Positions 1-64,000 of a DNA stretch of 64,000 nt are shown here, in pieces. Source of the stretch: Stenomitos frigidus ULC18. GTDB lineage: Bacteria; Cyanobacteriota; Cyanobacteriia; Leptolyngbyales; Leptolyngbyaceae. The first letter of the stretch is position 1; each line of letters starts with the position of its first letter. Below the pieces are notes generated by a model, which had not been told where the DNA came from, searched no databases, and saw only the letters and a program-made list of their open reading frames with translations. The stretch spans positions 1 to 64,000 of the forward strand of contig NZ_PVWK01000142.1 of assembly GCF_003003795.1 (NCBI RefSeq), in the 5' to 3' direction. The translations under genes were made by a program, and so were the position numbers.

Positions 1-84
1 TCGCTTCGCGGCTCTAGCCGAAAGCTGAAGTACTGAAGTAAGGAGGGTGATCTCGATCAGAGTTCGCCAACGGTATCGGGGCTT

Positions 85-477
85 ATGAACGAGGAACCAG
101 TTTTTCAGCCGGGAATGAAGGTACAGGATACATCGAATGCCCGATCGCCACAGACGACGCTGGTCGAGCAAAGTTGGCTGTATGACAAAACCGCACCACC
201 GATCAACACGCTATCCAACAGCACGCTGATCCTGGTGCCGTTTGGGTTAATCGTGCTTTGGACGATCGCGCTGATCGTTTCCAAACTGCAGAAAAAGCGC
301 CAGCGTCATGGCAGCACCAAGGAGTTTGATCAGAAGCCGCATGCAGTGCCCTGTCGTCACTGCATTTTTTTCAAAAACAATCCGTATCTGAAATGCGCCA
401 TCAATCCGATCGATGCGCTTACAGTGAATGCGATCGATTGCGCTGACTATAGACCCCAGGCTTGGGACAAGCAGTAG
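85..477 (+). CDS. Small single-pass membrane protein with Cys-rich C-terminus
   Basis: Function unknown. The 130-aa product has a polar N-terminus, one clear membrane segment at about residues 46-66 (STLILVPFGLIVLWTIALIV), a basic stretch just after it (KLQKKRQRHG), and a C-terminal tail of about 40 residues with four cysteines (CRHCIFF, LKCAI, DCADY). The arrangement suggests a one-TM protein with a small metal-binding or disulfide-bonded tail, cytoplasmic by the positive-inside rule. Such Cys-tailed short proteins occur in cyanobacteria, but I cannot name the family. The ATG start follows an AT-poor spacer without a strong ribosome site. Confidence 0.65.
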   Translation: MNEEPVFQPGMKVQDTSNARSPQTTLVEQSWLYDKTAPPINTLSNSTLILVPFGLIVLWTIALIVSKLQKKRQRHGSTKEFDQKPHAVPCRHCIFFKNNPYLKCAINPIDALTVNAIDCADYRPQAWDKQ

Positions 478-861
478 GGCGATCGCAGCAGTGAGTTAAT
501 CAACTTAGGGGACTGAAACCCTCTCTCAGTAAGCTTTCAGGGCACTAGCCAACGTTCTTGGAGCATGATTAAGTTTTGCAAATAAATTCTGAGTCACTGC
601 TCGCAAAATTATCGACAAATGTAACGAAAGCTTGAAATAATTTTATCAAATTGTGTCAGATATAGCCCAGAACGCTTATCTGGTCTGGTTTTCTGATACA
701 AACATGTGTGTGCGACTATCGTAACAGTCGGCGTTAAACCGTCAGTGAACTGCTTGATCCTAATGTACTCGCCTGTCTGTGAGTCTTGGTTTCGGTCTTA
801 GAAGCACGGTTGACAACTGATTGATCGACTTCGCGCATCACTAGATAAGGAGCTTAACTGC
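478..861. other. Spacer upstream of chlH, no gene seen
   Basis: 384 bases without a convincing reading frame. It should carry the chlH promoter and leader. A TTGACA box lies at 810-815 but has no good -10 box at normal spacing, so I do not call a promoter. AAGGAG at 847-852 is the chlH ribosome-binding site. No riboswitch fold was recognised. Confidence 0.5.
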
Positions 862-3800
862 ATGTTCACACACGTCAAGCCCACCATCAGACACGTCGCA
901 CCCGATGACCTGCGGGGACGCGCTCTGTTACGAGTGGTCTATGTCGTGCTAGAGCCTCAGTATCAAAGTTCGCTTTCGGCAGCGGTTCGCGCTATCAACC
1001 AGAACCACCCCAATCTGGCTGTCGAAATTAGCGGCTATTTGATCGAGGAACTCCGCGATTCAGAGAACTACGAAGCCTTTAAGCGTGACGTGTCGCAGGC
1101 AAATATCTTTATTGCGTCACTGATTTTCCTCGAAGATTTGGCAGACAAGGTGGTTGAGGCTGTCGAACCCCATCGCGATCGCCTGGATGTTGCGGTCGTC
1201 TTCCCTTCTATGCCCCAGGTGATGCGCCTGAACAAGATGGGCAGCTTCTCAATGGCGCAGTTAGGGCAGTCGAAGAGCGCGATCGCCCAGTTCATGAAGA
1301 AGCGCAAGGAGAAATCCGGTGCTGGCTTCCAGGACGGGATGCTGAAACTGCTGAATACGCTGCCTAAAGTGCTGAAGTACCTGCCGATGGATAAAGCGCA
1401 GGATGCTCGCAATTTCATGTTGAGCTTCCAATACTGGCTCGGTGGTTCGCAGGAGAACCTAGAGAATTTCTTGCTGATGCTGGCCGATCGCTATGTCTAC
1501 AAAGATATGGAAACGGACAGCGGTGCGTTGCAGTACCGCGATCCCGTCACCTACCCCGATCTGGGCATCTGGCATCCCCTCGCGCCCACCATGTTTGAGG
1601 ATGTGAAAGAGTACCTCAACTGGTTTAACTCGCGCACGGATATTTCGGACGACCTGAAAGATCCCCTTGCCCCCTGCATTGGTCTGGTGTTGCAGCGGAC
1701 TCATCTAGTGACGGGCGATGATGCCCACTACGTCTCGATGGTGCAGGAGCTCGAAAGCATGGGCGCACGGGTGATTGCCGTGTTCGCAGGTGGATTGGAC
1801 TTTTCCAAACCCGTCGAAGCGTTCTTCTACGATCCCCTGTCCAAAGGTCAAACCGCGATCGTCGATGTGGTGATCTCTTTGACAGGCTTTGCGCTCGTGG
1901 GTGGTCCCGCAAAACAAGATCATCCGAAGGCGATCGAAGCCCTGAAGCGGCTCAACCGTCCCTACATGGTGGCTCTGCCCCTCGTGTTCCAAACGACAGA
2001 AGAATGGGAAGACAGCGATCTCGGTCTGCATCCCATTCAGGTCGCGTTGCAAATTGCGCTGCCGGAACTGGATGGCGCGATCGAACCCATCATCCTTTCT
2101 GGTCGGGATGGCATGACAGGCAAAGCGATCGCCCTACAAGATCGGGTCGAGGCGATCACCCAACGTGCCATGAAGTGGGCAAACCTCCGCCGCAAGCCCA
2201 AGCTGACGAAAAAAGTCGCCATCACCGTCTTCAGCTTCCCACCGGATAAAGGCAACGTCGGGACGGCTGCGTATTTGGATGTGTTCGGCTCCATCTACAA
2301 AGTGATGGAAGCCTTGCAGCACAACGGCTATGACGTGCAGAACGTGCCCGAAACCGCTGAAGCGCTGATGCTGGAAGTGCTGCACGATGCCCGCGCCCAG
2401 TACAACAGTCCTGAACTGAATATTGCCTACCGGATGTCGGTACCGGAGTACGAGGCATTGACTCCCTACTCGGAACGCCTCCACGAATCCTGGGGGCCAC
2501 CGCCTGGACATCTCAACACCGATGGGCAGAATCTGCTGATCTTCGGCAAGGAGTTCGGCAACGTCTTCATCGGCGTACAGCCTACCTTTGGCTATGAAGG
2601 CGACCCGATGCGGCTGCTGTTCTCCCGATCGGCTAGCCCTCATCACGGGTTTGCTGCCTACTACACTTACCTGGAGCAAATCTGGAAAGCCGATGCAGTG
2701 CTGCACTTCGGCACCCACGGATCGCTCGAATTCATGCCTGGTAAGCAGATCGGTATGTCCGAAACCTGCTTCCCTGATAGTTTGATTGGTACGATTCCCA
2801 ACCTCTATTACTACGCGGCGAATAATCCCTCGGAAGCGACGATCGCCAAGCGCCGTTCCTATGCCGAAACCATCAGTTACCTCACACCACCCGCTGAAAA
2901 TGCTGGATTGTACAAAGGCTTGAAGGAACTGGGTGAATTGGTTGCGTCCTATCAAACGTTAAAAGACACAGGACGCGGTGCCCAGATCGTCGATTCCATC
3001 ATGGATAAAGCGCGAATCTGCAATCTGGATAAGGATATTGAGTTTCCTGAAAGCGCCAAAGAGCTAGAGCCAGAAGCCCGCGATACCGTGGTCGGCAAGG
3101 TCTACATCAAACTGATGGAAATCGAATCGCGCCTGTTGCCCTGTGGTCTGCACGTTATTGGCAAACCACCGACGGCTGAGGAAGCGATCGCCACCCTAGT
3201 TAACATCGCCAGCCTCGACCGTCCTGAAGATGAGATCCTTAGCCTGCCCAGCATCATCGCCAACAGTCTCGGTCGCACGATGGAGGAAATTTACCAGGGG
3301 AGCGATCGCGGCGTGCTGGAAGACGTGCAGTTGCTGCAAGACATCACCCTGGCAACCCGTGCCGCCACAGCTTCTCTCGTCCAGGCTCAAGTCGATGCTG
3401 ATGGGCGTGTGTCTCGCGTATCCAGGCTCAACTTCTTCAACATGGGTAAGAAGGAACCTTGGCTAGAAGCCTTACACACCGCAGGTTACACGAAGGTAGA
3501 CGTTGAAAAAATCAAGCCCCTGTTTGAATATCTGGAATTTTGCCTGAAGCAAATTGTGGCGGATAACGAACTTGGTGCTTTACTGACGGCACTGGAAGGC
3601 GAATACGTGATTCCTGGTCCCGGTGGCGACCCCATTCGCAATCCCGATGTGTTGCCCACTGGTAAGAATATCCACGCTCTCGATCCCCAGGCAATTCCTA
3701 CCTCCGCAGCGGTGAAATCTGCCAAAGTGGTGGTCGATCGCCTGCTTGCCCGTCAATGTGCGGAGAATGATGGGCTATATCCAGAGACGATCGCCGCTGT

Positions 3801-4848
3801 CCTCTGGGGCACCGACAACATCAAGACCTACGGCGAATCGCTGGCGCAGATCTACTGGATGCTCGGTGTAGCTCCGTTGCCCGACTCGCTGGGACGGATG
3901 AACAAGCTGGAACTAATTCCCCTGGAGGAACTCGGTCGTCCCCGTATCGACGTGGTGGTCAACTGTTCTGGCGTGTTCCGCGATCTGTTCATTAACCAGA
4001 TGGCACTCCTCGATCGCGCCGTGAAGATGGCAGCCGAGGCTGATGAGCCGCTAGAAATGAACTTCGTCCGCAAGCACGCGCTGAAGCAATCCGAAGAAAT
4101 GGGCATCAACCTCCGGCAGGCTGCTACCCGCGTCTTCTCCAATGCGTCCGGTTCCTACTCGTCCAACATCAACCTGGCGGTGGAAAACAGCACCTGGGAA
4201 ACCGAAGCCGAACTTCAGGATATGTACCTGGCACGGAAATCCTTCGCCTTCTCGTCGGATAACCCCGGCACGATGGCGCAAGACCGCCAGATCTTCGAGT
4301 CTGCCCTTAAGACGGCGGATGTCACCTTCCAAAACCTGGACTCATCCGAAATCTCGCTGACGGATGTTTCCCACTACTACGACTCCGACCCCACCAAGGT
4401 CGTGTCTCGTCTGCGGAACGACGGCAAAGCGCCAACATCCTTCATCGCCGACACCACGACTGCTAACGCCCAGGTTCGCACCCTCTCCGAAACCGTCCGT
4501 CTGGATGCCCGTACCAAATTGCTCAACCCCAAATGGTACGAAGGGATGCTGAGTCACGGCTATGAAGGCGTGCGCGAACTATCGAAGCGGTTGGTCAACA
4601 CGATGGGCTGGTCGGCAACGGCAGGCGCAGTGGATAATTGGGTCTACGAAGATGCCAACGAGACGTTCTTCAAGGATGAGGACATGTCCAAGCGCTTGCT
4701 CGACCTCAACCCCAGCTCGTACCGCAAGATGGTGACGACGTTGCTCGAAGCGAACGGTCGCGGCTATTGGGAAACCACTGAGGAGAACCTCGATCGCCTC
4801 CGCGAACTCTATCAAGAAGTCGAAGACCGCATTGAAGGGATTGAGTAA
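862..4848 (+). CDS. chlH: Magnesium chelatase subunit H
   Basis: This is the large porphyrin-binding subunit of the ATP-dependent magnesium chelatase, which inserts Mg2+ into protoporphyrin IX with ChlI and ChlD at the first committed step of chlorophyll synthesis. The 1328-aa length matches the family. The N-terminal domain (about 1-170) starts with the expected [14 protein letters not shown] stretch, and the CobN/ChlH core holds the conserved block [18 protein letters not shown] at about residues 614-631. The start is fixed by AAGGAG ten bases before the ATG. A terminator follows at once, so the gene is probably transcribed alone. ChlH is the GUN5 orthologue and is activated by GUN4; a GUN4-domain protein lies at 36.1 kb. 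Confidence 0.97.
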
Positions 4849-4870
4849 CCAAAACTCAAAGGACTTTGAG

Positions 4871-4895
4871 GGTGGGCGCAATGTCCACCTTTTTT
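4871..4895 (+). terminator. Rho-independent terminator of chlH
   Basis: GGTGGGC at 4871-4877 pairs with GTCCACC at 4883-4889 (seven pairs, one G-T) round a GCAAT loop and is followed by six T residues. It lies 22 bases after the chlH stop. Confidence 0.75.
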
Positions 4896-4928
4896 GATCC
4901 GTTTAGTTCCAAATGATAGCCTGAGCCG

Positions 4929-5252
4929 ATGGCAGCAATTTACGTAGTCATTCACAATCAAAATGATGTCGCAATGTCCTCGATCAATGGGGAATTGATC
5001 CTCGTCTTAGTCGCCCGCGATGGAGCGATCGAAGCGCAGCAACCTGTTGATATCCGGACAGCAACCGCAACCTTTCAGGATGTGCCAGCCGGAAATTACA
5101 CGATTGTTGCAAGACATCCTGATTTAACGCCAACTGAGACGCGCTACGATGTCGGTGTCGCTGAAAATGCCATTCTTGGTGTGCGATACACTTACAATGA
5201 AGCACAGAGACGGTTGCTGCTGATTGAAACTGAAATGAGGTTTCTGCCATGA
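4929..5252 (+). CDS. Small beta-rich hypothetical protein
   Basis: I do not recognise a named family. The 107-aa protein is predicted mostly beta-strand. The segment ATATFQDVPAGNYTIVARHP followed by alternating hydrophobic residues resembles the carboxypeptidase-regulatory or transthyretin-like beta-sandwich often used as an accessory domain. There is no signal peptide or membrane segment. Its stop codon overlaps the start of the next gene (ATGA), so the two are translationally coupled. Confidence 0.65.
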   Translation: MAAIYVVIHNQNDVAMSSINGELILVLVARDGAIEAQQPVDIRTATATFQDVPAGNYTIVARHPDLTPTETRYDVGVAENAILGVRYTYNEAQRRLLLIETEMRFLP

Positions 5253-5473
5253 CTAGCAAGACATCAGAAGACTACATTCTGCCACCTGACTCCATTAAAG
5301 CGATTCGCTACGCAGTGTATTTTGAGAGTGAGTGGCTCTGGAAAGAAAAAAATCCAGTCCGTCGGGCAAATGCGTCGCGGCGATTGGCAGAACTGACGGC
5401 GAAACTGGCTGACCTGGAAGCAGAAGAGGCACAGAATTTCGTTGAGCAAACGGTAGTAGATGAAGTTGCGTGA
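5249..5473 (+). CDS. Small hypothetical protein coupled to the gene before it
   Basis: A 74-aa protein, probably helical: residues 15-30 are amphipathic (IKAIRYAVYFESEWLW) and residues 38-70 form a charged helix rich in Ala, Glu and Leu. There are no cysteines, signal peptide or membrane segment. It starts inside the stop codon of the gene at 4929, a four-base overlap typical of co-translated partners. Function unknown; a two-gene unit with the beta-rich protein upstream is the only functional hint. Confidence 0.6.
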   Translation: MTSKTSEDYILPPDSIKAIRYAVYFESEWLWKEKNPVRRANASRRLAELTAKLADLEAEEAQNFVEQTVVDEVA

Positions 5474-5515
5474 GGCGCGATCGCCCGCTTCATCGATTGC
5501 CTAAAAGAAAGTCCT

Positions 5516-5710
5516 ATGATCAGACCTAACTTTGCTGCAATGCCGATCGCCGACTTGAGAGCGTATGTTCTAAACCATCGGACAGATGATGAAGCCTTTT
5601 ATGCTCTAGCTAATCGCGTTCACACAGAAGGCGTAGAACTCCAGTCTCTAGAGGATTTAACCAAATTAATCGAGACAAAACAAAAAGTTCGTGAGAATCA
5701 ATCAGAGTAA
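5516..5710 (+). CDS. DUF6887-like small hypothetical protein
   Basis: The 64-aa product has the layout MIRPNFAAMPIADLRAYVL, then HRTDDEAFYALANRV, then an acidic tail. Short proteins of this pattern are common in cyanobacteria and often sit beside toxin-antitoxin genes; I assign the DUF6887 family tentatively from memory of the N-terminal motif. Here it is directly upstream of brnT-brnA. It may be an antitoxin-like or regulatory protein, but nothing in the sequence proves that. Confidence 0.6.
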   Translation: MIRPNFAAMPIADLRAYVLNHRTDDEAFYALANRVHTEGVELQSLEDLTKLIETKQKVRENQSE

Positions 5711-5760
5711 TTGAAAGGTGTGATCGCCCATCGGTGTACAAATGTGCATACAATAGTAAT

Positions 5761-6027
5761 ATGTCCTACCAATGGGATAGAGAAAAAGCTGTTGCCAATC
5801 TCAGTAAGCATGGAATCGACTTTGCCGACGCTGTGACAGTCTTTTCAGATGATTTGGCAATCACAGTAACAGACGAGCGGTTTGAAGAAGAACGGTTCGT
5901 CACGATCGGTATAGATGCATTGGGTCGAGTCTTGGTAGTGGTGTATACGTGGCGTGACAACGAAATTCGGTTGATTTAGGCTCGCCAAGCGATGCGCCAT
6001 GAACGATCGCAATATGAAGAGGGATAG
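5761..6027 (+). pseudogene. brnT: BrnT-family toxin gene broken by an in-frame amber codon
   Basis: BrnT is a RelE-fold ribonuclease toxin neutralised by BrnA. The protein starts at ATG 5761 with the family N-terminus (SYQWDREKAVANLSKHGIDF) and runs to RLI, then hits TAG at 5977-5979. Reading on in the same frame gives ARQAMRHERSQYEEG and a second stop at 6025-6027, three bases before brnA. That continuation is the normal BrnT C-terminus, where the family has RLISAR, so a Ser codon TCG has probably become TAG. The truncated product would have 72 residues instead of 88. A longer start at GTG 5734 is possible but lacks family similarity. It could also be a sequencing error. Confidence 0.75.
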
Positions 6028-6030
6028 ACT

Positions 6031-6288
6031 ATGGACGTAGAGTACGATTTCAGTCAAGGGAAGCGAGGAGCGGTTGAACCGATTGTTGCTGGAAAAACTC
6101 GCATCACTATTCGATTGGATGATGATGTGTTGGCATGGTTTCGGGAACAGGTTAACGCAGCAGGCGGCGGCAACTACCAAAGCTTGATTAATGAAGCCTT
6201 ACGCCAACACATTGAGCAAAAACGTGAACCGTTAGAAGCGACATTAAGACGAGTTTTGCGCGAGGAACTTGAACGGGTGGACAAGTAA
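6031..6288 (+). CDS. brnA: BrnA-family antitoxin
   Basis: BrnA antitoxins bind BrnT through the N-terminal part and repress their own operon through a ribbon-helix-helix DNA-binding domain. The 85-aa protein has the family segment GKTRITIRLDDDVLAWFREQ (beta strand plus helix) and a following helix NYQSLINEALRQHIEQ. It begins three bases after the ancestral brnT stop, the usual order toxin then antitoxin. The antitoxin frame is intact while its toxin is truncated, which is the relaxed state expected when a toxin is lost first. Confidence 0.88.
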   Translation: MDVEYDFSQGKRGAVEPIVAGKTRITIRLDDDVLAWFREQVNAAGGGNYQSLINEALRQHIEQKREPLEATLRRVLREELERVDK

Positions 6289-6456
6289 AGTGGGCAATGT
6301 CAAAACGGGATAACAAATCGCGAGCATCGACTATATCGATTGGGTAGAAGATCAGAAACCAAACCTCAAAATCACGTAAGACTAATGATCAACGTCAGGT
6401 GTCGCGCATTCAATCCAGCCTGCAAAATGCTTCTCCCTAGAGTTATATGATGAGAG

Positions 6457-7134
6457 ATGAGAAATCAAAGAACACGAGAAGAGCAAATCGTAATTAATCT
6501 TGTACACGATGCTCTTTGTGAAACAGGAAATGAAGTTATTGAAGATGCTAAATTTCATGATAAGCCCGACTGGGTTTTTTCACTAAATGGAAAAAGAGTG
6601 GCGGCAGAATGTCGTCTTATTGGTTTGCAGGAATTAATGAAATGGAGCAACTGCAAGCGGGAGATGAAGCCTGATAGAAACTACAAAATCACGTTCCCAC
6701 TTGAACCTCATTTGTGGATGAAGAAGGCCATTGAAGACAAAGAAGGTAAGGTGACTGAGTATCTACATAATAGTGGTTCAGAAGAAGCTTGGCTAATAAC
6801 TCATTCAGACTTTAAAGTAGGGATTTGTTTGTATGAATGCGATAGCCGTATGTTAGAGCTAATGAAATCTTCTGCGGCTGCAATAGGATCTAGATTCAGT
6901 AACGTATGGTTTGTGCATCCAGAAGCAGGAGTTAACAGGTTATGGGGTAATAGCGAGCCAAAAGTTGATTTTCCATCACTTGATGTAAGCAGTGGGTATT
7001 ATCCAACGGCATCATACATGATGGTAGAAGGTACACTTACAAATGCTGGCTGGGCAGTTTCCGTTGGGACAGAAAATACAATCGAACATATAACATTACA
7101 ACCGTTGGATACACGATACAAAATTGAGGAATAG
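6457..7134 (+). CDS. Orphan protein with possible PD-(D/E)XK-like core
   Basis: The 225-aa product is not recognised. Residues 31-55 (DKPDWVFSLNGKRVAAECR) have the spacing of a PD-(D/E)XK nuclease core: Pro-Asp, a beta hairpin, then a hydrophobic strand ending in Glu-x-Arg in place of Glu-x-Lys. The rest is alpha/beta with no membrane segment. The gene is clearly richer in A and T than its neighbours, lacks HIP1 sites inside the frame, and sits beside a toxin-antitoxin remnant and a gene relic. These are signs of recent acquisition. A nuclease role is inference only. Confidence 0.6.
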   Translation: MRNQRTREEQIVINLVHDALCETGNEVIEDAKFHDKPDWVFSLNGKRVAAECRLIGLQELMKWSNCKREMKPDRNYKITFPLEPHLWMKKAIEDKEGKVTEYLHNSGSEEAWLITHSDFKVGICLYECDSRMLELMKSSAAAIGSRFSNVWFVHPEAGVNRLWGNSEPKVDFPSLDVSSGYYPTASYMMVEGTLTNAGWAVSVGTENTIEHITLQPLDTRYKIEE

Positions 7135-7858
7135 GAAGTGCGATCGCAGATCTTGTAGGGTACACTGCTGCTGCAAACGCACCAATCAGCAATTATCCAT
7201 ACAGAATACAGAGTATGGACTGCCAATTGCCCACTTTAACCTGAGAGAGCAACGTTGAAACAAGGTCAAGCCGATGACTATTCGATAACCCCGTTACAGC
7301 AAAGAGGAATTTGCGCGACGTGGTACTGAACTTTATGAAGCGCAGATGCGATCGCAGGCGGTAACTTTAGCTGCGTCAGTAATTCTTGCATGCCACTGTC
7401 GTTGTTGCTCACTCGAAAGCGTGTTCACCTCATTTTTTATCAATATTTTCTGTCCGCTTTTTAAGGGGACGGTGAGCACTCTCCGGCTAATGCTCCGAAG
7501 AAGCAGATCTTTCTGAATAGTTTCTTGAAATAGAAAAACTTGAGGGAACTTTCCGGATATTTTCTTCGGCGAGTGTATTCCCCATAGGCAGGTCGATCAA
7601 TTCATCGCTATGCCCCTACCTGATGATCCATCAAGGCACCTTGCTTGATTGGAGTGCAGGTTGATAGCGGCTGCATTGTCAAATTTGCAGCGATGTTGGG
7701 CGATCGCAACGTTTCACAACATCAGCGATGCGGCGATCGAGGCAACGCATGAGAGCAAACAAACGAATCATTTGGGTTACTAGCCGTCTTTCCATTCAAC
7801 CGTAAAGCCTTGCCAGTAGCACGAATGGTTGTTACTCAATCTCACACAGGAGAATTAT
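7135..7858. other. Long spacer with a gene relic, upstream of the peroxidase gene
   Basis: About 720 bases. Apart from the relic at 7274-7356 I see no coding potential. The peroxidase ribosome site AGGAGA is at 7848-7853. A GGGAACTT box at about 7545 recalls the GGAAC -35 element of ECF sigma promoters, but no matching -10 can be fixed, so it is not called. Confidence 0.45.
7274..7356 (+). pseudogene. Relic of a small cyanobacterial gene, N-terminus only
   Basis: From ATG 7274 the frame reads MTIR, a TAA stop, then PRYSKEEFARRGTELYEAQ and MRSQ before similarity ends. The segment RYSKEEFARRGTELYEAQ looks like the N-terminus of a widespread small cyanobacterial protein that usually goes on for about 80-90 residues. 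Here a Tyr codon seems to have become TAA and the 3' half is missing. The call rests on remembered family pattern. Confidence 0.45.
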
Positions 7859-9565
7859 ATGAGCGGATTTGGTCACGGTAATGTTGGCACACGCGAACAA
7901 GCCTTTACAAAGTTGCTGGACTCCAGAACAGACGGTTATGCAGTCTGTCAACTTGTACAGCTGGCTGCAAGCATGAAGGGCGAAGTTGATTTGGTCAAAG
8001 ATGGTCCTGATCCGGAAGAAAACCTCTGGGTGCCATCGGGCTATACCTACTTCGGTCAGTTTGTTGACCACGATCTCACCTTTGACAACACATCATCACT
8101 GAATCCCGCTGATGTTGACGGACCCGATCGCTTACCGTCTAACTTACGCACTCCACGCTTTGATTTAGATTCGTTGTATGGCGATGGACCAGATGCTCAG
8201 CCCTTCATGTATGCCGAAGATGGTGCCAGTTTGCTGTTCAAAGATAGCTATGAGAATCAGTCTCAAACCAGCTATGACCAGGCACATCAAGACCTGCTGC
8301 GTAGTCCCAATGGTCGCGCCATTATTGGCGATAAACGCAACGATGAAAACTCGATCGTCTCCCAAATTCACCTGGCCTTTGTGAAATATCACAATGCTGT
8401 TGTGAAACAGCTTCACAAAAATGATGCAACGCTAACGGGTACTGCTCTTTTCAACAAAGCACGTAATGAGGTGCGATGGGCTTATCAAAAGGTGGTGGTC
8501 GAAGACTTTTTGCCTCGCATTGTTCAGGCTGAAGTGCTATCAGACCTTCAGCACGCTGGAACGCCTGAGTATCGGAAAAATCTCTACGCCCTTTACACCG
8601 AAGACAAGCGCATTAATCTACCGCGTGAATTTGTCGTTGCGGCTTATCGCTATGGTCACTCAGGCATCAGAACGGGTTATCGGCTCAATGGCGATGCAGA
8701 AGATAAAGCAAAAGGGACTCGGTTAAGCATTTTTCCACCCAGCAGCCTGCCTGACGGTTCGGTGCTGCCACCCTATGACGAGAGTTTCAAAGACAGTTTG
8801 CTGGGCTTTGACCCACTACCAGCCAACCACGTGATCGACGATTGGGGACGCTTTTTCCCAGACACGTTAGCGGCTGACATTCCCTCAGACCTGGGTACTC
8901 CACCTGAGAATGATGCGCCGGATGGGGCACTCAGACTTCAGTTTGCTTACAAACTGGATACGGTTCTGGTCGATCCCATGACGGTTTTGCCGCCCAATGT
9001 GCTGCCAACCAGCCCAGTTGTAGGAGGCGCGATCGCAGAAGTTAAACAAGCGATCGCGCCCGCCCCCTTACCTGATCCAGCGGGTCGTCCTTCGTTAGCG
9101 TTGCTCAACTTGCTGCGTGGGAATAATTACCGAGTGCAAGGTGGTCAAGCGATCGCGGCAAGACTCAAGGAGAAAGGTCATCCAGTTGAACCACTTGCAC
9201 CCAAGTATCTAGCGACGCGACAAAAAGTAGAAGAAAAGGAGGGCGATTTCCAATTTGTCGAAATTGATCCAGCCCTTCAGGCAGATACCCCACTGTGGTT
9301 CTACATCTTAGCTGAAGCCCAAAAATCAGTAGTAGACTCAGTCTCATATCAGAAAGATGGGACGTTCAAGGAAGAGGAATTGCTCTCAGGCGGTGGGGCT
9401 AAAACTCAGCTCGGCTGGGTTGGTGGTCGCATTGTGGCTGAGGTGTTTTATGGTCTACTGGACTCCGATCGAGAGTCCTACGTCAACGCCGCTCCTCAAG
9501 GCTGGCAACCGCTTCTAGGAGGGGATAAGAAGGTTATCTTTGCTAACCTTCTTAAGTTCATCTAG
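7859..9565 (+). CDS. Animal-type haem peroxidase
   Basis: A 568-aa member of the peroxidase-cyclooxygenase superfamily, which oxidises halides or organic substrates with H2O2. The distal haem motif GQFVDHDLTFD carries the catalytic His, and the proximal haem ligand lies in AAYRYGHSGIRTGY. The C-terminus (GGRIVAEVFYGLLDSDRESY) is typical of bacterial members. There is no signal peptide, so the protein is cytosolic or exported by another route. ATG 7859 is chosen because AGGAGA lies just upstream; an in-frame TTG at 7829 has no ribosome site. A strong hairpin follows the stop. Substrate unknown. Confidence 0.92.
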   Translation: MSGFGHGNVGTREQAFTKLLDSRTDGYAVCQLVQLAASMKGEVDLVKDGPDPEENLWVPSGYTYFGQFVDHDLTFDNTSSLNPADVDGPDRLPSNLRTPRFDLDSLYGDGPDAQPFMYAEDGASLLFKDSYENQSQTSYDQAHQDLLRSPNGRAIIGDKRNDENSIVSQIHLAFVKYHNAVVKQLHKNDATLTGTALFNKARNEVRWAYQKVVVEDFLPRIVQAEVLSDLQHAGTPEYRKNLYALYTEDKRINLPREFVVAAYRYGHSGIRTGYRLNGDAEDKAKGTRLSIFPPSSLPDGSVLPPYDESFKDSLLGFDPLPANHVIDDWGRFFPDTLAADIPSDLGTPPENDAPDGALRLQFAYKLDTVLVDPMTVLPPNVLPTSPVVGGAIAEVKQAIAPAPLPDPAGRPSLALLNLLRGNNYRVQGGQAIAARLKEKGHPVEPLAPKYLATRQKVEEKEGDFQFVEIDPALQADTPLWFYILAEAQKSVVDSVSYQKDGTFKEEELLSGGGAKTQLGWVGGRIVAEVFYGLLDSDRESYVNAAPQGWQPLLGGDKKVIFANLLKFI

Positions 9566-9590
9566 TCGTCGTTAAAGTCTCATAGCACTC

Positions 9591-9624
9591 AGTGGCAGCC
9601 CGATCGTGAGATCGGGCTGCCACT
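9591..9624 (+). terminator. Strong hairpin after the peroxidase gene
   Basis: Perfect 15-bp inverted repeat, arms 9591-9605 and 9610-9624, closed by a GTGA tetraloop. It ends the peroxidase transcript by position, although the T tract is missing, so it may act as an RNA-stabilising or bidirectional hairpin. Confidence 0.7.
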
Positions 9625-9703
9625 GGGCATGGAGAGCATTTCAGCAAAAGCAGACATCAGTCTGGTTGAAAAGCCTGCGGAAGCAGGTTGAGCGTTTGAC
9701 GGA

Positions 9704-9850
9704 GTGATCCTGGTAGCCACATCGTTTGAACTGGCATGGCAGCAAGAAGCACTTGCAGAATGTACCACTATGCTTCCAGGTGTTTCTTTGCGCGATCATG
9801 CCCGTTCGCTGTTGACGCTTAATCGATGGTTTCTACATGAACGACCTTAA
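9704..9850 (+). pseudogene. Possible C-terminal gene fragment
   Basis: A GTG-started frame of 48 codons encodes VILVATSFELAWQQEALAEC and then TTMLPGVSLRDHARSLLTLN. It has protein-like composition and no low complexity. An in-frame TGA lies just upstream and no ribosome site is seen. I cannot name a parent family. It may be the tail of a decayed gene or a chance frame. Confidence 0.25.
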
Positions 9851-9853
9851 ATC

Positions 9854-9889
9854 TGCATCAAGTATAAATAATGCATCAACTATAAATAA
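9854..9889. repeat. Two tandem copies of an 18-bp AT-rich unit
   Basis: TGCATCAAGTATAAATAA at 9854-9871 is followed directly by TGCATCAACTATAAATAA at 9872-9889 (17 of 18 identical). Each copy holds a TATAAAT box, so the duplication doubles a possible -10 element directly in front of the cupin gene. The annotated-looking ATG at 9889 is the last base of the second copy. Confidence 0.8.
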
Positions 9890-9909
9890 TGACTGGTCAG
9901 GAGAGTGAC

Positions 9910-10392
9910 GTGGATCAATATATCCTTACAAGTGAAGAAATTGAGCAATACGAAGGCGTTGAGAAAACCCATTTTCTCAATGAAAACGCTCGTAGACGAA
10001 ATAAATCGCTAGGTGATCTAACAGGCTTATCTGGTTTTGGTTTTCACATCATCGCGATCCAACCTGGGTATGAGTCTACAGAATTACATAGGCACTATCA
10101 CGAAGATGAATGTGTCTATATCCTTGAAGGCGAGGCAGAGGCAACGATCGGCGCCAACACCTATCCTGTCAAAGCAGGTGACTTTATTGGTTATCGTGCT
10201 GGTGGCGAGGCACACAAACTGAAAAATAGCGGTCGCTCTTTATTAAAGTGCATCGTGGTTGGACAACGGCTTGAACACGATGTTGGCGATTACCCAAACC
10301 TAAAAAAGCGCATTTATAGAAACAAAGGCTTGAAATGGAACCTGGTTGATCTTGACAATATCGGTGAGCCAGCTGCTGGAAAAAAGATCTAG
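9910..10392 (+). CDS. Cupin-domain protein
   Basis: A single-domain cupin of 160 residues. Cupin motif 1 is visible as HRHYHEDECVYILEGEAEA, with two His, Glu and a spaced His as metal ligands, and motif 2 as PVKAGDFIGYRAGGEAHKL. The predicted metal site is cytosolic and complete. Substrate is not predictable. GTG 9910 is preferred to ATG 9889 because AGGAG at 9899-9903 has ideal spacing to it, and because the earlier ATG lies in a tandem repeat. The gene appears to be transcribed alone. Confidence 0.85.
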   Translation: MDQYILTSEEIEQYEGVEKTHFLNENARRRNKSLGDLTGLSGFGFHIIAIQPGYESTELHRHYHEDECVYILEGEAEATIGANTYPVKAGDFIGYRAGGEAHKLKNSGRSLLKCIVVGQRLEHDVGDYPNLKKRIYRNKGLKWNLVDLDNIGEPAAGKKI

Positions 10393-10596
10393 CCAGTTGA
10401 TGCTCACTGAAGCATGACGCCCTGCATTCCGTTTCCCCGGTGAGCAAAGGGTTTGCGCTAGTAGTGCCGATGGCATAACGATGCCGTCACACATATAGAC
10501 GAGGGTTGCTGGTGTCGTAGCGGTTGCAAGCGGTTGGCGATCGACCGTTCTTGTGGGTTGTCTTATTGTTGCGAGAGAGATGCGAAACAATGATTG

Positions 10597-10971
10597 CTAT
10601 AGCGGTTGGCTGCGATCGGCATGGAAATGAGGCGACAGCATTGCTCTTACTGGACGGCCACCCTGTAAATGACGCTCCACCACTTCAGCGACCTCCTTGG
10701 GTGACACCCGACAATACCAGATGTTGTCTGGCAGCATGCGCACCATAGGGCCATTGCCACATTGCCCCATGCAGCCACTTCTTGTGATCACCCAACCTGC
10801 AACAGGGTGGGCTTGAAAGGTTTCTAGCACAGCGGCTGCACCCTGGTTTAAACATGTGCGATGTTGGCAAACCAGTACACGCTTTTGGGCTCCCATTGGC
10901 TCAGCTAGTGGCGATGACATGGATAAGGTAAGGTGAACTGCAGAGAAAGCCATTGGCAATCGCGGTGACAT
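10597..10971 (-). CDS. Thioredoxin-like [2Fe-2S] ferredoxin
   Basis: A 124-aa protein of the (2Fe-2S) thioredoxin-like ferredoxin family. The four cluster ligands are visible: two in VLVCQHRTCLNQG and two in SGCMGQCGNGP. The fold motif RMLPDNIWYCRVSPKEVAE follows. Members act as small electron carriers, and cyanobacterial relatives exist in stand-alone form and as the small subunit of bidirectional dehydrogenases. The start at 10971 has AAGG eight bases upstream; starts at 10920 or 10896 would trim a poorly conserved N-terminus. Redox partner unknown. Confidence 0.85.
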   Translation of the reverse strand: MSPRLPMAFSAVHLTLSMSSPLAEPMGAQKRVLVCQHRTCLNQGAAAVLETFQAHPVAGWVITRSGCMGQCGNGPMVRMLPDNIWYCRVSPKEVAEVVERHLQGGRPVRAMLSPHFHADRSQPL

Positions 10972-11040
10972 TGAAGCAACCTTACTCGACGCTGACTAAG
11001 GAAGAGCGATCGAAACGTACTTCAAACCACTTTAAAACTA

Positions 11041-11071
11041 AAAAGAGAGAGCTGTAACAACTCTCTCTTTT
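11041..11071 (-). terminator. Terminator downstream of tRNA-Glu
   Basis: Eleven-base perfect inverted repeat (arms 11041-11051 and 11061-11071, GAGAGAG core) with a nine-base loop. On the minus strand the stem is followed by a run of T residues and lies 15 bases past the tRNA 3' end. Confidence 0.8.
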
Positions 11072-11085
11072 CGGGTTCTTGTAAA

Positions 11086-11158
11086 TACCCCCAGGGGAAT
11101 TCGAATCCCCGTCGCCTCCGTGAAAGGGAGGTGTCCTAGGCCTCTAGACGATGGGGGC
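11086..11158 (-). tRNA. tRNA-Glu (UUC)
   Basis: The minus strand gives a 73-base cloverleaf: acceptor GCCCCCA pairing with TGGGGGT (G1-U72 as in chloroplast tRNA-Glu), anticodon stem CCTCC/GGAGG with loop CTTTCAC (anticodon UUC), T arm GGGGATTCGAATTCCCC and discriminator A. CCA is not encoded. In cyanobacteria this tRNA serves protein synthesis and, as glutamyl-tRNA, the C5 route to 5-aminolevulinate and all tetrapyrroles. Confidence 0.97.
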
Positions 11159-11172
11159 GCATTGACTAGACC

Positions 11173-11207
11173 TTTATAAGATTAACGAATGCTGCGTCAT
11201 CTGTCAA
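11173..11207 (-). promoter_or_regulatory. Probable promoter of tRNA-Glu
   Basis: On the minus strand TTGACA (complement of 11202-11207) precedes TATAAA (complement of 11173-11178), 15 bases before the tRNA. The 23-base spacing is longer than usual; the intervening TTAATC at 16-base spacing is an alternative -10. Confidence 0.45.
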
Positions 11208-11307
11208 CCCACATCAAGATCCCTAAAACGCTTTTGGTATAGTGTTACCCAGTTTCACACGACTATTCATTTTGTGCGTGTTCAGCCTGTGACATTGAAA
11301 CTGTGGA

Positions 11308-11586
11308 CTAGGCAAGGTCTTTAGAATTCCGCAAACGAATAAGCCGACGTCGCATTTGAGGGGATGCTTGAGTCTCAGGAAGCTCCTGTGCCTCGACTTC
11401 GATCTGAAGCGGTTCCAAATACTCGTCTGTACCACAGGTAAAGGCGTCAATCAACAGCTCCAGAAGCCGCTCGCGATCATTCAGCGCTCCTTTCTCCTCG
11501 ATCAGCCGAAACTTGAGATGGATTTCACATTCATAAACACCCACATCAGGAACTGTGGGCTGCTGATGCTCTAAATCGTGGTTCAT
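11308..11586 (-). CDS. Small cyanobacterial regulator, Npun_R1517-like (tentative)
   Basis: The 92-aa product contains GVYECEIHLKFRLIEEKG, a helix DRERLLELLIDAFTCGTDEY, then ASPQMRRRLIRLRNS. This order matches my memory of a small cyanobacteria-specific family annotated as Npun_R1517-type heterocyst differentiation regulators, which also occurs in species without heterocysts. It is soluble, acidic in the first two thirds and basic at the end. Nothing here shows which genes it controls. The start ATG is the only sensible one; long spacers flank the gene on both sides. Confidence 0.65.
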   Translation of the reverse strand: MNHDLEHQQPTVPDVGVYECEIHLKFRLIEEKGALNDRERLLELLIDAFTCGTDEYLEPLQIEVEAQELPETQASPQMRRRLIRLRNSKDLA

Positions 11587-12481
11587 TTTTGAGGTAGCTC
11601 TTTAGCACAGCGAAGAAAATTCAGGTCACACTCAACTAACTTTTGCCGCATGTTGTGAGCAGTTTGACAAACCTGGTTGGGTAGAAACCTTGCACTACAT
11701 TGCAAACCTAGCATTCCCATAAATTGACTCAAATCCGCTAAATAGCTGAACTTAAAAACAAGGCTTTTGCAAATTAGACTGATCTTTAAGCTGGCTTCAT
11801 CAGTTCTTCACAACTGCGGTTCATACGCTTCTCTAAAGGCATTCTACTTTTCTAGGCAGCGCTTCTTCAATTTTTCCGATTTGTCCCTTTATGAGATTTT
11901 TTGAGCCGTCTGTTGCCTGCCTATTCTTTGTTGAAGTCGCTTCATCGGCTTGCGATAAGGGGCTTTTTAAGGGTGAAAAAGCCGTGGAAGATATAAATGA
12001 CTACATCGGTTGAATGCGTATCAGTCTTGAGAGAACTTCTCAACTAATTGATCTAAAGGACTCGTTTCTAGTGAGATGAGTGCTGCTATCTTTGTAAAAT
12101 TAAATTATACAATTGCTTCTCGATCATGATAAAGCGATGGGTTTTTTCAGCAAGTCTTTTGTTCTTAAACGCCAATTGACACCTTGCTTGTTGGAAAATG
12201 TTAGAAAATATACTGACAGTAAGCGCTAAAAGGATACGTTCCTACGGTGGCGGTTTTTCTCGATGTATCAATGCTGTGTTGATAGGATGCTAGCTTTTAA
12301 CGCTTACTGTACTGAGTGGCGATCGTATTTATGAGGCTCAGTGTTATTTGGCTACCATGTGTGACAAGTGCGAGCGCAATTACAAGCAATCGCAGTCTAG
12401 GTCATGACTGGCGTATAGCCATATTTGAGTTGGTGCTTCAAGGCAAAAACCTGTAAATTGAAGGAAACGTTGAGGTGTATT
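11587..12481. other. Long spacer with a hairpin element
   Basis: About 895 bases without a believable gene, AT-rich for this window. It contains an 8-bp hairpin at 11961-11983 (GGCTTTTT/AAAAAGCC), a TTGACA box at 12176-12181 and, 35 bases further on, the 95-bp hairpin element at 12216-12310. A non-coding RNA could start here. Confidence 0.55.
12216..12310. repeat. 95-bp inverted-repeat element, MITE-like or structured RNA
   Basis: Arms at 12216-12232 and 12294-12310 are complementary at 16 of 17 positions (ACAGTAAGCGCTAAAAG at the left end). The loop contains an inner hairpin TATCAA/TTGATA. The tetranucleotide ACTG flanks the element on both sides, as a short target duplication would. No second copy was noticed in the window. 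Confidence 0.6.
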
Positions 12482-13108
12482 GTGGAACGGGATCAGCCAG
12501 ATCAAAGCGTGACGGCAGATGGTTCTTTGTCAGATGGCGATCGGTCGTTGCCGTCTGCTGCGACTGAACCTTCTGTCTTTAAGCTTGCGCCGCTCATTCG
12601 GCTGACGCTCTTACTGCTATATCTGGCTTTGACGCTACCGCTGCCCTTCTTAGCCGCTATGACAGCCTCTGTGATTCCATCACCTTTACTGTGGACGGGG
12701 ATTGGGCTAGGTGGAGTGCTGCTATACGCAGCGCTGACCGAACGGGTGGTGCTAGATAGTCATGGTATACAGGTTCGGTATGCGGGTTGGGTGCCACCCG
12801 TTTTTCGTCGAGGGTGGACGCTGGCGTGGTCAGAGGTGACCGCATTGAAGCCACGCTCTACCGGACAAGGTGGCCTTGTTTATTACTTTCTGAGTCGCTC
12901 TGGGCAGGCGTATCTTTTGCCGATGCGGGTTGCTGGGTTTAACCGCATGGTCAAGTGTGTGCAGGCAGAGACCACTATTGACATGACTGATGTGCGCCCG
13001 CTTTCGCAACCGTGGATGTACTTTATTTTGCTGGGGTGTACGGTATTACTGCTGGCGATCGATCTATGGACGGTTGGAGCCGCTCTGAGTCAAACGATAA
13101 AAGTTTGA
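12482..13108 (+). CDS. Hypothetical membrane protein
   Basis: A membrane protein of about 208 residues and unknown function. After a polar acidic N-terminus come two adjacent hydrophobic segments (LIRLTLLLLYLALTLPLPF and LLWTGIGLGGVLLYAAL), a soluble beta-rich middle with a PH-like look (VVLDSHGIQVRYAGWVPP), and a last membrane segment (MYFILLGCTVLLLAIDLW). GTG 12482 is preferred over TTG 12425 because GAGG lies just before it and the extra residues look non-coding. The ABC ATPase gene follows after 36 bases, so the two may be cotranscribed. Confidence 0.7.
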   Translation: MERDQPDQSVTADGSLSDGDRSLPSAATEPSVFKLAPLIRLTLLLLYLALTLPLPFLAAMTASVIPSPLLWTGIGLGGVLLYAALTERVVLDSHGIQVRYAGWVPPVFRRGWTLAWSEVTALKPRSTGQGGLVYYFLSRSGQAYLLPMRVAGFNRMVKCVQAETTIDMTDVRPLSQPWMYFILLGCTVLLLAIDLWTVGAALSQTIKV

Positions 13109-13144
13109 CGGGAGATTTGTCACCTGCATTTCCTGATCGATCAA

Positions 13145-13975
13145 TTGAACAAGCGCTTTGGGAGTAGAAACCTGACTTTGCATCCGTCCAAACCTGCCCA
13201 AATTCGCGTTGAGCGGGTTAGTCTCACACCCAGAATGCTGCTATCTGGTAAGACTCGTGCTGATGAGCGCTTAGCGGCAGATGTTCACTATTTATTGAGG
13301 GAGCTTTCGTTTGAGGTGTTTCGGGGCGATCGCATTGCTCTTGTTGGTGCGTCAGGTGCAGGTAAAACATCTTTGCTGCGGCTGTTAAATCGCTTGAGTG
13401 AACCGACGGGTGGCGTGATTTATTTAGACAATCAGCCACTGCCTCAAATACCCGCAGTGGCATTACGGCAGCAGGTTGCTTTGGTGCTACAAGAATCAAA
13501 GCTATTGGGCATGACGGTGCAACAAGCGCTTGCATACCCTTTAACGCTACGACACCTAGACAAAAGGGCAATTCAAGACCGCATTCAGAAATGGAGCGAT
13601 CGGCTCCATCTACCATCCGATTGGCTGGAGCGTACAGAGCTACAGCTTTCGGTTGGGCAACGACAGTGGGTCGCGATCGTCCGTGCTCTGGTTGCGGAAC
13701 CTAAGGTGCTGCTTTTAGACGAACCAACCGCCTCTTTAGACATGGGTCGTAGTGACTTACTGTTGAAGGTGCTGAGCGACGTCGCTCAAGTGGATGGTAC
13801 GACTGTCATCATGGCTAACCATCAACTGGAACTGGCAGAGCAATGGTGCGATCGGGTGCTGCATCTTGAACAAGGCCAGCTGCGACAAGATCTGACGGCA
13901 CAGCAGCTGGACTGGCAGGCACTCAAACAAACGCTAGTGGCAGCAGAAACCCAGCAGTCGGAGGAATGGGATTGA
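13145..13975 (+). CDS. ABC transporter ATP-binding protein, FetA/YbbL-like
   Basis: An ABC ATPase of about 276 residues. Walker A is GASGAGKTS, the Q-loop LVLQESKLLG, the signature LSVGQRQ, Walker B VLLLDEP and the H-loop ANHQLE. The block RLLNRLSEPTGGVIYLD places it near the FetA/YbbL group, whose partner is a FetB/YbbM-type permease linked to iron export, but no such permease is adjacent. The neighbour upstream is a three-TM protein of unknown type. The start is uncertain: TTG 13145 and TTG 13177 are both in frame ahead of the conserved VERVSLTP strand, and no ribosome site decides. Confidence 0.85.
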   Translation: MNKRFGSRNLTLHPSKPAQIRVERVSLTPRMLLSGKTRADERLAADVHYLLRELSFEVFRGDRIALVGASGAGKTSLLRLLNRLSEPTGGVIYLDNQPLPQIPAVALRQQVALVLQESKLLGMTVQQALAYPLTLRHLDKRAIQDRIQKWSDRLHLPSDWLERTELQLSVGQRQWVAIVRALVAEPKVLLLDEPTASLDMGRSDLLLKVLSDVAQVDGTTVIMANHQLELAEQWCDRVLHLEQGQLRQDLTAQQLDWQALKQTLVAAETQQSEEWD

Positions 13976-14025
13976 GTCCAATACTTCTTGGTTCATGACT
14001 GTTGTACGGACTCCAACAGAAACCT

Positions 14026-14057
14026 GCTTTTTCCTATCATCGCTTTTTCCTATCATC
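14026..14057. repeat. Exact 16-bp tandem duplication
   Basis: GCTTTTTCCTATCATC occurs at 14026-14041 and again at 14042-14057 with no mismatch, in the spacer between the ABC ATPase and hybrid kinase genes. It looks like a recent slippage event. Confidence 0.8.
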
Positions 14058-14261
14058 ACAACTGGAATGTACAGGTCTGTTAAGCGCCTTAGGAGTGATG
14101 TACGGCTGCAAGCTACTCTAACCTTAGATAGAAAAATGCTAAAAAGGCGTATTTCATTTGCGTCTTTAGTATCAGGCTGGTAAATTTTGTCTATTGAAAC
14201 TCCGAGGCTGCCCATTGAGCAAGATTGTAAAGCCAGTAAGGCTCATCCGTGAAGTAGGTTG

Positions 14262-17200
14262 ATGATGCGTGCAATGAGAGTAAACGTTCCCTTCAAAACT
14301 TTCATCATGCGCTCACATGTGCTTCCTTATGGCGTTGCGGCACTGGCAGTAACTATTGCCTTGATCTTGACGCATTTGTTGTATGCGTTGCTCAATCCGC
14401 TTATCTACTCCTTTTTTTATGCGGCTGTTGCCGTGAGTGCCTGGCGGGGTGGGTTGAAACCAGGCTTGCTGGCGATCGCTCTCTCTACGCTCTATAGTCT
14501 TTTCTTCCTGGTCGCACCGCTCTATTCCTTTCGGATTACCAGCATCAGACACCTGGTACAGTTGCTCACATTTTTGCTGGTGTCGTTGCTCATTACCGTG
14601 CTTTGTACCCAGTTGCAGGCGGCCAAGCGCCGATCTGACCATAGCTTGAAGTTGCTGCGCGATAGCGAAAGGCGCTTTAGCCGTTTGTCAGAAGCGAATG
14701 TGATTGGCATCATCACGGTTGACTTGAAGGGTGCGATCGTGGAAGCCAATGATGCTTTTCTGTCGATGCTGGGCTATACGCAGGAAGAACTTCGCGCTGG
14801 TCGCCTTAACTGGCATGCGCTGATTCCATCTGATCAGCTAGAAGTGCATGAGCGATCGATGTATGCATTGAGAACCACGAAGGTCAGTACGCCCTTTGAA
14901 ACGGCTTACAACCGCAAAGATGGCACCTGCATTCCGGTTCTGGTGGGCTCGGCTCTGGTCAATGAGACGACTGTCAGTAGTTTCATCCTCGATATCAGCG
15001 CACAGCAAGCGGCACTGCGTGAACGGAAACAAGCTGAAGCCGCCCTGCTTGAAGTGAACGCCCGTTTGGAGCAACACGGTACTGAGCTCGCGGTGACTAA
15101 TGAAGAGCTAGAAACGACCCTGGAAGAACTGAGAATTGCTGAAGAAGAATTGCTGCGGCAAAATGAACGGCTGAGAACGGAGCAGCAACGGTATCAGGAT
15201 TTGTTTGATTTCGCGCCGGATGGCTACCTGGTAACAGATACAGCGGGAATTATTCAGGAAGCCAATCAGGCGGTGACAACCGATCTTGCGGCTGGTTTAG
15301 TGGGTCAGCCTCTGTTCAACTTTATCGCCACCCAAGATCTTGAAGTGTTTCGCGATCGGTTCAATCAGCTAACCGAACCGCTTCCAGTGCCCCAGACGCA
15401 GGTATGGGTAATGCAGCTGCAACCGCGGCAGCAGCAGCCTTTCCCGGCTGAGCTAACGGTACGGCGTGTGTATGATTTCACAGGCGGCGTTTCTAGCGTG
15501 CGCTGGCTCATTCGCGATATTACAGAGCGCAAACGGGCCGAAGCGAAACTGCGTGAAAGTGAAAGTTTGTATCGGACGATCGGAGAAACCCTGGACTACG
15601 GCATTTGGGTTTGTGACCCTGATGGGCGGAATGTTTACGCCAGTGATTCGTTCCTTCAACTGGTTGGCTTAACCCAGGCACAATGCTCTGAGTCTGGCTG
15701 GGGGCATGTGCTGCATCCTGATGATGCGGAGCGAACGATCGCAGCCTGGACGGAATGTGTGCGCACAGAAGGCACCTGGGATATTGAACACCGTTTCCGA
15801 GGGGTTGATGGCAATTGGCATCCCATTTTGGCGCGGGGTATGCCAGTCAGGAATAGCGACGGTGCTATCATTGCCTGGGCAGGTATCAATCTTGATATCA
15901 GCCGACAAAAACAAGCAGAAGTTGCCTTACGGCAAAGTGAAGAGCGCTATCGCTATTTAGCGGAATTGATTCCGCAATTAGTGTGGACGGCTAGTACCGA
16001 AGGCGCACTCCTTGACGTCAATCAACGCTGGCTAGACTTTACAGGGCTGACCTACACCCAGGCTCAGACTGACGACTGGCAAGCGATCGTCTATCCCGAT
16101 GATATCCCCACTCTGAGTGAACACTGGCAGGCAGCCCAAGCCTCCGGCACCTATTACCGTGCAGAAGGGCGCATGCGACGCAGCGATGGTGTGTTTCGCT
16201 GGCACCTGCATCAGGCGGTGCCTTTAAAGAATGAACAGGGTCAGGTGCTGAAATGGTTTGGTACCGCGACTGATATTGACGATCAAAAGCGCCTGGAGCA
16301 GCAACGCGCTCGCATTCTCCAGCAGGAACAAGTGGCCCGTGAAGCCGCTGAAAATGCAAACCGCATCAAAGATGAGTTTTTGGCCGTGCTGTCACACGAG
16401 TTACGATCGCCCCTCAACCCCATTCTGGGTTGGTCGCGCTTACTTCAGACCCGCAAGCTGGACGAGGCTCAAACGACAGAAGCGCTGAAAACCATTGAAC
16501 GGAATGCCAGATTGCAAGCCGAGTTAATTGAAGACCTGTTAGATGTCTCTCGGATTTTGCAGGGCAAGCTTAGCCTGAATGTCGCCCCGGTGGTTTTGAC
16601 GACGATTATTCAAGCGGCGATCGAAACTGTGCGTCTGGCAGCAGAGGCCAAAGCCATTCAGATCGAGACACAGCTTGAACCCGATGTAAGACTCGTTGCA
16701 GGTGATGCAAATCGCTTGCAACAGGTGGTCTGGAACCTCCTCTCTAACGCCGTTAAATTTACACCGACCGAGGGACGGGTAGACATCCGTTTAGAGCAGC
16801 TAGATTCTCAAGCTCAGATTACAGTCGCCGATACTGGTAAAGGCATTTCACCCGACTTTCTGCCCTACGTGTTTGATTATTTCCGGCAAGCAGAAGGGGC
16901 GACGACTCGATCGGTGGGTGGGTTGGGCTTAGGGTTGGCGATCGTGCGTCAATTAGTTGAATTGCACGGCGGCACGATTTGTGCAGAGAGTCCTGGCGAA
17001 GGCCACGGCGCAACGTTCACCGTCAGGCTGCCGCTCATGCCGACTCAAGCAAGTAACCAACCAGCCCTCTCGCCTTCTGAGACTTGTCCTGACCTCAATG
17101 GGGTCAATGTTTTAGTCGTTGATGATGATGCCGATGCACGAGTCTTGACGACGTTTCTCTTAGAACAGCATGGAGCCACGGTAACAGCCGTTGCCTCGGC

Positions 17201-17471
17201 AGAAGAAGCGTTTACTGCCGTCACTCAGATGAAGCCAGATGTGCTGGTCAGCGATATTGGGATGCCAACGGTCGATGGTTATATGTTGCTGCGACAGGTG
17301 AGAACCTTACCGCTCGACCAGGGTGGGCATACGCCTGCGATCGCGCTGACGGCCTATGCGGGAGAAACGGATTATCAGCGATCGCTCGACGCTGGCTTCC
17401 AAAAGCATCTTGCCAAGCCTATAGACCCAACCGTACTGGTGAACGCGATCGCCAGCTTGATTCAGCGGTGA
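14262..17471 (+). CDS. Multi-PAS hybrid sensor histidine kinase
   Basis: An inner-membrane sensor of about 1069 residues. Four hydrophobic helices (about 27-120) resemble the DUF4118 sensor module of KdpD-type kinases. They are followed by four PAS domains (about 135-250, 310-425, 435-550 and 560-680) separated by coiled coils such as ELETTLEELRIAEEELLRQN. The HisKA domain has the phospho-His in FLAVLSHELRSPLNPILGW. The ATPase domain shows the N box NLLSNAVKF and G boxes DTGKGIS and GLGLGLAIV. A C-terminal receiver (about 950-1068) begins VLVVDDDADA and has the phospho-acceptor Asp in VLVSDIGMP. Signal and output partner unknown. ATG 14262 is one of several close starts. Confidence 0.93.
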   Translation: MMRAMRVNVPFKTFIMRSHVLPYGVAALAVTIALILTHLLYALLNPLIYSFFYAAVAVSAWRGGLKPGLLAIALSTLYSLFFLVAPLYSFRITSIRHLVQLLTFLLVSLLITVLCTQLQAAKRRSDHSLKLLRDSERRFSRLSEANVIGIITVDLKGAIVEANDAFLSMLGYTQEELRAGRLNWHALIPSDQLEVHERSMYALRTTKVSTPFETAYNRKDGTCIPVLVGSALVNETTVSSFILDISAQQAALRERKQAEAALLEVNARLEQHGTELAVTNEELETTLEELRIAEEELLRQNERLRTEQQRYQDLFDFAPDGYLVTDTAGIIQEANQAVTTDLAAGLVGQPLFNFIATQDLEVFRDRFNQLTEPLPVPQTQVWVMQLQPRQQQPFPAELTVRRVYDFTGGVSSVRWLIRDITERKRAEAKLRESESLYRTIGETLDYGIWVCDPDGRNVYASDSFLQLVGLTQAQCSESGWGHVLHPDDAERTIAAWTECVRTEGTWDIEHRFRGVDGNWHPILARGMPVRNSDGAIIAWAGINLDISRQKQAEVALRQSEERYRYLAELIPQLVWTASTEGALLDVNQRWLDFTGLTYTQAQTDDWQAIVYPDDIPTLSEHWQAAQASGTYYRAEGRMRRSDGVFRWHLHQAVPLKNEQGQVLKWFGTATDIDDQKRLEQQRARILQQEQVAREAAENANRIKDEFLAVLSHELRSPLNPILGWSRLLQTRKLDEAQTTEALKTIERNARLQAELIEDLLDVSRILQGKLSLNVAPVVLTTIIQAAIETVRLAAEAKAIQIETQLEPDVRLVAGDANRLQQVVWNLLSNAVKFTPTEGRVDIRLEQLDSQAQITVADTGKGISPDFLPYVFDYFRQAEGATTRSVGGLGLGLAIVRQLVELHGGTICAESPGEGHGATFTVRLPLMPTQASNQPALSPSETCPDLNGVNVLVVDDDADARVLTTFLLEQHGATVTAVASAEEAFTAVTQMKPDVLVSDIGMPTVDGYMLLRQVRTLPLDQGGHTPAIALTAYAGETDYQRSLDAGFQKHLAKPIDPTVLVNAIASLIQR

Positions 17472-17531
17472 AGAGAATGCATAAGCTGTCTTTTGCTGAG
17501 CCAAATAAAGTTTGCTAAACCCGCCCCTACA

Positions 17532-18218
17532 TTAGCTGCGAAATAGTCTACTGTACTGGGTTTCGTGCTTCATACTCGCCAGCGACAGCCCCCAACTGCA
17601 GCTTGTTAAGTCTTCGTCTGGCAGTGTCAAGATCGCCTCAGCTGCGTGTTGGATGACGGGTTGAAGGTGCAACAGCAGTTGTTGTCCTGCTGTTTGCCCT
17701 AGCGGAATGAGCTTGACACCCGCATTGACTAAGTTCATGGCCCAGCTATGCAAATAGCCCAGCATGGCTGGCTGCAGATCGATTTGCCAATGAGCCGCTG
17801 CAAGGGCAAACGCGATCGCAAAGTGACAGCCCTCTTGTTGCAAAAAGGCATATGGCTCCTCTAGCAGGTGCAAATCGTGCAACAGCCGTACGAGCGATCG
17901 ACCCATCTGCAAACTTTGTAGCCGCAATTCTTCCGTTTCCCGTGCCGCTGACAGCCAGTGGTTCCAGTCGCTCACGGTCTGCCATTCACCGGCTTGATGG
18001 GCTCTGTAAGCTCTGACCATAATCGCTGCTTCAACGCGAATCGCCCCCCACTGCAACTCTTGTACCATCCACGTTTCCAGTGCGTTGCGATCGTCAAGGT
18101 TGCTAGCTTCAACCAGCGCTTCAATGCCTTCAGAGTAGCTATAAGCCCCCACTGGCAAAGCCGGACTCGCTAACTGTAGTAAATGCAGGAGTGCAAAAGG
18201 TTCAATTTTGTCCTTCAT
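17532..18218 (-). CDS. ureF: Urease accessory protein UreF
   Basis: UreF joins UreD and UreG in the GTP-dependent chaperone that loads Ni2+ into urease. The 228-aa protein has the family opening [20 protein letters not shown], the central helix block [18 protein letters not shown], and the late motif [18 protein letters not shown]. It is all-helical and cytosolic. It lies 21 bases after ureE on the same strand, so the two form an operon; ureABC, ureD and ureG are not in this window, so the urease genes are split in this genome. Confidence 0.95.
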
Positions 18219-18239
18219 CTTTGTCTCTTAGGAACTTTT

Positions 18240-18710
18240 TTAATGACTATGCCCATACGCTCCTGTTTCGGGTTGAAACGGCTGTACTTCTTCAACGACC
18301 TGCAGCCCTCGATGCTCTAGCATGTCGCGTAGAACGGGATCGGGAGACAACCGTAAGTAGGTTGGTTGAATCTCTAGCGGGACATGGCGGTTGCCCAAAT
18401 GATAAACCGCTTGCAGGAGTTGCAGTGCAGCCTCAGCCCGTACGGTGAGAACGGGTTCTGGTTTGGCAAGCACCCGCACCACTAAACCCTCTTCAGATTG
18501 CAATAAATCACCATCACGCAGCACTGTCCCTCTTGGTAATTGAAGGTACACGGGTTGCCCTTCTGTGCTGCCAAAGTGGTGACGCGATCGCGTCCGCTCA
18601 TCTGCTGTCAATGCCAATGTTAAAGCCGCTGTCGTTTCTGAAGCTGCCGTTAAGCGTTGCGTAAGTGTTGTGATCACGGCTCCAACTGGAATCTTAATGT
18701 ATTCATGCAC
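18240..18710 (-). CDS. ureE: Urease accessory protein UreE
   Basis: UreE is the dimeric nickel metallochaperone that delivers Ni2+ to the UreDFG complex. The 156-aa product has the N-terminal peptide-binding domain ([32 protein letters not shown]) and the ferredoxin-like metal-binding domain with [12 protein letters not shown], whose His is the main nickel ligand. The C-terminus ends in GAYGHSH, a short His tail compared with the long tails of some homologues. The start codon is GTG at 18710; the nearby ATG is out of frame. ureF follows on the same transcript. Confidence 0.93.
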
Positions 18711-19109
18711 AGCAAGAGTTTAATGCATTCAAGTAGCTTTGCTAAAGCCATAACAATCTTTTCCGGAATGATGTAATTTTTTGAGGGATCTAAATACGTT
18801 CGTATGCTCACCCGTGCTTGACCCGGTGTGAGCATACATCAGGTTGCTGAGACAGCGGTTTTGGCTGACTCAGCATTGAGTGCAAGCATTTCAGGCTCTA
18901 TCGACCAAACTATGCGAAATCAGACGAAATTACGAGGAAAAGCTTGCTAGATAAGAGTTTGAAGTCCTTTCCGATTAACAAGAATGTCTTTGTGGCTGAG
19001 ATCCTTTACTGGCAAGGGTTTCAAGCTAATTGAGACCTAAATCAGCATAATAGGAACGATAGAGCCGCATTTCACCAAGCGTTCATTCAGCCTCACTGGA
19101 CAGACACCA
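18711..19109. other. Divergent spacer between ureE and a LuxR-type gene
   Basis: 399 bases without a gene. It must hold the ureEF promoter (leftward) and that of the regulator gene (rightward). The only distinct structure is the inverted repeat at 18802-18837. Confidence 0.6.
18802..18837. promoter_or_regulatory. Inverted repeat, possible operator or hairpin
   Basis: Perfect 10-bp arms GTATGCTCAC (18802-18811) and GTGAGCATAC (18828-18837) with a 16-base centre. It sits about 90 bases upstream of ureE in a divergent spacer. It could be a regulator site for either gene; there is no T tract, so termination is unlikely. Confidence 0.5.
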
Positions 19110-19670
19110 ATGCACACGGTAACTTCTACCCTTAAACAACCTTCGTTGCTTCAAGCTTTACTGGAAGGGTTTATTGACGGCGTACTGATACTGACTGATC
19201 AGGGGGAGTGGATCCATGCAAACGATCGCGCTCGTCGCATTTGTAACCAACTGACTCAAGGTCTGGCTCAGCCCGATCGCGTACCGCAAGAAATCTGGCG
19301 GACGTGTCAAGGCTTAATCGGTAGCCTCAAGCGCTATCCACAGACTGCTGTGACGTTCGAGGATGAGATTATCACTGGCAAAACAGTGTCTTATCGTATC
19401 CGCGCACAATGGTTGAATTTAGAGCTGTGGCAACATCCCTGCCTACTCATCACGCTAGAGGATCAGGTTCAATCGATACAGAGTACGGCGATCGCTGAAG
19501 GGCAGCAGTATCAGTTGACGCCGCGCGAACTAGATGTCTGGCTGCGCTATCGCGCTAGCTACACCTATAAAGAGATTGCAACAGAGCTGTATATCACCCA
19601 CAACACAGTGAAGAAACACATGAAAAATATTTTCGCTAAACGACAGATGGCGATCGCGATCGCAGACTAG
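19110..19670 (+). CDS. PAS-like / LuxR-type HTH transcription regulator
   Basis: A 186-aa DNA-binding protein. Residues 10-115 form a PAS-like sensor (ALLEGFIDGVLILTDQGEWI), and residues 130-186 a LuxR-type HTH (YQLTPRELDVWLRYRASYTY followed by KEIATELYITHNTVKKH). It has no receiver domain, so it is not a classic response regulator. The recognition helix HNTVKKHMKNIF is well conserved. It ends 87 bases before the convergent XRE-cupin gene. A role in regulating the methylamine cluster or ureEF is possible by position only. Confidence 0.82.
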   Translation: MHTVTSTLKQPSLLQALLEGFIDGVLILTDQGEWIHANDRARRICNQLTQGLAQPDRVPQEIWRTCQGLIGSLKRYPQTAVTFEDEIITGKTVSYRIRAQWLNLELWQHPCLLITLEDQVQSIQSTAIAEGQQYQLTPRELDVWLRYRASYTYKEIATELYITHNTVKKHMKNIFAKRQMAIAIAD

Positions 19671-19756
19671 CAATCGGCTTTCCATGCGGTTGTTCTTTGT
19701 CCAATTGGATGTGGGTCCAATGCAGCGATCGTGGCTGTAGGGGGCATTGCCCTGTC

Positions 19757-20383
19757 CTACGCATCCGTAGGCAGCATTGAATAGTAAATAATGGCAAGGA
19801 AGCGAATGGGTAAGGTAATCAGCTTTTCGGGGCCGTGAGGAATATCGCCGCGAAAGGTCAGAGAATCGCCCGGTTCCAGCAGATAGGTGGATTGCCCGTG
19901 ACGATATTCGATCGCGCCTTCCAGCATATAAATGAACTCCGTACCGGGATGCTCAAAGGTGGGAAACACTTCGGAGGCATCATCCATTGTGATCAGGAAG
20001 GGCTCGAAGAGTTTTGTGGGTCCCTGATCGTATGCCAACAGATGATAGGTGTGACCGCGTTTGGTGCCCCGACGCACCACTTCCATCCCTTCACCCTGTT
20101 TGACCAGTTGGGCACTCCCAGCAGGGATGTTGTAGTTGCGAAACAGCGTTGCCAATGACACGCCTAGCGCACTGGCGAGTTTAGCCAACGTTTCTAGACT
20201 GGTTGCGGTTTGCGCATTTTCGATCTTGGACAACATGCCACGCGAAATGCCGACCTGTTCAGATACTTCGGCGATCGTCAATCCATGCCGCTGTCGCAAG
20301 TCACGAATAGTGTTGCCCACATAGCGCTCTAATGTATGGTCAGAGACAGTTTGCTCAGGCTTCCCTGTCATTGCATCTGCCAT
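19757..20383 (-). CDS. XRE-family regulator with C-terminal cupin
   Basis: A 208-aa one-component regulator. Residues 20-75 form an XRE helix-turn-helix (HGLTIAEVSEQVGISRGMLS, then KIENAQTATSLETLAKLASA), and residues 125-200 a small cupin (GTEFIYMLEGAIEYRHGQ, LLEPGDSLTFRGDIPHGPEK). Proteins of this design regulate amine, amino acid and polyamine use, with the cupin binding the effector. It diverges from purU and the whole N-methylglutamate gene train, with a 12-bp perfect dyad between them, so it is the best candidate for local control of that train, probably as a repressor. Confidence 0.9.
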   Translation of the reverse strand: MADAMTGKPEQTVSDHTLERYVGNTIRDLRQRHGLTIAEVSEQVGISRGMLSKIENAQTATSLETLAKLASALGVSLATLFRNYNIPAGSAQLVKQGEGMEVVRRGTKRGHTYHLLAYDQGPTKLFEPFLITMDDASEVFPTFEHPGTEFIYMLEGAIEYRHGQSTYLLEPGDSLTFRGDIPHGPEKLITLPIRFLAIIYYSMLPTDA

Positions 20384-20441
20384 CGTTTACCTCAATGGGA
20401 CTGACGCAGAAACCGTGTTTCTGTCATGGAAAGACGCCGTA

Positions 20442-20474
20442 AGCATCCAGGTTGCATCCACAAACCTGGATGCT
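20442..20474. promoter_or_regulatory. Perfect 12-bp dyad, candidate operator of the XRE-cupin protein
   Basis: AGCATCCAGGTT at 20442-20453 and AACCTGGATGCT at 20463-20474 are exact complements with a nine-base centre that itself repeats GCATCC. A further CATCC/GGAT pair follows at about 20481-20494. The dyad lies between the two divergent start codons and upstream of the purU promoter. Confidence 0.6.
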
Positions 20475-20512
20475 CTCAAACATCCTTTTTTGGATAATAG
20501 CAGGAATTTTAG

Positions 20513-20541
20513 TTGACATATATGAATCAAAACGGGATGAT
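20513..20541 (+). promoter_or_regulatory. Candidate promoter of the methylamine gene train
   Basis: TTGACA at 20513-20518, a 17-base spacer, then GATGAT at 20536-20541 (or TGATAA at 20538-20543 with 19 bases). The -35 box is perfect and the -10 weak, as expected for a regulated promoter. The start codon of purU is 36 bases further on. Confidence 0.5.
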
Positions 20542-20576
20542 AAGCACTGAAGTTGCCTCAACGGAACGGGAATCCG

Positions 20577-21437
20577 ATGTCTTCTGTTCGACGCTATACT
20601 TTGACCCTTTCGTGCCCCGATCGCGTGGGTATTGTGGCAGCCGTGAGCACCTTTGTTGCCAATCATCAGGGGTGGATTGTCGAAGCGCAGCACCACGCCG
20701 ATCAGGTAGTCCAACGGTTTTTTATGCGGCAAGAAATTCTCGCCGATTCGCTTCCCTTTGGCATTGAGACGTTTCGGGAGCAGTTTGCGCCGATCGCCGA
20801 GTCCTTTCAGATGGATTGGAAAATTACCGATTCGGCACAGAAAAAGCGAGTAGTCATTCTGGTCTCGAAACTAGAGCATTGCTTGTATGACGTGCTGGCT
20901 CGGTGGCAAAGTGGCGAACTGGATGTGGAAATTCCCTGCGTTATTTCTAATCATGATGTCTTTCGTAAGTTTGTGGAGTGGCATGACATTCCCTTTCACT
21001 ATGTACCCGTGACGCCGGCAACTAAGGCAGACGCGTTTGCTAAAGTGATACATTTGTTTGAGCGTGTCGAGGGAGATGTGATGGTGTTGGCGCGGTATAT
21101 GCAGGTGTTGTCGCCAGAGATGTGCGATCACTATTCTGGACGCATTATTAACATCCATCATTCCTTTTTGCCGTCGTTTGTGGGTGCGAAACCATACCAT
21201 CAGGCGTATGAACGAGGCGTGAAATTAACGGGTGCAACCTGTCACTACGTCACGGCAGATCTTGATGCAGGGCCCATCATTGAGCAGGATGTGATTCGCA
21301 TTGACCACTCTGATTCTGTTGAAGATTTGGTGCGTTATGGCAAAGATATTGAGAAAACGGTTCTGGCAAGAGGCTTGCGTTATCACGTTGAAGATCGCGT
21401 GCTGGTGCATGGCAACAAGACCGTCGTGTTTCGTTAG
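20577..21437 (+). CDS. purU: Formyltetrahydrofolate deformylase
   Basis: PurU hydrolyses 10-formyl-tetrahydrofolate to formate and tetrahydrofolate in the cytosol. The 286-aa protein has an N-terminal ACT domain (RYTLTLSCPDRVGIVAAVST) and a C-terminal formyltransferase fold with the catalytic Asn-His-Asp set in IINIHHSFLPSFVGAKPYHQ and the Asp in ADLDAGPIIEQ. ATG 20577 is used; the in-frame TTG 20553 adds residues outside the ACT domain. It leads the gene train, 24 bases before mgdA. In this setting it would recycle the folate that accepts the methyl-derived C1 unit from N-methylglutamate. Confidence 0.93.
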   Translation: MSSVRRYTLTLSCPDRVGIVAAVSTFVANHQGWIVEAQHHADQVVQRFFMRQEILADSLPFGIETFREQFAPIAESFQMDWKITDSAQKKRVVILVSKLEHCLYDVLARWQSGELDVEIPCVISNHDVFRKFVEWHDIPFHYVPVTPATKADAFAKVIHLFERVEGDVMVLARYMQVLSPEMCDHYSGRIINIHHSFLPSFVGAKPYHQAYERGVKLTGATCHYVTADLDAGPIIEQDVIRIDHSDSVEDLVRYGKDIEKTVLARGLRYHVEDRVLVHGNKTVVFR

Positions 21438-21461
21438 ATTGTATTTTGATCAGAAAAAGCC

Positions 21462-22703
21462 ATGCCCTTGCGTCTGCTGAAATTTGGTTTTTCTAACAAG
21501 TACCCGGAACCCCGGATGTTTCGGCAACCCGATCGCCTCAAGTCGAGCTATGACGCGGTGATCATCGGTGCGGGTGGGCATGGACTTGCCGCAGCCTACT
21601 ATCTGGCGCGCGATCATGGGATGCATAACGTTGCCGTACTGGAAAAAGGCTACATCGGTGGTGGCAATACGGGGCGCAACACGACGATCATTCGCTCCAA
21701 CTACCTTACACCTGAAGGCGTAAAGTTCTACGATGAATCGGTGCGTCTCTGGCAGGACTTAGCGCAGGATTTCGACCTGAATTTATTTTATTCCACACGG
21801 GGACACTTTACGCTGGCACATACCGATGCCTCGGTGCGAACCATGCGCTGGCGATCGGAGGTCAACAAGCACTTTGGCATTGATAGCGAACTGGTCGATG
21901 CCGATGCCGTGCAAGAAGCCTGTCCACACATGGATATTACCTGTGGTGGACAGGCTCCCATTCTAGGCGCACTCTATCATGCGCCGGGAAGCATTGCTCG
22001 TCATGATGCAGTGGCTTGGGGCTATGGGCGTGGAGCCGATCAACGCGGTGTGGAAATCCATCAACAAACAGAGGTCTTAGGCATCACTGTGGAATCTGGT
22101 CGAGTGACAGGTGTGGAAACGTCACGGGGTAAGATTTCTACGTCACGAGTGTTATGCGCGGTGGCTGGATCAACCCCCCGGTTGCTGGACATGGTGGGGC
22201 TGCGATCGCCTCTCTACATCCATCCCCTGCAAGCAATGGTCAGCGAACCAATGAAAGCATGGCTTGATCCCATCATTGTTTCGGGTAGTCTCCATGTCTA
22301 CGTCAGCCAAACGGCGCGGGGAGAACTGGTGATGGGTGCGTCGCTTGACCCCTATGAATTGCATTCCACCCGATCAACTCTCGATTTTGTGGAAGGCTTA
22401 GCGGCTCACATGCTGGAACTCTTTCCCTTCCTGTCGCACGTCAAGGTAGTGCGGCAATGGGCGGGTATGGCAGACATGACTCCAGACTTTGCGCCCATTA
22501 TGGGAAAAACCGCGATCGACGGCTTCTATCTCGACTCTGGTTGGGGCACCTGGGGTTTCAAAGCAACCCCTGTTGCCGGTAAGACGATGGCCTCTACGGT
22601 AGCGAACGATCGCAATCATGAGTTGATTGAGGACTTTTCCCTCGATCGCTTCGCTAACTATGCCCTGGTTGGTGAAAAGGGTGCAGCATCGGTAGGACAT
22701 TGA
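21462..22703 (+). CDS. mgdA: N-methylglutamate dehydrogenase subunit A (sarcosine oxidase beta-like)
   Basis: An FAD-binding subunit of the heterotetrameric sarcosine oxidase family, which oxidises N-methyl groups of amino acids. The 413-aa protein has the Rossmann motif DAVIIGAGGHGLAAAYYLAR, the second FAD segment LEKGYIGGGNTGRNTTIIRS with the region that carries the covalent flavin in the family, and the C-terminal GFYLDSGWGTWGFKATPVAG. The neighbours gmaS and mgsABC make N-methylglutamate the more likely substrate than sarcosine. The name mgdA therefore rests on context. Two unrelated small genes separate it from mgdB. Confidence 0.85.
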   Translation: MPLRLLKFGFSNKYPEPRMFRQPDRLKSSYDAVIIGAGGHGLAAAYYLARDHGMHNVAVLEKGYIGGGNTGRNTTIIRSNYLTPEGVKFYDESVRLWQDLAQDFDLNLFYSTRGHFTLAHTDASVRTMRWRSEVNKHFGIDSELVDADAVQEACPHMDITCGGQAPILGALYHAPGSIARHDAVAWGYGRGADQRGVEIHQQTEVLGITVESGRVTGVETSRGKISTSRVLCAVAGSTPRLLDMVGLRSPLYIHPLQAMVSEPMKAWLDPIIVSGSLHVYVSQTARGELVMGASLDPYELHSTRSTLDFVEGLAAHMLELFPFLSHVKVVRQWAGMADMTPDFAPIMGKTAIDGFYLDSGWGTWGFKATPVAGKTMASTVANDRNHELIEDFSLDRFANYALVGEKGAASVGH

Positions 22704-22745
22704 TTGGGGGAGTGGGGAGTGGGGAGTCGGAATTGAGGAGGGTTT

Positions 22746-23048
22746 ATGGTGCTTGAGGTGGCGATGTTGATGGTCAAAAGTGGTCTGGAGCAGGCGTTTG
22801 AAACCTCGTTCCGGCAAGCATCTTTCTTGATAGCATCCATGCCGGGGTATGACTCTCATGAACTCCATCAATGCCTTGAAGTGCCCGGAAAATATTTACT
22901 GTTGGTGCGATGGCAGGCATTGGAAGATCATACGATTGGCTTTCGGGAATCACCCACTTATCAAAAATGGAAACAGCTTCTCCATCACTTTTATGAACCT
23001 TTTCCAGTGGTCGAGCATTTTACAGAAGTCCTTAGTTGGAAGCGGTAG
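22746..23048 (+). CDS. Antibiotic biosynthesis monooxygenase (ABM) domain protein
   Basis: A 100-aa single-domain protein of the dimeric alpha-beta barrel (ABM) superfamily: hydrophobic strand VLEVAMLMVKSG, helix FETSFRQASFLIAS, strand YDSHELHQC, then YLLLVRWQALEDH and the typical FRESPTYQKWKQLLHHFYEP. Members range from cofactor-free monooxygenases to haem-degrading enzymes and enzymes of no known activity. It is preceded by a low-complexity G-rich stretch and followed by a phosphatase-like gene; both interrupt the usual mgdA-mgdB order. Confidence 0.8.
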   Translation: MVLEVAMLMVKSGLEQAFETSFRQASFLIASMPGYDSHELHQCLEVPGKYLLLVRWQALEDHTIGFRESPTYQKWKQLLHHFYEPFPVVEHFTEVLSWKR

Positions 23049-23081
23049 GGGTGAAGGATTCCGGTAAATGTGATGGAGCTT

Positions 23082-23411
23082 ATGAAGAAATTGCTCTTTG
23101 TGTGCGGCAAAAATCATCTACGTAGCCCGACCGCTGAAATGCTTTTCTCGCGCTATGAGGGTTTAGAGGTTGCATCGGCAGGAATCGATCGGGATGCAGA
23201 CACACCACTATCTAACGAAGCAATCCAATGGGCAGATATTATCTTTGTGATGGAGAACGTACACCGAAGTAAGCTCTCAAAAAAGTTTCAGCGTCATCTC
23301 AATGGTAAACGAATCGTTTGTTTGGATATTCGTGATGAGTATGAGTATATGGAACCAGCTTTGGTAGAACTCCTTGAGAGAAAAGTATTGCCGCTGTTAG
23401 GCACCTTTTAG
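23082..23411 (+). CDS. Low-molecular-weight protein tyrosine phosphatase-like protein
   Basis: A 109-aa short member of the LMW-PTP superfamily. The phosphate-binding loop is VCGKNHLRSPTAE, fitting C-x5-R-S, so the nucleophile Cys and the Arg are kept. The late general-acid region is DIRDEYEYM, with Asp in place of the usual DP motif. It is shorter than the classical 150-residue enzymes. ATG 23082 places the strand KKLLFVC at the N-terminus as in the family; an upstream frame extends to 23070. Substrate unknown; its presence inside the mgd genes looks accidental. Confidence 0.8.
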   Translation: MKKLLFVCGKNHLRSPTAEMLFSRYEGLEVASAGIDRDADTPLSNEAIQWADIIFVMENVHRSKLSKKFQRHLNGKRIVCLDIRDEYEYMEPALVELLERKVLPLLGTF

Positions 23412-23444
23412 CATTGAGAAAAACGACCTGTGATGGATGGGATG

Positions 23445-23708
23445 AGCATGAAATTAATGGTGTGTCCAATTAACGGTACTCGACCGCTTTCTGAATTTGT
23501 GTATGGCGGCGAAGTACGTCCCATGCCCGATCCACAGTCATTAGATGATGCAATGTGGGCAGATTATGTGTTTAACCGTAATGGTGCCGCAGGTGTGAAG
23601 CAAGAATGGTGGTGCCATACGCCGAGCAATACCTGGTTTTTGGTCGATCGCAATACCCTAACCGATGAAATTCTTCGCACCTATTTGTTCAGTGAGGATG
23701 CAGCATGA
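23445..23708 (+). CDS. mgdB: N-methylglutamate dehydrogenase subunit B (sarcosine oxidase delta-like)
   Basis: The small subunit of the heterotetramer. The core reads MVCPINGTRPLSEFVYGGEV, then ADYVFNRNGAAGVKQEWWCH and FLVDRNTLTDEIL, which is the layout of SoxD-type delta subunits (about 90 residues). SoxD of true sarcosine oxidases binds zinc through a CxxC pair plus His and Cys; here the second Cys of the pair is Asn (CPIN), while WWCH is kept. ATG 23445 or 23430 could be the start. It overlaps mgdC by four bases (ATGA), so the subunits are coupled. Confidence 0.85.
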   Translation, partial: SMKLMVCPINGTRPLSEFVYGGEVRPMPDPQSLDDAMWADYVFNRNGAAGVKQEWWCHTPSNTWFLVDRNTLTDEILRTYLFSEDAA

Positions 23709-26700
23709 GTCAACGACTGCCACCGCTACCGGGCGAATGGATCGATCGCACTCAGCCGATCGACTTCACGTTTGAAGGCACAACCTTTCGAGGCTACGCA
23801 GGCGATACCATCAGTAGCGCGTTGTGGGCAGCGGGTCAGCACATTTTGGGACGTAGCTTCAAATATCATCGTCCACGTGGGCTGTTGAGCTTTGCCAATC
23901 ACGACATCAACACGCTGATGCAAGCTGGTCAGGTGCTGAATGTTCGAGCAGATGTCACGCCGTTAGAAGCGGGAATGGCGCTCACCGCCATTAATACGGT
24001 GGGTGGCGTGATGGGCGATCGTGCCAGCGTCCTCAACTTCTTTTCACCCTTTCTGCCCGTTGGTTTCTACTACAAAGCCTTTTTAGATCGAAAACTCTTC
24101 CCTTTTTGGGAACGCCTGATTCGCCGCATGACTGGGTTAGGCGAAGGCGATCCATCAACGCCCCACATTCGCACACCCAAACGCTACGACTTTTGTGATG
24201 TGTTGGTAATTGGTGCGGGTGTTTCCGGACTGGCAGCGGCTCTGGCAGCAGCGAATGCAGGCGCAGATGTGGTCGTTGTTGATGAGAATGCGAAAGCTGG
24301 TGGGTCGGGCAGTTATCAATTGGGCGGTGATGGTTCTCTCGCCGAGAAAACCAATGAATTGCTGGCGGCGATCGCCACCCATCCCACTATTCGCCTCTAC
24401 ACGGGAACACAGGCAGCAAGCTATTACGCCGATCACTGGATTCCCCTGGTCGATCGCGATCGGCTCTCCAAAATGCGGGCCAAGGCAGTCATTGTTGCCA
24501 GCGGTGCTTATGAACAGCCAGCCGTTTTTCACAACAATGACCTTCCGGGTGTGATGCTGGCATCGGCTGCTCAACGGCTTATCTATCGCTATGCGGTGAA
24601 ACCCATGCAACGGGCAGTCGTTTTGGTGGCGAATAGTGATGGGTATCGAGCGGCATTGGATCTGGCGGCGCATGGGGTGATTGTGATGGCGATCGTCGAT
24701 CTGCGCCCCACTCCGGTAGTAACGGAGCTCACGCAAAGGGCGCGATCGCAGAACATTCCCATCTTTACAGGACATTGCATCTACGAAGCAAAGGGAAATC
24801 CAGCAGGCGATGGCATTTCCAGTGTGGTGATTTGTCCCTTGGATAGAAATGGTGAGCCGCTCATTGGACAGAAACGAACGATCGCCTGTGATGGCATTGC
24901 CATGAGTGTGGGTTGGGCACCGACCGCAAATTTGCTGTATCAAGCGGGTGCCAAAATGCGTTTTGATGACCACTTGCAGCAGTTTGTGCCAGATGTGTTG
25001 CCTGCGGGCGTTTTTGCCTGTGGTCGAGTCAATGGCATCTTTCAGTTTGAGCCGAAAAGGCTGGATGGCGATCGCGCTGGGATGGCAGCAGCAGCTTATC
25101 TAGATTTTGAAAACTCACACACCCACAATTCGGTATACGAGGGACTAGAGCCGAAGCAAGCAGCACCTTTCGGGGGGCGTGGGGGAGTTAGGCCCCCACA
25201 TGGCGGGGGCACGGGGGGAAGTCCCCCGGTCAGGACTGCAAACGCAGCCCAGATATTTATACACAGCAGTTCGTTCAGGAGTGAGAGTGTTTCTCATCCC
25301 TGGCCGATCGTCCCCCATCCACACGGCAAAAACTTTGTGGATTTTGACGAGGATCTGCAACTCAAAGACTTCTACAATGCTGCACAGGAAGGATTTGACA
25401 ACATTGAACTCCTCAAGCGCTACACCACGGTAGGGATGGGACCCAGCCAGGGTAAGCATTCCAACATGAATGCTCTACGAATTCTGGCACGCATTACGGG
25501 TAAAACTCCTGGAGCAGTGGGTACAACAACCGCACGACCGTTTTTCCATCCGGTGCCTCTGTCTCATCTAGCAGGGCGTGGGTTTACACCAGAGCGTCAA
25601 ACACCGCTGCATAGTTGCCATGCTGCATTGAACGCAACATTCATGCTGGCGGGGAACTGGCGGCGACCCGAATACTACGCTCAATCGGGAAAAAGCCGTG
25701 AGGAATGCATTGGGGCGGAAGCGATCGCTGTTCGTACTCAGGTCGGCATCATCGACGTGGGCACCTTGGGCAAGCTGGAAATCCGGGGTGCTGATGCGGC
25801 TGCATTTCTGGAGCGCGTCTACACCGGACGCTACGCCAATCTGAAAGTCGGGATGTCTCGCTATGCCCTGATGTTGGATGAAACGGGTGTCATTGTGGAT
25901 GATGGCGTGATTGCTCGCTTTGAAGCCGAGCATTTCTACTTCACGACAACGACATCCGGTGCAGCGAATATTTATCGCGAACTGTCGCGACTCAATACGA
26001 TGTGGCGCTTAGACTGCGGCATTGTGAACACAACAGGGGCACGATCGGCCATCAATCTAGCAGGCCCTTACGCCCGTGAAGTGCTTGCCAAACTCACCGA
26101 TCTGGATTTGTCCAGTAGCGCCTTCCCCTACCTTGGTGTGCGTCAGGCAACTGTGGCTGGCATTCCCGCTTTACTCCTACGCGTTGGTTTTGTGGGTGAA
26201 TGGGGCTATGAAATTCACGTCCCGGCAGACTCCGCGCTCGCGCTCTGGGATGCTCTGCTAGAAGCGGGTGCAGACTACGGTATTACCCCCTTTGGCGTCG
26301 AAGCGCAGCGGCTGTTGCGATTGGAGAAAGGGCACCTGATTGTTGGGCAGGATACCGACGGTTTGACCACTCCGCGAGAGGCTGGTTTGGGATGGGCTGT
26401 CAAACTGGATAAGCCATTTTTCATTGGTCAACGGAGTTTGCAAAGTATGGCAAAACGTCCGGTCAAACACACGTTGGTGGGCTTTATGCTGGAGCCATTT
26501 CAAGGGGTGCCGCCCCAAGAGTGTCATTTAGTGATCGATCGCGATGAGATTGCGGGTCGTGTCACCAGTATTGCCTACAGCCCCTCACTGCAACGGTTTA
26601 TTGGGTTGGCATACGTGAGAACAGAGTTAGCAACGATGGGCGATCGCATCTCCATTCGCCGCTCCGATGCTTCCTTTGTCACTGCAACCATCAGTCCTAC

Positions 26701-26770
26701 ACCGTTCTACGATCCTGAAAACCTCCGCCAGAAAGAATCCATTCCCAAACGTGAGGAGGTTGCGGTATGA
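23705..26770 (+). CDS. mgdC: N-methylglutamate dehydrogenase subunit C (sarcosine oxidase alpha-like)
   Basis: The large subunit, 1021 residues. Residues 8-90 are a plant-ferredoxin-like domain without cluster Cys (GDTISSALWAAGQ); 165-460 a pyridine-nucleotide-disulfide type FAD/NAD domain (VLVIGAGVSGLAAALAAANA); the C-terminal half (about 640-1000) a GcvT-type aminomethyltransferase that passes the methyl carbon to tetrahydrofolate (GFVGEWGYEIHVPADSA, GVEAQRLLRLEKGHLIVGQ). Between the halves, at about residues 480-530, lies a Gly/Pro-rich stretch (GGRGGVRPPHGGGTGG) coded by a hairpin repeat; I do not expect it in homologues. The frame stays open. It overlaps mgdB and mgdD by four bases each. 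Confidence 0.9.
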   Translation: MSQRLPPLPGEWIDRTQPIDFTFEGTTFRGYAGDTISSALWAAGQHILGRSFKYHRPRGLLSFANHDINTLMQAGQVLNVRADVTPLEAGMALTAINTVGGVMGDRASVLNFFSPFLPVGFYYKAFLDRKLFPFWERLIRRMTGLGEGDPSTPHIRTPKRYDFCDVLVIGAGVSGLAAALAAANAGADVVVVDENAKAGGSGSYQLGGDGSLAEKTNELLAAIATHPTIRLYTGTQAASYYADHWIPLVDRDRLSKMRAKAVIVASGAYEQPAVFHNNDLPGVMLASAAQRLIYRYAVKPMQRAVVLVANSDGYRAALDLAAHGVIVMAIVDLRPTPVVTELTQRARSQNIPIFTGHCIYEAKGNPAGDGISSVVICPLDRNGEPLIGQKRTIACDGIAMSVGWAPTANLLYQAGAKMRFDDHLQQFVPDVLPAGVFACGRVNGIFQFEPKRLDGDRAGMAAAAYLDFENSHTHNSVYEGLEPKQAAPFGGRGGVRPPHGGGTGGSPPVRTANAAQIFIHSSSFRSESVSHPWPIVPHPHGKNFVDFDEDLQLKDFYNAAQEGFDNIELLKRYTTVGMGPSQGKHSNMNALRILARITGKTPGAVGTTTARPFFHPVPLSHLAGRGFTPERQTPLHSCHAALNATFMLAGNWRRPEYYAQSGKSREECIGAEAIAVRTQVGIIDVGTLGKLEIRGADAAAFLERVYTGRYANLKVGMSRYALMLDETGVIVDDGVIARFEAEHFYFTTTTSGAANIYRELSRLNTMWRLDCGIVNTTGARSAINLAGPYAREVLAKLTDLDLSSSAFPYLGVRQATVAGIPALLLRVGFVGEWGYEIHVPADSALALWDALLEAGADYGITPFGVEAQRLLRLEKGHLIVGQDTDGLTTPREAGLGWAVKLDKPFFIGQRSLQSMAKRPVKHTLVGFMLEPFQGVPPQECHLVIDRDEIAGRVTSIAYSPSLQRFIGLAYVRTELATMGDRISIRRSDASFVTATISPTPFYDPENLRQKESIPKREEVAV
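25152..25290 (+). repeat. G-rich palindromic repeat inserted in frame in mgdC
   Basis: The segment holds consecutive hairpins: GTGGGGG (25179-25185) with CCCCCAC (25193-25199), and CGGGGG (25212-25217) with CCCCCG (25223-25228). Its composition differs from the rest of mgdC and recalls the GC-rich repeats at 48.3 and 51.9 kb. It encodes a Gly/Pro/Ser-rich linker at the boundary between the FAD and folate domains. Ends are approximate. Confidence 0.6.
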
Positions 26771-27438
26771 AGACACGTCGCGTGAGTCCAGTGCATGATG
26801 TACTCCAATCTCTTGATGGATCGTGGCGTGATGTGAATAAAATGCCATCGTTGGTGACAATGCCGAATGACGCTGCGATCGCTTCCCGTTTAGGTATTGC
26901 CGATGTCTCCTGCCTGACTCGCTTCGGAGTCAAAGGAGCCAATGCAGCCGCTTGGTTATTAAATGAAGGCATCACAACACCCGATCGACCCAATACCTGG
27001 AGTCCGCTTCCCGACGGTGGCATCATTGCTCGTCTTGGTTTAACAGAATTTTTGATCGAAGACAGTTTGCACAGCCACATTGCACCACAATTGGCGGAAG
27101 CTTGTCAGCAACCACCCGCCAAAGTCTATCCCGTCTTGCGTCAGGATGCCGCGATCGTCCTTTGTGGCTCAGCGGTCAACGAACTACTGCTGCAAACCTG
27201 TAGCGTTAACTTTTGCGCTTTATCATTACTGGAGCGTCCCGTTATCCTCACCTCAATGGTGGGGGTCGCTGTGATTATTATTCCGGGGGAACGCAATGGA
27301 CAACCCTTCTATCGCCTCTGGTGTGATGGTACTTTTGGAGCATATCTGTGGCGGACGTTGGTGGCGATCGTAGAAGAGTTAGGTGGGGGGATTGTCGGCT
27401 TGGAGACAGTGATGAGGGATAAAAGTTTTGAGTTTTGA
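26767..27438 (+). CDS. mgdD: N-methylglutamate dehydrogenase subunit D (sarcosine oxidase gamma-like)
   Basis: The gamma subunit of the heterotetrameric oxidase family, 223 residues, with a shortened GcvT-like fold. Recognisable points are IADVSCLTRFGVKGANAAAW, the middle RLGLTEFLIED, and the C-terminal FYRLWCDGTFGAYLWRTL. It overlaps mgdC by four bases, so all four subunits would be made in step. SoxG-type proteins vary strongly, so the assignment leans partly on position. After it comes a 183-base spacer with low-complexity repeats before gmaS. Confidence 0.85.
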   Translation: MKTRRVSPVHDVLQSLDGSWRDVNKMPSLVTMPNDAAIASRLGIADVSCLTRFGVKGANAAAWLLNEGITTPDRPNTWSPLPDGGIIARLGLTEFLIEDSLHSHIAPQLAEACQQPPAKVYPVLRQDAAIVLCGSAVNELLLQTCSVNFCALSLLERPVILTSMVGVAVIIIPGERNGQPFYRLWCDGTFGAYLWRTLVAIVEELGGGIVGLETVMRDKSFEF

Positions 27439-27621
27439 GTAGCGCTAGCTCCGAAGGAGCCACTTTGTGTTTCTTGTATGCCGAAGGCTTTACGCGCCGA
27501 CAAGCTAGAGAGTTCTGAGTTAATTCAAATCTCTTTACTTCCCCACTCCTCCGCCTCTCCTGCTCCTATCTTCTAACAACCAACAACTAACAACCAACAA
27601 CCATTTTCAAGGCATCCATCT
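27439..27621. repeat. Spacer with CAACAA-type low-complexity repeats
   Basis: The right part consists of runs of AACAACCAACAACTAACAAC-like units just before gmaS, and CT-rich runs before them. Such arrays appear again before mgsA and are typical simple repeats of cyanobacterial spacers. No promoter was identified, so gmaS may be read from upstream. Confidence 0.6.
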
Positions 27622-28950
27622 ATGACTCCAGAAACAGCAAAGAAATTTCTAGCAGACAATCACGTCAAATTCGTCCTGGCGCAGTTCGTAGATATGCACG
27701 GCACTGCCAAAACGAAAGCCGTACCTGCCTCGCACTTTGACGACATTCTCGATCCGGGCGCAGGCTTTGCGGGCTTTGCCGTTTGGGGTCTGGCGCAACA
27801 GCCTAACAGCCATGATTTCATGGCGATCGGTGATCCATCAACCTTGAGCCTGGTGCCCTGGATGCCAGGGTTTGCCCGCATGGTTTGCGTTGGGCACGTG
27901 GATGGACAGCCCTATCCTTACGATGCTCGGTTCGTGCTGATGCAGCAGTTGGAACGGCTGAAGCAAAAAGGCTGGACGTTCTATACCGGGCTGGAACCTG
28001 AATTTAGCTTGCTGCGAAAAGATGCTCAAGGCCACATTGCTCCCGCTGATCCGACCGATACGTTGGAAAAACCCTGCTACGACTACAAAGGACTGTCTCG
28101 CAGTCGCGCGTTTATTGAAAAATTGGTGGAAAGCCTGCAAATTGCTGGCTTTGACGTGTATCAAATTGACCACGAAGATGCAAACGGTCAGTTCGAAATC
28201 AATTACACCTATACGGATTGCTTAACCTCCGCCGATCGCTACATCTTCTTCAAAATGGCAGCGTCTGAAATTGCCAAAGAGATGGGGCTGATTGCCACCT
28301 TCATGCCCAAGCCTTTTGCTAACCGCACGGGTACCGGGATGCACATGCACATGTCCATGTCGGATGGCACATCCAACATTTTTGCGGATGACAGCGATCC
28401 TCGCCATTTGGGACTGTCCAAACTGGCGTATCACTTCCTTGGTGGCTTGCTGGCTCATGCGCCTGCACTGACTGCGATCTGTGCGCCTTCCATCAACTCC
28501 TACAAACGACTGGTGGTGGGACGAGCGCTCAGTGGTGCCACCTGGGCACCTGCCTACATCACTTACGGTGACAACAATCGCTCCAGCCTGGTGCGCATTC
28601 CAGGGGGACGACTCGAATTCCGCCTTGCCGATGGTTCCTGCAATCCTTACCTAGCCGCCGCTGTCGCGATCGCTGCTGGACTGGACGGCATCGAAAATGA
28701 ACTTGATCCGGGCGACCCCCACAACATCAACCTCTACGATCTCTCCGAAGCCGACCTCAAGGACAAAGGCATTCAAACCTTGCCGCAAAGTCTGAAAGAA
28801 GCGATCGACGCCCTCGAAGCCGATACCGTGCTCACCAATGCCCTCGGCCCTCTCGCCACCGAATTCATCAGTCTCAAGCGCATGGAATGGGTCGAATACA
28901 TGCGCCATGTCTCGGACTGGGAAGTGCAGCGCTATTTGGAGTTTTTCTAA
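27622..28950 (+). CDS. gmaS: Gamma-glutamylmethylamide synthetase (glutamine synthetase type III-like)
   Basis: GmaS joins methylamine to the gamma-carboxyl of glutamate with ATP, the entry step of the N-methylglutamate pathway. The 442-aa protein is of the GlnT/GS-III-like group: N-terminal beta-grasp with [20 protein letters not shown], the metal-binding Glu in [11 protein letters not shown] and [10 protein letters not shown], the ATP/glutamate block [14 protein letters not shown], and the C-terminal [18 protein letters not shown]. Ordinary glutamine synthetase (GlnA) or GlnT activity is the alternative; the co-located mgsABC and mgdABCD favour GmaS. Highly expressed-looking codon use without rare features. 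Confidence 0.88.
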
Positions 28951-28962
28951 GCGGCTTGTTTA

Positions 28963-29125
28963 GTTGTTAGTTGGTAGTGGTTGGTTGTTAGAAGTCAGGA
29001 GTCAGAAGCCAGGAGAAAAAGCAATGACTACTCACTACCAACTAATGCCACTGACCACTAACCATCCTTGCAATTCAACACTCAACACTTCTTTAACTAA
29101 AAACTAACCACTACCAACTAACAAC
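28963..29125. repeat. Spacer bounded by a 19-bp inverted repeat
   Basis: GTTGTTAGTTGGTAGTGGT (28963-28981) and its exact complement (29107-29125) enclose low-complexity sequence in the gmaS-mgsA spacer. The arms are themselves simple-repeat-like. The transcript could form a long stem that ends six bases before the mgsA start codon and could affect its translation. Confidence 0.65.
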
Positions 29126-29130
29126 CATCT

Positions 29131-30039
29131 ATGTGTGGCATCGTCGGCTTACTCATCAAAAATCCATCACTGCGATCGTCACTCGGTGAACTGATGGTGC
29201 CCATGCTCATTGGCATGAGCCAACGCGGTCCCGATTCTGCCGGACTCGCCGTCTTTACTGAAGCGCTGCCAGATAATCAGCGCAAATACAGCCTCTACTC
29301 TGGCAGTATCCCTGCGGGTGATCACTTCCACTGGTCAGAACTGGCGCAGACCTTTCAAACCCATTTCAATACGGCTCCCGATCTCCAAATTCACGAGAAT
29401 CAAGCCGTGCTGACCGCGAACCTGGCTCCCAGTGCCGTCAAGCAATGGCTACAAGACCACTATCCACACATCCATCTCTTGTCTATCGGACGGGCGATCG
29501 ACCTGTACAAAGATGCCGGTAGTCCGACTAGCATTGCCGATCGCTATCACTTCAAAGACCTGCAAGGCTCCCATCTCGTCGGGCATACCCGCATGGCAAC
29601 CGAATCTGCCGTCACGCCTGCCCACGCCCATCCCTTTACGGCCGGCGAAGATTTCTGCCTCGTCCACAATGGCTCTCTTTCCAATCCCTACGAAATTCGC
29701 CGCAAGCTTGAACATCACGGCATTCACTTTGAAACCGACAACGATACCGAAGCCGCCTGCCGCTTTCTCGAATGGCGGATGCAGGAAGGTGATGATTTGA
29801 AAGCAGCCATTCAGAAAGGCTTTGAAGCGCTTGATGGTTTCTATACCTTTCTCATGGGCACAGCAGATAAGTTGGCGTTGGTGCGTGATGCCTTTGCCTG
29901 CAAGCCTGCTGTGGTCGCAGAGACGGATGATTACGTGGCGATCGCCTCCGAATTTCGCTCGCTCGCTCATCTTCCCAACATTAATCATGCTCACATCTAT
30001 GAACCCGCACCCGAGGAAATGTACGTATGGACGGTGTAA
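29131..30039 (+). CDS. mgsA: N-methylglutamate synthase subunit A, class II glutamine amidotransferase
   Basis: A 302-aa protein equal to the amidotransferase domain of glutamate synthase, here a separate subunit. It begins MCGIVGLL, so Cys2 becomes the N-terminal nucleophile, and has the family motifs MSQRGPDSAG, GHTRMATESAV and VHNGSLSNPYEIR. In MgsABC this subunit works on gamma-glutamylmethylamide and releases the methylamine for transfer to 2-oxoglutarate. The gene overlaps mgsB by 13 bases. GlxB-type amidotransferases of unknown function are close relatives, but the neighbouring gmaS makes the Mgs role most likely. Confidence 0.87.
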   Translation: MCGIVGLLIKNPSLRSSLGELMVPMLIGMSQRGPDSAGLAVFTEALPDNQRKYSLYSGSIPAGDHFHWSELAQTFQTHFNTAPDLQIHENQAVLTANLAPSAVKQWLQDHYPHIHLLSIGRAIDLYKDAGSPTSIADRYHFKDLQGSHLVGHTRMATESAVTPAHAHPFTAGEDFCLVHNGSLSNPYEIRRKLEHHGIHFETDNDTEAACRFLEWRMQEGDDLKAAIQKGFEALDGFYTFLMGTADKLALVRDAFACKPAVVAETDDYVAIASEFRSLAHLPNINHAHIYEPAPEEMYVWTV

Positions 30040-30707
30040 CCTTCGACCTCGCCCAAACGCCCCTGCGCGAAGTCAACCGCTTTCTCCATCAACCATTAAG
30101 CGGTCAAACCATCCGCATTCTGAATGCTGACGGTGCTCACAACATCGCGGTCGGTTTAGATTCGCCTGTAGAAGTCGAAATTGCGGGGCATGCGGGCTAT
30201 TACGCGGCTGGCATGAACCAACTGGCAAACGTCACCATTCTCGGTAATGCCGGCCCCGGTGTTGCCGAAAACATGATGTCAGGACGAGTCCACGTCAAAG
30301 GCTTTGCTTCCGTTGCTGCTGGAGCGTCTGCCCAGGGCGGCTTACTGGTAATCGATGGCGATGCTAGTCTGCGCTGTGGTATTTCCCTCAAAGGAGCCGA
30401 TATTGTGGTGGGTGGCAGCGTCGGCAGCTTCTCTGCGTTCATGGCACAAGCCGGACGAATCGTGATTTGCGGCAACGCAGGCGATGCCCTCGGCGATTCT
30501 CTCTACGAAGCCATCATCTACGTACGCGGCACCATCAAATCACTCGGTGCCGATGCCCAAATTGAGCCTATGACCGATGCTGATTACGAAGCCGTGGGCG
30601 AACTTCTCGCCAAAGCCGGTTTTTCTCACGATGCAAAAGAATTCAAACGCATTGCCTCTGCCAAGCAGCTTTATCACTGGAACGCCGATGCCAATCAGGA
30701 GTATTAA
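30027..30707 (+). CDS. mgsB: N-methylglutamate synthase subunit B, GXGXG domain
   Basis: A 226-aa beta-helix protein corresponding to the C-terminal GXGXG domain of the glutamate synthase large subunit. Repeating Gly-rich turns are seen: ILGNAGPGVAENMMSGRVHV, GGLLVIDGDASLRCGISLKG and IVICGNAGDALGDSLYEA. In glutamate synthase this helix is a structural spacer between catalytic domains; in MgsABC it is a separate subunit. Its ATG lies inside the end of mgsA, so the pair is translationally coupled. It is not contiguous with mgsC: a repeat and a small antitoxin-like gene intervene. Confidence 0.87.
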   Translation: MDGVTFDLAQTPLREVNRFLHQPLSGQTIRILNADGAHNIAVGLDSPVEVEIAGHAGYYAAGMNQLANVTILGNAGPGVAENMMSGRVHVKGFASVAAGASAQGGLLVIDGDASLRCGISLKGADIVVGGSVGSFSAFMAQAGRIVICGNAGDALGDSLYEAIIYVRGTIKSLGADAQIEPMTDADYEAVGELLAKAGFSHDAKEFKRIASAKQLYHWNADANQEY

Positions 30708-30771
30708 GTATCTTCATTCTGATGCGATCGCATTCGCTAGGATAGAGCAAGCGCCTGCTATAAATGATCAA

Positions 30772-30871
30772 ACACATTTTGGGTTTACGCAAACCTCGGA
30801 GGTTTTAACCAAACATTGAACTCTATGACCAGCTTTAGTGCTTAAACCTCCGAGGTTTTGGCAAAATGTGT
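30772..30871. repeat. Nested inverted repeat with AAACCTCSGAGGTTT arms
   Basis: Inner arms AAACCTCGGAGGTTT (30791-30805) and AAACCTCCGAGGTTT (30844-30858) are exact complements, and outer arms ACACATTTTG (30772-30781) and CAAAATGTGT (30862-30871) are too. Each inner arm is itself nearly palindromic. A related element sits at 37420-37450. It lies in the mgsB-mgsC spacer. Confidence 0.8.
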
Positions 30872-30909
30872 AAATCCTAACATTGAGAGACGATGAAGAG
30901 TGAGGCTAG

Positions 30910-31185
30910 ATGGAATCGATTATTAAAACTATTATCACCAAGTTAAATTCCTTGCCTCAAACGAAGTTACATGAAGTGTTGGACTTTGTTGAATTTGTCA
31001 CTTGGCAAGAACAGCACACAGCACAATCTAGCCTCAGCAATCTAGATACGACCATGAGAGATCAAGACTTTGAAACTCTCACAAATCAACTTTTAGATGA
31101 ATTCGACAAATGTGTTGACCCCAATCTGCCTTTGCTATCAGACTATGCAGTGAGCCGCGCAGGGATTTATGAGGAGCACCCCTAA
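30910..31185 (+). CDS. DUF2281-like orphan antitoxin
   Basis: A 91-aa protein whose N-terminus (ESIIKTIITKLNSLPQTKLH, EVLDFVEFVTWQ) follows the DUF2281 pattern of short antitoxins, with an acidic C-terminal tail that would wrap a toxin. Such genes are normally followed at once by a PIN or RelE toxin. Here only a 13-codon frame follows and then mgsC, so the partner is missing. It splits the mgs genes and probably arrived with the adjacent repeat. The function may be limited to regulation or it may be a remnant. Confidence 0.65.
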   Translation: MESIIKTIITKLNSLPQTKLHEVLDFVEFVTWQEQHTAQSSLSNLDTTMRDQDFETLTNQLLDEFDKCVDPNLPLLSDYAVSRAGIYEEHP

Positions 31186-31253
31186 ACAGTGAACTACTTT
31201 ATCCTGCTACGTTTTGCCGATCGCTCCTAGCCACTTCACACGACTGTAAGAAC

Positions 31254-32609
31254 ATGAACGACGCTCAATCGCATCAATCCATTTCTCGTGAAGCATCCTG
31301 GGGCTACGACAGCCGCATGATTAGCTACATTCAAAATGCAGCGGCGCATGGTCTTTACGAAATTCGTGGGCTAGGTGCCAAGCGGCGCTTGCCCCACTTT
31401 GATGATTTGGTGTTTTTGGGTTCCTCTCTCTCGCGGTACCCGCTGGAAGGCTATCGCGAAAAATGCACAACCAAAACCGTTCTGGGGACTCGGTACGCCA
31501 CTAAACCCATTGAGTTGGAGATTCCCATCACGATCGCAGGCATGAGTTTCGGCTCTCTCTCTGCCAATGTCAAAGAAGCATTAGGACTTGCTGCAACTGC
31601 TGTGGGCACCTCGACCACCACGGGCGATGGCGGCATGACATCCGAAGAACGGCTTTCCTCCAAAACCTTGATCTATCAGTGCTTACCATCCCGCTACGGG
31701 TTCAATCCTGATGATGTGCGCAAGGCAGACGCGATCGAAATTGTCATTGGGCAGGGCGCAAAACCGGGCGGTGGTGGCATGCTGCTGGGGCAAAAAATTA
31801 ATCCTCGCGTGGCACAAATGCGCACCTTACCCGAAGGCGTCGATCAACGCTCTGCCTGCCGCCATCCTGATTGGACAGGCCCCGATGACCTCACTATCAA
31901 AATTCAAGAGTTGCGGGAACTCACCGATTGGGAAAAGCCCATCTATGTGAAAGTGGGAGCCTCGCGTACCTTCAATGATGTCAAGCTGGCGGTGCATTCC
32001 GGTGCGGATGTGATTGTCGTTGATGGGATGCAGGGCGGCACCGCGGCAACCCAAAGTATCTTTATCGAACACGTCGGCATTCCCACGCTGGCAGCGGTGC
32101 GTCAGGCAGTGGATGCCCTCGAAGATCTGGATATGAAAGGCAACGTGCAGCTCATTGTATCCGGTGGTATTCGCACCGGAGCGGATGTGGCAAAAGCGAT
32201 CGCGATGGGTGCCGATGCCGTCTCGATCGGACAAGGCATTCTCATTGCGTTGGGCTGCAATAGCGAAACCTACATCCAGCAGGGCGAACATCACTCGGCT
32301 ATTGAGGATTATGCGGCGATCGGCACCGCTCCCGGTTTCTGCCATCATTGTCACACTGGAAAATGTCCCGTGGGTGTCACTACTCAAGACGCCCTGTTGG
32401 AAAAGCGTTTGGAACCTGAGGTCGGTGCGCGTCGGGTCGAAAACTATCTCAAAACGTTGAATATGGAACTGACGACGATCGCGCGCGCCTGCGGCAAGCA
32501 AAATATCCATCATTTGGAGCGGGAAGATCTCGTTGCCCTTACTGTTGAAGCGGCGGCAATGGCACGTTTACCGCTTGCCGGAACGCCCTGGATTCCCGGT
32601 TGGCAGTGA
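31254..32609 (+). CDS. mgsC: N-methylglutamate synthase subunit C, FMN glutamate-synthase-like
   Basis: The catalytic subunit, 451 residues, corresponding to the central FMN domain of glutamate synthase. It binds FMN and an Fe-S cluster and reduces the imine formed from 2-oxoglutarate and methylamine. Motifs: PITIAGMSFGSLSANVKEAL, QGAKPGGGGMLLG, the FMN-phosphate stretch VSGGIRTGADVAKAIAMGAD and the Cys cluster GFCHHCHTGKCPVGV. Together with the separate MgsA and MgsB it rebuilds a full glutamate synthase layout. GlxD-type relatives exist, but with gmaS and mgd genes next to it the Mgs assignment is preferred. Confidence 0.9.
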   Translation: MNDAQSHQSISREASWGYDSRMISYIQNAAAHGLYEIRGLGAKRRLPHFDDLVFLGSSLSRYPLEGYREKCTTKTVLGTRYATKPIELEIPITIAGMSFGSLSANVKEALGLAATAVGTSTTTGDGGMTSEERLSSKTLIYQCLPSRYGFNPDDVRKADAIEIVIGQGAKPGGGGMLLGQKINPRVAQMRTLPEGVDQRSACRHPDWTGPDDLTIKIQELRELTDWEKPIYVKVGASRTFNDVKLAVHSGADVIVVDGMQGGTAATQSIFIEHVGIPTLAAVRQAVDALEDLDMKGNVQLIVSGGIRTGADVAKAIAMGADAVSIGQGILIALGCNSETYIQQGEHHSAIEDYAAIGTAPGFCHHCHTGKCPVGVTTQDALLEKRLEPEVGARRVENYLKTLNMELTTIARACGKQNIHHLEREDLVALTVEAAAMARLPLAGTPWIPGWQ

Positions 32610-32684
32610 GAAACGCTTTGCGATACTAGACGCTATGTTCCCGGTTGACAAAAAAGTTTAGCAAACGGGGTACAGGCAAAGAGC

Positions 32685-32713
32685 GTAGAGACGATACAGG
32701 GTAACGTCTCTAC
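32685..32713. terminator. Hairpin between convergent mgsC and pepA
   Basis: GTAGAGACG (32685-32693) and CGTCTCTAC (32705-32713) form a perfect nine-bp stem with an 11-base loop between the ends of two converging genes. No T tract on either side, so it may be one of the GTAGAGACG-type interspersed repeats acting as a transcription barrier. Confidence 0.5.
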
Positions 32714-32788
32714 AGTTTGACAACACGTTCAAACACCACCGAGGCAAACCCATGCAAGGGCATGGGTAACTGTGGCTATGAATTGTGG

Positions 32789-34264
32789 CTACTCGCTGAT
32801 CGCCCAGTTCACCAGCGTTCTCACGCCATAGCCTGTGGCACCAGGGCTGTTGTAGCCGTTTTCCTTCTCCGTCCAAACGGGGCCAGCCACATCAAGGTGT
32901 GCCCAGGGGGTTTCTTTGACGAACTGTTTGAGAAACAGTGCAGCAGTAATTGAGCCACCAGGTCGCGGTCCTGTATTTTTCATGTCGGCGATCGGGGATT
33001 TCAATCCGTCGAAGTACTTTTCTTCCATCGGCATCTGCCAGATTTTTTCGCCTGCTAGCTCGCCTGCCTGTGTTAACTGGCTAGCAATGGCAGGGTCAGA
33101 ACTCCACAGCCCCGCAATGTCTTCGCCCAAAGCAATGACGCAGGCTCCCGTGAGCGTTGCCAGATCGACGATCGCATCCACACCCAGTTTTTCAGCAAAA
33201 ACCAGCGCATCGGCGAGCGTCAAACGACCTTCGGCATCCGTATTGTTGATTTCGATCGTTTTGCCGTTCGAAGCCGTGAGAATATCGCCCGGATGGATGG
33301 CATGACCGCTGATCATGTTTTCGGTAGCAGCGCTGATGAAGTGGACTTCGACATCGGGTTTAATTTGCGCGATCGCCTTCGCTGCACCCAATGTGGCTCC
33401 GGCACCGCCCATATCAGTTTTCATCATCTCGATACCGCTGCCTGCACCTTTGATGTTGAGTCCACCCGAATCAAAGGTTAGTCCCTTGCCAATAATTGCC
33501 AGCTTGCGGCGAGGTGTGCCGTCTGGTTTGTAGGTCAGGTGAATAAACTTCGGTGGCAGATCGGAGGCTTGCGCGACACCGAGAAACGCTCCCATACCCA
33601 GCTTCTCGCAGTCTTCCCGCTCCAAAATTTCTAGTGCCAGACCGTATTCGTTGGCGATCGCTTGAGCCGTTTCTGCCAGAGTAATAGGCGTGACGTAATT
33701 GGCAGGAGCCGCGACTAACTCACGCGCCAAAAAGACACCCGACGCAATCTGACGAGCACGAGTCACGGCACTCTCCTGATTACCTAACCCCAATAGCTCA
33801 ATTTGCTCAACCGACGATCCTTTATCTTCTGTTTCCGATTTGAAGCGGGTGTCCTGATAGAGCGCCAGTTCAGCACCTTCCGCGATCGTCTGAGCCGTGA
33901 GTGCCGCCTTATCCTGCCAGATAGGCAGACTGATGCCCAGCGATTTGCACTTTTCCTTCTTTGCCAGACGCGCACTTATAGCCCCTGCCCGACGCAGACT
34001 GTCCAGCTTCAGGCTCTCCGGTTTGCCCAAACCCACTAGAATGAGTTTACGGACTGTGCTGCCTGACCCGACTCGCGTTGCCGCACTGCTGCCCTCTTTA
34101 CCTTTGAACTCTGCTTCGGCGATCAGCTCTTTCAGTGTGCCAGACAGCTTGTCATCCAACGCGACTAACTCAGCCGTGAGTTCGCCATCACCTTCAAACA
34201 GACCGATCGCCAAACCATCCCCAGACCACTCTAAGAGGGGCTTACTCGTCGTTCGCAAATCCAT
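32789..34264 (-). CDS. pepA: Leucyl aminopeptidase (M17 family)
   Basis: A 491-aa cytosolic aminopeptidase with two active-site metals that removes N-terminal residues from peptides. The signature [14 protein letters not shown] is present, the metal-binding Lys and Asp lie in [20 protein letters not shown] and [11 protein letters not shown], and the N-terminal macro-like domain spans about residues 1-170. Length matches the family. The start ATG at 34264 is 48 bases from the divergent ferredoxin/MBL gene, so the promoters overlap. PepA proteins may also bind DNA in some bacteria; nothing here shows it. Confidence 0.96.
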
Positions 34265-34312
34265 GCGGCTTTTCCTCGTTGTCTTATCAGATCTCTAGTA
34301 TCGATCAAAATC

Positions 34313-35185
34313 ATGGCTCACCTCACCCAACGTCGCCCTGAAAACGTCAGCGGGGACTTTTATGTAGATACGACCTGCATTGACTGTGACACCTGCCGTT
34401 GGATGGCTCCTCAAGTGTTTTCTCAAGTAGGCGACCAGTCGGCGGTGCACCATCAGCCTGCCAGCGAGTTTGAACGGTTGCAGGCGATGCAGGCACTGTT
34501 GTCTTGCCCCACTGCGTCGATCGGCACCGTAGAGAAACCAGCCGATATCAAAGCAGTGCAGCAGAGTTTCCCGATCGCCCTTGCCGAAAACGTCTACCAC
34601 TGTGGCTACCATGCGGAAAGTTCCTATGGAGCCGCTAGCTACTTGATTCAACGTCCTGATGGCAATGTGCTGGTCGATTCGCCACGCTTTGTACCGCTGC
34701 TGGTGAAACGGTTAGAAGCGATGGGTGGTGTTCGTTATTTGTACCTGACTCATCGCGATGATGTGGCGGATCACGCTAAATTTCATGAGCATTTCGGGTG
34801 CGATCGCATTCTCCACAAAGACGAGATCAATGCCGATACTCGAACGGTTGAGATCCAGCTTTCTGGTACGGAGACAGTCCAACTCGCGCCCGATTTGCTG
34901 ATCATTCCCGTTCCCGGACATACCAAAGGGCACACGGTTCTGCTCTACGACCAAAAATTTCTGTTTTCTGGCGATCACCTCGCCTGGTCAGACGATCGCC
35001 AACAGCTCATCGCCTTTCGTTCTGTCTGCTGGTACTCCTGGACGGAACAAACCAAATCGATGCAACGATTGGCAGACTACTCGTTTGAATGGGTGCTGCC
35101 CGGTCATGGTCGTCGGTTTCACGGCGATCGGGCAACCGTGCACCAGCAAATGCAGCAATGCGTGCAGTGGATGCAGAGCGTCTAG
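34313..35185 (+). CDS. Ferredoxin domain fused to a metallo-beta-lactamase-fold protein
   Basis: A 290-aa fusion. Residues 14-75 form a ferredoxin-like domain with DTTCIDCDTCRWMAPQVF and a distal SCPTASIG, which gives four Cys for a [4Fe-4S] or [3Fe-4S] cluster. Residues 95-285 form a metallo-beta-lactamase fold with IPVPGHTKGHTVLLYD, LFSGDHLAW and VLPGHGRRFHG. The usual HxHxDH motif is replaced by THRDDVADH, so the metal site is changed, yet the downstream His and Asp ligands are kept. The activity is unknown; glyoxalase II-like or nitric-oxide-reductase-like redox roles are possible. Confidence 0.85.
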   Translation: MAHLTQRRPENVSGDFYVDTTCIDCDTCRWMAPQVFSQVGDQSAVHHQPASEFERLQAMQALLSCPTASIGTVEKPADIKAVQQSFPIALAENVYHCGYHAESSYGAASYLIQRPDGNVLVDSPRFVPLLVKRLEAMGGVRYLYLTHRDDVADHAKFHEHFGCDRILHKDEINADTRTVEIQLSGTETVQLAPDLLIIPVPGHTKGHTVLLYDQKFLFSGDHLAWSDDRQQLIAFRSVCWYSWTEQTKSMQRLADYSFEWVLPGHGRRFHGDRATVHQQMQQCVQWMQSV

Positions 35186-35245
35186 GAGATTCAATGCGCC
35201 TTAGTAAGTAGATCTGAAGACTTCAGATACAGGGCTTTCGCTTGT

Positions 35246-35611
35246 TTAAGTAGATTCTGTATCAGCCTGGAATTTCTTGATGATGGCGCGGATCTCGTCA
35301 ACGGTCACGTCATCTTGGTCAGATTTGGAGTAGAGGCGGAGTAGGACAACGACATCAGGGGCAAGGCTCTGGTAGATGACGCGATAGCCGCCACTTTTGC
35401 CTTTGCGGATGGCGCTGTTTTTAACACGGACTTTGTAGACGATGTAGTCTGCGAAACCAGGGATGTGATCGCCAGGGAGGTCGCCGTTTTGCAGTTGTTC
35501 GATCAAGGGTTGCAGGTCAAGTTCGATGCTGCGATAGCGTTTTTTGAGGGCGCGGGCTTCACGTTTGAATTCAGCAGTTGTTAAAACCTGCGTGAATGCG
35601 GGTTCAGGCAT
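35246..35611 (-). CDS. RelE/ParE-superfamily toxin
   Basis: A 121-aa protein of the RelE/ParE fold: an N-terminal helix (TTAEFKREARALKKRYRSIE), then basic strands YKVRVKNSAIRKGKSGGYRV and IYQSLAPDVVVLLRLYSKSD. Such toxins cut mRNA on the ribosome or poison gyrase. The second gene of the pair, it overlaps its antitoxin by eight bases, which supports co-regulation. The C-terminal tail is longer than in minimal RelE. The target cannot be told from sequence alone. Confidence 0.85.
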   Translation of the reverse strand: MPEPAFTQVLTTAEFKREARALKKRYRSIELDLQPLIEQLQNGDLPGDHIPGFADYIVYKVRVKNSAIRKGKSGGYRVIYQSLAPDVVVLLRLYSKSDQDDVTVDEIRAIIKKFQADTEST

Positions 35612-35843
35612 CGCTGTCGTCGTCCCACAGGGTTTCGACGGGGCTGATGCGCCCTGCTTTTACGTCTTCGAGAGCGCGGTAGAGCCCAGCTAGGACTTCG
35701 GCTTTGGGGGTATCGTCGGGATCGAGGACTACGATTTGCTGGAGGGCTTGGAGGATGAAGGTTTCGAGAGGGAGGTTGAGTTGGGTGGCTTGCTTAATAA
35801 GGCTGGCTTGGAGGTCGTGGGGAAGGTCGATCGTGATTTGCAT
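35604..35843 (-). CDS. Antitoxin of the RelE-type pair
   Basis: A 79-aa protein beginning MQITIDLPHDLQASLIKQAT, a ribbon-helix-helix-like N-terminus followed by helix NLPLETFILQALQQIV and an acidic tail ending in WDDDSDA that would bind the toxin. ATG 35843 is preferred because GGAG lies about eight bases upstream and the residues encoded before it look non-coding. The gene precedes its toxin by an eight-base overlap. Confidence 0.82.
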   Translation of the reverse strand: MQITIDLPHDLQASLIKQATQLNLPLETFILQALQQIVVLDPDDTPKAEVLAGLYRALEDVKAGRISPVETLWDDDSDA

Positions 35844-36151
35844 AACATAAGCTCCGTAATTTGATTCTTTGCTGAGTTTGTAGGATAGCCAACCTTGATC
35901 ACGCAATACCGCACGTTTTGTTCAACGTCTTCCACGTCGTAGTGAGTGTAGGTACTACGAGATCTATTCTCGCGCAGGGGATGAGAGCCGCAAGCGATCG
36001 CCTCAACAAATTTGCCTTATTACCCAGGGCGATCGCACGCACTATTCTTCCTGCTGTGAATGCCCACTCAGGGCGTTTCCGTTAACCTGTGGCGGAAGAC
36101 TATAATCGACTCAGCAAGCCTGATCAAGATTGTTTCCTCGCCCGTCTCCCA

Positions 36152-37309
36152 ATGCCGAATGATACTGTCGAAATCTTTATCTCATACTCGAAGCAAGACA
36201 AAGAGTTGCGTGACGGGTTGCTGTCTCACCTGCGTCCGCTCGAACGGGAAGGCATTATTACCTGGCACGATCGCCAAATTTTGCCCGGTACAGAGTGGGA
36301 TGACGAGATTAGAGCGCGTCTGAATGCCGCAGACATTATTTTGCTGTTGCTCAGCGCTGACTTTTTAGCCACCGACTACTGCACGCAAGTTGAGATCCCG
36401 GAGGCACTGCGACGGCATCAGACCAACGACGCGATCGTGATGCCAGTGATCTTGCGGCATTGCGGTTGGCAATACACTCCTCTGGCAGCAATCCAGGCTT
36501 ATCCCGAAAAGGCAAAGCCGATTAAAAGCTGGAGCGATATTGATGAAGCCTATACGAATGTGGTGGATGGTGTTTACCTGGCAGCAACCGAGATTAAAAA
36601 ACGACGCAATCAGCAACAGCAGGCGGAAGAACAACAGGGGCAGCGATTGCTTGCTCAAAGAGAAGCGGAGGAAAAGACAGAATGGGAACGGCTTCAACGG
36701 GAACAGCAACGAATGACGGAATGGTTGAATCGGGAAGCCGAAATAGTAAAACAACAGAAGCAGGAATTAGAACAGCAACGGCTATTGAAGCAGCAACGAG
36801 CCCAAAGAAAGAGACAGGCTGCTCAAACTGAAAGTACCGATAAGCTAGCCTCTGAAAGAGGGATAGACTACACCCGACTGCAAGACTTGCTGAAGGCAGG
36901 GCAGTGGAAAGAGGCAGACAAGGAAACGGCAGACAGGATGTGCGAAGTAATGGGTCGGCAAAAGGAACGTTGGTTAAGAGTGGAAGATATACAAAACTTT
37001 CCCTCTGCTGACCTGCATACGATTGATCAACTGTGGGTAAAGCACAGCCAGGGCAGGTTTGGGTTCAGTGTGCAGAAAAAAATCTGGCAGGCATGCGGTA
37101 GTCCAACCGAGTACGATCGGAACTGGGAAAAGTTTGGCGAAGCCGTTGAATGGAAGAAAAAAGTTCTGTGGATAAAATACAGCGAAGTTACTTTTGATAC
37201 CTCAGCCCCAAATGGTCATCTACCTTATCTGGGGGTGGGTCGGGTGGGGGAGGCTGGGTTCATTGGTATGGTGTGGTGGGTTTCTCTTCTCTCGTGTCGA
37301 GACTTGTAA
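36152..37309 (+). CDS. TIR - coiled coil - GUN4 fusion protein
   Basis: A 385-aa three-part protein. Residues 1-140 are a TIR-fold domain (VEIFISYSKQDKELRDGLL, ILLLLSADFLATDYC, followed by the conserved Glu in TQVEIPEAL). Residues 145-245 are a Gln/Glu/Arg-rich coiled coil (QQQQAEEQQGQRLLAQREA). Residues 255-385 are a GUN4 domain (LQDLLKAGQWKEADKETADR, IDQLWVKHSQGRFGFSVQKK, GHLPYLG). TIR domains cleave NAD or assemble signalling complexes; GUN4 binds Mg-porphyrins and stimulates Mg-chelatase. The fusion could sense tetrapyrroles. ATG 36152 starts the TIR fold; GTG 36089 would add unrelated residues. Confidence 0.9.
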   Translation: MPNDTVEIFISYSKQDKELRDGLLSHLRPLEREGIITWHDRQILPGTEWDDEIRARLNAADIILLLLSADFLATDYCTQVEIPEALRRHQTNDAIVMPVILRHCGWQYTPLAAIQAYPEKAKPIKSWSDIDEAYTNVVDGVYLAATEIKKRRNQQQQAEEQQGQRLLAQREAEEKTEWERLQREQQRMTEWLNREAEIVKQQKQELEQQRLLKQQRAQRKRQAAQTESTDKLASERGIDYTRLQDLLKAGQWKEADKETADRMCEVMGRQKERWLRVEDIQNFPSADLHTIDQLWVKHSQGRFGFSVQKKIWQACGSPTEYDRNWEKFGEAVEWKKKVLWIKYSEVTFDTSAPNGHLPYLGVGRVGEAGFIGMVWWVSLLSCRDL

Positions 37310-37419
37310 AGTCTAGCATTGAGTATTTTCAGGGCTTTCTAAAACTTTGCTACAGCTAGGTAGATCTATGAGGAATCGGCGTTTCCATGTTTTGTGACCT
37401 GGCATCGTTTGTCTTCCAA

Positions 37420-37450
37420 GACCTCCGAGGTTTTGAAAACCTCGGAGGTC
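37420..37450. repeat. Perfect 15-bp palindromic hairpin, ACCTCSGAGGT family
   Basis: A 31-base palindrome centred on one G (arms 37420-37434 and 37436-37450, outer end GACCTCCGAGGTTTT). The same GACCTC/AACCTC core occurs in the 30.8-kb repeat. It lies 14 bases before the stop codon of the VapC-like gene that runs leftward toward it, so it may serve as a terminator for that gene and for the TIR-GUN4 gene. Confidence 0.8.
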
Positions 37451-37463
37451 TAAATCCAAGTCT

Positions 37464-37862
37464 TTATGGATTGAAGGGGTTAACAATGCTCAATCCGTTG
37501 ATTTGCTGGAAATCTTGAGTGTTGCGTGTGACCAGAGTGCTTGTCGTTTCCAACGCACACGCTGCAATGAGGGCATCGGGTAAGGCAGTTCGATCAGCTC
37601 GACGAATTTGGGCAGTTCGATCCAGAATGCTTTCTGTCAGAGCGATACAGGTTAGCGATCGCAAAAATGCGCGAATTTGCTCTGCCTCTGCTTCTGTTAA
37701 TGCTGGGTAGCACAGCAGTTCGACCCAACTCACAGGACAATAGAACCCTGCCGCCTTTCCAGTCAGAATGTCTTCTACAACTGGCTGAACAACTGGATCA
37801 CCGTTGAAGTAATAGATGAAGATATTCGTGTCGAGTAGATACCGTCTATCGGTTCCATTCAT
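37464..37862 (-). CDS. vapC: PIN-domain toxin, VapC type
   Basis: A 132-aa PIN-fold ribonuclease. Acidic active-site residues are visible: Asp in RYLLDTNIFIYYF, Glu in SWVELLCYP, Asp in RTALPDALIAACAL and Asp in VTRNTQDFQQI. VapC toxins cut tRNA or rRNA. It is the second gene of the pair and its start overlaps the end of the antitoxin gene by 17 bases. The order antitoxin then toxin is usual. Confidence 0.9.
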   Translation of the reverse strand: MNGTDRRYLLDTNIFIYYFNGDPVVQPVVEDILTGKAAGFYCPVSWVELLCYPALTEAEAEQIRAFLRSLTCIALTESILDRTAQIRRADRTALPDALIAACALETTSTLVTRNTQDFQQINGLSIVNPFNP

Positions 37863-38070
37863 CTCTCAACTGCCGTTGAAACTGGAGTGGGTCAATGCGT
37901 CGAGGCAAAAAGCCAAAGAGGTTGCTTGATGGTACTGTTTCAAAATCAGTCTGTGGCATTGATTGCACTACGACAACCATCTCAACGAGACCTGGCTGAA
38001 TGATATCCGGTAAGGTAATTTCTACCTTGCGATCGCCCTTGACCTCAATTACTTGACGAATGGTTTCCAT
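37846..38070 (-). CDS. vapB: Antitoxin of the PIN-domain pair
   Basis: A 74-aa protein: N-terminal strand-rich part (METIRQVIEVKGDRKVEITL) and an acidic/aromatic C-terminus (FGFLPRRIDPLQFQRQLRDEW) fitting a toxin-binding tail. The VapB name rests on its position overlapping a PIN toxin; the family of the DNA-binding part is not clear, since it does not look like a classic AbrB or RHH domain. Confidence 0.75.
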   Translation of the reverse strand: METIRQVIEVKGDRKVEITLPDIIQPGLVEMVVVVQSMPQTDFETVPSSNLFGFLPRRIDPLQFQRQLRDEWNR

Positions 38071-38431
38071 CTTTAGTTATTAAGAGCGTTCTACTATCAG
38101 TTTACTGCCCAGAGCTAGCAATCAGTTCAGGGTTATGGGGAAGGTGAAAGGCAGTGGTGTTGAGATTTCACATGGCAGTTAAGGACTCCTGAACTCAGCG
38201 ATCGTCCATCCCGCTTCACAAAGGCTGATTGGGTGATCGTACATTTCACCCACGTTCAAACTAACTCACCATTAACTTTGCTCCGTTCCCGTTTGTCTCC
38301 ATGCTGTTTGATGCGGTAGGTGCGATCGCAGTCTTTGCTCTGCTTTGAGAGGATGAGGGGTGACACCCATTAAGTGAAAGCGATCGTTCTTAGCCAGAAT
38401 CGGGATCGCATCAACCCTCGCAGGCAGAAAC
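38071..38431. other. Divergent spacer of the antitoxin and trypco1-like genes
   Basis: 361 bases without a gene. A short dyad GGGTGA (38231-38236) / TCACCC (38246-38251) is the only structure noticed. It could be an operator of the VapB-like antitoxin. Confidence 0.45.
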
Positions 38432-38977
38432 ATGACTAAGATTGTCCCCGTCCAACTGGATAACGGCACCGTTCTCTATATTGAGGCACAGGATGATACG
38501 GAAACCGCTCCCATATCACCCCAAGCCCCGATCGACGAAACAATCGAACAACGGCGTGGCGGCGCAAAAGGCATTACCGATCCGAGAATGCCGTTTCGTC
38601 CTACTCCAACTCAGTCCATGCAAATGGTTCAAAGCACCATTCGTACTTACACAACCTATTGCCTGGATGCCTTCAAAAACTGTGCAGCAGCCAATGTCGA
38701 TGAAGTGACGCTAGAGTTTGGCATTAATCTTAGCGCCGATGCGGGTATCCCTTACATCGCCAGCGGCAAAGCCCAAAGCAATCTGAAAATCACCGTCAAG
38801 TGCTCGTATAACAAACCCGGTGACGAAGACGGCAAGGCTGTTACGACTGAGCCATCGGTTGCCAACACCAGTGGGCAGTCGTTTGTAGGCAACGGACAAG
38901 CGTTTGCAGGCAATGGACAAGCGTTTGCGGGTGAGGGGCAGTGGCTAGTGGGCGATCGGCAAGAGGTGGAAAGGTAA
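38432..38977 (+). CDS. Trypco1-like (CU044_2847-type) protein with C-terminal repeats
   Basis: A 181-aa protein. Its N-terminus TKIVPVQLDNGTVLYIEAQ and the later VTLEFGINLSADAGIPYIAS fit the trypsin-co-occurring domain 1 pattern, a small beta-sandwich found beside proteases and effectors in bacterial conflict systems. The C-terminus repeats a seven-residue unit (F-A-G-N-G-Q-A) about three times, coded by 21-bp tandem repeats at about 38880-38942. It has no membrane segment. No trypsin-like gene is adjacent; the neighbours are VapBC and TIR-GUN4. Confidence 0.65.
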   Translation: MTKIVPVQLDNGTVLYIEAQDDTETAPISPQAPIDETIEQRRGGAKGITDPRMPFRPTPTQSMQMVQSTIRTYTTYCLDAFKNCAAANVDEVTLEFGINLSADAGIPYIASGKAQSNLKITVKCSYNKPGDEDGKAVTTEPSVANTSGQSFVGNGQAFAGNGQAFAGEGQWLVGDRQEVER

Positions 38978-39089
38978 GGAGCCAAGAGTCAGAGGGTGGA
39001 GGACGCAGGGGAGGCTGAGGGAGCAAGAGAAAGCAGAAGTTTCTTCCGAACTCAAAACTCAAAACTTTCCCCTACTCCTCCGCTCCTTC

Positions 39090-39533
39090 TCACACGACGA
39101 AACTGGTCTCTTCCCCTTGCGCTGCCTGCCAACTGCGCGCATCAAAGTACAAATCTTCCAGTGAGATACTGTAGAGGGCTTCCTTTAGTTTTTGGTGGAG
39201 TCGATTCCAGACGGTAAAGGTGACCCAGTCTTCTGCCTGTGAGCCGTCAGGAGAGTGCCTGGGGAGTGGATCTACACTTTCACCAACGGCTTCTAGAATT
39301 TGTCCTAGCGAAATACTGGCGGGCGATCGCGCGAGTTGATATCCGCCCTGCGATCCCCGTAGAGATTGGACCAATCCAGCACGGCGCATCTCGATCAGCA
39401 GTTTTTCGAGATACGGAGCGGGTAGGTCTTGACGTTGCGCGATCGCCTTTACCGATGCCGGGCCATACTTCGGTTGTAGCGTCAGATCGAGTAGCGCTTT
39501 GACGCTGTAATGTCCGCGAGTCGTTAATTTCAT
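39090..39533 (-). CDS. Rrf2-family transcription regulator without cysteines
   Basis: A 147-aa Rrf2-type winged-helix protein: MKLTTRGHYSVKALLDLTLQ at the N-terminus, recognition helix region QRQDLPAPYLEKLLIEMRRA, and wing LRGSQGGYQLARSP. The IscR-type triple Cys cluster is absent; the protein has no Cys at all, so it cannot hold an Fe-S cluster through Cys. It therefore resembles CymR-like members that sense by protein contact or small molecules. It diverges from the MFS gene with a 188-base spacer, and may control it. Confidence 0.93.
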   Translation of the reverse strand: MKLTTRGHYSVKALLDLTLQPKYGPASVKAIAQRQDLPAPYLEKLLIEMRRAGLVQSLRGSQGGYQLARSPASISLGQILEAVGESVDPLPRHSPDGSQAEDWVTFTVWNRLHQKLKEALYSISLEDLYFDARSWQAAQGEETSFVV

Positions 39534-39721
39534 TGAGGGAAGAGGCCAGAAAAGAGGGAAGACGATCGCCCCACCATTTTATGAAGAGCATCGATTGGAT
39601 GAGCGGCATCCTAAGCGTAACAGGTGCTTCTACAGCAGCCACTGAACGAATTCTTTTTCTCCAAGGCTCGACATTCAGGCAAACTTGAGGTCTAATATTC
39701 CCTGTCTCAGGTTTCTGCTTC

Positions 39722-40993
39722 ATGCCTCGAAAATCCAAACTCTTGTCCTGGCTACCCGCTTTGAACTATCAGGTTTGGGTTTTGGCAGCAGGACGGCTGC
39801 TGTCTCAAACAGGTTCGGGGTTTACACTCTTCTACGCGCCAATCTTTTTCGTCAATCAGGTCGGTTTGTCGGCAACACAAGTGGGTCTGGGTTTGGGCAG
39901 CGCGTCTATTTCGGGTGTGTTTGGGCGTTTGTTGGGTGGGTCGTTCGCCGATTCGCAGTTTTGGGGACGACGACGGACGCTGTTGCTGTCAGCGGTATTG
40001 TCGGCGATCGCGTCCATTGTCCTTGCCATCTCCAGCGATTTTCCTGTCTTCGTTGCGGGCAATCTGCTGATGGGGTTGGGCATTGGCTTATATTGGCCCG
40101 CGAATGAGGCGATGGTGGCAGATTTGACAGCACCCGCACAGCGCAATGAAGCGTTTGCCTTGACTCGTTTGAGTGACAGTTTGGGTCTGGGCTTGGGTGT
40201 AGTTTTGGGTGGCTTGCTAGTCGGTATGACGGGTGCTTATCGAGCGCTATTTGTGATTGATGCCATTTCGTTTGTGGTGCTGTTTGGAGTGGTGTATTGG
40301 GCGATCGCCGAATCAAATCAATCGATCAGTAACCATGAGGCGATCAGGGGTTGGCAGCAGGCATTGCGCGATCGGCGTCTGCTCACCTATGCCGTTGCCA
40401 ATGTGCTGTTCACCACCTACCTGGTGCAGATCAATAGCACCATGCCGCTGTACTTCACAAATTTTCTGTCGGGTCTGCCAAAGGGCTTTTCGCCACCGAT
40501 GTTGAGTGCCCTGTTTACCTGGCATATGGTGGTGTCTGTATTGTGTCAATTGCCAGCTGTCCGAGTGCTGAATCGCTTTAGCCGAGCGCGCGGGTTAACG
40601 CTGTCTGCTGTGCTGTGGGGCGTGGGCTTTCTGCTGGTATGGGTTACGGGGGTTGTGCCCTCAAATCATCTGCTGTGGGCAATTCTGGCCTTGGGTGTGT
40701 TGGCGCTGGCAACTGTCACTTATATGCCATCCGCCTCTTCTATTACGGTTGAGTTGGCTCCAGAGTCTCTACGTGGTGTTTATCTTGCAGTCAATTCGCA
40801 GTGCTGGGCGATCGGTGCTTTCATTGGGCCACCGTTGGGTGGTTGGGCGTTGGATCAGTCACCGTTCGTTGCCCATAGCCTGTGGATCGGGTTAGCGCTC
40901 AGTGTCAGTATCGCTATCCTGGTTTTGCAAGTACTTGATCGCATGATGCAGTGTGACTTGCCTCAAGACGTCGTGAGACCCAAATACAAGTAA
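39722..40993 (+). CDS. MFS transporter
   Basis: A 423-aa protein of the major facilitator superfamily with about 12 membrane helices. The loop 2-3 motif is GGSFADSQFWGRRRTLLLSA, and the second half begins after a basic central loop (RGWQQALRDRRLLTYAVANV). The profile suits a drug or sugar-efflux type exporter; substrate unknown. It diverges from an Rrf2 regulator and converges with hisIE, whose stop is 17 bases away. Confidence 0.92.
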   Translation: MPRKSKLLSWLPALNYQVWVLAAGRLLSQTGSGFTLFYAPIFFVNQVGLSATQVGLGLGSASISGVFGRLLGGSFADSQFWGRRRTLLLSAVLSAIASIVLAISSDFPVFVAGNLLMGLGIGLYWPANEAMVADLTAPAQRNEAFALTRLSDSLGLGLGVVLGGLLVGMTGAYRALFVIDAISFVVLFGVVYWAIAESNQSISNHEAIRGWQQALRDRRLLTYAVANVLFTTYLVQINSTMPLYFTNFLSGLPKGFSPPMLSALFTWHMVVSVLCQLPAVRVLNRFSRARGLTLSAVLWGVGFLLVWVTGVVPSNHLLWAILALGVLALATVTYMPSASSITVELAPESLRGVYLAVNSQCWAIGAFIGPPLGGWALDQSPFVAHSLWIGLALSVSIAILVLQVLDRMMQCDLPQDVVRPKYK

Positions 40994-41009
40994 AGGCGGT
41001 GGCAAATCC

Positions 41010-41675
41010 TCAACGGCGACGTTCTTGCAGCTTGCGATAAACGGCTTTTAGATCAACGTTGTGATGCGCCAGTGCTACAAGTGTGTGGTAAAAAAGGTCG
41101 GCAACCTCACCCGCGATCGCGTCTGGCTCATTATCCTTACACGCCATCACGACTTCAGCCGTTTCTTCGCCAATTTTTTTGAGAATCTTGTTGTCGCCGT
41201 CAGCCAACAGCTTGGAGGTATAGGAGGATTCGGAGGGATGATCGCGGCGATCGCAAATGACCCCGAAAACTTGTGACAGCATATCAGCTGGGGGTGGGTT
41301 CACCGAGCCATTGACGCGATGAAAGCAACTGCGCTCTCCAGTGTGGCAGGCAATTTCGCCGATCTGCTCGACCCCAATGAGCAGTGCATCACTATCGCAG
41401 TCGTAGCGGATCGAGTGGATTTTTTGGAGATGCCCCGATGTTGCGCCTTTATGCCAGAGTTCCTGACGCGATCGGCTCCAGAACCAGGTTTCACCTGTAT
41501 CCAACGTTTTTTGCAACGAGTCCTGGTTCATCCATGCCATCATCAACACGGTGCCATCCAGGTAATCCTGTACAATTGCTGGCACTAAACCGCGATCGTC
41601 GTAGCGGATCGTTTCTACCGGAATCGATTGCTGTAAGTTCATTGCCTCAAACGTCTCTAGAGTCGGTGTCTTCAT
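41010..41675 (-). CDS. hisIE: Bifunctional histidine biosynthesis protein HisIE
   Basis: Phosphoribosyl-AMP cyclohydrolase fused to phosphoribosyl-ATP pyrophosphatase, steps 3 and 2 of histidine synthesis, about 221 residues. The HisI half has [38 protein letters not shown] and the zinc Cys in [10 protein letters not shown] and GERSCFH. The HisE half has [20 protein letters not shown] and the metal-binding [14 protein letters not shown] 41675 gives the expected short leader; ATG 41642 is also possible. It diverges from a methylase gene with 69 bases between starts. Confidence 0.94.
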
Positions 41676-41704
41676 CTTACCGACTGTCGGTTGCTTTCCT
41701 CCTG

Positions 41705-41741
41705 TTGCCTGTAGAGATTGCCTGTAAACGTGTTGCCTGTA
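41705..41741. repeat. Three direct TTGCCTGTA repeats in a divergent promoter region
   Basis: TTGCCTGTA occurs at 41705-41713, 41718-41726 and 41733-41741, spaced 13 and 15 bases, between hisIE and the D12-type methylase. Iterons on one face of the helix would be 10-11 bases apart, so this may be simple duplication or a regulator array. Confidence 0.5.
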
Positions 41742-41744
41742 AAA

Positions 41745-42605
41745 GTGCCGCCCATCAAATGCCAGGGTATTAAAACGAAGCTGGTGCCCTTTATCCTGAG
41801 TCAAATCCATTGGGTTGAGCCAGCAGACTCAAAATGGATTGAACCCTTTGTCGGTTCGGGTGTGGTGGTTTTCAACCGGGCTCCCCAACGGGCGTTGATT
41901 GCCGATTCAAACCAGCATATTATTCGGCTGTATCAAGGCATTCAGATGGGCGAAATCGATCGAGCCATTGTTTCGGATTTCCTGCAACGCAATGGCGAAA
42001 TGCTGCTGCGTTCGGGCGCAGACTATTACTATGAAGTACGCGATCGCTTCAATCAATACGCCTCACCGTTAGACTTTCTCTTTCTTAACCGTGCTTGTTT
42101 TAACGGGCTGATGCGGTTTAACCGCAAAGGTGGTTTCAACGTGCCGTTTTGCCGGAAGCCCCAGCGTTTTGCCCAAAGCTACATCACCAAAATTGCGAAT
42201 CAAGTCGATTGGGTTGCCAAGCAGATGGCAGGTAAAGATTGGGAATTTCGTATTGCCAATTGGCAGGACGTCCTGCTCGAAGCTCAGCCGGGTGATTTTG
42301 TTTACCTCGATCCACCCTATTGTGGTCGTCATACCGATTATTACAATGCGTGGAGTCAGGCAGAGGCAGAAGCCCTGGCTATAGCGACGAAGCAATTGCC
42401 ATGCGGCTTTGCGGTATCGATGTGGCTCGAAAATCAGCACCGTAAGAACAGTCATATTCAAGACTGCTGGTCAGATTTAGAGATGCGCGTGTGTCAGCAC
42501 TTCTACCATGTGGGAGCTAGGGAAGCGTTAAGAGGGGCGATCGCGGAAGCTCTATTGATCAAACCTGGGTTTGCTACAGGCAATGGGCGATCGTCGCTAA
42601 AATGA
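41745..42605 (+). CDS. D12-class DNA adenine methylase
   Basis: A 286-aa adenine-N6 methyltransferase of the D12 class. The SAM-binding region starts [17 protein letters not shown] with [12 protein letters not shown]; the catalytic motif is [12 protein letters not shown]. The target-recognition middle ([20 protein letters not shown]) resembles Dam proteins but the N-terminal WxGGK motif is changed to CQGIK. GTG 41745 is the likely start because earlier codons lie in direct repeats. A Uma2-type gene follows after 28 bases. Distinct from the Dam-like gene at 59.6 kb; recognition sequence unknown. Confidence 0.87.
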
Positions 42606-42633
42606 AGCTAATCCTTATTGGCTCCATCAGGCT

Positions 42634-43422
42634 ATGGTGACAACGCCAGGTTTGCCCATTACTCCAACGCCAGCACGACCAGCAGAAACCCTCGTCATCA
42701 CTTGGGAACCCTTACCTGACGACGTGCCCTTAGAAGATGAGCCTGTGGAAAATACTGGTCAACCTCTCCTGGCAGGAGCGCTCCGCGAAGCGCTCGAATT
42801 AGCTGGGTTCATCCAACCAGAGATGCTGATCGCATCCAACTTTGGGTTGTGTGCAACCGTCAATGGCGATCTGGTCATCAAAGCGCCTGATTGGGTCTAT
42901 GTGCAAGCTGTGCAGCCTTTAGGAGTGGCAGCAGATCGTAGAAGCTATACGCCGACGCTTCAAGGGGCTGTTCCTCTTGTCGTCATGGAGTTTCTGTCCC
43001 ACAAAGAGGGTGGCGAATACTCCGTGAAGCGCACGTTTCCGCCGGGAAAGTGGTTTTTTTACGAACAGATTCTTCAGATTCCGGTCTACGTCATATTCGA
43101 TCCGTCGGATGGACTGCTCGAAATCTATCAGTTAGCCGCCGGACGCTACGAATTGCAGCCCCTTACGCCTGAAAACCGCTGCTGGTTTGCCGATATGAGA
43201 TTATTTTTAGGCGTTTGGCAGGGCACCAAAGAAGAACGCACAGGCTATTGGTTACGCTGGTGGGACGAAGCAGGAAACTTGCTACCGTGGGCTGTGGAGC
43301 AAATTGCTCAAGAGCGCCAGCAGGCAGAACAAGAGCGGCAACGAGCAGAGCAGGAGCATCAACGGGCAGAAAGACTGGCAGAGTATTTGCGATCGCAGGG
43401 CGTTGATCCAAATTCACTCTAA
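42634..43422 (+). CDS. Uma2-family protein (DUF820) with coiled-coil tail
   Basis: A 262-aa member of the Uma2 family, a restriction-endonuclease-like fold greatly expanded in cyanobacteria. The fold core shows KAPDWVYVQAVQPL (metal Asp), VPLVVMEFLSHKEGGEYSVK (Glu and Lys of the active site) and YVIFDPSDGLLEIYQL. The C-terminus repeats QQAEQERQRAEQEHQRAER as a coiled coil. In vivo role unknown. It lies 28 bases after a D12 methylase, which could mean cotranscription. Confidence 0.88.
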   Translation: MVTTPGLPITPTPARPAETLVITWEPLPDDVPLEDEPVENTGQPLLAGALREALELAGFIQPEMLIASNFGLCATVNGDLVIKAPDWVYVQAVQPLGVAADRRSYTPTLQGAVPLVVMEFLSHKEGGEYSVKRTFPPGKWFFYEQILQIPVYVIFDPSDGLLEIYQLAAGRYELQPLTPENRCWFADMRLFLGVWQGTKEERTGYWLRWWDEAGNLLPWAVEQIAQERQQAEQERQRAEQEHQRAERLAEYLRSQGVDPNSL

Positions 43423-43660
43423 ACAAGGCTTCCTTACACCCTTTGTTACGTCAACCGCTAAGATAGAATTGTTAAGGCTTCTTTACTAGACTTGACACGG
43501 AATTTGGGGAACGCTCTGTGAAGAAGTGTTCAACGCTGTCTTTAGAGGCTGAATCTCAGACTCGCTCATTCGTCTGTTCAAGCTTTATAGTCCACAATTA
43601 GCGCTCATCGGTCGTCTCTTATCCTCTTCCCTTTCGATATCCTCTTCCACGGAACCCGTT

Positions 43661-45460
43661 ATGACTCTCCCTATTCGCAACGTTGCGATCATTGCTCACG
43701 TTGACCACGGCAAAACTACTCTTGTTGACGCCCTACTGAAGCAGGCAGGTACCTTCCGTGAAGGCGAAGAGGTTCCAGATTGCGTCATGGATTCCAACGA
43801 TCTGGAGCGAGAGCGTGGGATTACGATTCTGTCGAAAAATACAGCGGTTCGCTACAAAGACACGCTGATTAATATTGTCGATACACCTGGACACGCTGAC
43901 TTCGGTGGCGAAGTGGAGCGGGTGTTAGGCATGGTGGATGGCTGTCTGCTGATTGTGGATGCCAATGAAGGCCCGATGCCGCAGACACGGTTTGTACTGA
44001 AAAAAGCACTGGAAAAGGGCTTGCGCCCGATCGTGCTGGTAAACAAAATCGATCGCCAGCGCGCCGATCCCCACACTGCGGTTGACAAAGTACTCGATCT
44101 TTTTCTGGAACTGGGTGCTGACGACGATCAGTGTGAATTTCCCTACCTGTTTGCCTCGGGTATGGCAGGCTTTGCCAAAGAAAAGCTGGAAGACGAGTCG
44201 GTGGACATGAAGCCGCTGTTTGACGCTTTCTTGCGGCATGTTCCACCACCGATTGGTGATCCCGAAAAGCCGTTGCAATTGCAGGTGACCACGCTCGATT
44301 ACTCCGATTACCTTGGTCGCATTATTATTGGCAAAATTCACAACGGCACGATTCGGGCGGGTCAACAAGCCGCGTTGGTGACTGAAAGTGGCGCGATCGT
44401 CAAAACAAAAGTGACCAAGCTCATGGGCTTTGAGGGTCTGAAGCGGATCGAGATTGAATCTGCCTCCGCAGGCAATCTTGTGGCAGTCGCAGGTTTCGCT
44501 GGGGCAAACATTGGCGAAACGATTACTGATCCCAACGATCCGCAAGCGTTGCCGCTCATCAAGGTCGATGAACCAACCTTGCAAATGACGTTCCAGGTGA
44601 ATGATTCGCCGTTTGCAGGCCAGGAAGGCAAGCTGGTTACCTCTCGTCAGGTGCGCGATCGCCTCTTCCGTGAATTGGAAACGAACGTTGCTTTGCGCGT
44701 CGAAGAAACCGATTCACCGGATAAGTTTCTGGTCTCTGGTCGGGGTGAACTTCACCTCGGTATTTTGATTGAAACCATGCGACGGGAAGGCTACGAGTTT
44801 CAGGTGTCGCAGCCACAGGTGATCTACCGTGAAATTAATGGACAGCCCTGCGAACCGTTTGAGACGCTGGTCTTAGACGTGCCCGAAGAAGCGGTTGGTA
44901 GCTGTATTGAACGCCTGGGTCAGCGCAAAGGCGAAATGCAAGATATGCAGGTTGGCGTTGCTGGTCGGACGCAACTAGAATTTGTCGTTCCCGCACGAGG
45001 GCTGATTGGCTTCCGGGGCGAATTTATGCGCCTGACTCGTGGTGCTGGCATTATGAACCACAGTTTCCTGGAATATCGTGCCATCAGTGGTGCGATTGAA
45101 ACGCGGCGTAACGGTGTCTTGATTTCTTTCGAAGAAGGGGTCTCGACCGTCTATGCCATGCAAAATGCTGAAGACCGGGGTGTTTTCTTTATTACTCCTG
45201 GCACTCGCGTTTATAAAGGCATGGTTGTGGGCGAACACAACCGCAACCAGGACTTGGAGCTGAATATCTGCAAGAGCAAGCAGCTAACCAACCACCGCGC
45301 TTCTGGCGGTGAAGAGCTAGTACAACTGCAAGCTCCGGTCGATATGAGTCTTGAGCGTGCTCTGGAATACATTGGTTCTGATGAGCTGCTTGAAATTACG
45401 CCTCAATCAATCCGCTTGCGGAAAGTTGATAAAGCGAAGAAGATGGCAGGCAAAAAGTAA
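43661..45460 (+). CDS. typA: Ribosome-associated GTPase TypA/BipA
   Basis: A 599-aa translational GTPase of the EF-G/LepA group that binds 70S ribosomes under stress and helps assembly of the large subunit. G domain: [10 protein letters not shown] (G1), [10 protein letters not shown] (G2), [11 protein letters not shown] (G3) and NKIDR (G4). Then come domains II, III and V and the BipA-specific C-terminal domain ([20 protein letters not shown]). A 14-bp bidirectional terminator follows. A TTGACA box about 170 bases upstream (near 43492) is a possible -35 element. Confidence 0.97.
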
Positions 45461-45471
45461 GTATGAAGTAT

Positions 45472-45513
45472 AAAGGCTAAAGGATCAAAGAATTAATCCT
45501 TTAGCCTTTCTTT
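45472..45513. terminator. Bidirectional terminator between typA and pilT
   Basis: Fourteen-bp perfect stem, arms 45472-45485 and 45496-45509 (AAAGGCTAAAGGAT), ten-base loop, flanked by T-rich on the plus side and A-rich on the other, so it can end both converging transcripts. Confidence 0.85.
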
Positions 45514-46715
45514 TACGCGTGATTGAATTCGCGGTTGGACGATCGCGCTGGGTCAAAGCCTTCATTACGCACCCGTCGCCGGAGATCACCAGCATCGGGA
45601 GACGCTCTCACCGCATCATCCGGGCTAATCTTGCCGAGCAGCACTAGATCACACAGTGCCTGGTTCATGACCTGCATGCCCTGATTGGTATCGGTTTCCA
45701 TGAGCTGGAAGGCATCAGTTTCCTGTCCTTTCAACAGGTAATCCTGCATGGCAGGTGTGTTGATCAGGATCTCGTGGACAGCGGTTCGGCGTCCATCCGT
45801 TGTCGGAATGAGCTGCTGCGCCACGATCGACACCAACGATTCGGTAATTTGCACCCGCATCGCTGCCTGTTCATCGGGGTTGTAGATGTTAAGCAGGCGA
45901 TTCAAGGCGTTGATCGCATTCCGTGTGTGCAGCGTTCCTAATACCAGGTGGCCCGTTTGAGCCGCCTTAAGGGCCGTATCAACGGTTGTGCGATCGCGCA
46001 TTTCCCCGATCAAAATGATATCTGGATCTTCCCGCAGCACGGCTCGTAGTGCCTGGTGGAATTCATGGGTGTGTAGCCCCACTTCTCGCTGGCTAATCAG
46101 ACACTTCTGTGATGGATGCACATACTCAATGGGGTCCTCAATCGTGACGACATGCCTCGTCATATTTTCATTCAAGTGCCGCAGCATTGCCGCCAACGTG
46201 GTCGATTTTCCAGACCCGGTTGGACCCGTAATGAGAATCAAGCCTTGCGGCTGGCTCACTAAATATTTCAGTACTTCTGGTAGCCCCAAGCCCTCAATCG
46301 ACGGCACCTCAAGCGAAATCAGTCGCAGCACGATCGCGCCGCCCGTCAGGGTCTCAAAGCAGTTAACCCGGCAACGCAAAAAGCCCGGATAGAAAATGGC
46401 GGTATCCAGTTCCTTGTGCTGTTCAAAGTCTTGCCGTTGCTTTGGCGATAAAATTTCGGCTAGATATGTCTCAAATAGTTCAGGCGTCACTTTCAGCTGA
46501 TCCCGTGGCTGCACCATCTGCCCTCGGATGCGGAATCTGGGCAATTCGCCAATGCGAATATGAATGTCAGAAGCCTGCCTTGCATGAGCATCCCGAACCA
46601 TTTGTTCGATGGAACTGGTCTCTTTCAGTCGCCCTTGCGCAGCCATTGAAAGAGGTGGTGGCGGCGGTGCGCTCGGTGCTTGATCGTGGGGACGGGGTGC
46701 GGGTGAGCCGGACAT
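45513..46715 (-). CDS. pilT: Type IV pilus retraction ATPase PilT
   Basis: A 400-aa hexameric ATPase that retracts type IV pili for twitching motility and DNA uptake. The N-terminal 40 residues are Pro/Ala-rich. The core has IHIRIGELPRFRIRGQM, Walker A LITGPTGSGKSTTLAAML, the Asp box ILIGEMRDRTTVDTALKAAQ and the His box TGHLVLGTLHT. The extra N-terminus and the C-terminal sequence differ from the shortest PilT, so it may be the PilT2-type paralogue that cyanobacteria carry; that is inference. ATG 46715 has GAGAGA upstream; a longer frame begins near 46757. Confidence 0.92.
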   Translation of the reverse strand: MSGSPAPRPHDQAPSAPPPPPLSMAAQGRLKETSSIEQMVRDAHARQASDIHIRIGELPRFRIRGQMVQPRDQLKVTPELFETYLAEILSPKQRQDFEQHKELDTAIFYPGFLRCRVNCFETLTGGAIVLRLISLEVPSIEGLGLPEVLKYLVSQPQGLILITGPTGSGKSTTLAAMLRHLNENMTRHVVTIEDPIEYVHPSQKCLISQREVGLHTHEFHQALRAVLREDPDIILIGEMRDRTTVDTALKAAQTGHLVLGTLHTRNAINALNRLLNIYNPDEQAAMRVQITESLVSIVAQQLIPTTDGRRTAVHEILINTPAMQDYLLKGQETDAFQLMETDTNQGMQVMNQALCDLVLLGKISPDDAVRASPDAGDLRRRVRNEGFDPARSSNREFNHA

Positions 46716-46757
46716 TGGTATCTCTCTGGTAGGTCTTTCGTTATGCAGAGCCATCAC

Positions 46758-47066
46758 AGTGGCACAATCTAGTTCAACGGATGTCAGCCTGGGTAGACTA
46801 GCTTGAGTAAGCTAGAAATTTTGCTGATGCGAACTAAGAACTTACTGGCACGCCTGATAAATATCCACTTATTGTATCGAGTAACCTTGAAGTGATCCGT
46901 CTTTTTGGTACTGCTGCTGCTAAATTCAGTGACGACGCTTGAAAGTTACGCTTAAAAGTAACGTGATGATAGCAAGTATCATGTTGGGAGTAACCTTTAA
47001 GTTACCTGCAATTTGGTCTACTGAAAACTTGCCTTAACTCTTAGTGCGTCTAGCGTAGCAATTTTC
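46758..47066. other. Divergent spacer between pilT and a DUF58 gene
   Basis: 309 bases, AT-rich, no gene. It holds an imperfect 7-bp hairpin CTAGCTT/AAGCTAG near 46800 and three related GTAAC/GTTAC elements at 46881-47005, described separately. Confidence 0.6.
46881..47005. promoter_or_regulatory. Three related GTAAC-based dyads, possible operators
   Basis: GTAAC-N6-GTGAT at 46881-46896, GTTAC-N8-GTAAC at 46945-46962 (inverted form) and GTAAC-N6-GTTAC at 46990-47005. The first and third match at 13 of 16 positions. Repetition in one divergent spacer suggests a bound regulator. The spacing does not fit the NtcA consensus GTA-N8-TAC. Confidence 0.4.
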
Positions 47067-48248
47067 ATGAACACTGCAAAGCGAATTGCTGACTGGCTAG
47101 AAGCCCACTGGGTTACGCCTGCTTACAGCGGCTGGCTATTAAGTAGTTTAGCGCTCTTTTTCTTCGTTTCTGCTACGAATACGTTGGCTGGTTGGCTCTA
47201 TGTGATCAGTGGGATCAGCTTTGCTTTGCTTGTGATCGCGGCAGTTTTACCCGAGCGGATGTTACGCGGTATCCAGGTTCAGCGCCGTCTGATCAATCCT
47301 GTAACGGTTGGCGATCCATTGACTATTGAGTTGCTGTTGGTGAATACGACGAAACAACCCAAGACCTTGATTCAGGTACAAGATTTGCTGCCTTTTGTGA
47401 TGGCTTCCCCTGTAACAGCGACGATTGAACGCATTGCGCCGCACAGCACGCATCACTGGCTTTATCACCAACCAGCCCAACGACGTGGCCTTTACCGCTG
47501 GCAAACCGTTAACTTGAGAACGGCTGCACCATTGGGGCTCTTTTGGTGCAGACGATCGCAAACAGTCCCCGCGGGCGCGGTGGTGTATCCCACCATTTTG
47601 CCGTTAACGCAGTGTCCGTTGATCGATGAAATGGGACGTGATGCTAACGTCTTGTTCAACCGCGATCGTCGGGCTCAAGCTGCTAGCGAGGGCTTAACAC
47701 GATCACTGCGTCCCTATCGTTGGGGTGATCCTATCCGTTTCGTCCACTGGCGGACTAGCGCCCGCTATGGTGAACTGCGAGTGCGTGAACTGGAAACTTT
47801 AACCAGTGAGCAAGCGCTCATCATTTGCCTGGATAGCGCCATGCCCTGGCAGTCTCCCAGTGATTCAGAAGCAGCTGAACCATTTGAACAAGCGGTTGTT
47901 GCGGCTGCCTCTCTTTATTTTTATGCTGTTCGCCGCAAGCTTAGCGTTCAAGTGTGGACCGCTGGGATGGGACTTATCCAGGGTAATCAAGCCGTGCTAG
48001 AAGCGTTGGCAGCCGTTCAGGCTGGTGAAGAGGCCCGATCAGACAGACTACCAGATGCGCCGCTACTTTGGCTGGCGCAAGATCCCGTTAGGATAGCGAC
48101 TTTGCCGCTTGGAAGTCGCTGGCTGCTGTGGCCAAGTGCACAACTGGAGCAGTTTGTCTCTCATTGTCCAGGTATGCGGCTGCAGCCCGATCAACCATTA
48201 CAGAGCCAGCTCCAAAAAGCATTGGAGAAGCAACTGCAGAGTGAGTAA
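47067..48248 (+). CDS. DUF58-domain membrane protein
   Basis: A 393-aa protein with two N-terminal membrane helices (YSGWLLSSLALFFFVSA and LYVISGISFALLVIAAVLPE), a CARDB-like beta domain, and the DUF58/VWA-like core with RPYRWGDPIRFVHWRTSARY and GELRVRELET. DUF58 proteins act with MoxR ATPases and VWA proteins, often near transglutaminase proteins, in envelope complex assembly; none of these is adjacent. The gene stands alone, followed by a composite of two dispersed repeats. Function unproven. Confidence 0.88.
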   Translation: MNTAKRIADWLEAHWVTPAYSGWLLSSLALFFFVSATNTLAGWLYVISGISFALLVIAAVLPERMLRGIQVQRRLINPVTVGDPLTIELLLVNTTKQPKTLIQVQDLLPFVMASPVTATIERIAPHSTHHWLYHQPAQRRGLYRWQTVNLRTAAPLGLFWCRRSQTVPAGAVVYPTILPLTQCPLIDEMGRDANVLFNRDRRAQAASEGLTRSLRPYRWGDPIRFVHWRTSARYGELRVRELETLTSEQALIICLDSAMPWQSPSDSEAAEPFEQAVVAAASLYFYAVRRKLSVQVWTAGMGLIQGNQAVLEALAAVQAGEEARSDRLPDAPLLWLAQDPVRIATLPLGSRWLLWPSAQLEQFVSHCPGMRLQPDQPLQSQLQKALEKQLQSE

Positions 48249-48277
48249 GCGATGAAGCGATGTGTCACGCTATGGTT

Positions 48278-48393
48278 GTATAGCTATAGCCATGCTGGTT
48301 AGGACGGGGTGCAGGGGTGGAACCCCTGGCTGGGGGCACGCCCCCACGCCCCCTTTGATCCCAACGCCCTAAGCTTAGTGACAACAGCTATAC
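48278..48393. repeat. Dispersed repeat family I, copy 1
   Basis: About 116 bp, beginning GTATAGCTATAGCC and ending ACAACAGCTATAC, so the ends form an imperfect inverted repeat. The centre is GC-rich with nested hairpins (AGGGGTGGAACCCCT, GGGGGCACGCCCCC). It matches 51889-52000 along most of its length. Family I and family II copies abut here. Confidence 0.85.
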
Positions 48394-48394
48394 A

Positions 48395-48524
48395 GGCGAT
48401 TTCTAGCAAAAAAAGACCTGTAGGAGCCGGTTTAAAACAAGGTTAGCGGTTGATGGCAAGGCTCTGGCAAAGCTTACCCCCACTCAACGGTAGATTTTGC
48501 CTAGAAATCTCATAAAATCGTTGC
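48395..48524. repeat. Dispersed repeat family II, copy 1
   Basis: About 130 bp, starting GGCGATTTCTAG and closing near CTAGAAATCTC, which gives an inverted end of about 10 bp. Shared blocks with the copy at 57599-57734 include AAAAGAC, GTAGG, CTCTGGCAAA and AGAAATCTC in the same order and spacing. No coding capacity, so it is a MITE-like or REP-like element. Confidence 0.8.
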
Positions 48525-48662
48525 CAACTGAATTTGCTCACCCAAGCGAATGCCCTTTCAAGCAGTACGATCGAGCCACTCATTCAATGTTGCGGCTGAC
48601 GTATTAATGCTGGTCTTGATCGTACCCTTTCCCTTTCCTTTCGTTTAGAACGGCAATTCAAG
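48525..48662. other. Spacer between repeat and TrkA-type gene
   Basis: 138 bases after the repeats, probably holding the promoter of the TrkA-type gene; together with the two repeats the gene-free stretch is 414 bases (48249-48662). No clear promoter boxes seen. Confidence 0.4.
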
Positions 48663-49334
48663 ATGTATGTATTGATTGGTGGCGCAGGCCTGGTTGGCTT
48701 GGGGTTGGCACAGCGGTTAATTGATTTGGGCCACACGGTCGCCATGATCGATATTGACCCGATCGCCTGCCGTTATGCCCGCGAACAGTTAGGTGTGATG
48801 GCGTTTGAAGGCAGCGCTGTGAGTACCGAGGTGTTGCTTGAAGCGGGCATCCGTAAGGCCGATGCCCTGGCAGCAGTGCTCCGAAACGATGCGTTGAACC
48901 TGGCCATGATTACACTCGCCAGACACAACGGCGTGAACCATATTCTGGCAAGAATGCGGCATCGAGACTTTGCTGAGCCCTATCGCATTGCTGGAGCCAC
49001 TCACGTTGTCAACGCGATCGACCTGGCTGTTTCAACCCTGGCAAACGCGATCGAATATCCCCAGGTAGAGTCGATGATGCACTTCGAGCAGGGGCAGATT
49101 GAAGTGCTGAAACTCGCCATCCCTGAAAAGTGCAATGTGGTCGATCGCACCGTTGCAGAGATTGCCCAAGATCATCGCTTTCCCTCCGGTTCGCTCATCA
49201 TTGGTTACCAACCGCACCCGCAGATGGATCTTGCGATTCCTAATGGCAATACCGTTCTGGAGGCTGGTTCAACCATTCTAGTGGTTACGAAACCGGGCTC
49301 AATGCGCGAGATAATCGATTTTATTGAAGGTTAA
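48663..49334 (+). CDS. TrkA-N/TrkA-C (RCK) domain protein
   Basis: A 223-aa soluble regulator of K+ transport. The N-terminal Rossmann RCK domain has YVLIGGAGLVGLGLAQRLID, which binds NAD(H), and an acidic strand end MIDIDP. The C-terminal TrkA-C domain (about 140-220) ends GNTVLEAGSTILVVTKPGSM. It may gate a Trk/Ktr-type or K+ channel membrane protein, but none is adjacent. Only one RCK repeat, like KtrA-type proteins rather than the double-domain TrkA of enterobacteria. Confidence 0.88.
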   Translation: MYVLIGGAGLVGLGLAQRLIDLGHTVAMIDIDPIACRYAREQLGVMAFEGSAVSTEVLLEAGIRKADALAAVLRNDALNLAMITLARHNGVNHILARMRHRDFAEPYRIAGATHVVNAIDLAVSTLANAIEYPQVESMMHFEQGQIEVLKLAIPEKCNVVDRTVAEIAQDHRFPSGSLIIGYQPHPQMDLAIPNGNTVLEAGSTILVVTKPGSMREIIDFIEG

Positions 49335-49482
49335 GGAACGCGAATGAAATGATTGGTAAAGCTGCCAACGTTTGAGGATATGGCAAGGCCATGTCCCGAC
49401 TGAAAAATCAACCATCTTTAATCTGTGTTCCTACGCAGAAGCCTTACACGCGGCGACAGTAGCGTTGTTCCAGACAAGACAG

Positions 49483-49902
49483 CTAATGGTAAAGACGCTC
49501 TTCTAGCCAGATTTGGACTTCTGCTTCAGACTCTAAATAGGCTGTTTGTCCGGTACTTGGATCATAAACAGTCCACCACGCTTGTCCCGTCCGATCCAAC
49601 GTGCGCCGTACTTCAGGTTCAGGGCGCGCCAGCAGGTAGGGGTTAAAGCTGAGCGGTTGGTTAAGTAAGCGCCAGAGTGGTTGCCAAATGTTGGTACGGG
49701 TTGTCGAGCGATCGCAGACTACAGTGAAGCGCCGCTCTAAGTATTCCACCTGATCCTCATAATCGAGGCTTCTAGCACGACGGCTCAGCAGCGATCGCCA
49801 CCACCGATCCAAAGATGCGATCAGTGGCGAATGAATTGGCTGCGGTTCGACGACGTCTGAAAGCAGCTCTAGTGCTTTGTAAAATTGCCATTGCGATTTC
49901 AT
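49483..49902 (-). CDS. Hypothetical protein, paralogue of the gene at 50.2 kb
   Basis: A 139-aa protein of unknown function. The first half is helical with Trp/Arg pairs (LIASLDRWWRSLLSRRARSL); the end has WWTVYDPSTGQTAYLESEAE and VQIWLEERLYH. The same end pattern occurs in the next gene (RWWVASDPRTGQLVYADSEA), which is also on the minus strand, so they are related tandem genes. ATG 49902 follows GGAG at good spacing; an upstream extension looks non-coding. Confidence 0.65.
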   Translation of the reverse strand: MKSQWQFYKALELLSDVVEPQPIHSPLIASLDRWWRSLLSRRARSLDYEDQVEYLERRFTVVCDRSTTRTNIWQPLWRLLNQPLSFNPYLLARPEPEVRRTLDRTGQAWWTVYDPSTGQTAYLESEAEVQIWLEERLYH

Positions 49903-50212
49903 CACAACGCTCCATAAAATCTCTTGAGTACATGAAGCGCGTTCCTTCGGGGCTTTCCCTACTTCCGTCCCTCCCTGAACGGATATGCAACTTATCTGCA
50001 TGAGACGAAGAGGTATTGTAGAAGCGTTCTATTGCACGCCTCTACCCGCACGCCGCATCTAAGATTGCTCTGGCTTACCTAACGATTAGTTTTTAAGCGA
50101 AGAGAGAGATGAACGATTTTATGTTTTGGACAAAAACGTCAAGCTGGATCTGGACAAAGAAGTGTCTTAATTTCCTGACTTTGCGCATCTGTTGGTAACA
50201 AGTGAATGTTAC

Positions 50213-50593
50213 TTACTTACCCTGATAATTTTCTTCAATCCAAAGTCGGAGTTCTGCTTCAGAGTCGGCATACACAAGCTGACCAGTCCGTGGATCGGAG
50301 GCGACCCACCAGCGATCGCGACCGTCCACAATTTCAACTACTTGCAGAACCGATCCACCAAACAGCTTGTCGGTAATAGAGCGAGTCATTGTTTGCCACC
50401 AATTGCGGCCTGAGTGCACAACGCTAGATGCTGCTTTTGGTGCGACCTGCTGTTGCTCTCGTTCTAACACCGCTACTAGATTTGCATTGTGGCTTGCCTT
50501 GGCCACCGCTAGACGATGGTTTAGAGACGCTATGATGCTGTCTTGGTGCTTGTTCAGTGGGTGGCGATCGTGGAGATGAAGTGCATTAGCCAT
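50213..50593 (-). CDS. Hypothetical protein, paralogue of the gene at 49.5 kb
   Basis: A 126-aa protein of unknown function. It has a helical N-terminus (LHLHDRHPLNKHQDSIIASL, AVAKASHNANLVAVLEREQQ) and the C-terminal WW-like motif RWWVASDPRTGQLVYADSEA followed by ELRLWIEENY. The C-terminal 35 residues match the previous gene closely in pattern. ATG 50593 is chosen; ATG 50626 is an alternative. The shared DP-TGQ-Y-SEAE-WIEE motif defines a small family I cannot name. Confidence 0.65.
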   Translation of the reverse strand: MANALHLHDRHPLNKHQDSIIASLNHRLAVAKASHNANLVAVLEREQQQVAPKAASSVVHSGRNWWQTMTRSITDKLFGGSVLQVVEIVDGRDRWWVASDPRTGQLVYADSEAELRLWIEENYQGK

Positions 50594-50846
50594 AATAACG
50601 ATGTCCCGAAAATGTACAGTTGACATAGAGGTTTGAAACTCTACATCTATAACTATAGAATTTTTTCTGTATTGAAAGCTACGGTTTAAACGTTTGTTGA
50701 CATTTTCTATTGTTGAACGGTTTTTGCACGGCACGAGAGCACGCGCGCAAAGCATTCTCGCCCCTTGATCTTTTCCGCCTAGACCGCTAGGCGAACGGAG
50801 ACAGATCTGATAGGGTTTTGAGGACAATCTTGGAGAGTGAAGCGCA

Positions 50847-51767
50847 ATGGGGGCACTGAAGGGACGTGACTTGCTTAGCCTGGCAGATCTGACAACAGAA
50901 GAGCTACAGGAAATTTTGCAGCTAGCAGCGCAACTGAAGGCAGGAACGCTGAAGCCGAAGTGCGAAAAGATCCTGGGGCTATTGTTTTACAAAGCGTCTA
51001 CGCGCACCCGTGTCAGCTTTACAACCGCCATGTACCAACTGGGTGGGCAAGTCTTGGACTTAAACCCCAATGTGACGCAAGTAGGGCGCGGAGAGCCCTT
51101 GTCTGATACGGCGCGAGTGCTTGATCGCTACCTCGATATTCTGGCAATTCGCACCTTCGACCAGCACGATTTGGAAGCCTTCGCCAGCTATGCCCACATT
51201 CCGATCATCAATGCGCTCACCGATCTAGAACATCCCTGTCAAGTTCTGGCGGATCTACAGACTATGCAAGAGTCTTTTAATTCGTTGTCCGGTCTAACCC
51301 TGGCTTATATGGGAGATGGCAACAATATGGCGCATTCACTCATGCTGGGCTGCGCTATGGCGGGTGTGAATGTACGTATTGCCTCGCCCCAAGAGTATCG
51401 TCCGTTGGATAGCATTGTGCAGAAGGCTCAGGCGATCGCCAATGGTAAGACGGAAGTCATCGTCACAGCCGATCCGCTCCTTGCGATCAAAGATGCTCAG
51501 GTTGTCTATACAGATGTGTGGGCAAGCATGGGTCAAGAAGCATTAGCAGAAACCCGCATCCCTATTTTTCAGCCGTATCAGGTCAGCGAGGTGCTGCTCA
51601 GCCATGCGGATAAGGAGGCGATCGTGCTCCATTGCCTGCCTGCCCATCGCGGTGAAGAAATTACTGAGGCGGTAATCGAAGGTTCCCAATCGCGAGTGTG
51701 GGATCAAGCCGAAAATCGGATGCACGCGCAAAAAGCACTCTTGGCAAGCTTGTTGGGGATCGCTTAA
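50847..51767 (+). CDS. argF: Ornithine carbamoyltransferase
   Basis: ArgF joins carbamoyl phosphate and ornithine to citrulline in arginine synthesis. The 306-aa protein has the carbamoyl-phosphate motif FYKASTRTRVSF, the middle HPCQVLADLQTM, the ornithine-binding YMGDGNNMAHSLM and the C-terminal HCLPAHRGEEIT. The length matches the family. A probable hairpin terminator lies at 51805-51836, followed by a dispersed repeat. Confidence 0.97.
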   Translation: MGALKGRDLLSLADLTTEELQEILQLAAQLKAGTLKPKCEKILGLLFYKASTRTRVSFTTAMYQLGGQVLDLNPNVTQVGRGEPLSDTARVLDRYLDILAIRTFDQHDLEAFASYAHIPIINALTDLEHPCQVLADLQTMQESFNSLSGLTLAYMGDGNNMAHSLMLGCAMAGVNVRIASPQEYRPLDSIVQKAQAIANGKTEVIVTADPLLAIKDAQVVYTDVWASMGQEALAETRIPIFQPYQVSEVLLSHADKEAIVLHCLPAHRGEEITEAVIEGSQSRVWDQAENRMHAQKALLASLLGIA

Positions 51768-51804
51768 CGGAGCGATGTGGGTGCAGCCAGTCTTCTAGTC
51801 GTCT

Positions 51805-51836
51805 TTCTGTAGGCCCACGACAACAGGTCTACAGAA
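51805..51836 (+). terminator. Hairpin downstream of argF
   Basis: TTCTGTAGGCC (51805-51815) pairs with GGTCTACAGAA (51826-51836): eleven pairs, one of them G-T. It lies 38 bases after the argF stop. No T tract, so it may act as a weak terminator. Confidence 0.5.
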
Positions 51837-51888
51837 GGAGTTGTTGTTGAGCCGCAGCATGGAGCGACTATTGCAGCGTGCTGTAGAA

Positions 51889-52000
51889 AGCTATAGCCAT
51901 ACTGGTTAGGACGGGGCGCAGGGGTGAAACCCCTGGCTGGAGGCACGCCCCCACTTCCCCTTTGATCCCCATGTTCTAAGCTTTGTGGCAACAGCTATAC
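51889..52000. repeat. Dispersed repeat family I, copy 2
   Basis: About 112 bp, starting AGCTATAGCCAT and ending CAACAGCTATAC, with the same GC-rich hairpin core as the copy at 48278-48393 (ACCCCTGGCTGG and GGCACGCCCCC are shared). Differences are scattered point changes and short substitutions near CTTCCCCTT. Confidence 0.85.
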
Positions 52001-52334
52001 CAATGCCAAAAAGCACTACGGATGACCGTCTGTAAAGCGTCCTATGCGCGCCTACGAGGAAATGCTGGAGTGATTACATTCTTGCTCTTCAGGTGGTTTG
52101 CGATCGACTGCTTTAATGCTGCTGACAATTAAAAACATCTCATTTTGTAAAATGCTTTGCAGTTTAAAGCGTTAACCGCTATCTATAGTAGTGAAACTGA
52201 GAAGATGGGACTACATACAGCGTTTGCTTGGAGTTTAGATCTACAGGTTGGGTGCACCGGTTGGCTCTAGCAACCTCTCTGTAGCGACAGTCTCATTGAT
52301 CAGCGATAAAACCATTAGCCACAGAATAAAAACG

Positions 52335-52535
52335 ATGAGTTACCAACATCAACTGAGCCCGTGGGTTGTTCATAAGCTCCTGCCCAACTTAAAGCATCTC
52401 ACTATTACTCGGTTCCGTCGCCGCCCTGATGCTGAAGCCTATCTCAAAGTTCTGAAGCAGTCTCAGCCTCACTCTGATTTTGCAATCACCTTTGATGCCG
52501 GAGTGAATGAGCTTGTTGCTCAGGCTGAGTTGTAA
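52335..52535 (+). CDS. Small conserved hypothetical protein
   Basis: A 66-aa protein starting at ATG 52335: SYQHQLSPWVVHKLLPNLKH, then LTITRFRRRPDAEAYLKVLK, then an FDAG-containing end. No membrane segment or cysteine. It looks like a compact alpha/beta protein rich in basic residues in the middle. Family not recognised. It might belong to the small cyanobacterial proteins with unknown roles; the earlier frame from 52248 overlaps non-coding hairpin sequence. Confidence 0.6.
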   Translation: MSYQHQLSPWVVHKLLPNLKHLTITRFRRRPDAEAYLKVLKQSQPHSDFAITFDAGVNELVAQAEL

Positions 52536-52681
52536 TTAAGTCGGCATGGCTAGCAGTATGGTTTGTGGAGTGTGGTGTTGACGCAACTGAATCGATCTCA
52601 ATGCCGTTCGCGATCGACGGCTTTTTCATGCTGTCGTCATGCATCCCTGTGTCAAAATAAAGACCACTATCAGTGGTGGTT

Positions 52682-53956
52682 ATGCCAGCGGACGAGCAAG
52701 ACAGCAACTCAACTCTCGGCAATTTAATTGCTCAACGGATTGCCGAGAGTTTTCAACAACGCCTTACATTTGCTGAATATATGGAATTAGCATTGTACCA
52801 TCCAGAGCAAGGGTACTATGCCACTAATGCTGCCGTGATTGGCGCCAGCGGTGATTTTTTTACATCACCCCATCTGGGTGCGGATTTTGGCGAATTGCTA
52901 GCCGACCAGTTTGTCCAAATGTGGGATATCCTGCAGCGACCGACTCCCTTCACACTGGTTGAAATGGGCGCCGGGCAGGGGCTTTTAGCCGGTGACATTC
53001 TGCGCTATGTGCAGCGTCAATATCCTGAATTTTTACGATCGCTAGAGTACATCATTGTTGAACGTGCGGCTGCACTCATTGCTGAGCAGCAGCGGCAATT
53101 AAAAGCATTAGCGGCTAGTGGGATTCCGCTACACTGGCGCAGCCTTGAAGACATCGCGCCGCACTCCATCACTGGTTGCTTTTTTTCAAATGAGCTAGTA
53201 GATGCGTTCCCGGTGCATCAAGTGATGCTGCTGTCAGGGCAATTGCAAGAGCTGTACGTCACTACACGCAATCACAAGCAGGAGCGGAGTGAGAAGGCCA
53301 GTAGCGTAAAGGACAGTGGCGAGAACGAGACTGCTCAGTTTGATGAGGTGAGCGGCGCACTGTCTACACCACAACTGGCAAAATATTTTGAGCTTGTAGG
53401 CATCGATTGGGCGGCTCAAGACTACCCCGATCGCTATCGTAGTGAAGTTAATCTAGCCGCATTGGATTGGATGCATCTGGTTGCCGATCGTCTGCAACGG
53501 GGCTATGTTCTGACGATCGATTACGGTTACACCAGCGCTCGTTACTACAGCCCTACACGCCCGCAGGGGACGCTGCAGTGCTACTACCAGCACACGCATC
53601 ATGCCAATCCTTATCTCCACGTTGGGCGGCAAGACATCACAGCCCATGTTGACTTCACCGCCTTGGAACGACAAGGTGAAGCCTGTGGGTTAAGTACGAT
53701 CGGCCTGACTCAGCAAAGTCTTTTCCTAATGGCACTAGGACTGGGCGATCGCATCGTTGCGCTTAGCCAATCTACGGCTACCGATGCTCCAGGAATGCAA
53801 GCAATACTCCACCAGCGAAATGCGTTGCATTTGCTCATTAATCCAATGGGGCTAGGCAACTTCGGTGTGCTAGTGCAAGCCAAAGGGCTCACCAGTTCAG
53901 AAAGTGTCCACCCGCTCAAGGGGCTGAGTGGCTTATCAAGCTACGCTACTAGTTAG
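52682..53956 (+). CDS. Class I SAM-dependent methyltransferase, MidA/NDUFAF7 family
   Basis: A 424-aa methyltransferase. The N-terminus LTFAEYMELALYHPEQGYYA and FFTSPHLGADFGELLADQFV, and the SAM motif LVEMGAGQGLLAGDILRYVQ, match the MidA family. Mitochondrial NDUFAF7 methylates an Arg of a complex I subunit; in cyanobacteria a target on the related NDH-1 complex is plausible but unshown. The later YVLTIDYGYTSARYYS and THHANPYLHVGRQDITAHVD are also family motifs. ATG 52682 is used; a GTG at 52673 is possible. Confidence 0.92.
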   Translation: MPADEQDSNSTLGNLIAQRIAESFQQRLTFAEYMELALYHPEQGYYATNAAVIGASGDFFTSPHLGADFGELLADQFVQMWDILQRPTPFTLVEMGAGQGLLAGDILRYVQRQYPEFLRSLEYIIVERAAALIAEQQRQLKALAASGIPLHWRSLEDIAPHSITGCFFSNELVDAFPVHQVMLLSGQLQELYVTTRNHKQERSEKASSVKDSGENETAQFDEVSGALSTPQLAKYFELVGIDWAAQDYPDRYRSEVNLAALDWMHLVADRLQRGYVLTIDYGYTSARYYSPTRPQGTLQCYYQHTHHANPYLHVGRQDITAHVDFTALERQGEACGLSTIGLTQQSLFLMALGLGDRIVALSQSTATDAPGMQAILHQRNALHLLINPMGLGNFGVLVQAKGLTSSESVHPLKGLSGLSSYATS

Positions 53957-54181
53957 ACTAGAGACGGTTGAAGAGCTGTTGAGAAGCGAGAATCAACGCT
54001 GTAGGGTGGTATATTACATTCATACGGCACATAGAGCAAGCGAAACTTTTTCCGAGCCAGTGCGTCTCATTCAATGAACCTAAAATTGAGACCAGCCTTC
54101 AAGCTCAGCTTCTGCCATCGTTTAGTTGCCGATGACCGGGCATTGTTCCTGCTTTATGACCCACCCACACTGCGCTCCTTT

Positions 54182-55456
54182 CTATTTGCCAGAAGCCGTT
54201 ACTGCCCTGGCGCTATTGTCTAGGACATCTAGCCGCACAGGGGCAACACCGGACTGGATTAGACCCAGTACGCGAGCTGCTGCAGTAGACAAATCAATGA
54301 CGCGATCGCCGGAAAAGGGACCTCGATCATTGATGCGCACGACAACCGATCGACCATTATCCAGGTTGGTGACGAGGATTTGTGTACCGAAGGGTAAGGT
54401 TCGATGCGCTGCGGTCATGGCGTTTTGGTTAAATGCTTCGCCGCTAGCACTAGGGTTACCGTGGAACCCAGGACCATACCAGGAGGCTAAACCGCTGAGC
54501 CGTTGCCGAATCGAGCCGACAGCCGCCTGAGACCAGCCATTTGGCTTGCCAGATACGCTAGAGAGCGGAGACGCATTACCGAGCAACCGCCGCAGCCGAT
54601 TGGTTGCTTGTAGCGCGTCTGTCTCAAGGTTGCGAGTAGAACCTGACAGCACTGTACTGGCATCAATCACAGCAAGCAGGGTTTTGTTTGCTTTGATAGC
54701 ATAACGTTCGCTCTGCGGCGCTGCTTTCCCAGCTTGTGCGCTCCAGCTAACGGTAATGGTTTTGGCGTCAACGCCTTCGCGGTTCAGTTGATTAATTCTG
54801 GCAGCGATCGCAGCGGCTTTTAAAACAGGATCGCTTTGGGAAAGGGCGGCATCGGCCAGTACCGTCGGCGCTGTGCTAGTAGATTGAGCGGAAGGTTCTG
54901 ACGTTGCTGCTTGAGGCGCATCAGCAGTGCTGGACTCTTCGAGAGCTTTGGCGCTTGCGATCGCAGTAGCTGTAATGCCGGGATTAAGTTGTCGACTCCC
55001 TAGCTTGACCCTAGTTGTAGCCGCTTTGCCAGAGCTGGTAAACGTCAGGATAGGGAGGTTGCGCACATAAAGGGTGGCGGCCTTGCGCCCTGCTAGATCG
55101 TGAGCTTGCACTTTCGCAATCACCTCACGTTCAGAGGTAGCGGCGTTTGTTGCTTGAGACTGCTGCTCTCCAAGCTTAACGACCGCATGTGTCAGCTTCA
55201 AATCTGGGGTCAGTGATGGCTTTAAGGCAGTTGCCCCACTGGTTTTACTGGTAGCCTGAGATGGCTGTTGGCTGACCTTGTTAGCGACGTCACCCTGGAT
55301 TGATTGAGGGGCAGGAGGCTGGTTAGACGCTTGGTCAAGCTTGGCCTCCGCTAACTGGTTAACTGCTGTTGCTGGATTAGCGCTGCTAGCCAGCGGCAGA
55401 CCAAGCGTTGTCAGAAACAAAGTGGCAGTTAAACCACTAATAACATTTTGATTCAT
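54182..55456 (-). CDS. rlpA: RlpA-like septal ring lytic transglycosylase, exported
   Basis: A 424-aa envelope protein. The N-terminus MNQNVISGLTATLFLTTLGL is a signal peptide with a likely cleavage after LASSA. A long Ala/Gln/Ser-rich low-complexity region follows, and at the C-terminus (about 325-415) the RlpA double-psi barrel: GLASWYGPGFHGNPSASGEA, HRTLPFGTQILVTNLDNGRS and VRINDRGPFSGDRVIDLS with the catalytic Asp. RlpA acts on denuded septal glycan strands. No SPOR domain is seen. ATG 55456 is chosen; a slightly longer frame starts at 55477. Confidence 0.9.
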   Translation of the reverse strand: MNQNVISGLTATLFLTTLGLPLASSANPATAVNQLAEAKLDQASNQPPAPQSIQGDVANKVSQQPSQATSKTSGATALKPSLTPDLKLTHAVVKLGEQQSQATNAATSEREVIAKVQAHDLAGRKAATLYVRNLPILTFTSSGKAATTRVKLGSRQLNPGITATAIASAKALEESSTADAPQAATSEPSAQSTSTAPTVLADAALSQSDPVLKAAAIAARINQLNREGVDAKTITVSWSAQAGKAAPQSERYAIKANKTLLAVIDASTVLSGSTRNLETDALQATNRLRRLLGNASPLSSVSGKPNGWSQAAVGSIRQRLSGLASWYGPGFHGNPSASGEAFNQNAMTAAHRTLPFGTQILVTNLDNGRSVVVRINDRGPFSGDRVIDLSTAAARVLGLIQSGVAPVRLDVLDNSARAVTASGK

Positions 55457-56001
55457 ACATCCATGTGTGAAGGGCATATGTCAAGCAAGCTTGCAACCAG
55501 TTGAACTAGGCAAAAATTTCTTGGTTGACATCTCTCATAACTCGTATTCGTTTCGCGTTAACTCCATAGCTTAAGAACTGCAACAGACTATCACGAACTT
55601 TTTGCTTTGGGGATCAGGGATCTAACAGACACCCCCAAACCTAGCCAATGTCCTAAGCGCTAAGAAGGTAGGCAAAGCAAGTGTTAAAGGACGTTTTGCC
55701 GTTTTACGCCGTTTTAGGCGCTTCATCAAAACTTCACGCTAACTTTACACTTTTGTGACCTAAATCACCCAACAGGAGTATTGAATTAACGGAAAGTAAG
55801 AGAGTTTGGATTTTTGGTGCCAGACCAACTAACGTTGGCGCATCCGATCACTGTCCACATCTCTAGACTCAGCGATCGCCTCAATCCGTTTTGGGTCGTT
55901 TTATAGTGACGGCAGGAGCCACTTTTAGCACTCAAGGCTTGCGTGTACCTTCTCCCGATCGCTGGTTTCACTCTTACAATAGACATCAATCAAACGTATC
56001 G
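55457..56001. other. Divergent spacer with CRP-like site
   Basis: 545 bases without a clear gene. It contains the dyad at 55754-55769 that matches the SyCRP1 consensus, and short tandem CCGTTTTA units near 55700. It would hold the promoters of rlpA and of the gene at 56002. Confidence 0.6.
55754..55769. promoter_or_regulatory. CRP-like (SyCRP1) binding site candidate
   Basis: TGTGA-CCTAAA-TCACC matches TGTGA-N6-TCACA at nine of ten core positions. It lies about 300 bases upstream of rlpA and 235 upstream of the gene at 56002. The cAMP receptor SyCRP1 controls motility and envelope genes in cyanobacteria (established for Synechocystis); a role here is inference. Confidence 0.45.
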
Positions 56002-56268
56002 ATGCCAGGCACCTTTATGGAGTTTGAACCCAAAGCAGCGCCTCAAAATCTGGTGCGGACGGCAATCTTTGCCGCAACTGAGCGAACGCTCTTAGTCTGG
56101 CTGCGAGACACCGAGCGATCGCTGCGCCGCAAAACGCTGACGGCAATTGTGCCTCTTTTGCCTAATCCGCTAGCGCTCAATTTAGGTGAGACGTCTCTGG
56201 TTGATGAAGAGGCGATGAACCAGTTGGCAGAAATTGACCTGAATGCGGTTGACGCCGCTGACCTTTAG
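56002..56268 (+). CDS. Small conserved hypothetical protein
   Basis: An 88-aa protein from ATG 56002: FEPKAAPQNLVRTAIFAATE, then RTLLVWLRDTERSLRRKTLT, then an acidic end EEAMNQLAEIDLNAVDAADL. It is likely helical and soluble, with a basic middle and acidic tail. Family not recognised. It is followed 15 bases later by a two-helix membrane protein on the same strand, probably the same transcript. An upstream frame from 55891 seems non-coding. Confidence 0.6.
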   Translation: MPGTFMEFEPKAAPQNLVRTAIFAATERTLLVWLRDTERSLRRKTLTAIVPLLPNPLALNLGETSLVDEEAMNQLAEIDLNAVDAADL

Positions 56269-56283
56269 CCTGCTCGCATCAAA

Positions 56284-56475
56284 ATGGGCTTGATCTTTAC
56301 CGGATTTGGTGCGCTGGCAATGGTCTTGCTGTTACTCTATCTCTCGGCGCTGCATCCAGAGCTCAGTCCCGTTCAACAAATGAGTCAATACTGGTATCAG
56401 TACATTTGGTTTGTTGGTTTGGGCGTTGCGGGTCTATTTATGCTTGGGCGAGAGGCTATGCGTCCGCTAGATTGA
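56284..56475 (+). CDS. Small membrane protein with two helices
   Basis: A 63-aa protein of unknown function with two membrane helices: GLIFTGFGALAMVLLLLYLS and YIWFVGLGVAGLFMLGREAM, joined by a short loop HPELSPVQQMSQYWYQ. Length and topology resemble small accessory membrane proteins of the photosynthetic membrane, but no family is recognised. It lies 15 bases after the upstream gene and is probably cotranscribed. Confidence 0.65.
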   Translation: MGLIFTGFGALAMVLLLLYLSALHPELSPVQQMSQYWYQYIWFVGLGVAGLFMLGREAMRPLD

Positions 56476-56705
56476 GCGTTTAGCAGCTAGCGTTCAGCAG
56501 TCAGCGGTCAGATAATTAACCGATCGCGCGAACGTCTGCTGCAGCGGTAATCACGCATGGCTGTCGTAGCGGGTCAAATGATACTCTGTAAGAGGTCTTC
56601 AACGCTGCGATGGTTGTAAAAAATAATCTCTATATATAGAGTTTTTTACTGATTAACGCGGTCGTCCCCCTGATCGAAGGCAATCGTTCCTACGCAAAAT
56701 TTTTT

Positions 56706-57584
56706 ATGGCTACGCTGTCTTCTGAATGGCAACATCATTTTGTTGAAACGAATCGTATTCGCCTACACTATGTCACGCAGGGTGATGGTGAGCTAGTGCT
56801 GCTGCTGCACGGATTTCCTGAGTTTTGGTACGCCTGGCGGTTTCAGATTCCGGCGCTAGCCCGACACTTTAAGGTTGTGGTGCCTGATCTACGCGGTTAT
56901 AACGAATCGGATAAACCTGCTAGTGGATACGATCTGGATACGCTCAGCGCTGACATTCAAGGACTGATTGAAAGTTTAGGGTACGCTCGCGCTCATATTG
57001 TGGGACATGACTGGGGTGGTACGATCGCGTGGCATTTAGCACAAAAGTTTCCTCAGTATCTTAATCGTCTAGCGATTTTGAATGCTGCACCACCGCAACG
57101 CTTTTTACAAGAAATGGTGGGCAACCTGGATCAACTTCGCCGCAGTTGGTATGTGCTTGCCTTTCAGGTGCCCGGAATTCCAGAGTGGTTAATTCAGCAG
57201 AACTTAAAAGAATTTCTCAATAACCTGCTCCAGGGGCAGGCAGTTCGTAAGGGCGCTTTCTCTAATGAGGAGACGAAACTTTATCAATCAGCCTTGGAGA
57301 AACCGGGAGCGCTGTCTGCTGCTCTTAATTACTACCGCCAGATGCTATCACCCTGGAGTTGGCTGAAGGAGTTTGGGCGCACGCCTAATCTCGTGACAGC
57401 ACCAACACTGGTGTTATGGGGTGAAGAAGATTCGTTGTTGAGCCAGAATTTGATTAAAGAGCTTGATCAGTTCGTTCAGGCTCCGTTTCGGTTGACCCTT
57501 GTGCCTCACTGCGGACACTGGATTCAGCAGGAAGCCCCGCAAACGGTGAATCGGGAACTGTTGTCGTTTTTGCGGCAGCGTTAG
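56706..57584 (+). CDS. Alpha/beta hydrolase, epoxide hydrolase-like
   Basis: A 292-aa cytosolic alpha/beta-fold hydrolase. The oxyanion motif HGFPEFWYAWRFQIPALA, the nucleophile elbow VGHDWGGTIAWHLA (Asp nucleophile, as in epoxide hydrolases and haloalkane dehalogenases), the cap domain, and the charge relay TLVLWGEEDSLLSQ and VPHCGHWIQQEAP (His) are all present. The HGFPE and GHDWGG signatures suit the epoxide hydrolase subgroup. Substrate unknown. An AT-rich hairpin with T6 lies at 56628-56647 just upstream, which may terminate earlier transcription. Confidence 0.9.
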   Translation: MATLSSEWQHHFVETNRIRLHYVTQGDGELVLLLHGFPEFWYAWRFQIPALARHFKVVVPDLRGYNESDKPASGYDLDTLSADIQGLIESLGYARAHIVGHDWGGTIAWHLAQKFPQYLNRLAILNAAPPQRFLQEMVGNLDQLRRSWYVLAFQVPGIPEWLIQQNLKEFLNNLLQGQAVRKGAFSNEETKLYQSALEKPGALSAALNYYRQMLSPWSWLKEFGRTPNLVTAPTLVLWGEEDSLLSQNLIKELDQFVQAPFRLTLVPHCGHWIQQEAPQTVNRELLSFLRQR

Positions 57585-57598
57585 TAACAGAGGCTGAA

Positions 57599-57734
57599 GG
57601 CGATTTTTAGTCAACAAAAGACTCGTAGGGGCAAGTTTGACCACCAGGTTAACGGCTAGATATCAAAACTCTGGCAAAACCTGCCCCTGCCCTACGGCAA
57701 ATTTTCTCTTAGAAATCTCCATAAGTTGTCAGCC
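57599..57734. repeat. Dispersed repeat family II, copy 2
   Basis: About 136 bp starting GGCGATTTTTAG. It shares ordered blocks with 48395-48524 (AAAAGAC, GTAGG, GGTTA, CTCTGGCAAA, ATTTTC/G, AGAAATCTC) and a similar inverted end. It separates the hydrolase gene from lipB. Confidence 0.8.
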
Positions 57735-57760
57735 TTGGCTATCAAGTTGCAGCGGCTCAC

Positions 57761-58477
57761 TCAGCGCTCAATCTTGGCGACATCTGCGTCTTCTACCAAC
57801 TGAACGTTGAAGACTTCAGCAAAGGCGATCGCTACTTGTTCGCGTACTTGCTCAAACTGGACTCCTGGCACAAACTGCTCCAGACTGCCGACTGCCTTGT
57901 CAGAAAGGCCGCAGGGGACAATGCGATCGAACCCACTGAGATCAGGGCAAATATTCAGCGCAAGGCCGTGCATGGTAATCCAACGGCTCACTTTAATGCC
58001 GATCGCAGCGACTTTGCGATCGCTTACCCAGACGCCCGTCAAACCCGGAAGTCGTTCACCCTGCAAGCCATAGACGGCTAAGACCTGAATGATGACTGCT
58101 TCTAGTTGGCGTAAGTACCAGTGCAAATCTTTCTGATAGTAAGTCAGATTCAAAATTGGGTAGCCGACCAATTGACCGGGACAGTGATAGGTCACTTCGC
58201 CACCGCGCTCAACTCGATGCACCTCCCATTCTGCTTGTGCTGGGTCAAACTTGAGAAATTGAGTACTGGCACCCTGCCCTAGTGTGTAGGTCGGTGGATG
58301 TTCTAGCAGAAGCATGACATCGTCGAGGCTGGGGTTTTGGCGACGATCGTCAACGAGCGATCGTTGCCATGCCCAGGCGGTTGCGTAGGGGACAATGCCT
58401 CTCTGATAAAGCTGACAAACACGACGATCGACACGATTGTCGTCCGGCAGTAACGCCCTAGCAATGCCTCGACTCAC
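57761..58477 (-). CDS. lipB: Octanoyltransferase LipB
   Basis: LipB moves octanoyl from acyl carrier protein to lipoyl domains, the first step of lipoate synthesis. The 238-aa protein has [39 protein letters not shown] with the catalytic Lys, and [20 protein letters not shown] with the nucleophile Cys. Length fits the cyanobacterial form. lipA is not in the window. It diverges from hpf with a 175-base spacer. Confidence 0.95.
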
Positions 58478-58652
58478 TGGATGAAACTCATAAAAAAAGC
58501 AAGGGGGTTCTAACGCAACTTCGCATTAAATGAGGCAAGTTCGAATCAAGAATTGTCAAGGCTTGCAAAACATTCTAACGGCCACTGTTGTGCAGAATAC
58601 AAAGTGCTAGGGTGAATGCATAACCCAATAGTTCAGGGGAGGAAGCTCGTTT

Positions 58653-59330
58653 ATGAAGCTTGTTATCCAGGGCAAAAATATCGAGATTACTGATTCGTTG
58701 CGTGAATACGTGACCAGCAAGATTGAAAAGGCGGTGAGCCATTATCAAAGCCTGACGACTGAAGTAGATGTCCATTTGTCTGTTGCTAAAAATCCCCGTG
58801 TTAACTCCAAACAGACGGCTGAGGTCACAATCTATGTTAACGGTTCGATTGTCCGCGCTGAAGAAGGTAGCGAGAGCCTCTATGCCAGTATCGATTTAGT
58901 TGCCGATAAGATAAGCCGTCAGCTTCGTAAATATAAGGAGAAACGTCAAGCTCAGAGCCAGGCTCCAGTGAAAACAGTGGAGGTTTTGAGCGATCAGCCC
59001 GTCGCATCGGATCTATTGCAAGACCGATCGCCAATCTTACCCAGTCAAGTGTTACGGACGAAGTACTTTGCCATGCCGCCTATGACGACGCAGGAGGCGT
59101 TGGAACAGTTAGAACTGGTTGACCATGATTTCTACATGTTTTTGAACAGTGAAACGGGAGAGATCAATGTCATCTACGAGCGCAATCACGGCGGCTATGG
59201 GGTGATTCAACCCCGTAAGGGCAATGGACATACAAACGGAAAAAACGTCAAAACAGCCCATTATGAACAGAACGGCAACGGCTACAGCGACCAAAGTGTG
59301 CCAGTTGCCGAGGTTATTAGTCATGCTTAA
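58653..59330 (+). CDS. hpf: Long ribosome hibernation factor HPF (LrtA)
   Basis: The long form of hibernation promoting factor, called LrtA (light-repressed) in cyanobacteria, which dimerises 70S ribosomes into inactive 100S particles. The 225-aa protein has the N-terminal S30AE domain ([31 protein letters not shown]) and the C-terminal dimerisation domain ([35 protein letters not shown]). GGGGAGG lies directly before the ATG. A 21-bp terminator hairpin follows. Confidence 0.95.
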
Positions 59331-59376
59331 GCGTGCGCTTGTGCTTCAAACAACCTAAAACCGACGTTCTACAGAT

Positions 59377-59433
59377 AACCGCCTGTTAATTCGACTCCCG
59401 CTTAACGCAGAGTCGAATTAACAGGCGGTTTTT
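59377..59433 (+). terminator. Strong rho-independent terminator of hpf
   Basis: Perfect 21-bp stem, arms 59377-59397 and 59410-59430 (ends AACCGCC/GGCGGTT), with a 12-base loop, then TTT. It lies about 47 bases after the hpf stop. Confidence 0.88.
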
Positions 59434-59569
59434 GCATCCATACGTGACTGGTTGCCTTACCTGTGGGCACGGCATTGTTGTGCCCCTACCCAAGTTGCTT
59501 AAGGGTTTCCGCTTTTACGGACTGCTACTGACGCGTACCTGATTGACGCAAGAAATCTTTTGATGCCAA

Positions 59570-60406
59570 TTAATAGGAGGTCACTAAGACTTCTGTGATT
59601 TTTCCTCGTTTCTCCGCGTTGGAGTTAATGGCTCTGGAGGCGACGATCGTATAAATAGTGAAGTCTTGATAGAGCTCTCGAATAAACGGACAGTCAGAGT
59701 TGGAAAGCATCACTTTCACACCCCGATTGGCTAAGGCTAGGAATGTATCCCGCAAACGAATCTGGTCTGTTTCCGTAAATGCATATCGATTGTAAGACGT
59801 GAACTTACTAGTGGCGCTGATCGGGTGATAGGGCGGATCGAGGTAGACAAAATCCTGACTGCTGGCATCCTGCAACACGGTTTCAAAGGAGCTTAGCTCA
59901 ATGTGAGTCGATCGTAGGGCTGATGAAGTGGCATACAGTAGGTCAGCATCGCAAATGGTTGGTTTTGCGTATCTGCCGATCGGAACATTGAACAGCCCTT
60001 TCGAATTTTCGCGATAAAGACCGTTAAAACAGGTCTTGTTCAAGTAGATTAAGCGAGCGGCACGTTGGATCGGCGAACCGTTAACGCTGGCGCGAATCTG
60101 ATAATAATAGTCAGCGCAGTGGCGATCGCGATGGTCTTTTAAGCAACCGATGAGCGCTTCGACGTGGTCTCGGACGCAACAATAAACATTCACCAACTCT
60201 GGATTAATATCCATCAGCCGCGATCGTGGCGGCAGTAGGTGGAAAAAAACAGCACCGCCTCCCAAAAACGGTTCGTAGTAGGTCGAAAACTGTTTGGGAA
60301 AGTGGGGAATGTATTGTTGAATCAGTTGACCTTTGCCGCCAGCCCACTTTAAAAACGGACGGGGATGCAGTCGTAGCGGGAGTCGGGTTTGCATAGAACA
60401 CATCAT
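59570..60406 (-). CDS. Dam-like DNA adenine methylase
   Basis: A 278-aa adenine-N6 methyltransferase of the D12/Dam class. Motif X is FLKWAGGKGQLIQQYI, motif I EPFLGGGAVFFHLLPP, motif [13 protein letters not shown], and the target-recognition region NKTCFNGLYRENSKGLFNV. The family with this layout includes enzymes that methylate GATC, for example the Dam-type solitary methylases of Synechocystis and Anabaena. HIP1 (GCGATCGC) contains GATC, so most HIP1 sites could be methylated. No restriction partner is next to it. Confidence 0.93.
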   Translation of the reverse strand: MMCSMQTRLPLRLHPRPFLKWAGGKGQLIQQYIPHFPKQFSTYYEPFLGGGAVFFHLLPPRSRLMDINPELVNVYCCVRDHVEALIGCLKDHRDRHCADYYYQIRASVNGSPIQRAARLIYLNKTCFNGLYRENSKGLFNVPIGRYAKPTICDADLLYATSSALRSTHIELSSFETVLQDASSQDFVYLDPPYHPISATSKFTSYNRYAFTETDQIRLRDTFLALANRGVKVMLSNSDCPFIRELYQDFTIYTIVASRAINSNAEKRGKITEVLVTSY

Positions 60407-60753
60407 AGAGGTGATTCTGAATGTGGAAGCAAGTTTTCTGTTGCAATTCTCGACTTCAATCCATTGCGTTTGAACGAAACATTAATCGGTGTCTAACGAT
60501 GTCTAAAAATTGGAGTTTGAGTTCATCTTCAAGGGCGCTACTAATAGCGTTTGGATTGTGAAATTGCTCGCTGAAGAGTACTACCCGTAACATTTGTCAA
60601 ACGTGAAGCAGTGCTCAACGTAGCTTGTCTGGCTCTAGTGCAGAGCCCTTGGTCTAAAGTCCAGTAACATAGAAGAACAGCAAGTCCAGTAACATAGAAA
60701 GACAGCCCGTTTACTCTTAATCCCTGTAAGGTACGCCGTTCTCATTCAAGCTC
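60407..60753. other. Spacer with 25-bp tandem repeat
   Basis: 347 bases before the DUF751 gene. It contains the tandem repeat at 60657-60706 and, at about 60490-60515, two TGTCTAA units. No gene seen. Confidence 0.55.
60657..60706. repeat. Two tandem 25-bp units upstream of the DUF751 gene
   Basis: AAGTCCAGTAACATAGAAGA-type units at 60657-60681 and 60682-60706 differ at two positions. They lie about 50 bases before the DUF751 start and may duplicate part of a promoter region. Confidence 0.8.
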
Positions 60754-60957
60754 ATGCAAAACTTCTGGAATACAGTTTCTAAGTACCCGATCTTCATTAC
60801 GGGTGTCGTTTTAGGTGTCTTGCTGAACGCGTTGAAGCCACTCGCGCCGCTCTTCAAGAACCCTGTTACTGCGATCGCCCTGGTCAGCGTCTTCGTTGCG
60901 GGCTTCGCCTTTATTGGCTTTACCCTCCGCGCCATGCTGGGGCTTGGGATGGCTTGA
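60754..60957 (+). CDS. DUF751 (Ycf33-like) membrane protein
   Basis: A 67-aa protein with two membrane helices (KYPIFITGVVLGVLLNAL and NPVTAIALVSVFVAGFAFIG). It matches the Ycf33/DUF751 family known from cyanobacteria and plastid genomes, whose function is not known. It directly precedes rbfA, 94 bases apart; this order is one I recall in other cyanobacteria, so the pair is probably one transcript. Confidence 0.85.
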   Translation: MQNFWNTVSKYPIFITGVVLGVLLNALKPLAPLFKNPVTAIALVSVFVAGFAFIGFTLRAMLGLGMA

Positions 60958-61051
60958 TTCGCCTGGCTACTCGGGTGAGTTGTGATCACTCAGTTATGGA
61001 GACGCGATCGCGACACATCAGGCAGCGTATACATCAAAAGGTAGGTTTGTT

Positions 61052-61456
61052 ATGGCTACGAGTCGTCGGGTTGCTCGCGTTTCCGAGTTGATTAAACGCG
61101 AGGTCAGCCAGATGTTGCTGTCTGGTATTAAGGATGATCGGGTTGGCTCGGGTATCGTCAGTGTTACCGATGTCCAGGTTGCTGGCGATTTGCAGCATGC
61201 CAAAATCTTTGTCAGCATTTATGGCACCAGCGAAGCCAAAGCCGAAACAATGGCAGGCTTGAAGTCAGCAACGGGCTTTGTTCGCAGCGAACTAGGGCAG
61301 CGTATTCGTCTGCGCCGAACGCCCGAAGTCATTTTTCTAGAAGACAGTTCGTTAGAGCGTGGTGACAAAGTTCTATCGTTGCTCAGCCGTCTCAGCCAGG
61401 AACGGGAGTTAGCAGATCACACTGATGAGGCTGACGAGGGTGGGGCAGAAGATTAG
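61052..61456 (+). CDS. rbfA: 30S ribosome-binding factor A
   Basis: RbfA is a KH-fold factor for late 30S maturation and 16S processing, important in the cold. The 134-aa protein has [40 protein letters not shown] and [20 protein letters not shown], all expected. The C-terminal acidic tail ([12 protein letters not shown]) is variable in the family. A 38-bp palindrome follows 8 bases after the stop. Confidence 0.95.
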
Positions 61457-61464
61457 AGGCTTCT

Positions 61465-61502
61465 CGTCTGTAGGGACGTTACATGTAACGTCCCTACAGA
61501 CG
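61465..61502. repeat. 38-bp perfect palindrome after rbfA
   Basis: Arms 61465-61483 and 61484-61502 are exact complements (outer end CGTCTGTAGGGACG, centre ACATGT). There is no loop. The GTAGGGACGT core belongs to a common cyanobacterial interspersed repeat type. It can end rbfA transcription, although no T tract follows. Confidence 0.85.
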
Positions 61503-61569
61503 GTTGTAATGTAGGCGGTTACAATGCAGGCGCTTGTACGTCGTCCCTTCATCTCTTATCGCTTCACCC

Positions 61570-63210
61570 ATGACATCTCTCCTTACTGACATTGAGACGC
61601 TTTCGCTGCGGCAGCAAGTGGCGCAGATGGTTGTGGTGCGAGCATCAGGCTATCTCTTTGATCACCAGATTCAGTATCCAGCTTGGGAACCGACTACCAC
61701 AGTGCTACAACACTGGGTCGAAACCTTGGGCGTCGGTGGTGTCATTCTCTTAGGGGGCAGCGCAGGAGAGTTGGCGTTACGAACGCAGCAGCTACAGGAG
61801 TGGGCGACTGTTCCACTACTCGTAGCCGCTGATGTCGAGGAAGGGGTGGGACAGCGTTTCTCTGGAGCGACCTGGTTTCCACCACCAATGGCACTGGCAG
61901 CCGTCGCGCAAGGGTCGATCGAACGTGCAGAGCGCTATGCCGAACAATTGGGAGACACGACAGCGCAGGAAGCGTGCGCGATCGGGCTCAATTGGGTGCT
62001 GGCTCCGATCGTGGACGTGAACAATAATCCTGATAATCCCGTGATTAATGTGCGATCGTTTGGCGAAACGCCCGCGATCGTTAGTCAACTCATTACAGCC
62101 TTCTTGCGAGGCGCACAACGCCATCCCGTTTTGACGGCTGCGAAACATTTCCCCGGTCATGGTGACACAGCGGTTGATTCTCATTTGGCCTTACCTGTTT
62201 TACCCCATGCGCTCGATCGTTTGGCTCAAATCGAAATCCCACCGTTTAAGGCTGCGATCGCGGCAGGGGTGGATACGGTGATGAGTGCCCACGTGAAAAT
62301 TCCAGCGCTAGATCCAGAGTTTCCGGCAACGCTGTCGTCGCGTATTTTGACGCAGGAGTTGCGGCAGGCACTGGGCTTCGACGGTTTAATCGTCACCGAT
62401 GCTTTGGTCATGGGAGCGATCGCCGATCGCTACGGTGCCAATGAAGCAGCCGTTCTAGCAGTCGAAGCGGGTGCCGATATTCTGCTGATGCCGCTCGATC
62501 CAGAGGGTGCCATCCAAGCTATCTGCGAGGCGATCGAGACGGGGCGAATTGCTGTCGAGCGCATCCAGTCATCGGTTGAACGCATCTGGCGAGCCAAGTA
62601 CAAAGTTTGCCCCTCGGTTGAAGGTGGCACGTCTCACGCCTGGGAAACACCACACTCAGTCCCGATCGAGACACAAACACTGACTACGCAGTTGGCGCAA
62701 CCGCAGGCACAAGCGACGGTGGCTGCCATCTTGCAGGATTCAATGCAAGTCCATTGTCCGGAACACTCACGGTTGACGCAACCACGTTGGTCGCAAAATC
62801 CCCGCAATCTGATCATTGTTGATGAGCTGTTGGCGTGTGAGGGTTTAGGACGGCATACGCCTGCGATCGCCTTGCCCCAAAGCCTGGGCTATCAGCTGCA
62901 AGTGGTCGATCGCCATACACCTGCGATCGCGCTTAATGCCGCTACCATAACCTGGCAACCGACTCTGCTACAGCTCTTCATTCGCGGCAATCCCTTTCGT
63001 GGTAGTGCTGGCTTGACTCACACTGCGATCGATTGGTTTCATTTTTTGGTGGAAACTGATCAACTTCTGGCGCTGGTGCTTTACGGTAGTCCTTATGTTC
63101 TCGACAAATTCTTGCCGAGCCTGCCAGCCGGTGTGCCTTACGTGTTTACCTATGGACAGATGCCGTCAGCACAGACGATCGCGCTAGAGTTTTTGCGAAC
63201 TCCTCAATAG
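61570..63210 (+). CDS. Glycoside hydrolase family 3, beta-N-acetylhexosaminidase-like
   Basis: A 546-aa GH3 enzyme of the NagZ type, which trims N-acetylglucosamine from muropeptides in cell-wall recycling. The signature KHFPGHGDTAVDSHLALPVL holds the conserved Lys and the His/Asp pair, with DTVMSAHVKIPALDP and the nucleophile Asp in LIVTDALVMGAIADRY. The N-terminal domain spans residues 1-340; the C-terminal extension (about 390-546) is a second GH3 domain and contains two copies of RHTPAIAL, coded near HIP1 sites. ATG 61570 begins the family core; an earlier frame from 61534 looks spurious. Confidence 0.92.
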   Translation: MTSLLTDIETLSLRQQVAQMVVVRASGYLFDHQIQYPAWEPTTTVLQHWVETLGVGGVILLGGSAGELALRTQQLQEWATVPLLVAADVEEGVGQRFSGATWFPPPMALAAVAQGSIERAERYAEQLGDTTAQEACAIGLNWVLAPIVDVNNNPDNPVINVRSFGETPAIVSQLITAFLRGAQRHPVLTAAKHFPGHGDTAVDSHLALPVLPHALDRLAQIEIPPFKAAIAAGVDTVMSAHVKIPALDPEFPATLSSRILTQELRQALGFDGLIVTDALVMGAIADRYGANEAAVLAVEAGADILLMPLDPEGAIQAICEAIETGRIAVERIQSSVERIWRAKYKVCPSVEGGTSHAWETPHSVPIETQTLTTQLAQPQAQATVAAILQDSMQVHCPEHSRLTQPRWSQNPRNLIIVDELLACEGLGRHTPAIALPQSLGYQLQVVDRHTPAIALNAATITWQPTLLQLFIRGNPFRGSAGLTHTAIDWFHFLVETDQLLALVLYGSPYVLDKFLPSLPAGVPYVFTYGQMPSAQTIALEFLRTPQ

Positions 63211-63276
63211 AAAACGGGTTCCTGGACGCAACCTCAACACTCAAATGCCACATGGTAAAGAAATCCGGTTTCTGGA

Positions 63277-63840
63277 TTAAATTACATCCAACAGCGATCG
63301 AAATGTTGCTGCGAGATCCTTGAGCTGATAATGCGCGTTCAAACCACTGGGATTGGGCAACACCCAGACGATCGTGCCTTGCAACGCGTCTGATGGTAGT
63401 CCTTCTGACTGTCGCCCGATCGTTGCTTTGGGTCGTCCAAAGGCCGTGCGATAAGCACCAATGCCTAACACCGCAAGCACCTGGGGCTGATAGCGCTGCA
63501 CTTTGGCTAAAAGCTGCTTTCCACCCACAATAAGCTCATCGGTTGAAAGCTGATCGGCGGTGGCTGTTGCGCGATCGACCACATTGGTAATGCCATAGCC
63601 CAACTGCAACAGATCGCGATCGTTTCTAGGCGCATACAAGCGCTCTGTAAAACCAGCAGCGTGAAGAGTCGGCCAAAACCGATTACCAGGACGCGCAAAA
63701 TGATGCCCAACCACTGCACTGTACAGACTGGGATTAATGCCACAGAACAAGACCCGTAAGTCAGGCGCAATAAGATCGGGAACCGTTGTACCGATCGCCG
63801 CTTGAATCTCGGCTTTGGTCGGCTTATGGAGAGGGGGCAT
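63277..63840 (-). CDS. mug: Mismatch-specific uracil/thymine DNA glycosylase Mug
   Basis: A 187-aa DNA repair enzyme of the Mug/TDG group that removes U or T from G mismatches and ethenocytosine. The catalytic motif is VLFCGINPSLYSAVVGHHFA (GINPS), followed by PGNRFWPTLHAAGF and, near the end, LPNPSGLNAHY, which fits the DNA-intercalation loop. The start is ATG 63840. It is cytosolic and appears monocistronic. Confidence 0.93.
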   Translation of the reverse strand: MPPLHKPTKAEIQAAIGTTVPDLIAPDLRVLFCGINPSLYSAVVGHHFARPGNRFWPTLHAAGFTERLYAPRNDRDLLQLGYGITNVVDRATATADQLSTDELIVGGKQLLAKVQRYQPQVLAVLGIGAYRTAFGRPKATIGRQSEGLPSDALQGTIVWVLPNPSGLNAHYQLKDLAATFRSLLDVI

Positions 63841-64000
63841 AGGAGTGGGGAGTAGGGAGTAGGGGATGGAGAGTAGGGGAAATTTAACATGAACAGACTT
63901 TGCAAAAGCAAGCTAAGTTCTGCGTCAATATTGACTACTTCGTCAGGGCATTTCGGAGAGCCAGCACTATTGCGAATCACTTCAGCCTAAGATGGAAAGT
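63841..64000. other. Terminal spacer with GGAGTAGGG low-complexity run
   Basis: A run of GGAGTAGGGAGTAGGGG-type repeats at about 63841-63885 like those at 22708-22736, then AT-richer sequence to the window end. No gene seen; a truncated neighbour may begin beyond. Confidence 0.5.

Follow-up and report, generated by a model that had tools for sequence, protein, structure and literature searches.

A TIR-GUN4 protein of Stenomitos frigidus with a hypervariable loop next to a conserved 3' DNA element, a possible diversified sensor on a TIR effector

Bacteria are known to vary proteins in a targeted manner by means of diversity-generating retroelements (DGRs), which copy a template. Like the locus described here, the DGRs of cyanobacteria and multicellular bacteria (PMC7517822, PMC10907252) combine targeted variation of the 3' end with conserved DNA downstream, and their targets likewise carry kinases, caspases, TIR or NACHT at the N-terminus. 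GUN4 domains joined in one polypeptide with kinases, caspases, trypsin or TIR have also been reported, with regulation by tetrapyrrole levels proposed (Kaur et al. 2020, PMC7159879), so that neither the fusion architecture nor the idea of a tetrapyrrole sensor is new. The TIR-GUN4 and other GUN4 fusions known from conflict systems in cyanobacteria (PMC7159879; Kaur et al. 2021, PMC8195603) have the same architecture as our protein and led to the same guess of a sensor on an effector; tetrapyrrole sensing is assumed there, and the accessible portions of both reports describe no hypervariable segment or 3' element. A search of the open-access literature likewise returned no description of a hypervariable GUN4 segment with a 3' element.

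The window, which is the whole stretch of DNA analysed (64,000 nt), encodes such a fusion, and the protein, its domains and the DNA at its 3' end are as follows.

36152..37309, + strand: TIR - coiled coil - GUN4 protein, 385 aa (ORF, Pfam, AlphaFold2 model)
36173..36496, + strand: TIR domain, residues 8-115 (Pfam TIR_2 PF13676, E=1.9e-15; TIR structures at Z 12-16)
36539..36823, + strand: coiled coil, residues 130-224, about 95 residues (one long helix in the model; E/Q/R-rich sequence)
36851..37225, + strand: GUN4 core, residues 234-358, with GHLP at its end (PF05419; superposition on 4xkb)
37226..37282, + strand: hypervariable segment, 57 nt, residues 359-377 (YLGVGRVGEAGFIGMVWWV), at the place of the porphyrin loop
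37283..37318, + strand: conserved block 1 of the 3' DNA element, encoding the tail SLLSCRDL and the stop codon (found by pattern)
37283..37410, + strand: whole 3' DNA element, 128 bp, with the distal block TGACCTGGCATC at 37395-37406

The reading frame starts with the ATG at 36152 and ends with the stop codon at 37307-37309; a GTG at 36089 was rejected as the start because homologues share the Met start at 36152. That one protein combines TIR with a long coiled coil and GUN4, as the preliminary description had proposed, is borne out both by Pfam and by the AlphaFold2 model (mean pLDDT 80.6, with values below 50 at residues 362-370). The fold expected of enzymatic TIR domains is present, as seen in the PF13676 match and in the structure matches, in which the TIR part of the model matched the plant RPS4 TIR with Z 16. 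The glutamate of enzymatic TIR domains is present as well: E81, within YCxxVE, is conserved in every TIR-bearing row of our alignment A1, and we take it to be equivalent to SARM1 E642, the catalytic glutamate in helix C. At the other end of the protein, Pfam matches GUN4 over residues 234-361 (E=5e-47) within a whole GUN4 domain of residues 234-385, and this part superimposes on porphyrin-bound Synechocystis GUN4 (4xkb) with Z 22.4 and an rmsd of 1.3 over 142 residues, which identifies the fold of canonical GUN4. It is one of nine GUN4 matches in the host genome, where the canonical gun4 lies on a separate contig (C91) and the other scanned matches are joined to caspase or NACHT, or are shorter.

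The fusion had originally been read as a tetrapyrrole-gated effector, in which GUN4 would bind Mg-protoporphyrin or another tetrapyrrole, switch the TIR domain and report the photosynthetic state or chlorophyll damage. An alignment of 30 canonical GUN4 domains, 46 paralogue domains and the Synechocystis structure sequence revealed the LxNxLR loop motif (Asn211, Leu213 and Arg214 of Synechocystis GUN4) directly after GHLP in 30/30 canonical GUN4s and in 0/46 paralogues; the window protein is among the latter and thus lacks the porphyrin/bilin loop motif. In addition, nearly all paralogues have another residue in place of Phe196, mostly Leu, Val or Ile, and the window protein has Val. Porphyrin binding depends in part on Phe196 and Arg214, in Synechocystis numbering (PMC8967248), and the equivalent of Asn211 is needed for binding bilin but not porphyrin, as known from the N219G variant of Chlamydomonas GUN4 (PMC10156173). 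Because this variant, with Gly at position 211, keeps porphyrin while losing bilin, paralogues could still bind porphyrin, and a gate would also fit the retained fold (rmsd 1.3 to a porphyrin-bound structure) and has already been suggested (Kaur et al. 2020, PMC7159879). Nevertheless, the loss of LxNxLR together with the replacement of Phe196 makes a tetrapyrrole ligand common to the paralogues unlikely, as judged from the sequences, and a ligand-closing loop that is unrelated in nearly every paralogue fits badly with one common ligand. The tetrapyrrole gate is weakened accordingly by the absence of the loop motif from every paralogue examined and by the hypervariable segment found in its stead, and we regard it as improbable. 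Neither that segment nor the DNA element following it was recognised in the preliminary description. The proposed link to ChlH did not gain support either: Pfam confirms ChlH at 862-4848, but 31 kb away.

Comparison of paralogue C-termini showed three alternative tails, SLLSRRDL, LFSRVETCKL and SSLASRLVNCNI, which are the product of one DNA sequence, TCTCTTCTCTCGCGTCGAGACTTGTAAACTGTAACATATAA, translated in three reading frames with a stop of its own in each. The block 1 pattern, allowing up to 2 mismatches, was searched for in 388 cyanobacterial genomes of the class and located the element in 114 of them (about 30%), whereas the control, the same pattern read backwards, was present in none of them. 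Part of the conservation of block 1 stems from its having been found by pattern; the search did not select for the frames, the variable segment, the spacer, the distal block or the association with GUN4. Among 130 distinct copies, 115 have a GUN4 ORF that is open into block 1, with frame usage of 43/37/35, and the remaining ones are GUN4 genes closed by a stop or shift (5), weak GUN4 remnants (4), copies without GUN4 (3) and chance matches (3). The element is therefore found almost solely behind GUN4 genes, and 0/30 canonical GUN4 loci carry the block. A second block, TTACCTGGCACC, is located at exactly 112-113 nt in 50 of the 115 copies, and in the window the distal block TGACCTGGCATC begins exactly 112 nt from the start of the element. 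The effectors on GUN4s of the element type comprise TIR, SEFIR, caspase, kinase, NACHT and AAA_35; element genes annotated as AAA-like or WD40 were rejected as exceptions, since their proteins also end in GUN4. A conserved RNA structure was rejected as well (none by RNAalifold and no match in Rfam). The exact pattern was absent from IMG/VR and no carrier was found in phage records, and a plasmid match beside the avd gene of Anabaena sp. 90 turned out to be a dispersed Nostocales repeat and not the element.

Between the GHLP codons and the element lies the hypervariable segment, which ranges from 22 to 168 nt (median 57) in the 100 genes whose left border is clear, with lengths modulo 3 of 39/31/30. 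Its composition (G.40, T.32, A.16, C.12; in the window A 7, C 7, G 54 and T 32%) is nearly equal across codon positions and unlike that of the 3' flank, in contrast with the GUN4 core, which is codon-periodic with.295 A, and its dinucleotide and run statistics are near memoryless. About 100 stops per frame are expected from this composition; 77 and 100 were counted in the unused frames and 0 in the used one, the zero following from the definition of the open set. In a pair test with 78 pairs from 33 genes, which are not independent of each other, at core identities of at least 0.78 (flanks about 78-93%), identity was.82 in the core,.76 at third codon positions,.85 in the last 57 nt before the segment,.93 in block 1 and.78 in the noncoding spacer, compared to.393 in the variable segment and.385 after shuffling. 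The segment was at chance identity in 77 of the 78 pairs and of unequal length in 77 of the 78, and the sole pair with a shared segment had a core identity of.98. Identity drops from 1.0 to about 0.25 in a single base step at the left border, which is the third position of the Pro codon, and is back at 1.0 at the right border, so that both borders are defined to within one or two nucleotides. L186 and L187, which lie in tandem in the same genome, share a core at.92 identity, yet their segments differ, and element-free paralogues, in contrast to the element carriers, keep similar tails in close pairs. No template or silent copy of the segment was found in the host genome. Silent cassettes as a source were rejected on the same ground and also by comparison among genes, where shared segments were at chance except for one orthologous and one weaker pair. 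A few segments (L167, L205, L245) start by repeating the last residues of the core, e.g. SPMGHLPSPMGHLP; such left-border duplications, seen by eye in few genes, were not above the control.

Could these data be explained with no generator at all, as a poorly constrained, mutation-prone, G-rich gene end followed by a regulatory or terminator sequence? Slippage is possible in G-rich runs, the loop has low model confidence and the element extends into the 3' untranslated region, all of which would suit such a gene end. The neutral yardsticks, however, at.76 (third positions) and.78 (spacer), are far above the.39 of the segment, which equals that of shuffled sequence, and such a gene end fits neither the base make-up, different from both core and 3' flank, nor the sharp borders. 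Furthermore, 115/120 GUN4-linked copies are open, against an expectation of roughly one third by chance, and this is the real sign of selection. We consider this explanation quite unlikely.

The gene is flanked by the following features.

35246-35611, - strand: RelE-type toxin (PF06296, E=1.3e-6)
35604-35906, - strand: small antitoxin-like ORF upstream of the RelE-type toxin, without Pfam match
37419..37452, no strand: palindrome gacctccgaggttttgaaaacctcggaggtc, dispersed in genomes of the genus, a bystander
37464..38070, - strand: PIN toxin (VapC-type) and small antitoxin-like ORF (PF01850, E=6.6e-13)

The neighbours had been described as RelE-type and VapBC pairs with a trypco1-like gene; Pfam confirmed the RelE-type toxin, the PIN (VapC-type) toxin and Trypco1, and gave no match for the two small antitoxin ORFs. 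The defence-like character of the setting was upheld, and the locus is a fast-swapping one, in which other species of the genus have different TIR, SEFIR or extra-domain versions. Leptolyngbya sp. FACHB-321 has the same site, with RelE-type toxin, TIR protein and VapC/VapB, and its DNA is 85-95% identical over the TIR and vapBC, the PIN toxin/antitoxin-like pair being a conserved border of the swapping locus, and less than 70% identical from about 36600, at the start of the coiled coil, to 37450. The FACHB-321 protein differs in coiled coil and GUN4 and has between them an extra domain of about 150 aa without Pfam match. At the same site a second species has a different TIR and two further species have a SEFIR, in each case combined with the extra domain and GUN4, so that over five species the site contains TIR-A, TIR-A with the extra domain, TIR-B or SEFIR versions. 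Some GUN4s without the element occupy the same locus in sister species, and elsewhere this TIR, at 85% identity, is fused to an FGE-sulfatase domain.

Several further observations were made around these loci. The palindrome gacctccgaggttttgaaaacctcggaggtc has many copies in G000, G084 and G142, and several GUN4 gene ends lie within 100-200 nt of it. Tandems of SEFIR-GUN4 and TIR-GUN4 occur in three genomes (L043 8671-11204, L047 7019-9842, L049 8011-11688), and in L049 about 1.1 kb splits the TIR-GUN4 gene. A NUDIX hydrolase with a small membrane protein (PADLOC PDC-M50A) recurs beside TIR/SEFIR genes as a candidate defence module (L040 8615-9800, L043 6307-8487, L048 6002-7073 and others), sometimes together with SEFIR-ThsB_TIR (PDC-M50B); this module of NUDIX, membrane protein and SEFIR-ThsB is found beside several TIR-GUN4 genes and is absent beside the window gene. 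Elsewhere in the window, at 21462-32609, an N-methylglutamate-pathway-like cluster was recognised by eye, unexpected for a cyanobacterium, with sarcosine-oxidase-like subunits and glutamine-synthetase-like, amidotransferase and glutamate-synthase-like proteins.

The GUN4 domains of the paralogues might instead be homotypic adaptors, similar to the EAD domains of ternary conflict systems, with the loops as tags for partner pairing. The SEFIR-GUN4/TIR-GUN4 tandems would be in line with this, as would the paired adaptor domains in neighbouring genes described by Kaur et al. (PMC7159879), but the SEFIR-GUN4 partners are without the element and have a conserved and different tail, and the window gene has no GUN4 neighbour, which leaves this role with little probability.

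Rewriting of the loop from a template repeat by a DGR acting in trans is very improbable: conflict-system sensors are indeed diversified by DGRs in multicellular bacteria (PMC10907252), the host genome has an RT at C59 with FGE-sulfatase targets, and a DGR RT is present more often where the element is (40/114 genomes) than where it is not (29/274). DGR replacement, however, preserves length and frame and alters template adenines, whereas the GUN4 segments are random in length and frame and vary in all bases; no template repeat was found in the host genome or by the within-genome comparison, in which segments are no closer (.426) than between genomes (.402); and the RT is missing from 74/114 element genomes, among them those of the two other species of the genus that carry the element. 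For this last reason the DGR RT was rejected as required machinery, and so was a Drt4-type RT, which is present in 23/388 genomes, 15 of the 23 with the element. The RT at C59 of the host genome is a typical DGR-like one between two FGE-sulfatase-type genes with variable-looking ends (L262, G000:C59), and the Drt4-type defence reverse transcriptase of this genome has 538 aa (L263, G000:C94).

Taken as a whole, these data are best read as a TIR effector bearing a diversified sensor loop, and we hold this reading to be rather probable. The GUN4 fold would serve as the scaffold of a sensor on a cytosolic TIR effector and would display a private loop, of 19 residues here, at the site of the porphyrin loop of canonical GUN4. 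As to the origin of the loop, we lean slightly towards a template-free, junction-like diversification of GUN4 sensor domains, with G/T-biased sequence of random length, a fixed site beside the 128-bp element and a private loop for each effector. The DNA between the GHLP codons and the element has been replaced by such sequence, presumably in a DNA-synthesis step anchored at the conserved element, and the pattern resembles random junctional addition with subsequent filtering for open frames. Since block 1 closes the protein in any frame with similar short tails, any insert length could be used. The model places the loop where the GUN4 fold has its ligand pocket, which makes a role in recognition the natural guess: it may bind a foreign protein, a phage product or another non-self cue, upon which the coiled coil would assemble the TIRs, and these would cleave NAD+ or make a nucleotide signal, with growth arrest or death as the putative immune outcome. 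The NUDIX and membrane-protein neighbours at related loci are compatible with a nucleotide signal. In other paralogues, SEFIR, caspase, kinase, NACHT or AAA_35 would replace TIR as the output of recognition.

Among known systems, the window TIR matches the Thoeris ThsB profile (PADLOC PDLC00420, E=3.6e-48) and is thus of the ThsB type, but it is fused to GUN4, and no ThsA partner was found among the Pfam-scanned neighbours of the gene. PADLOC matches to PD-T4-6 were rejected as evidence of defence, since they involve the GUN4 end of the model alone and every scanned GUN4 paralogue was matched. With canonical GUN4, the Mg-chelatase cofactor (1y6i, 4xkb, 7e2t), the protein has the fold in common, but neither LxNxLR nor the N-terminal helical bundle, and the GUN4 paralogues are probably scaffolds of private loops rather than chlorophyll sensors. 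Compared to DGRs, the system has no template, varies beyond adenines and in length and frame, lacks a DGR RT in most carriers and uses GUN4 as scaffold where DGR targets use a C-type lectin; if our reading is true, it would represent a second, non-DGR route to targeted variation with a different logic, in about 30% of the sampled cyanobacterial genomes, and receptor-like repertoires in bacteria would become directly testable, e.g. in culturable Nostocales. To our knowledge, V(D)J recombination and the GUN4 segment system have no machinery in common. They are nonetheless alike in the untemplated-looking random sequence, the random length, the fixed junction and the filter for open frames, and differ in that the segment described here is bacterial, biased towards G/T and not G/C, and bounded downstream by a border functional in three frames; it might thus be a bacterial counterpart, separate from DGRs, of the junctional diversity of antigen receptors.
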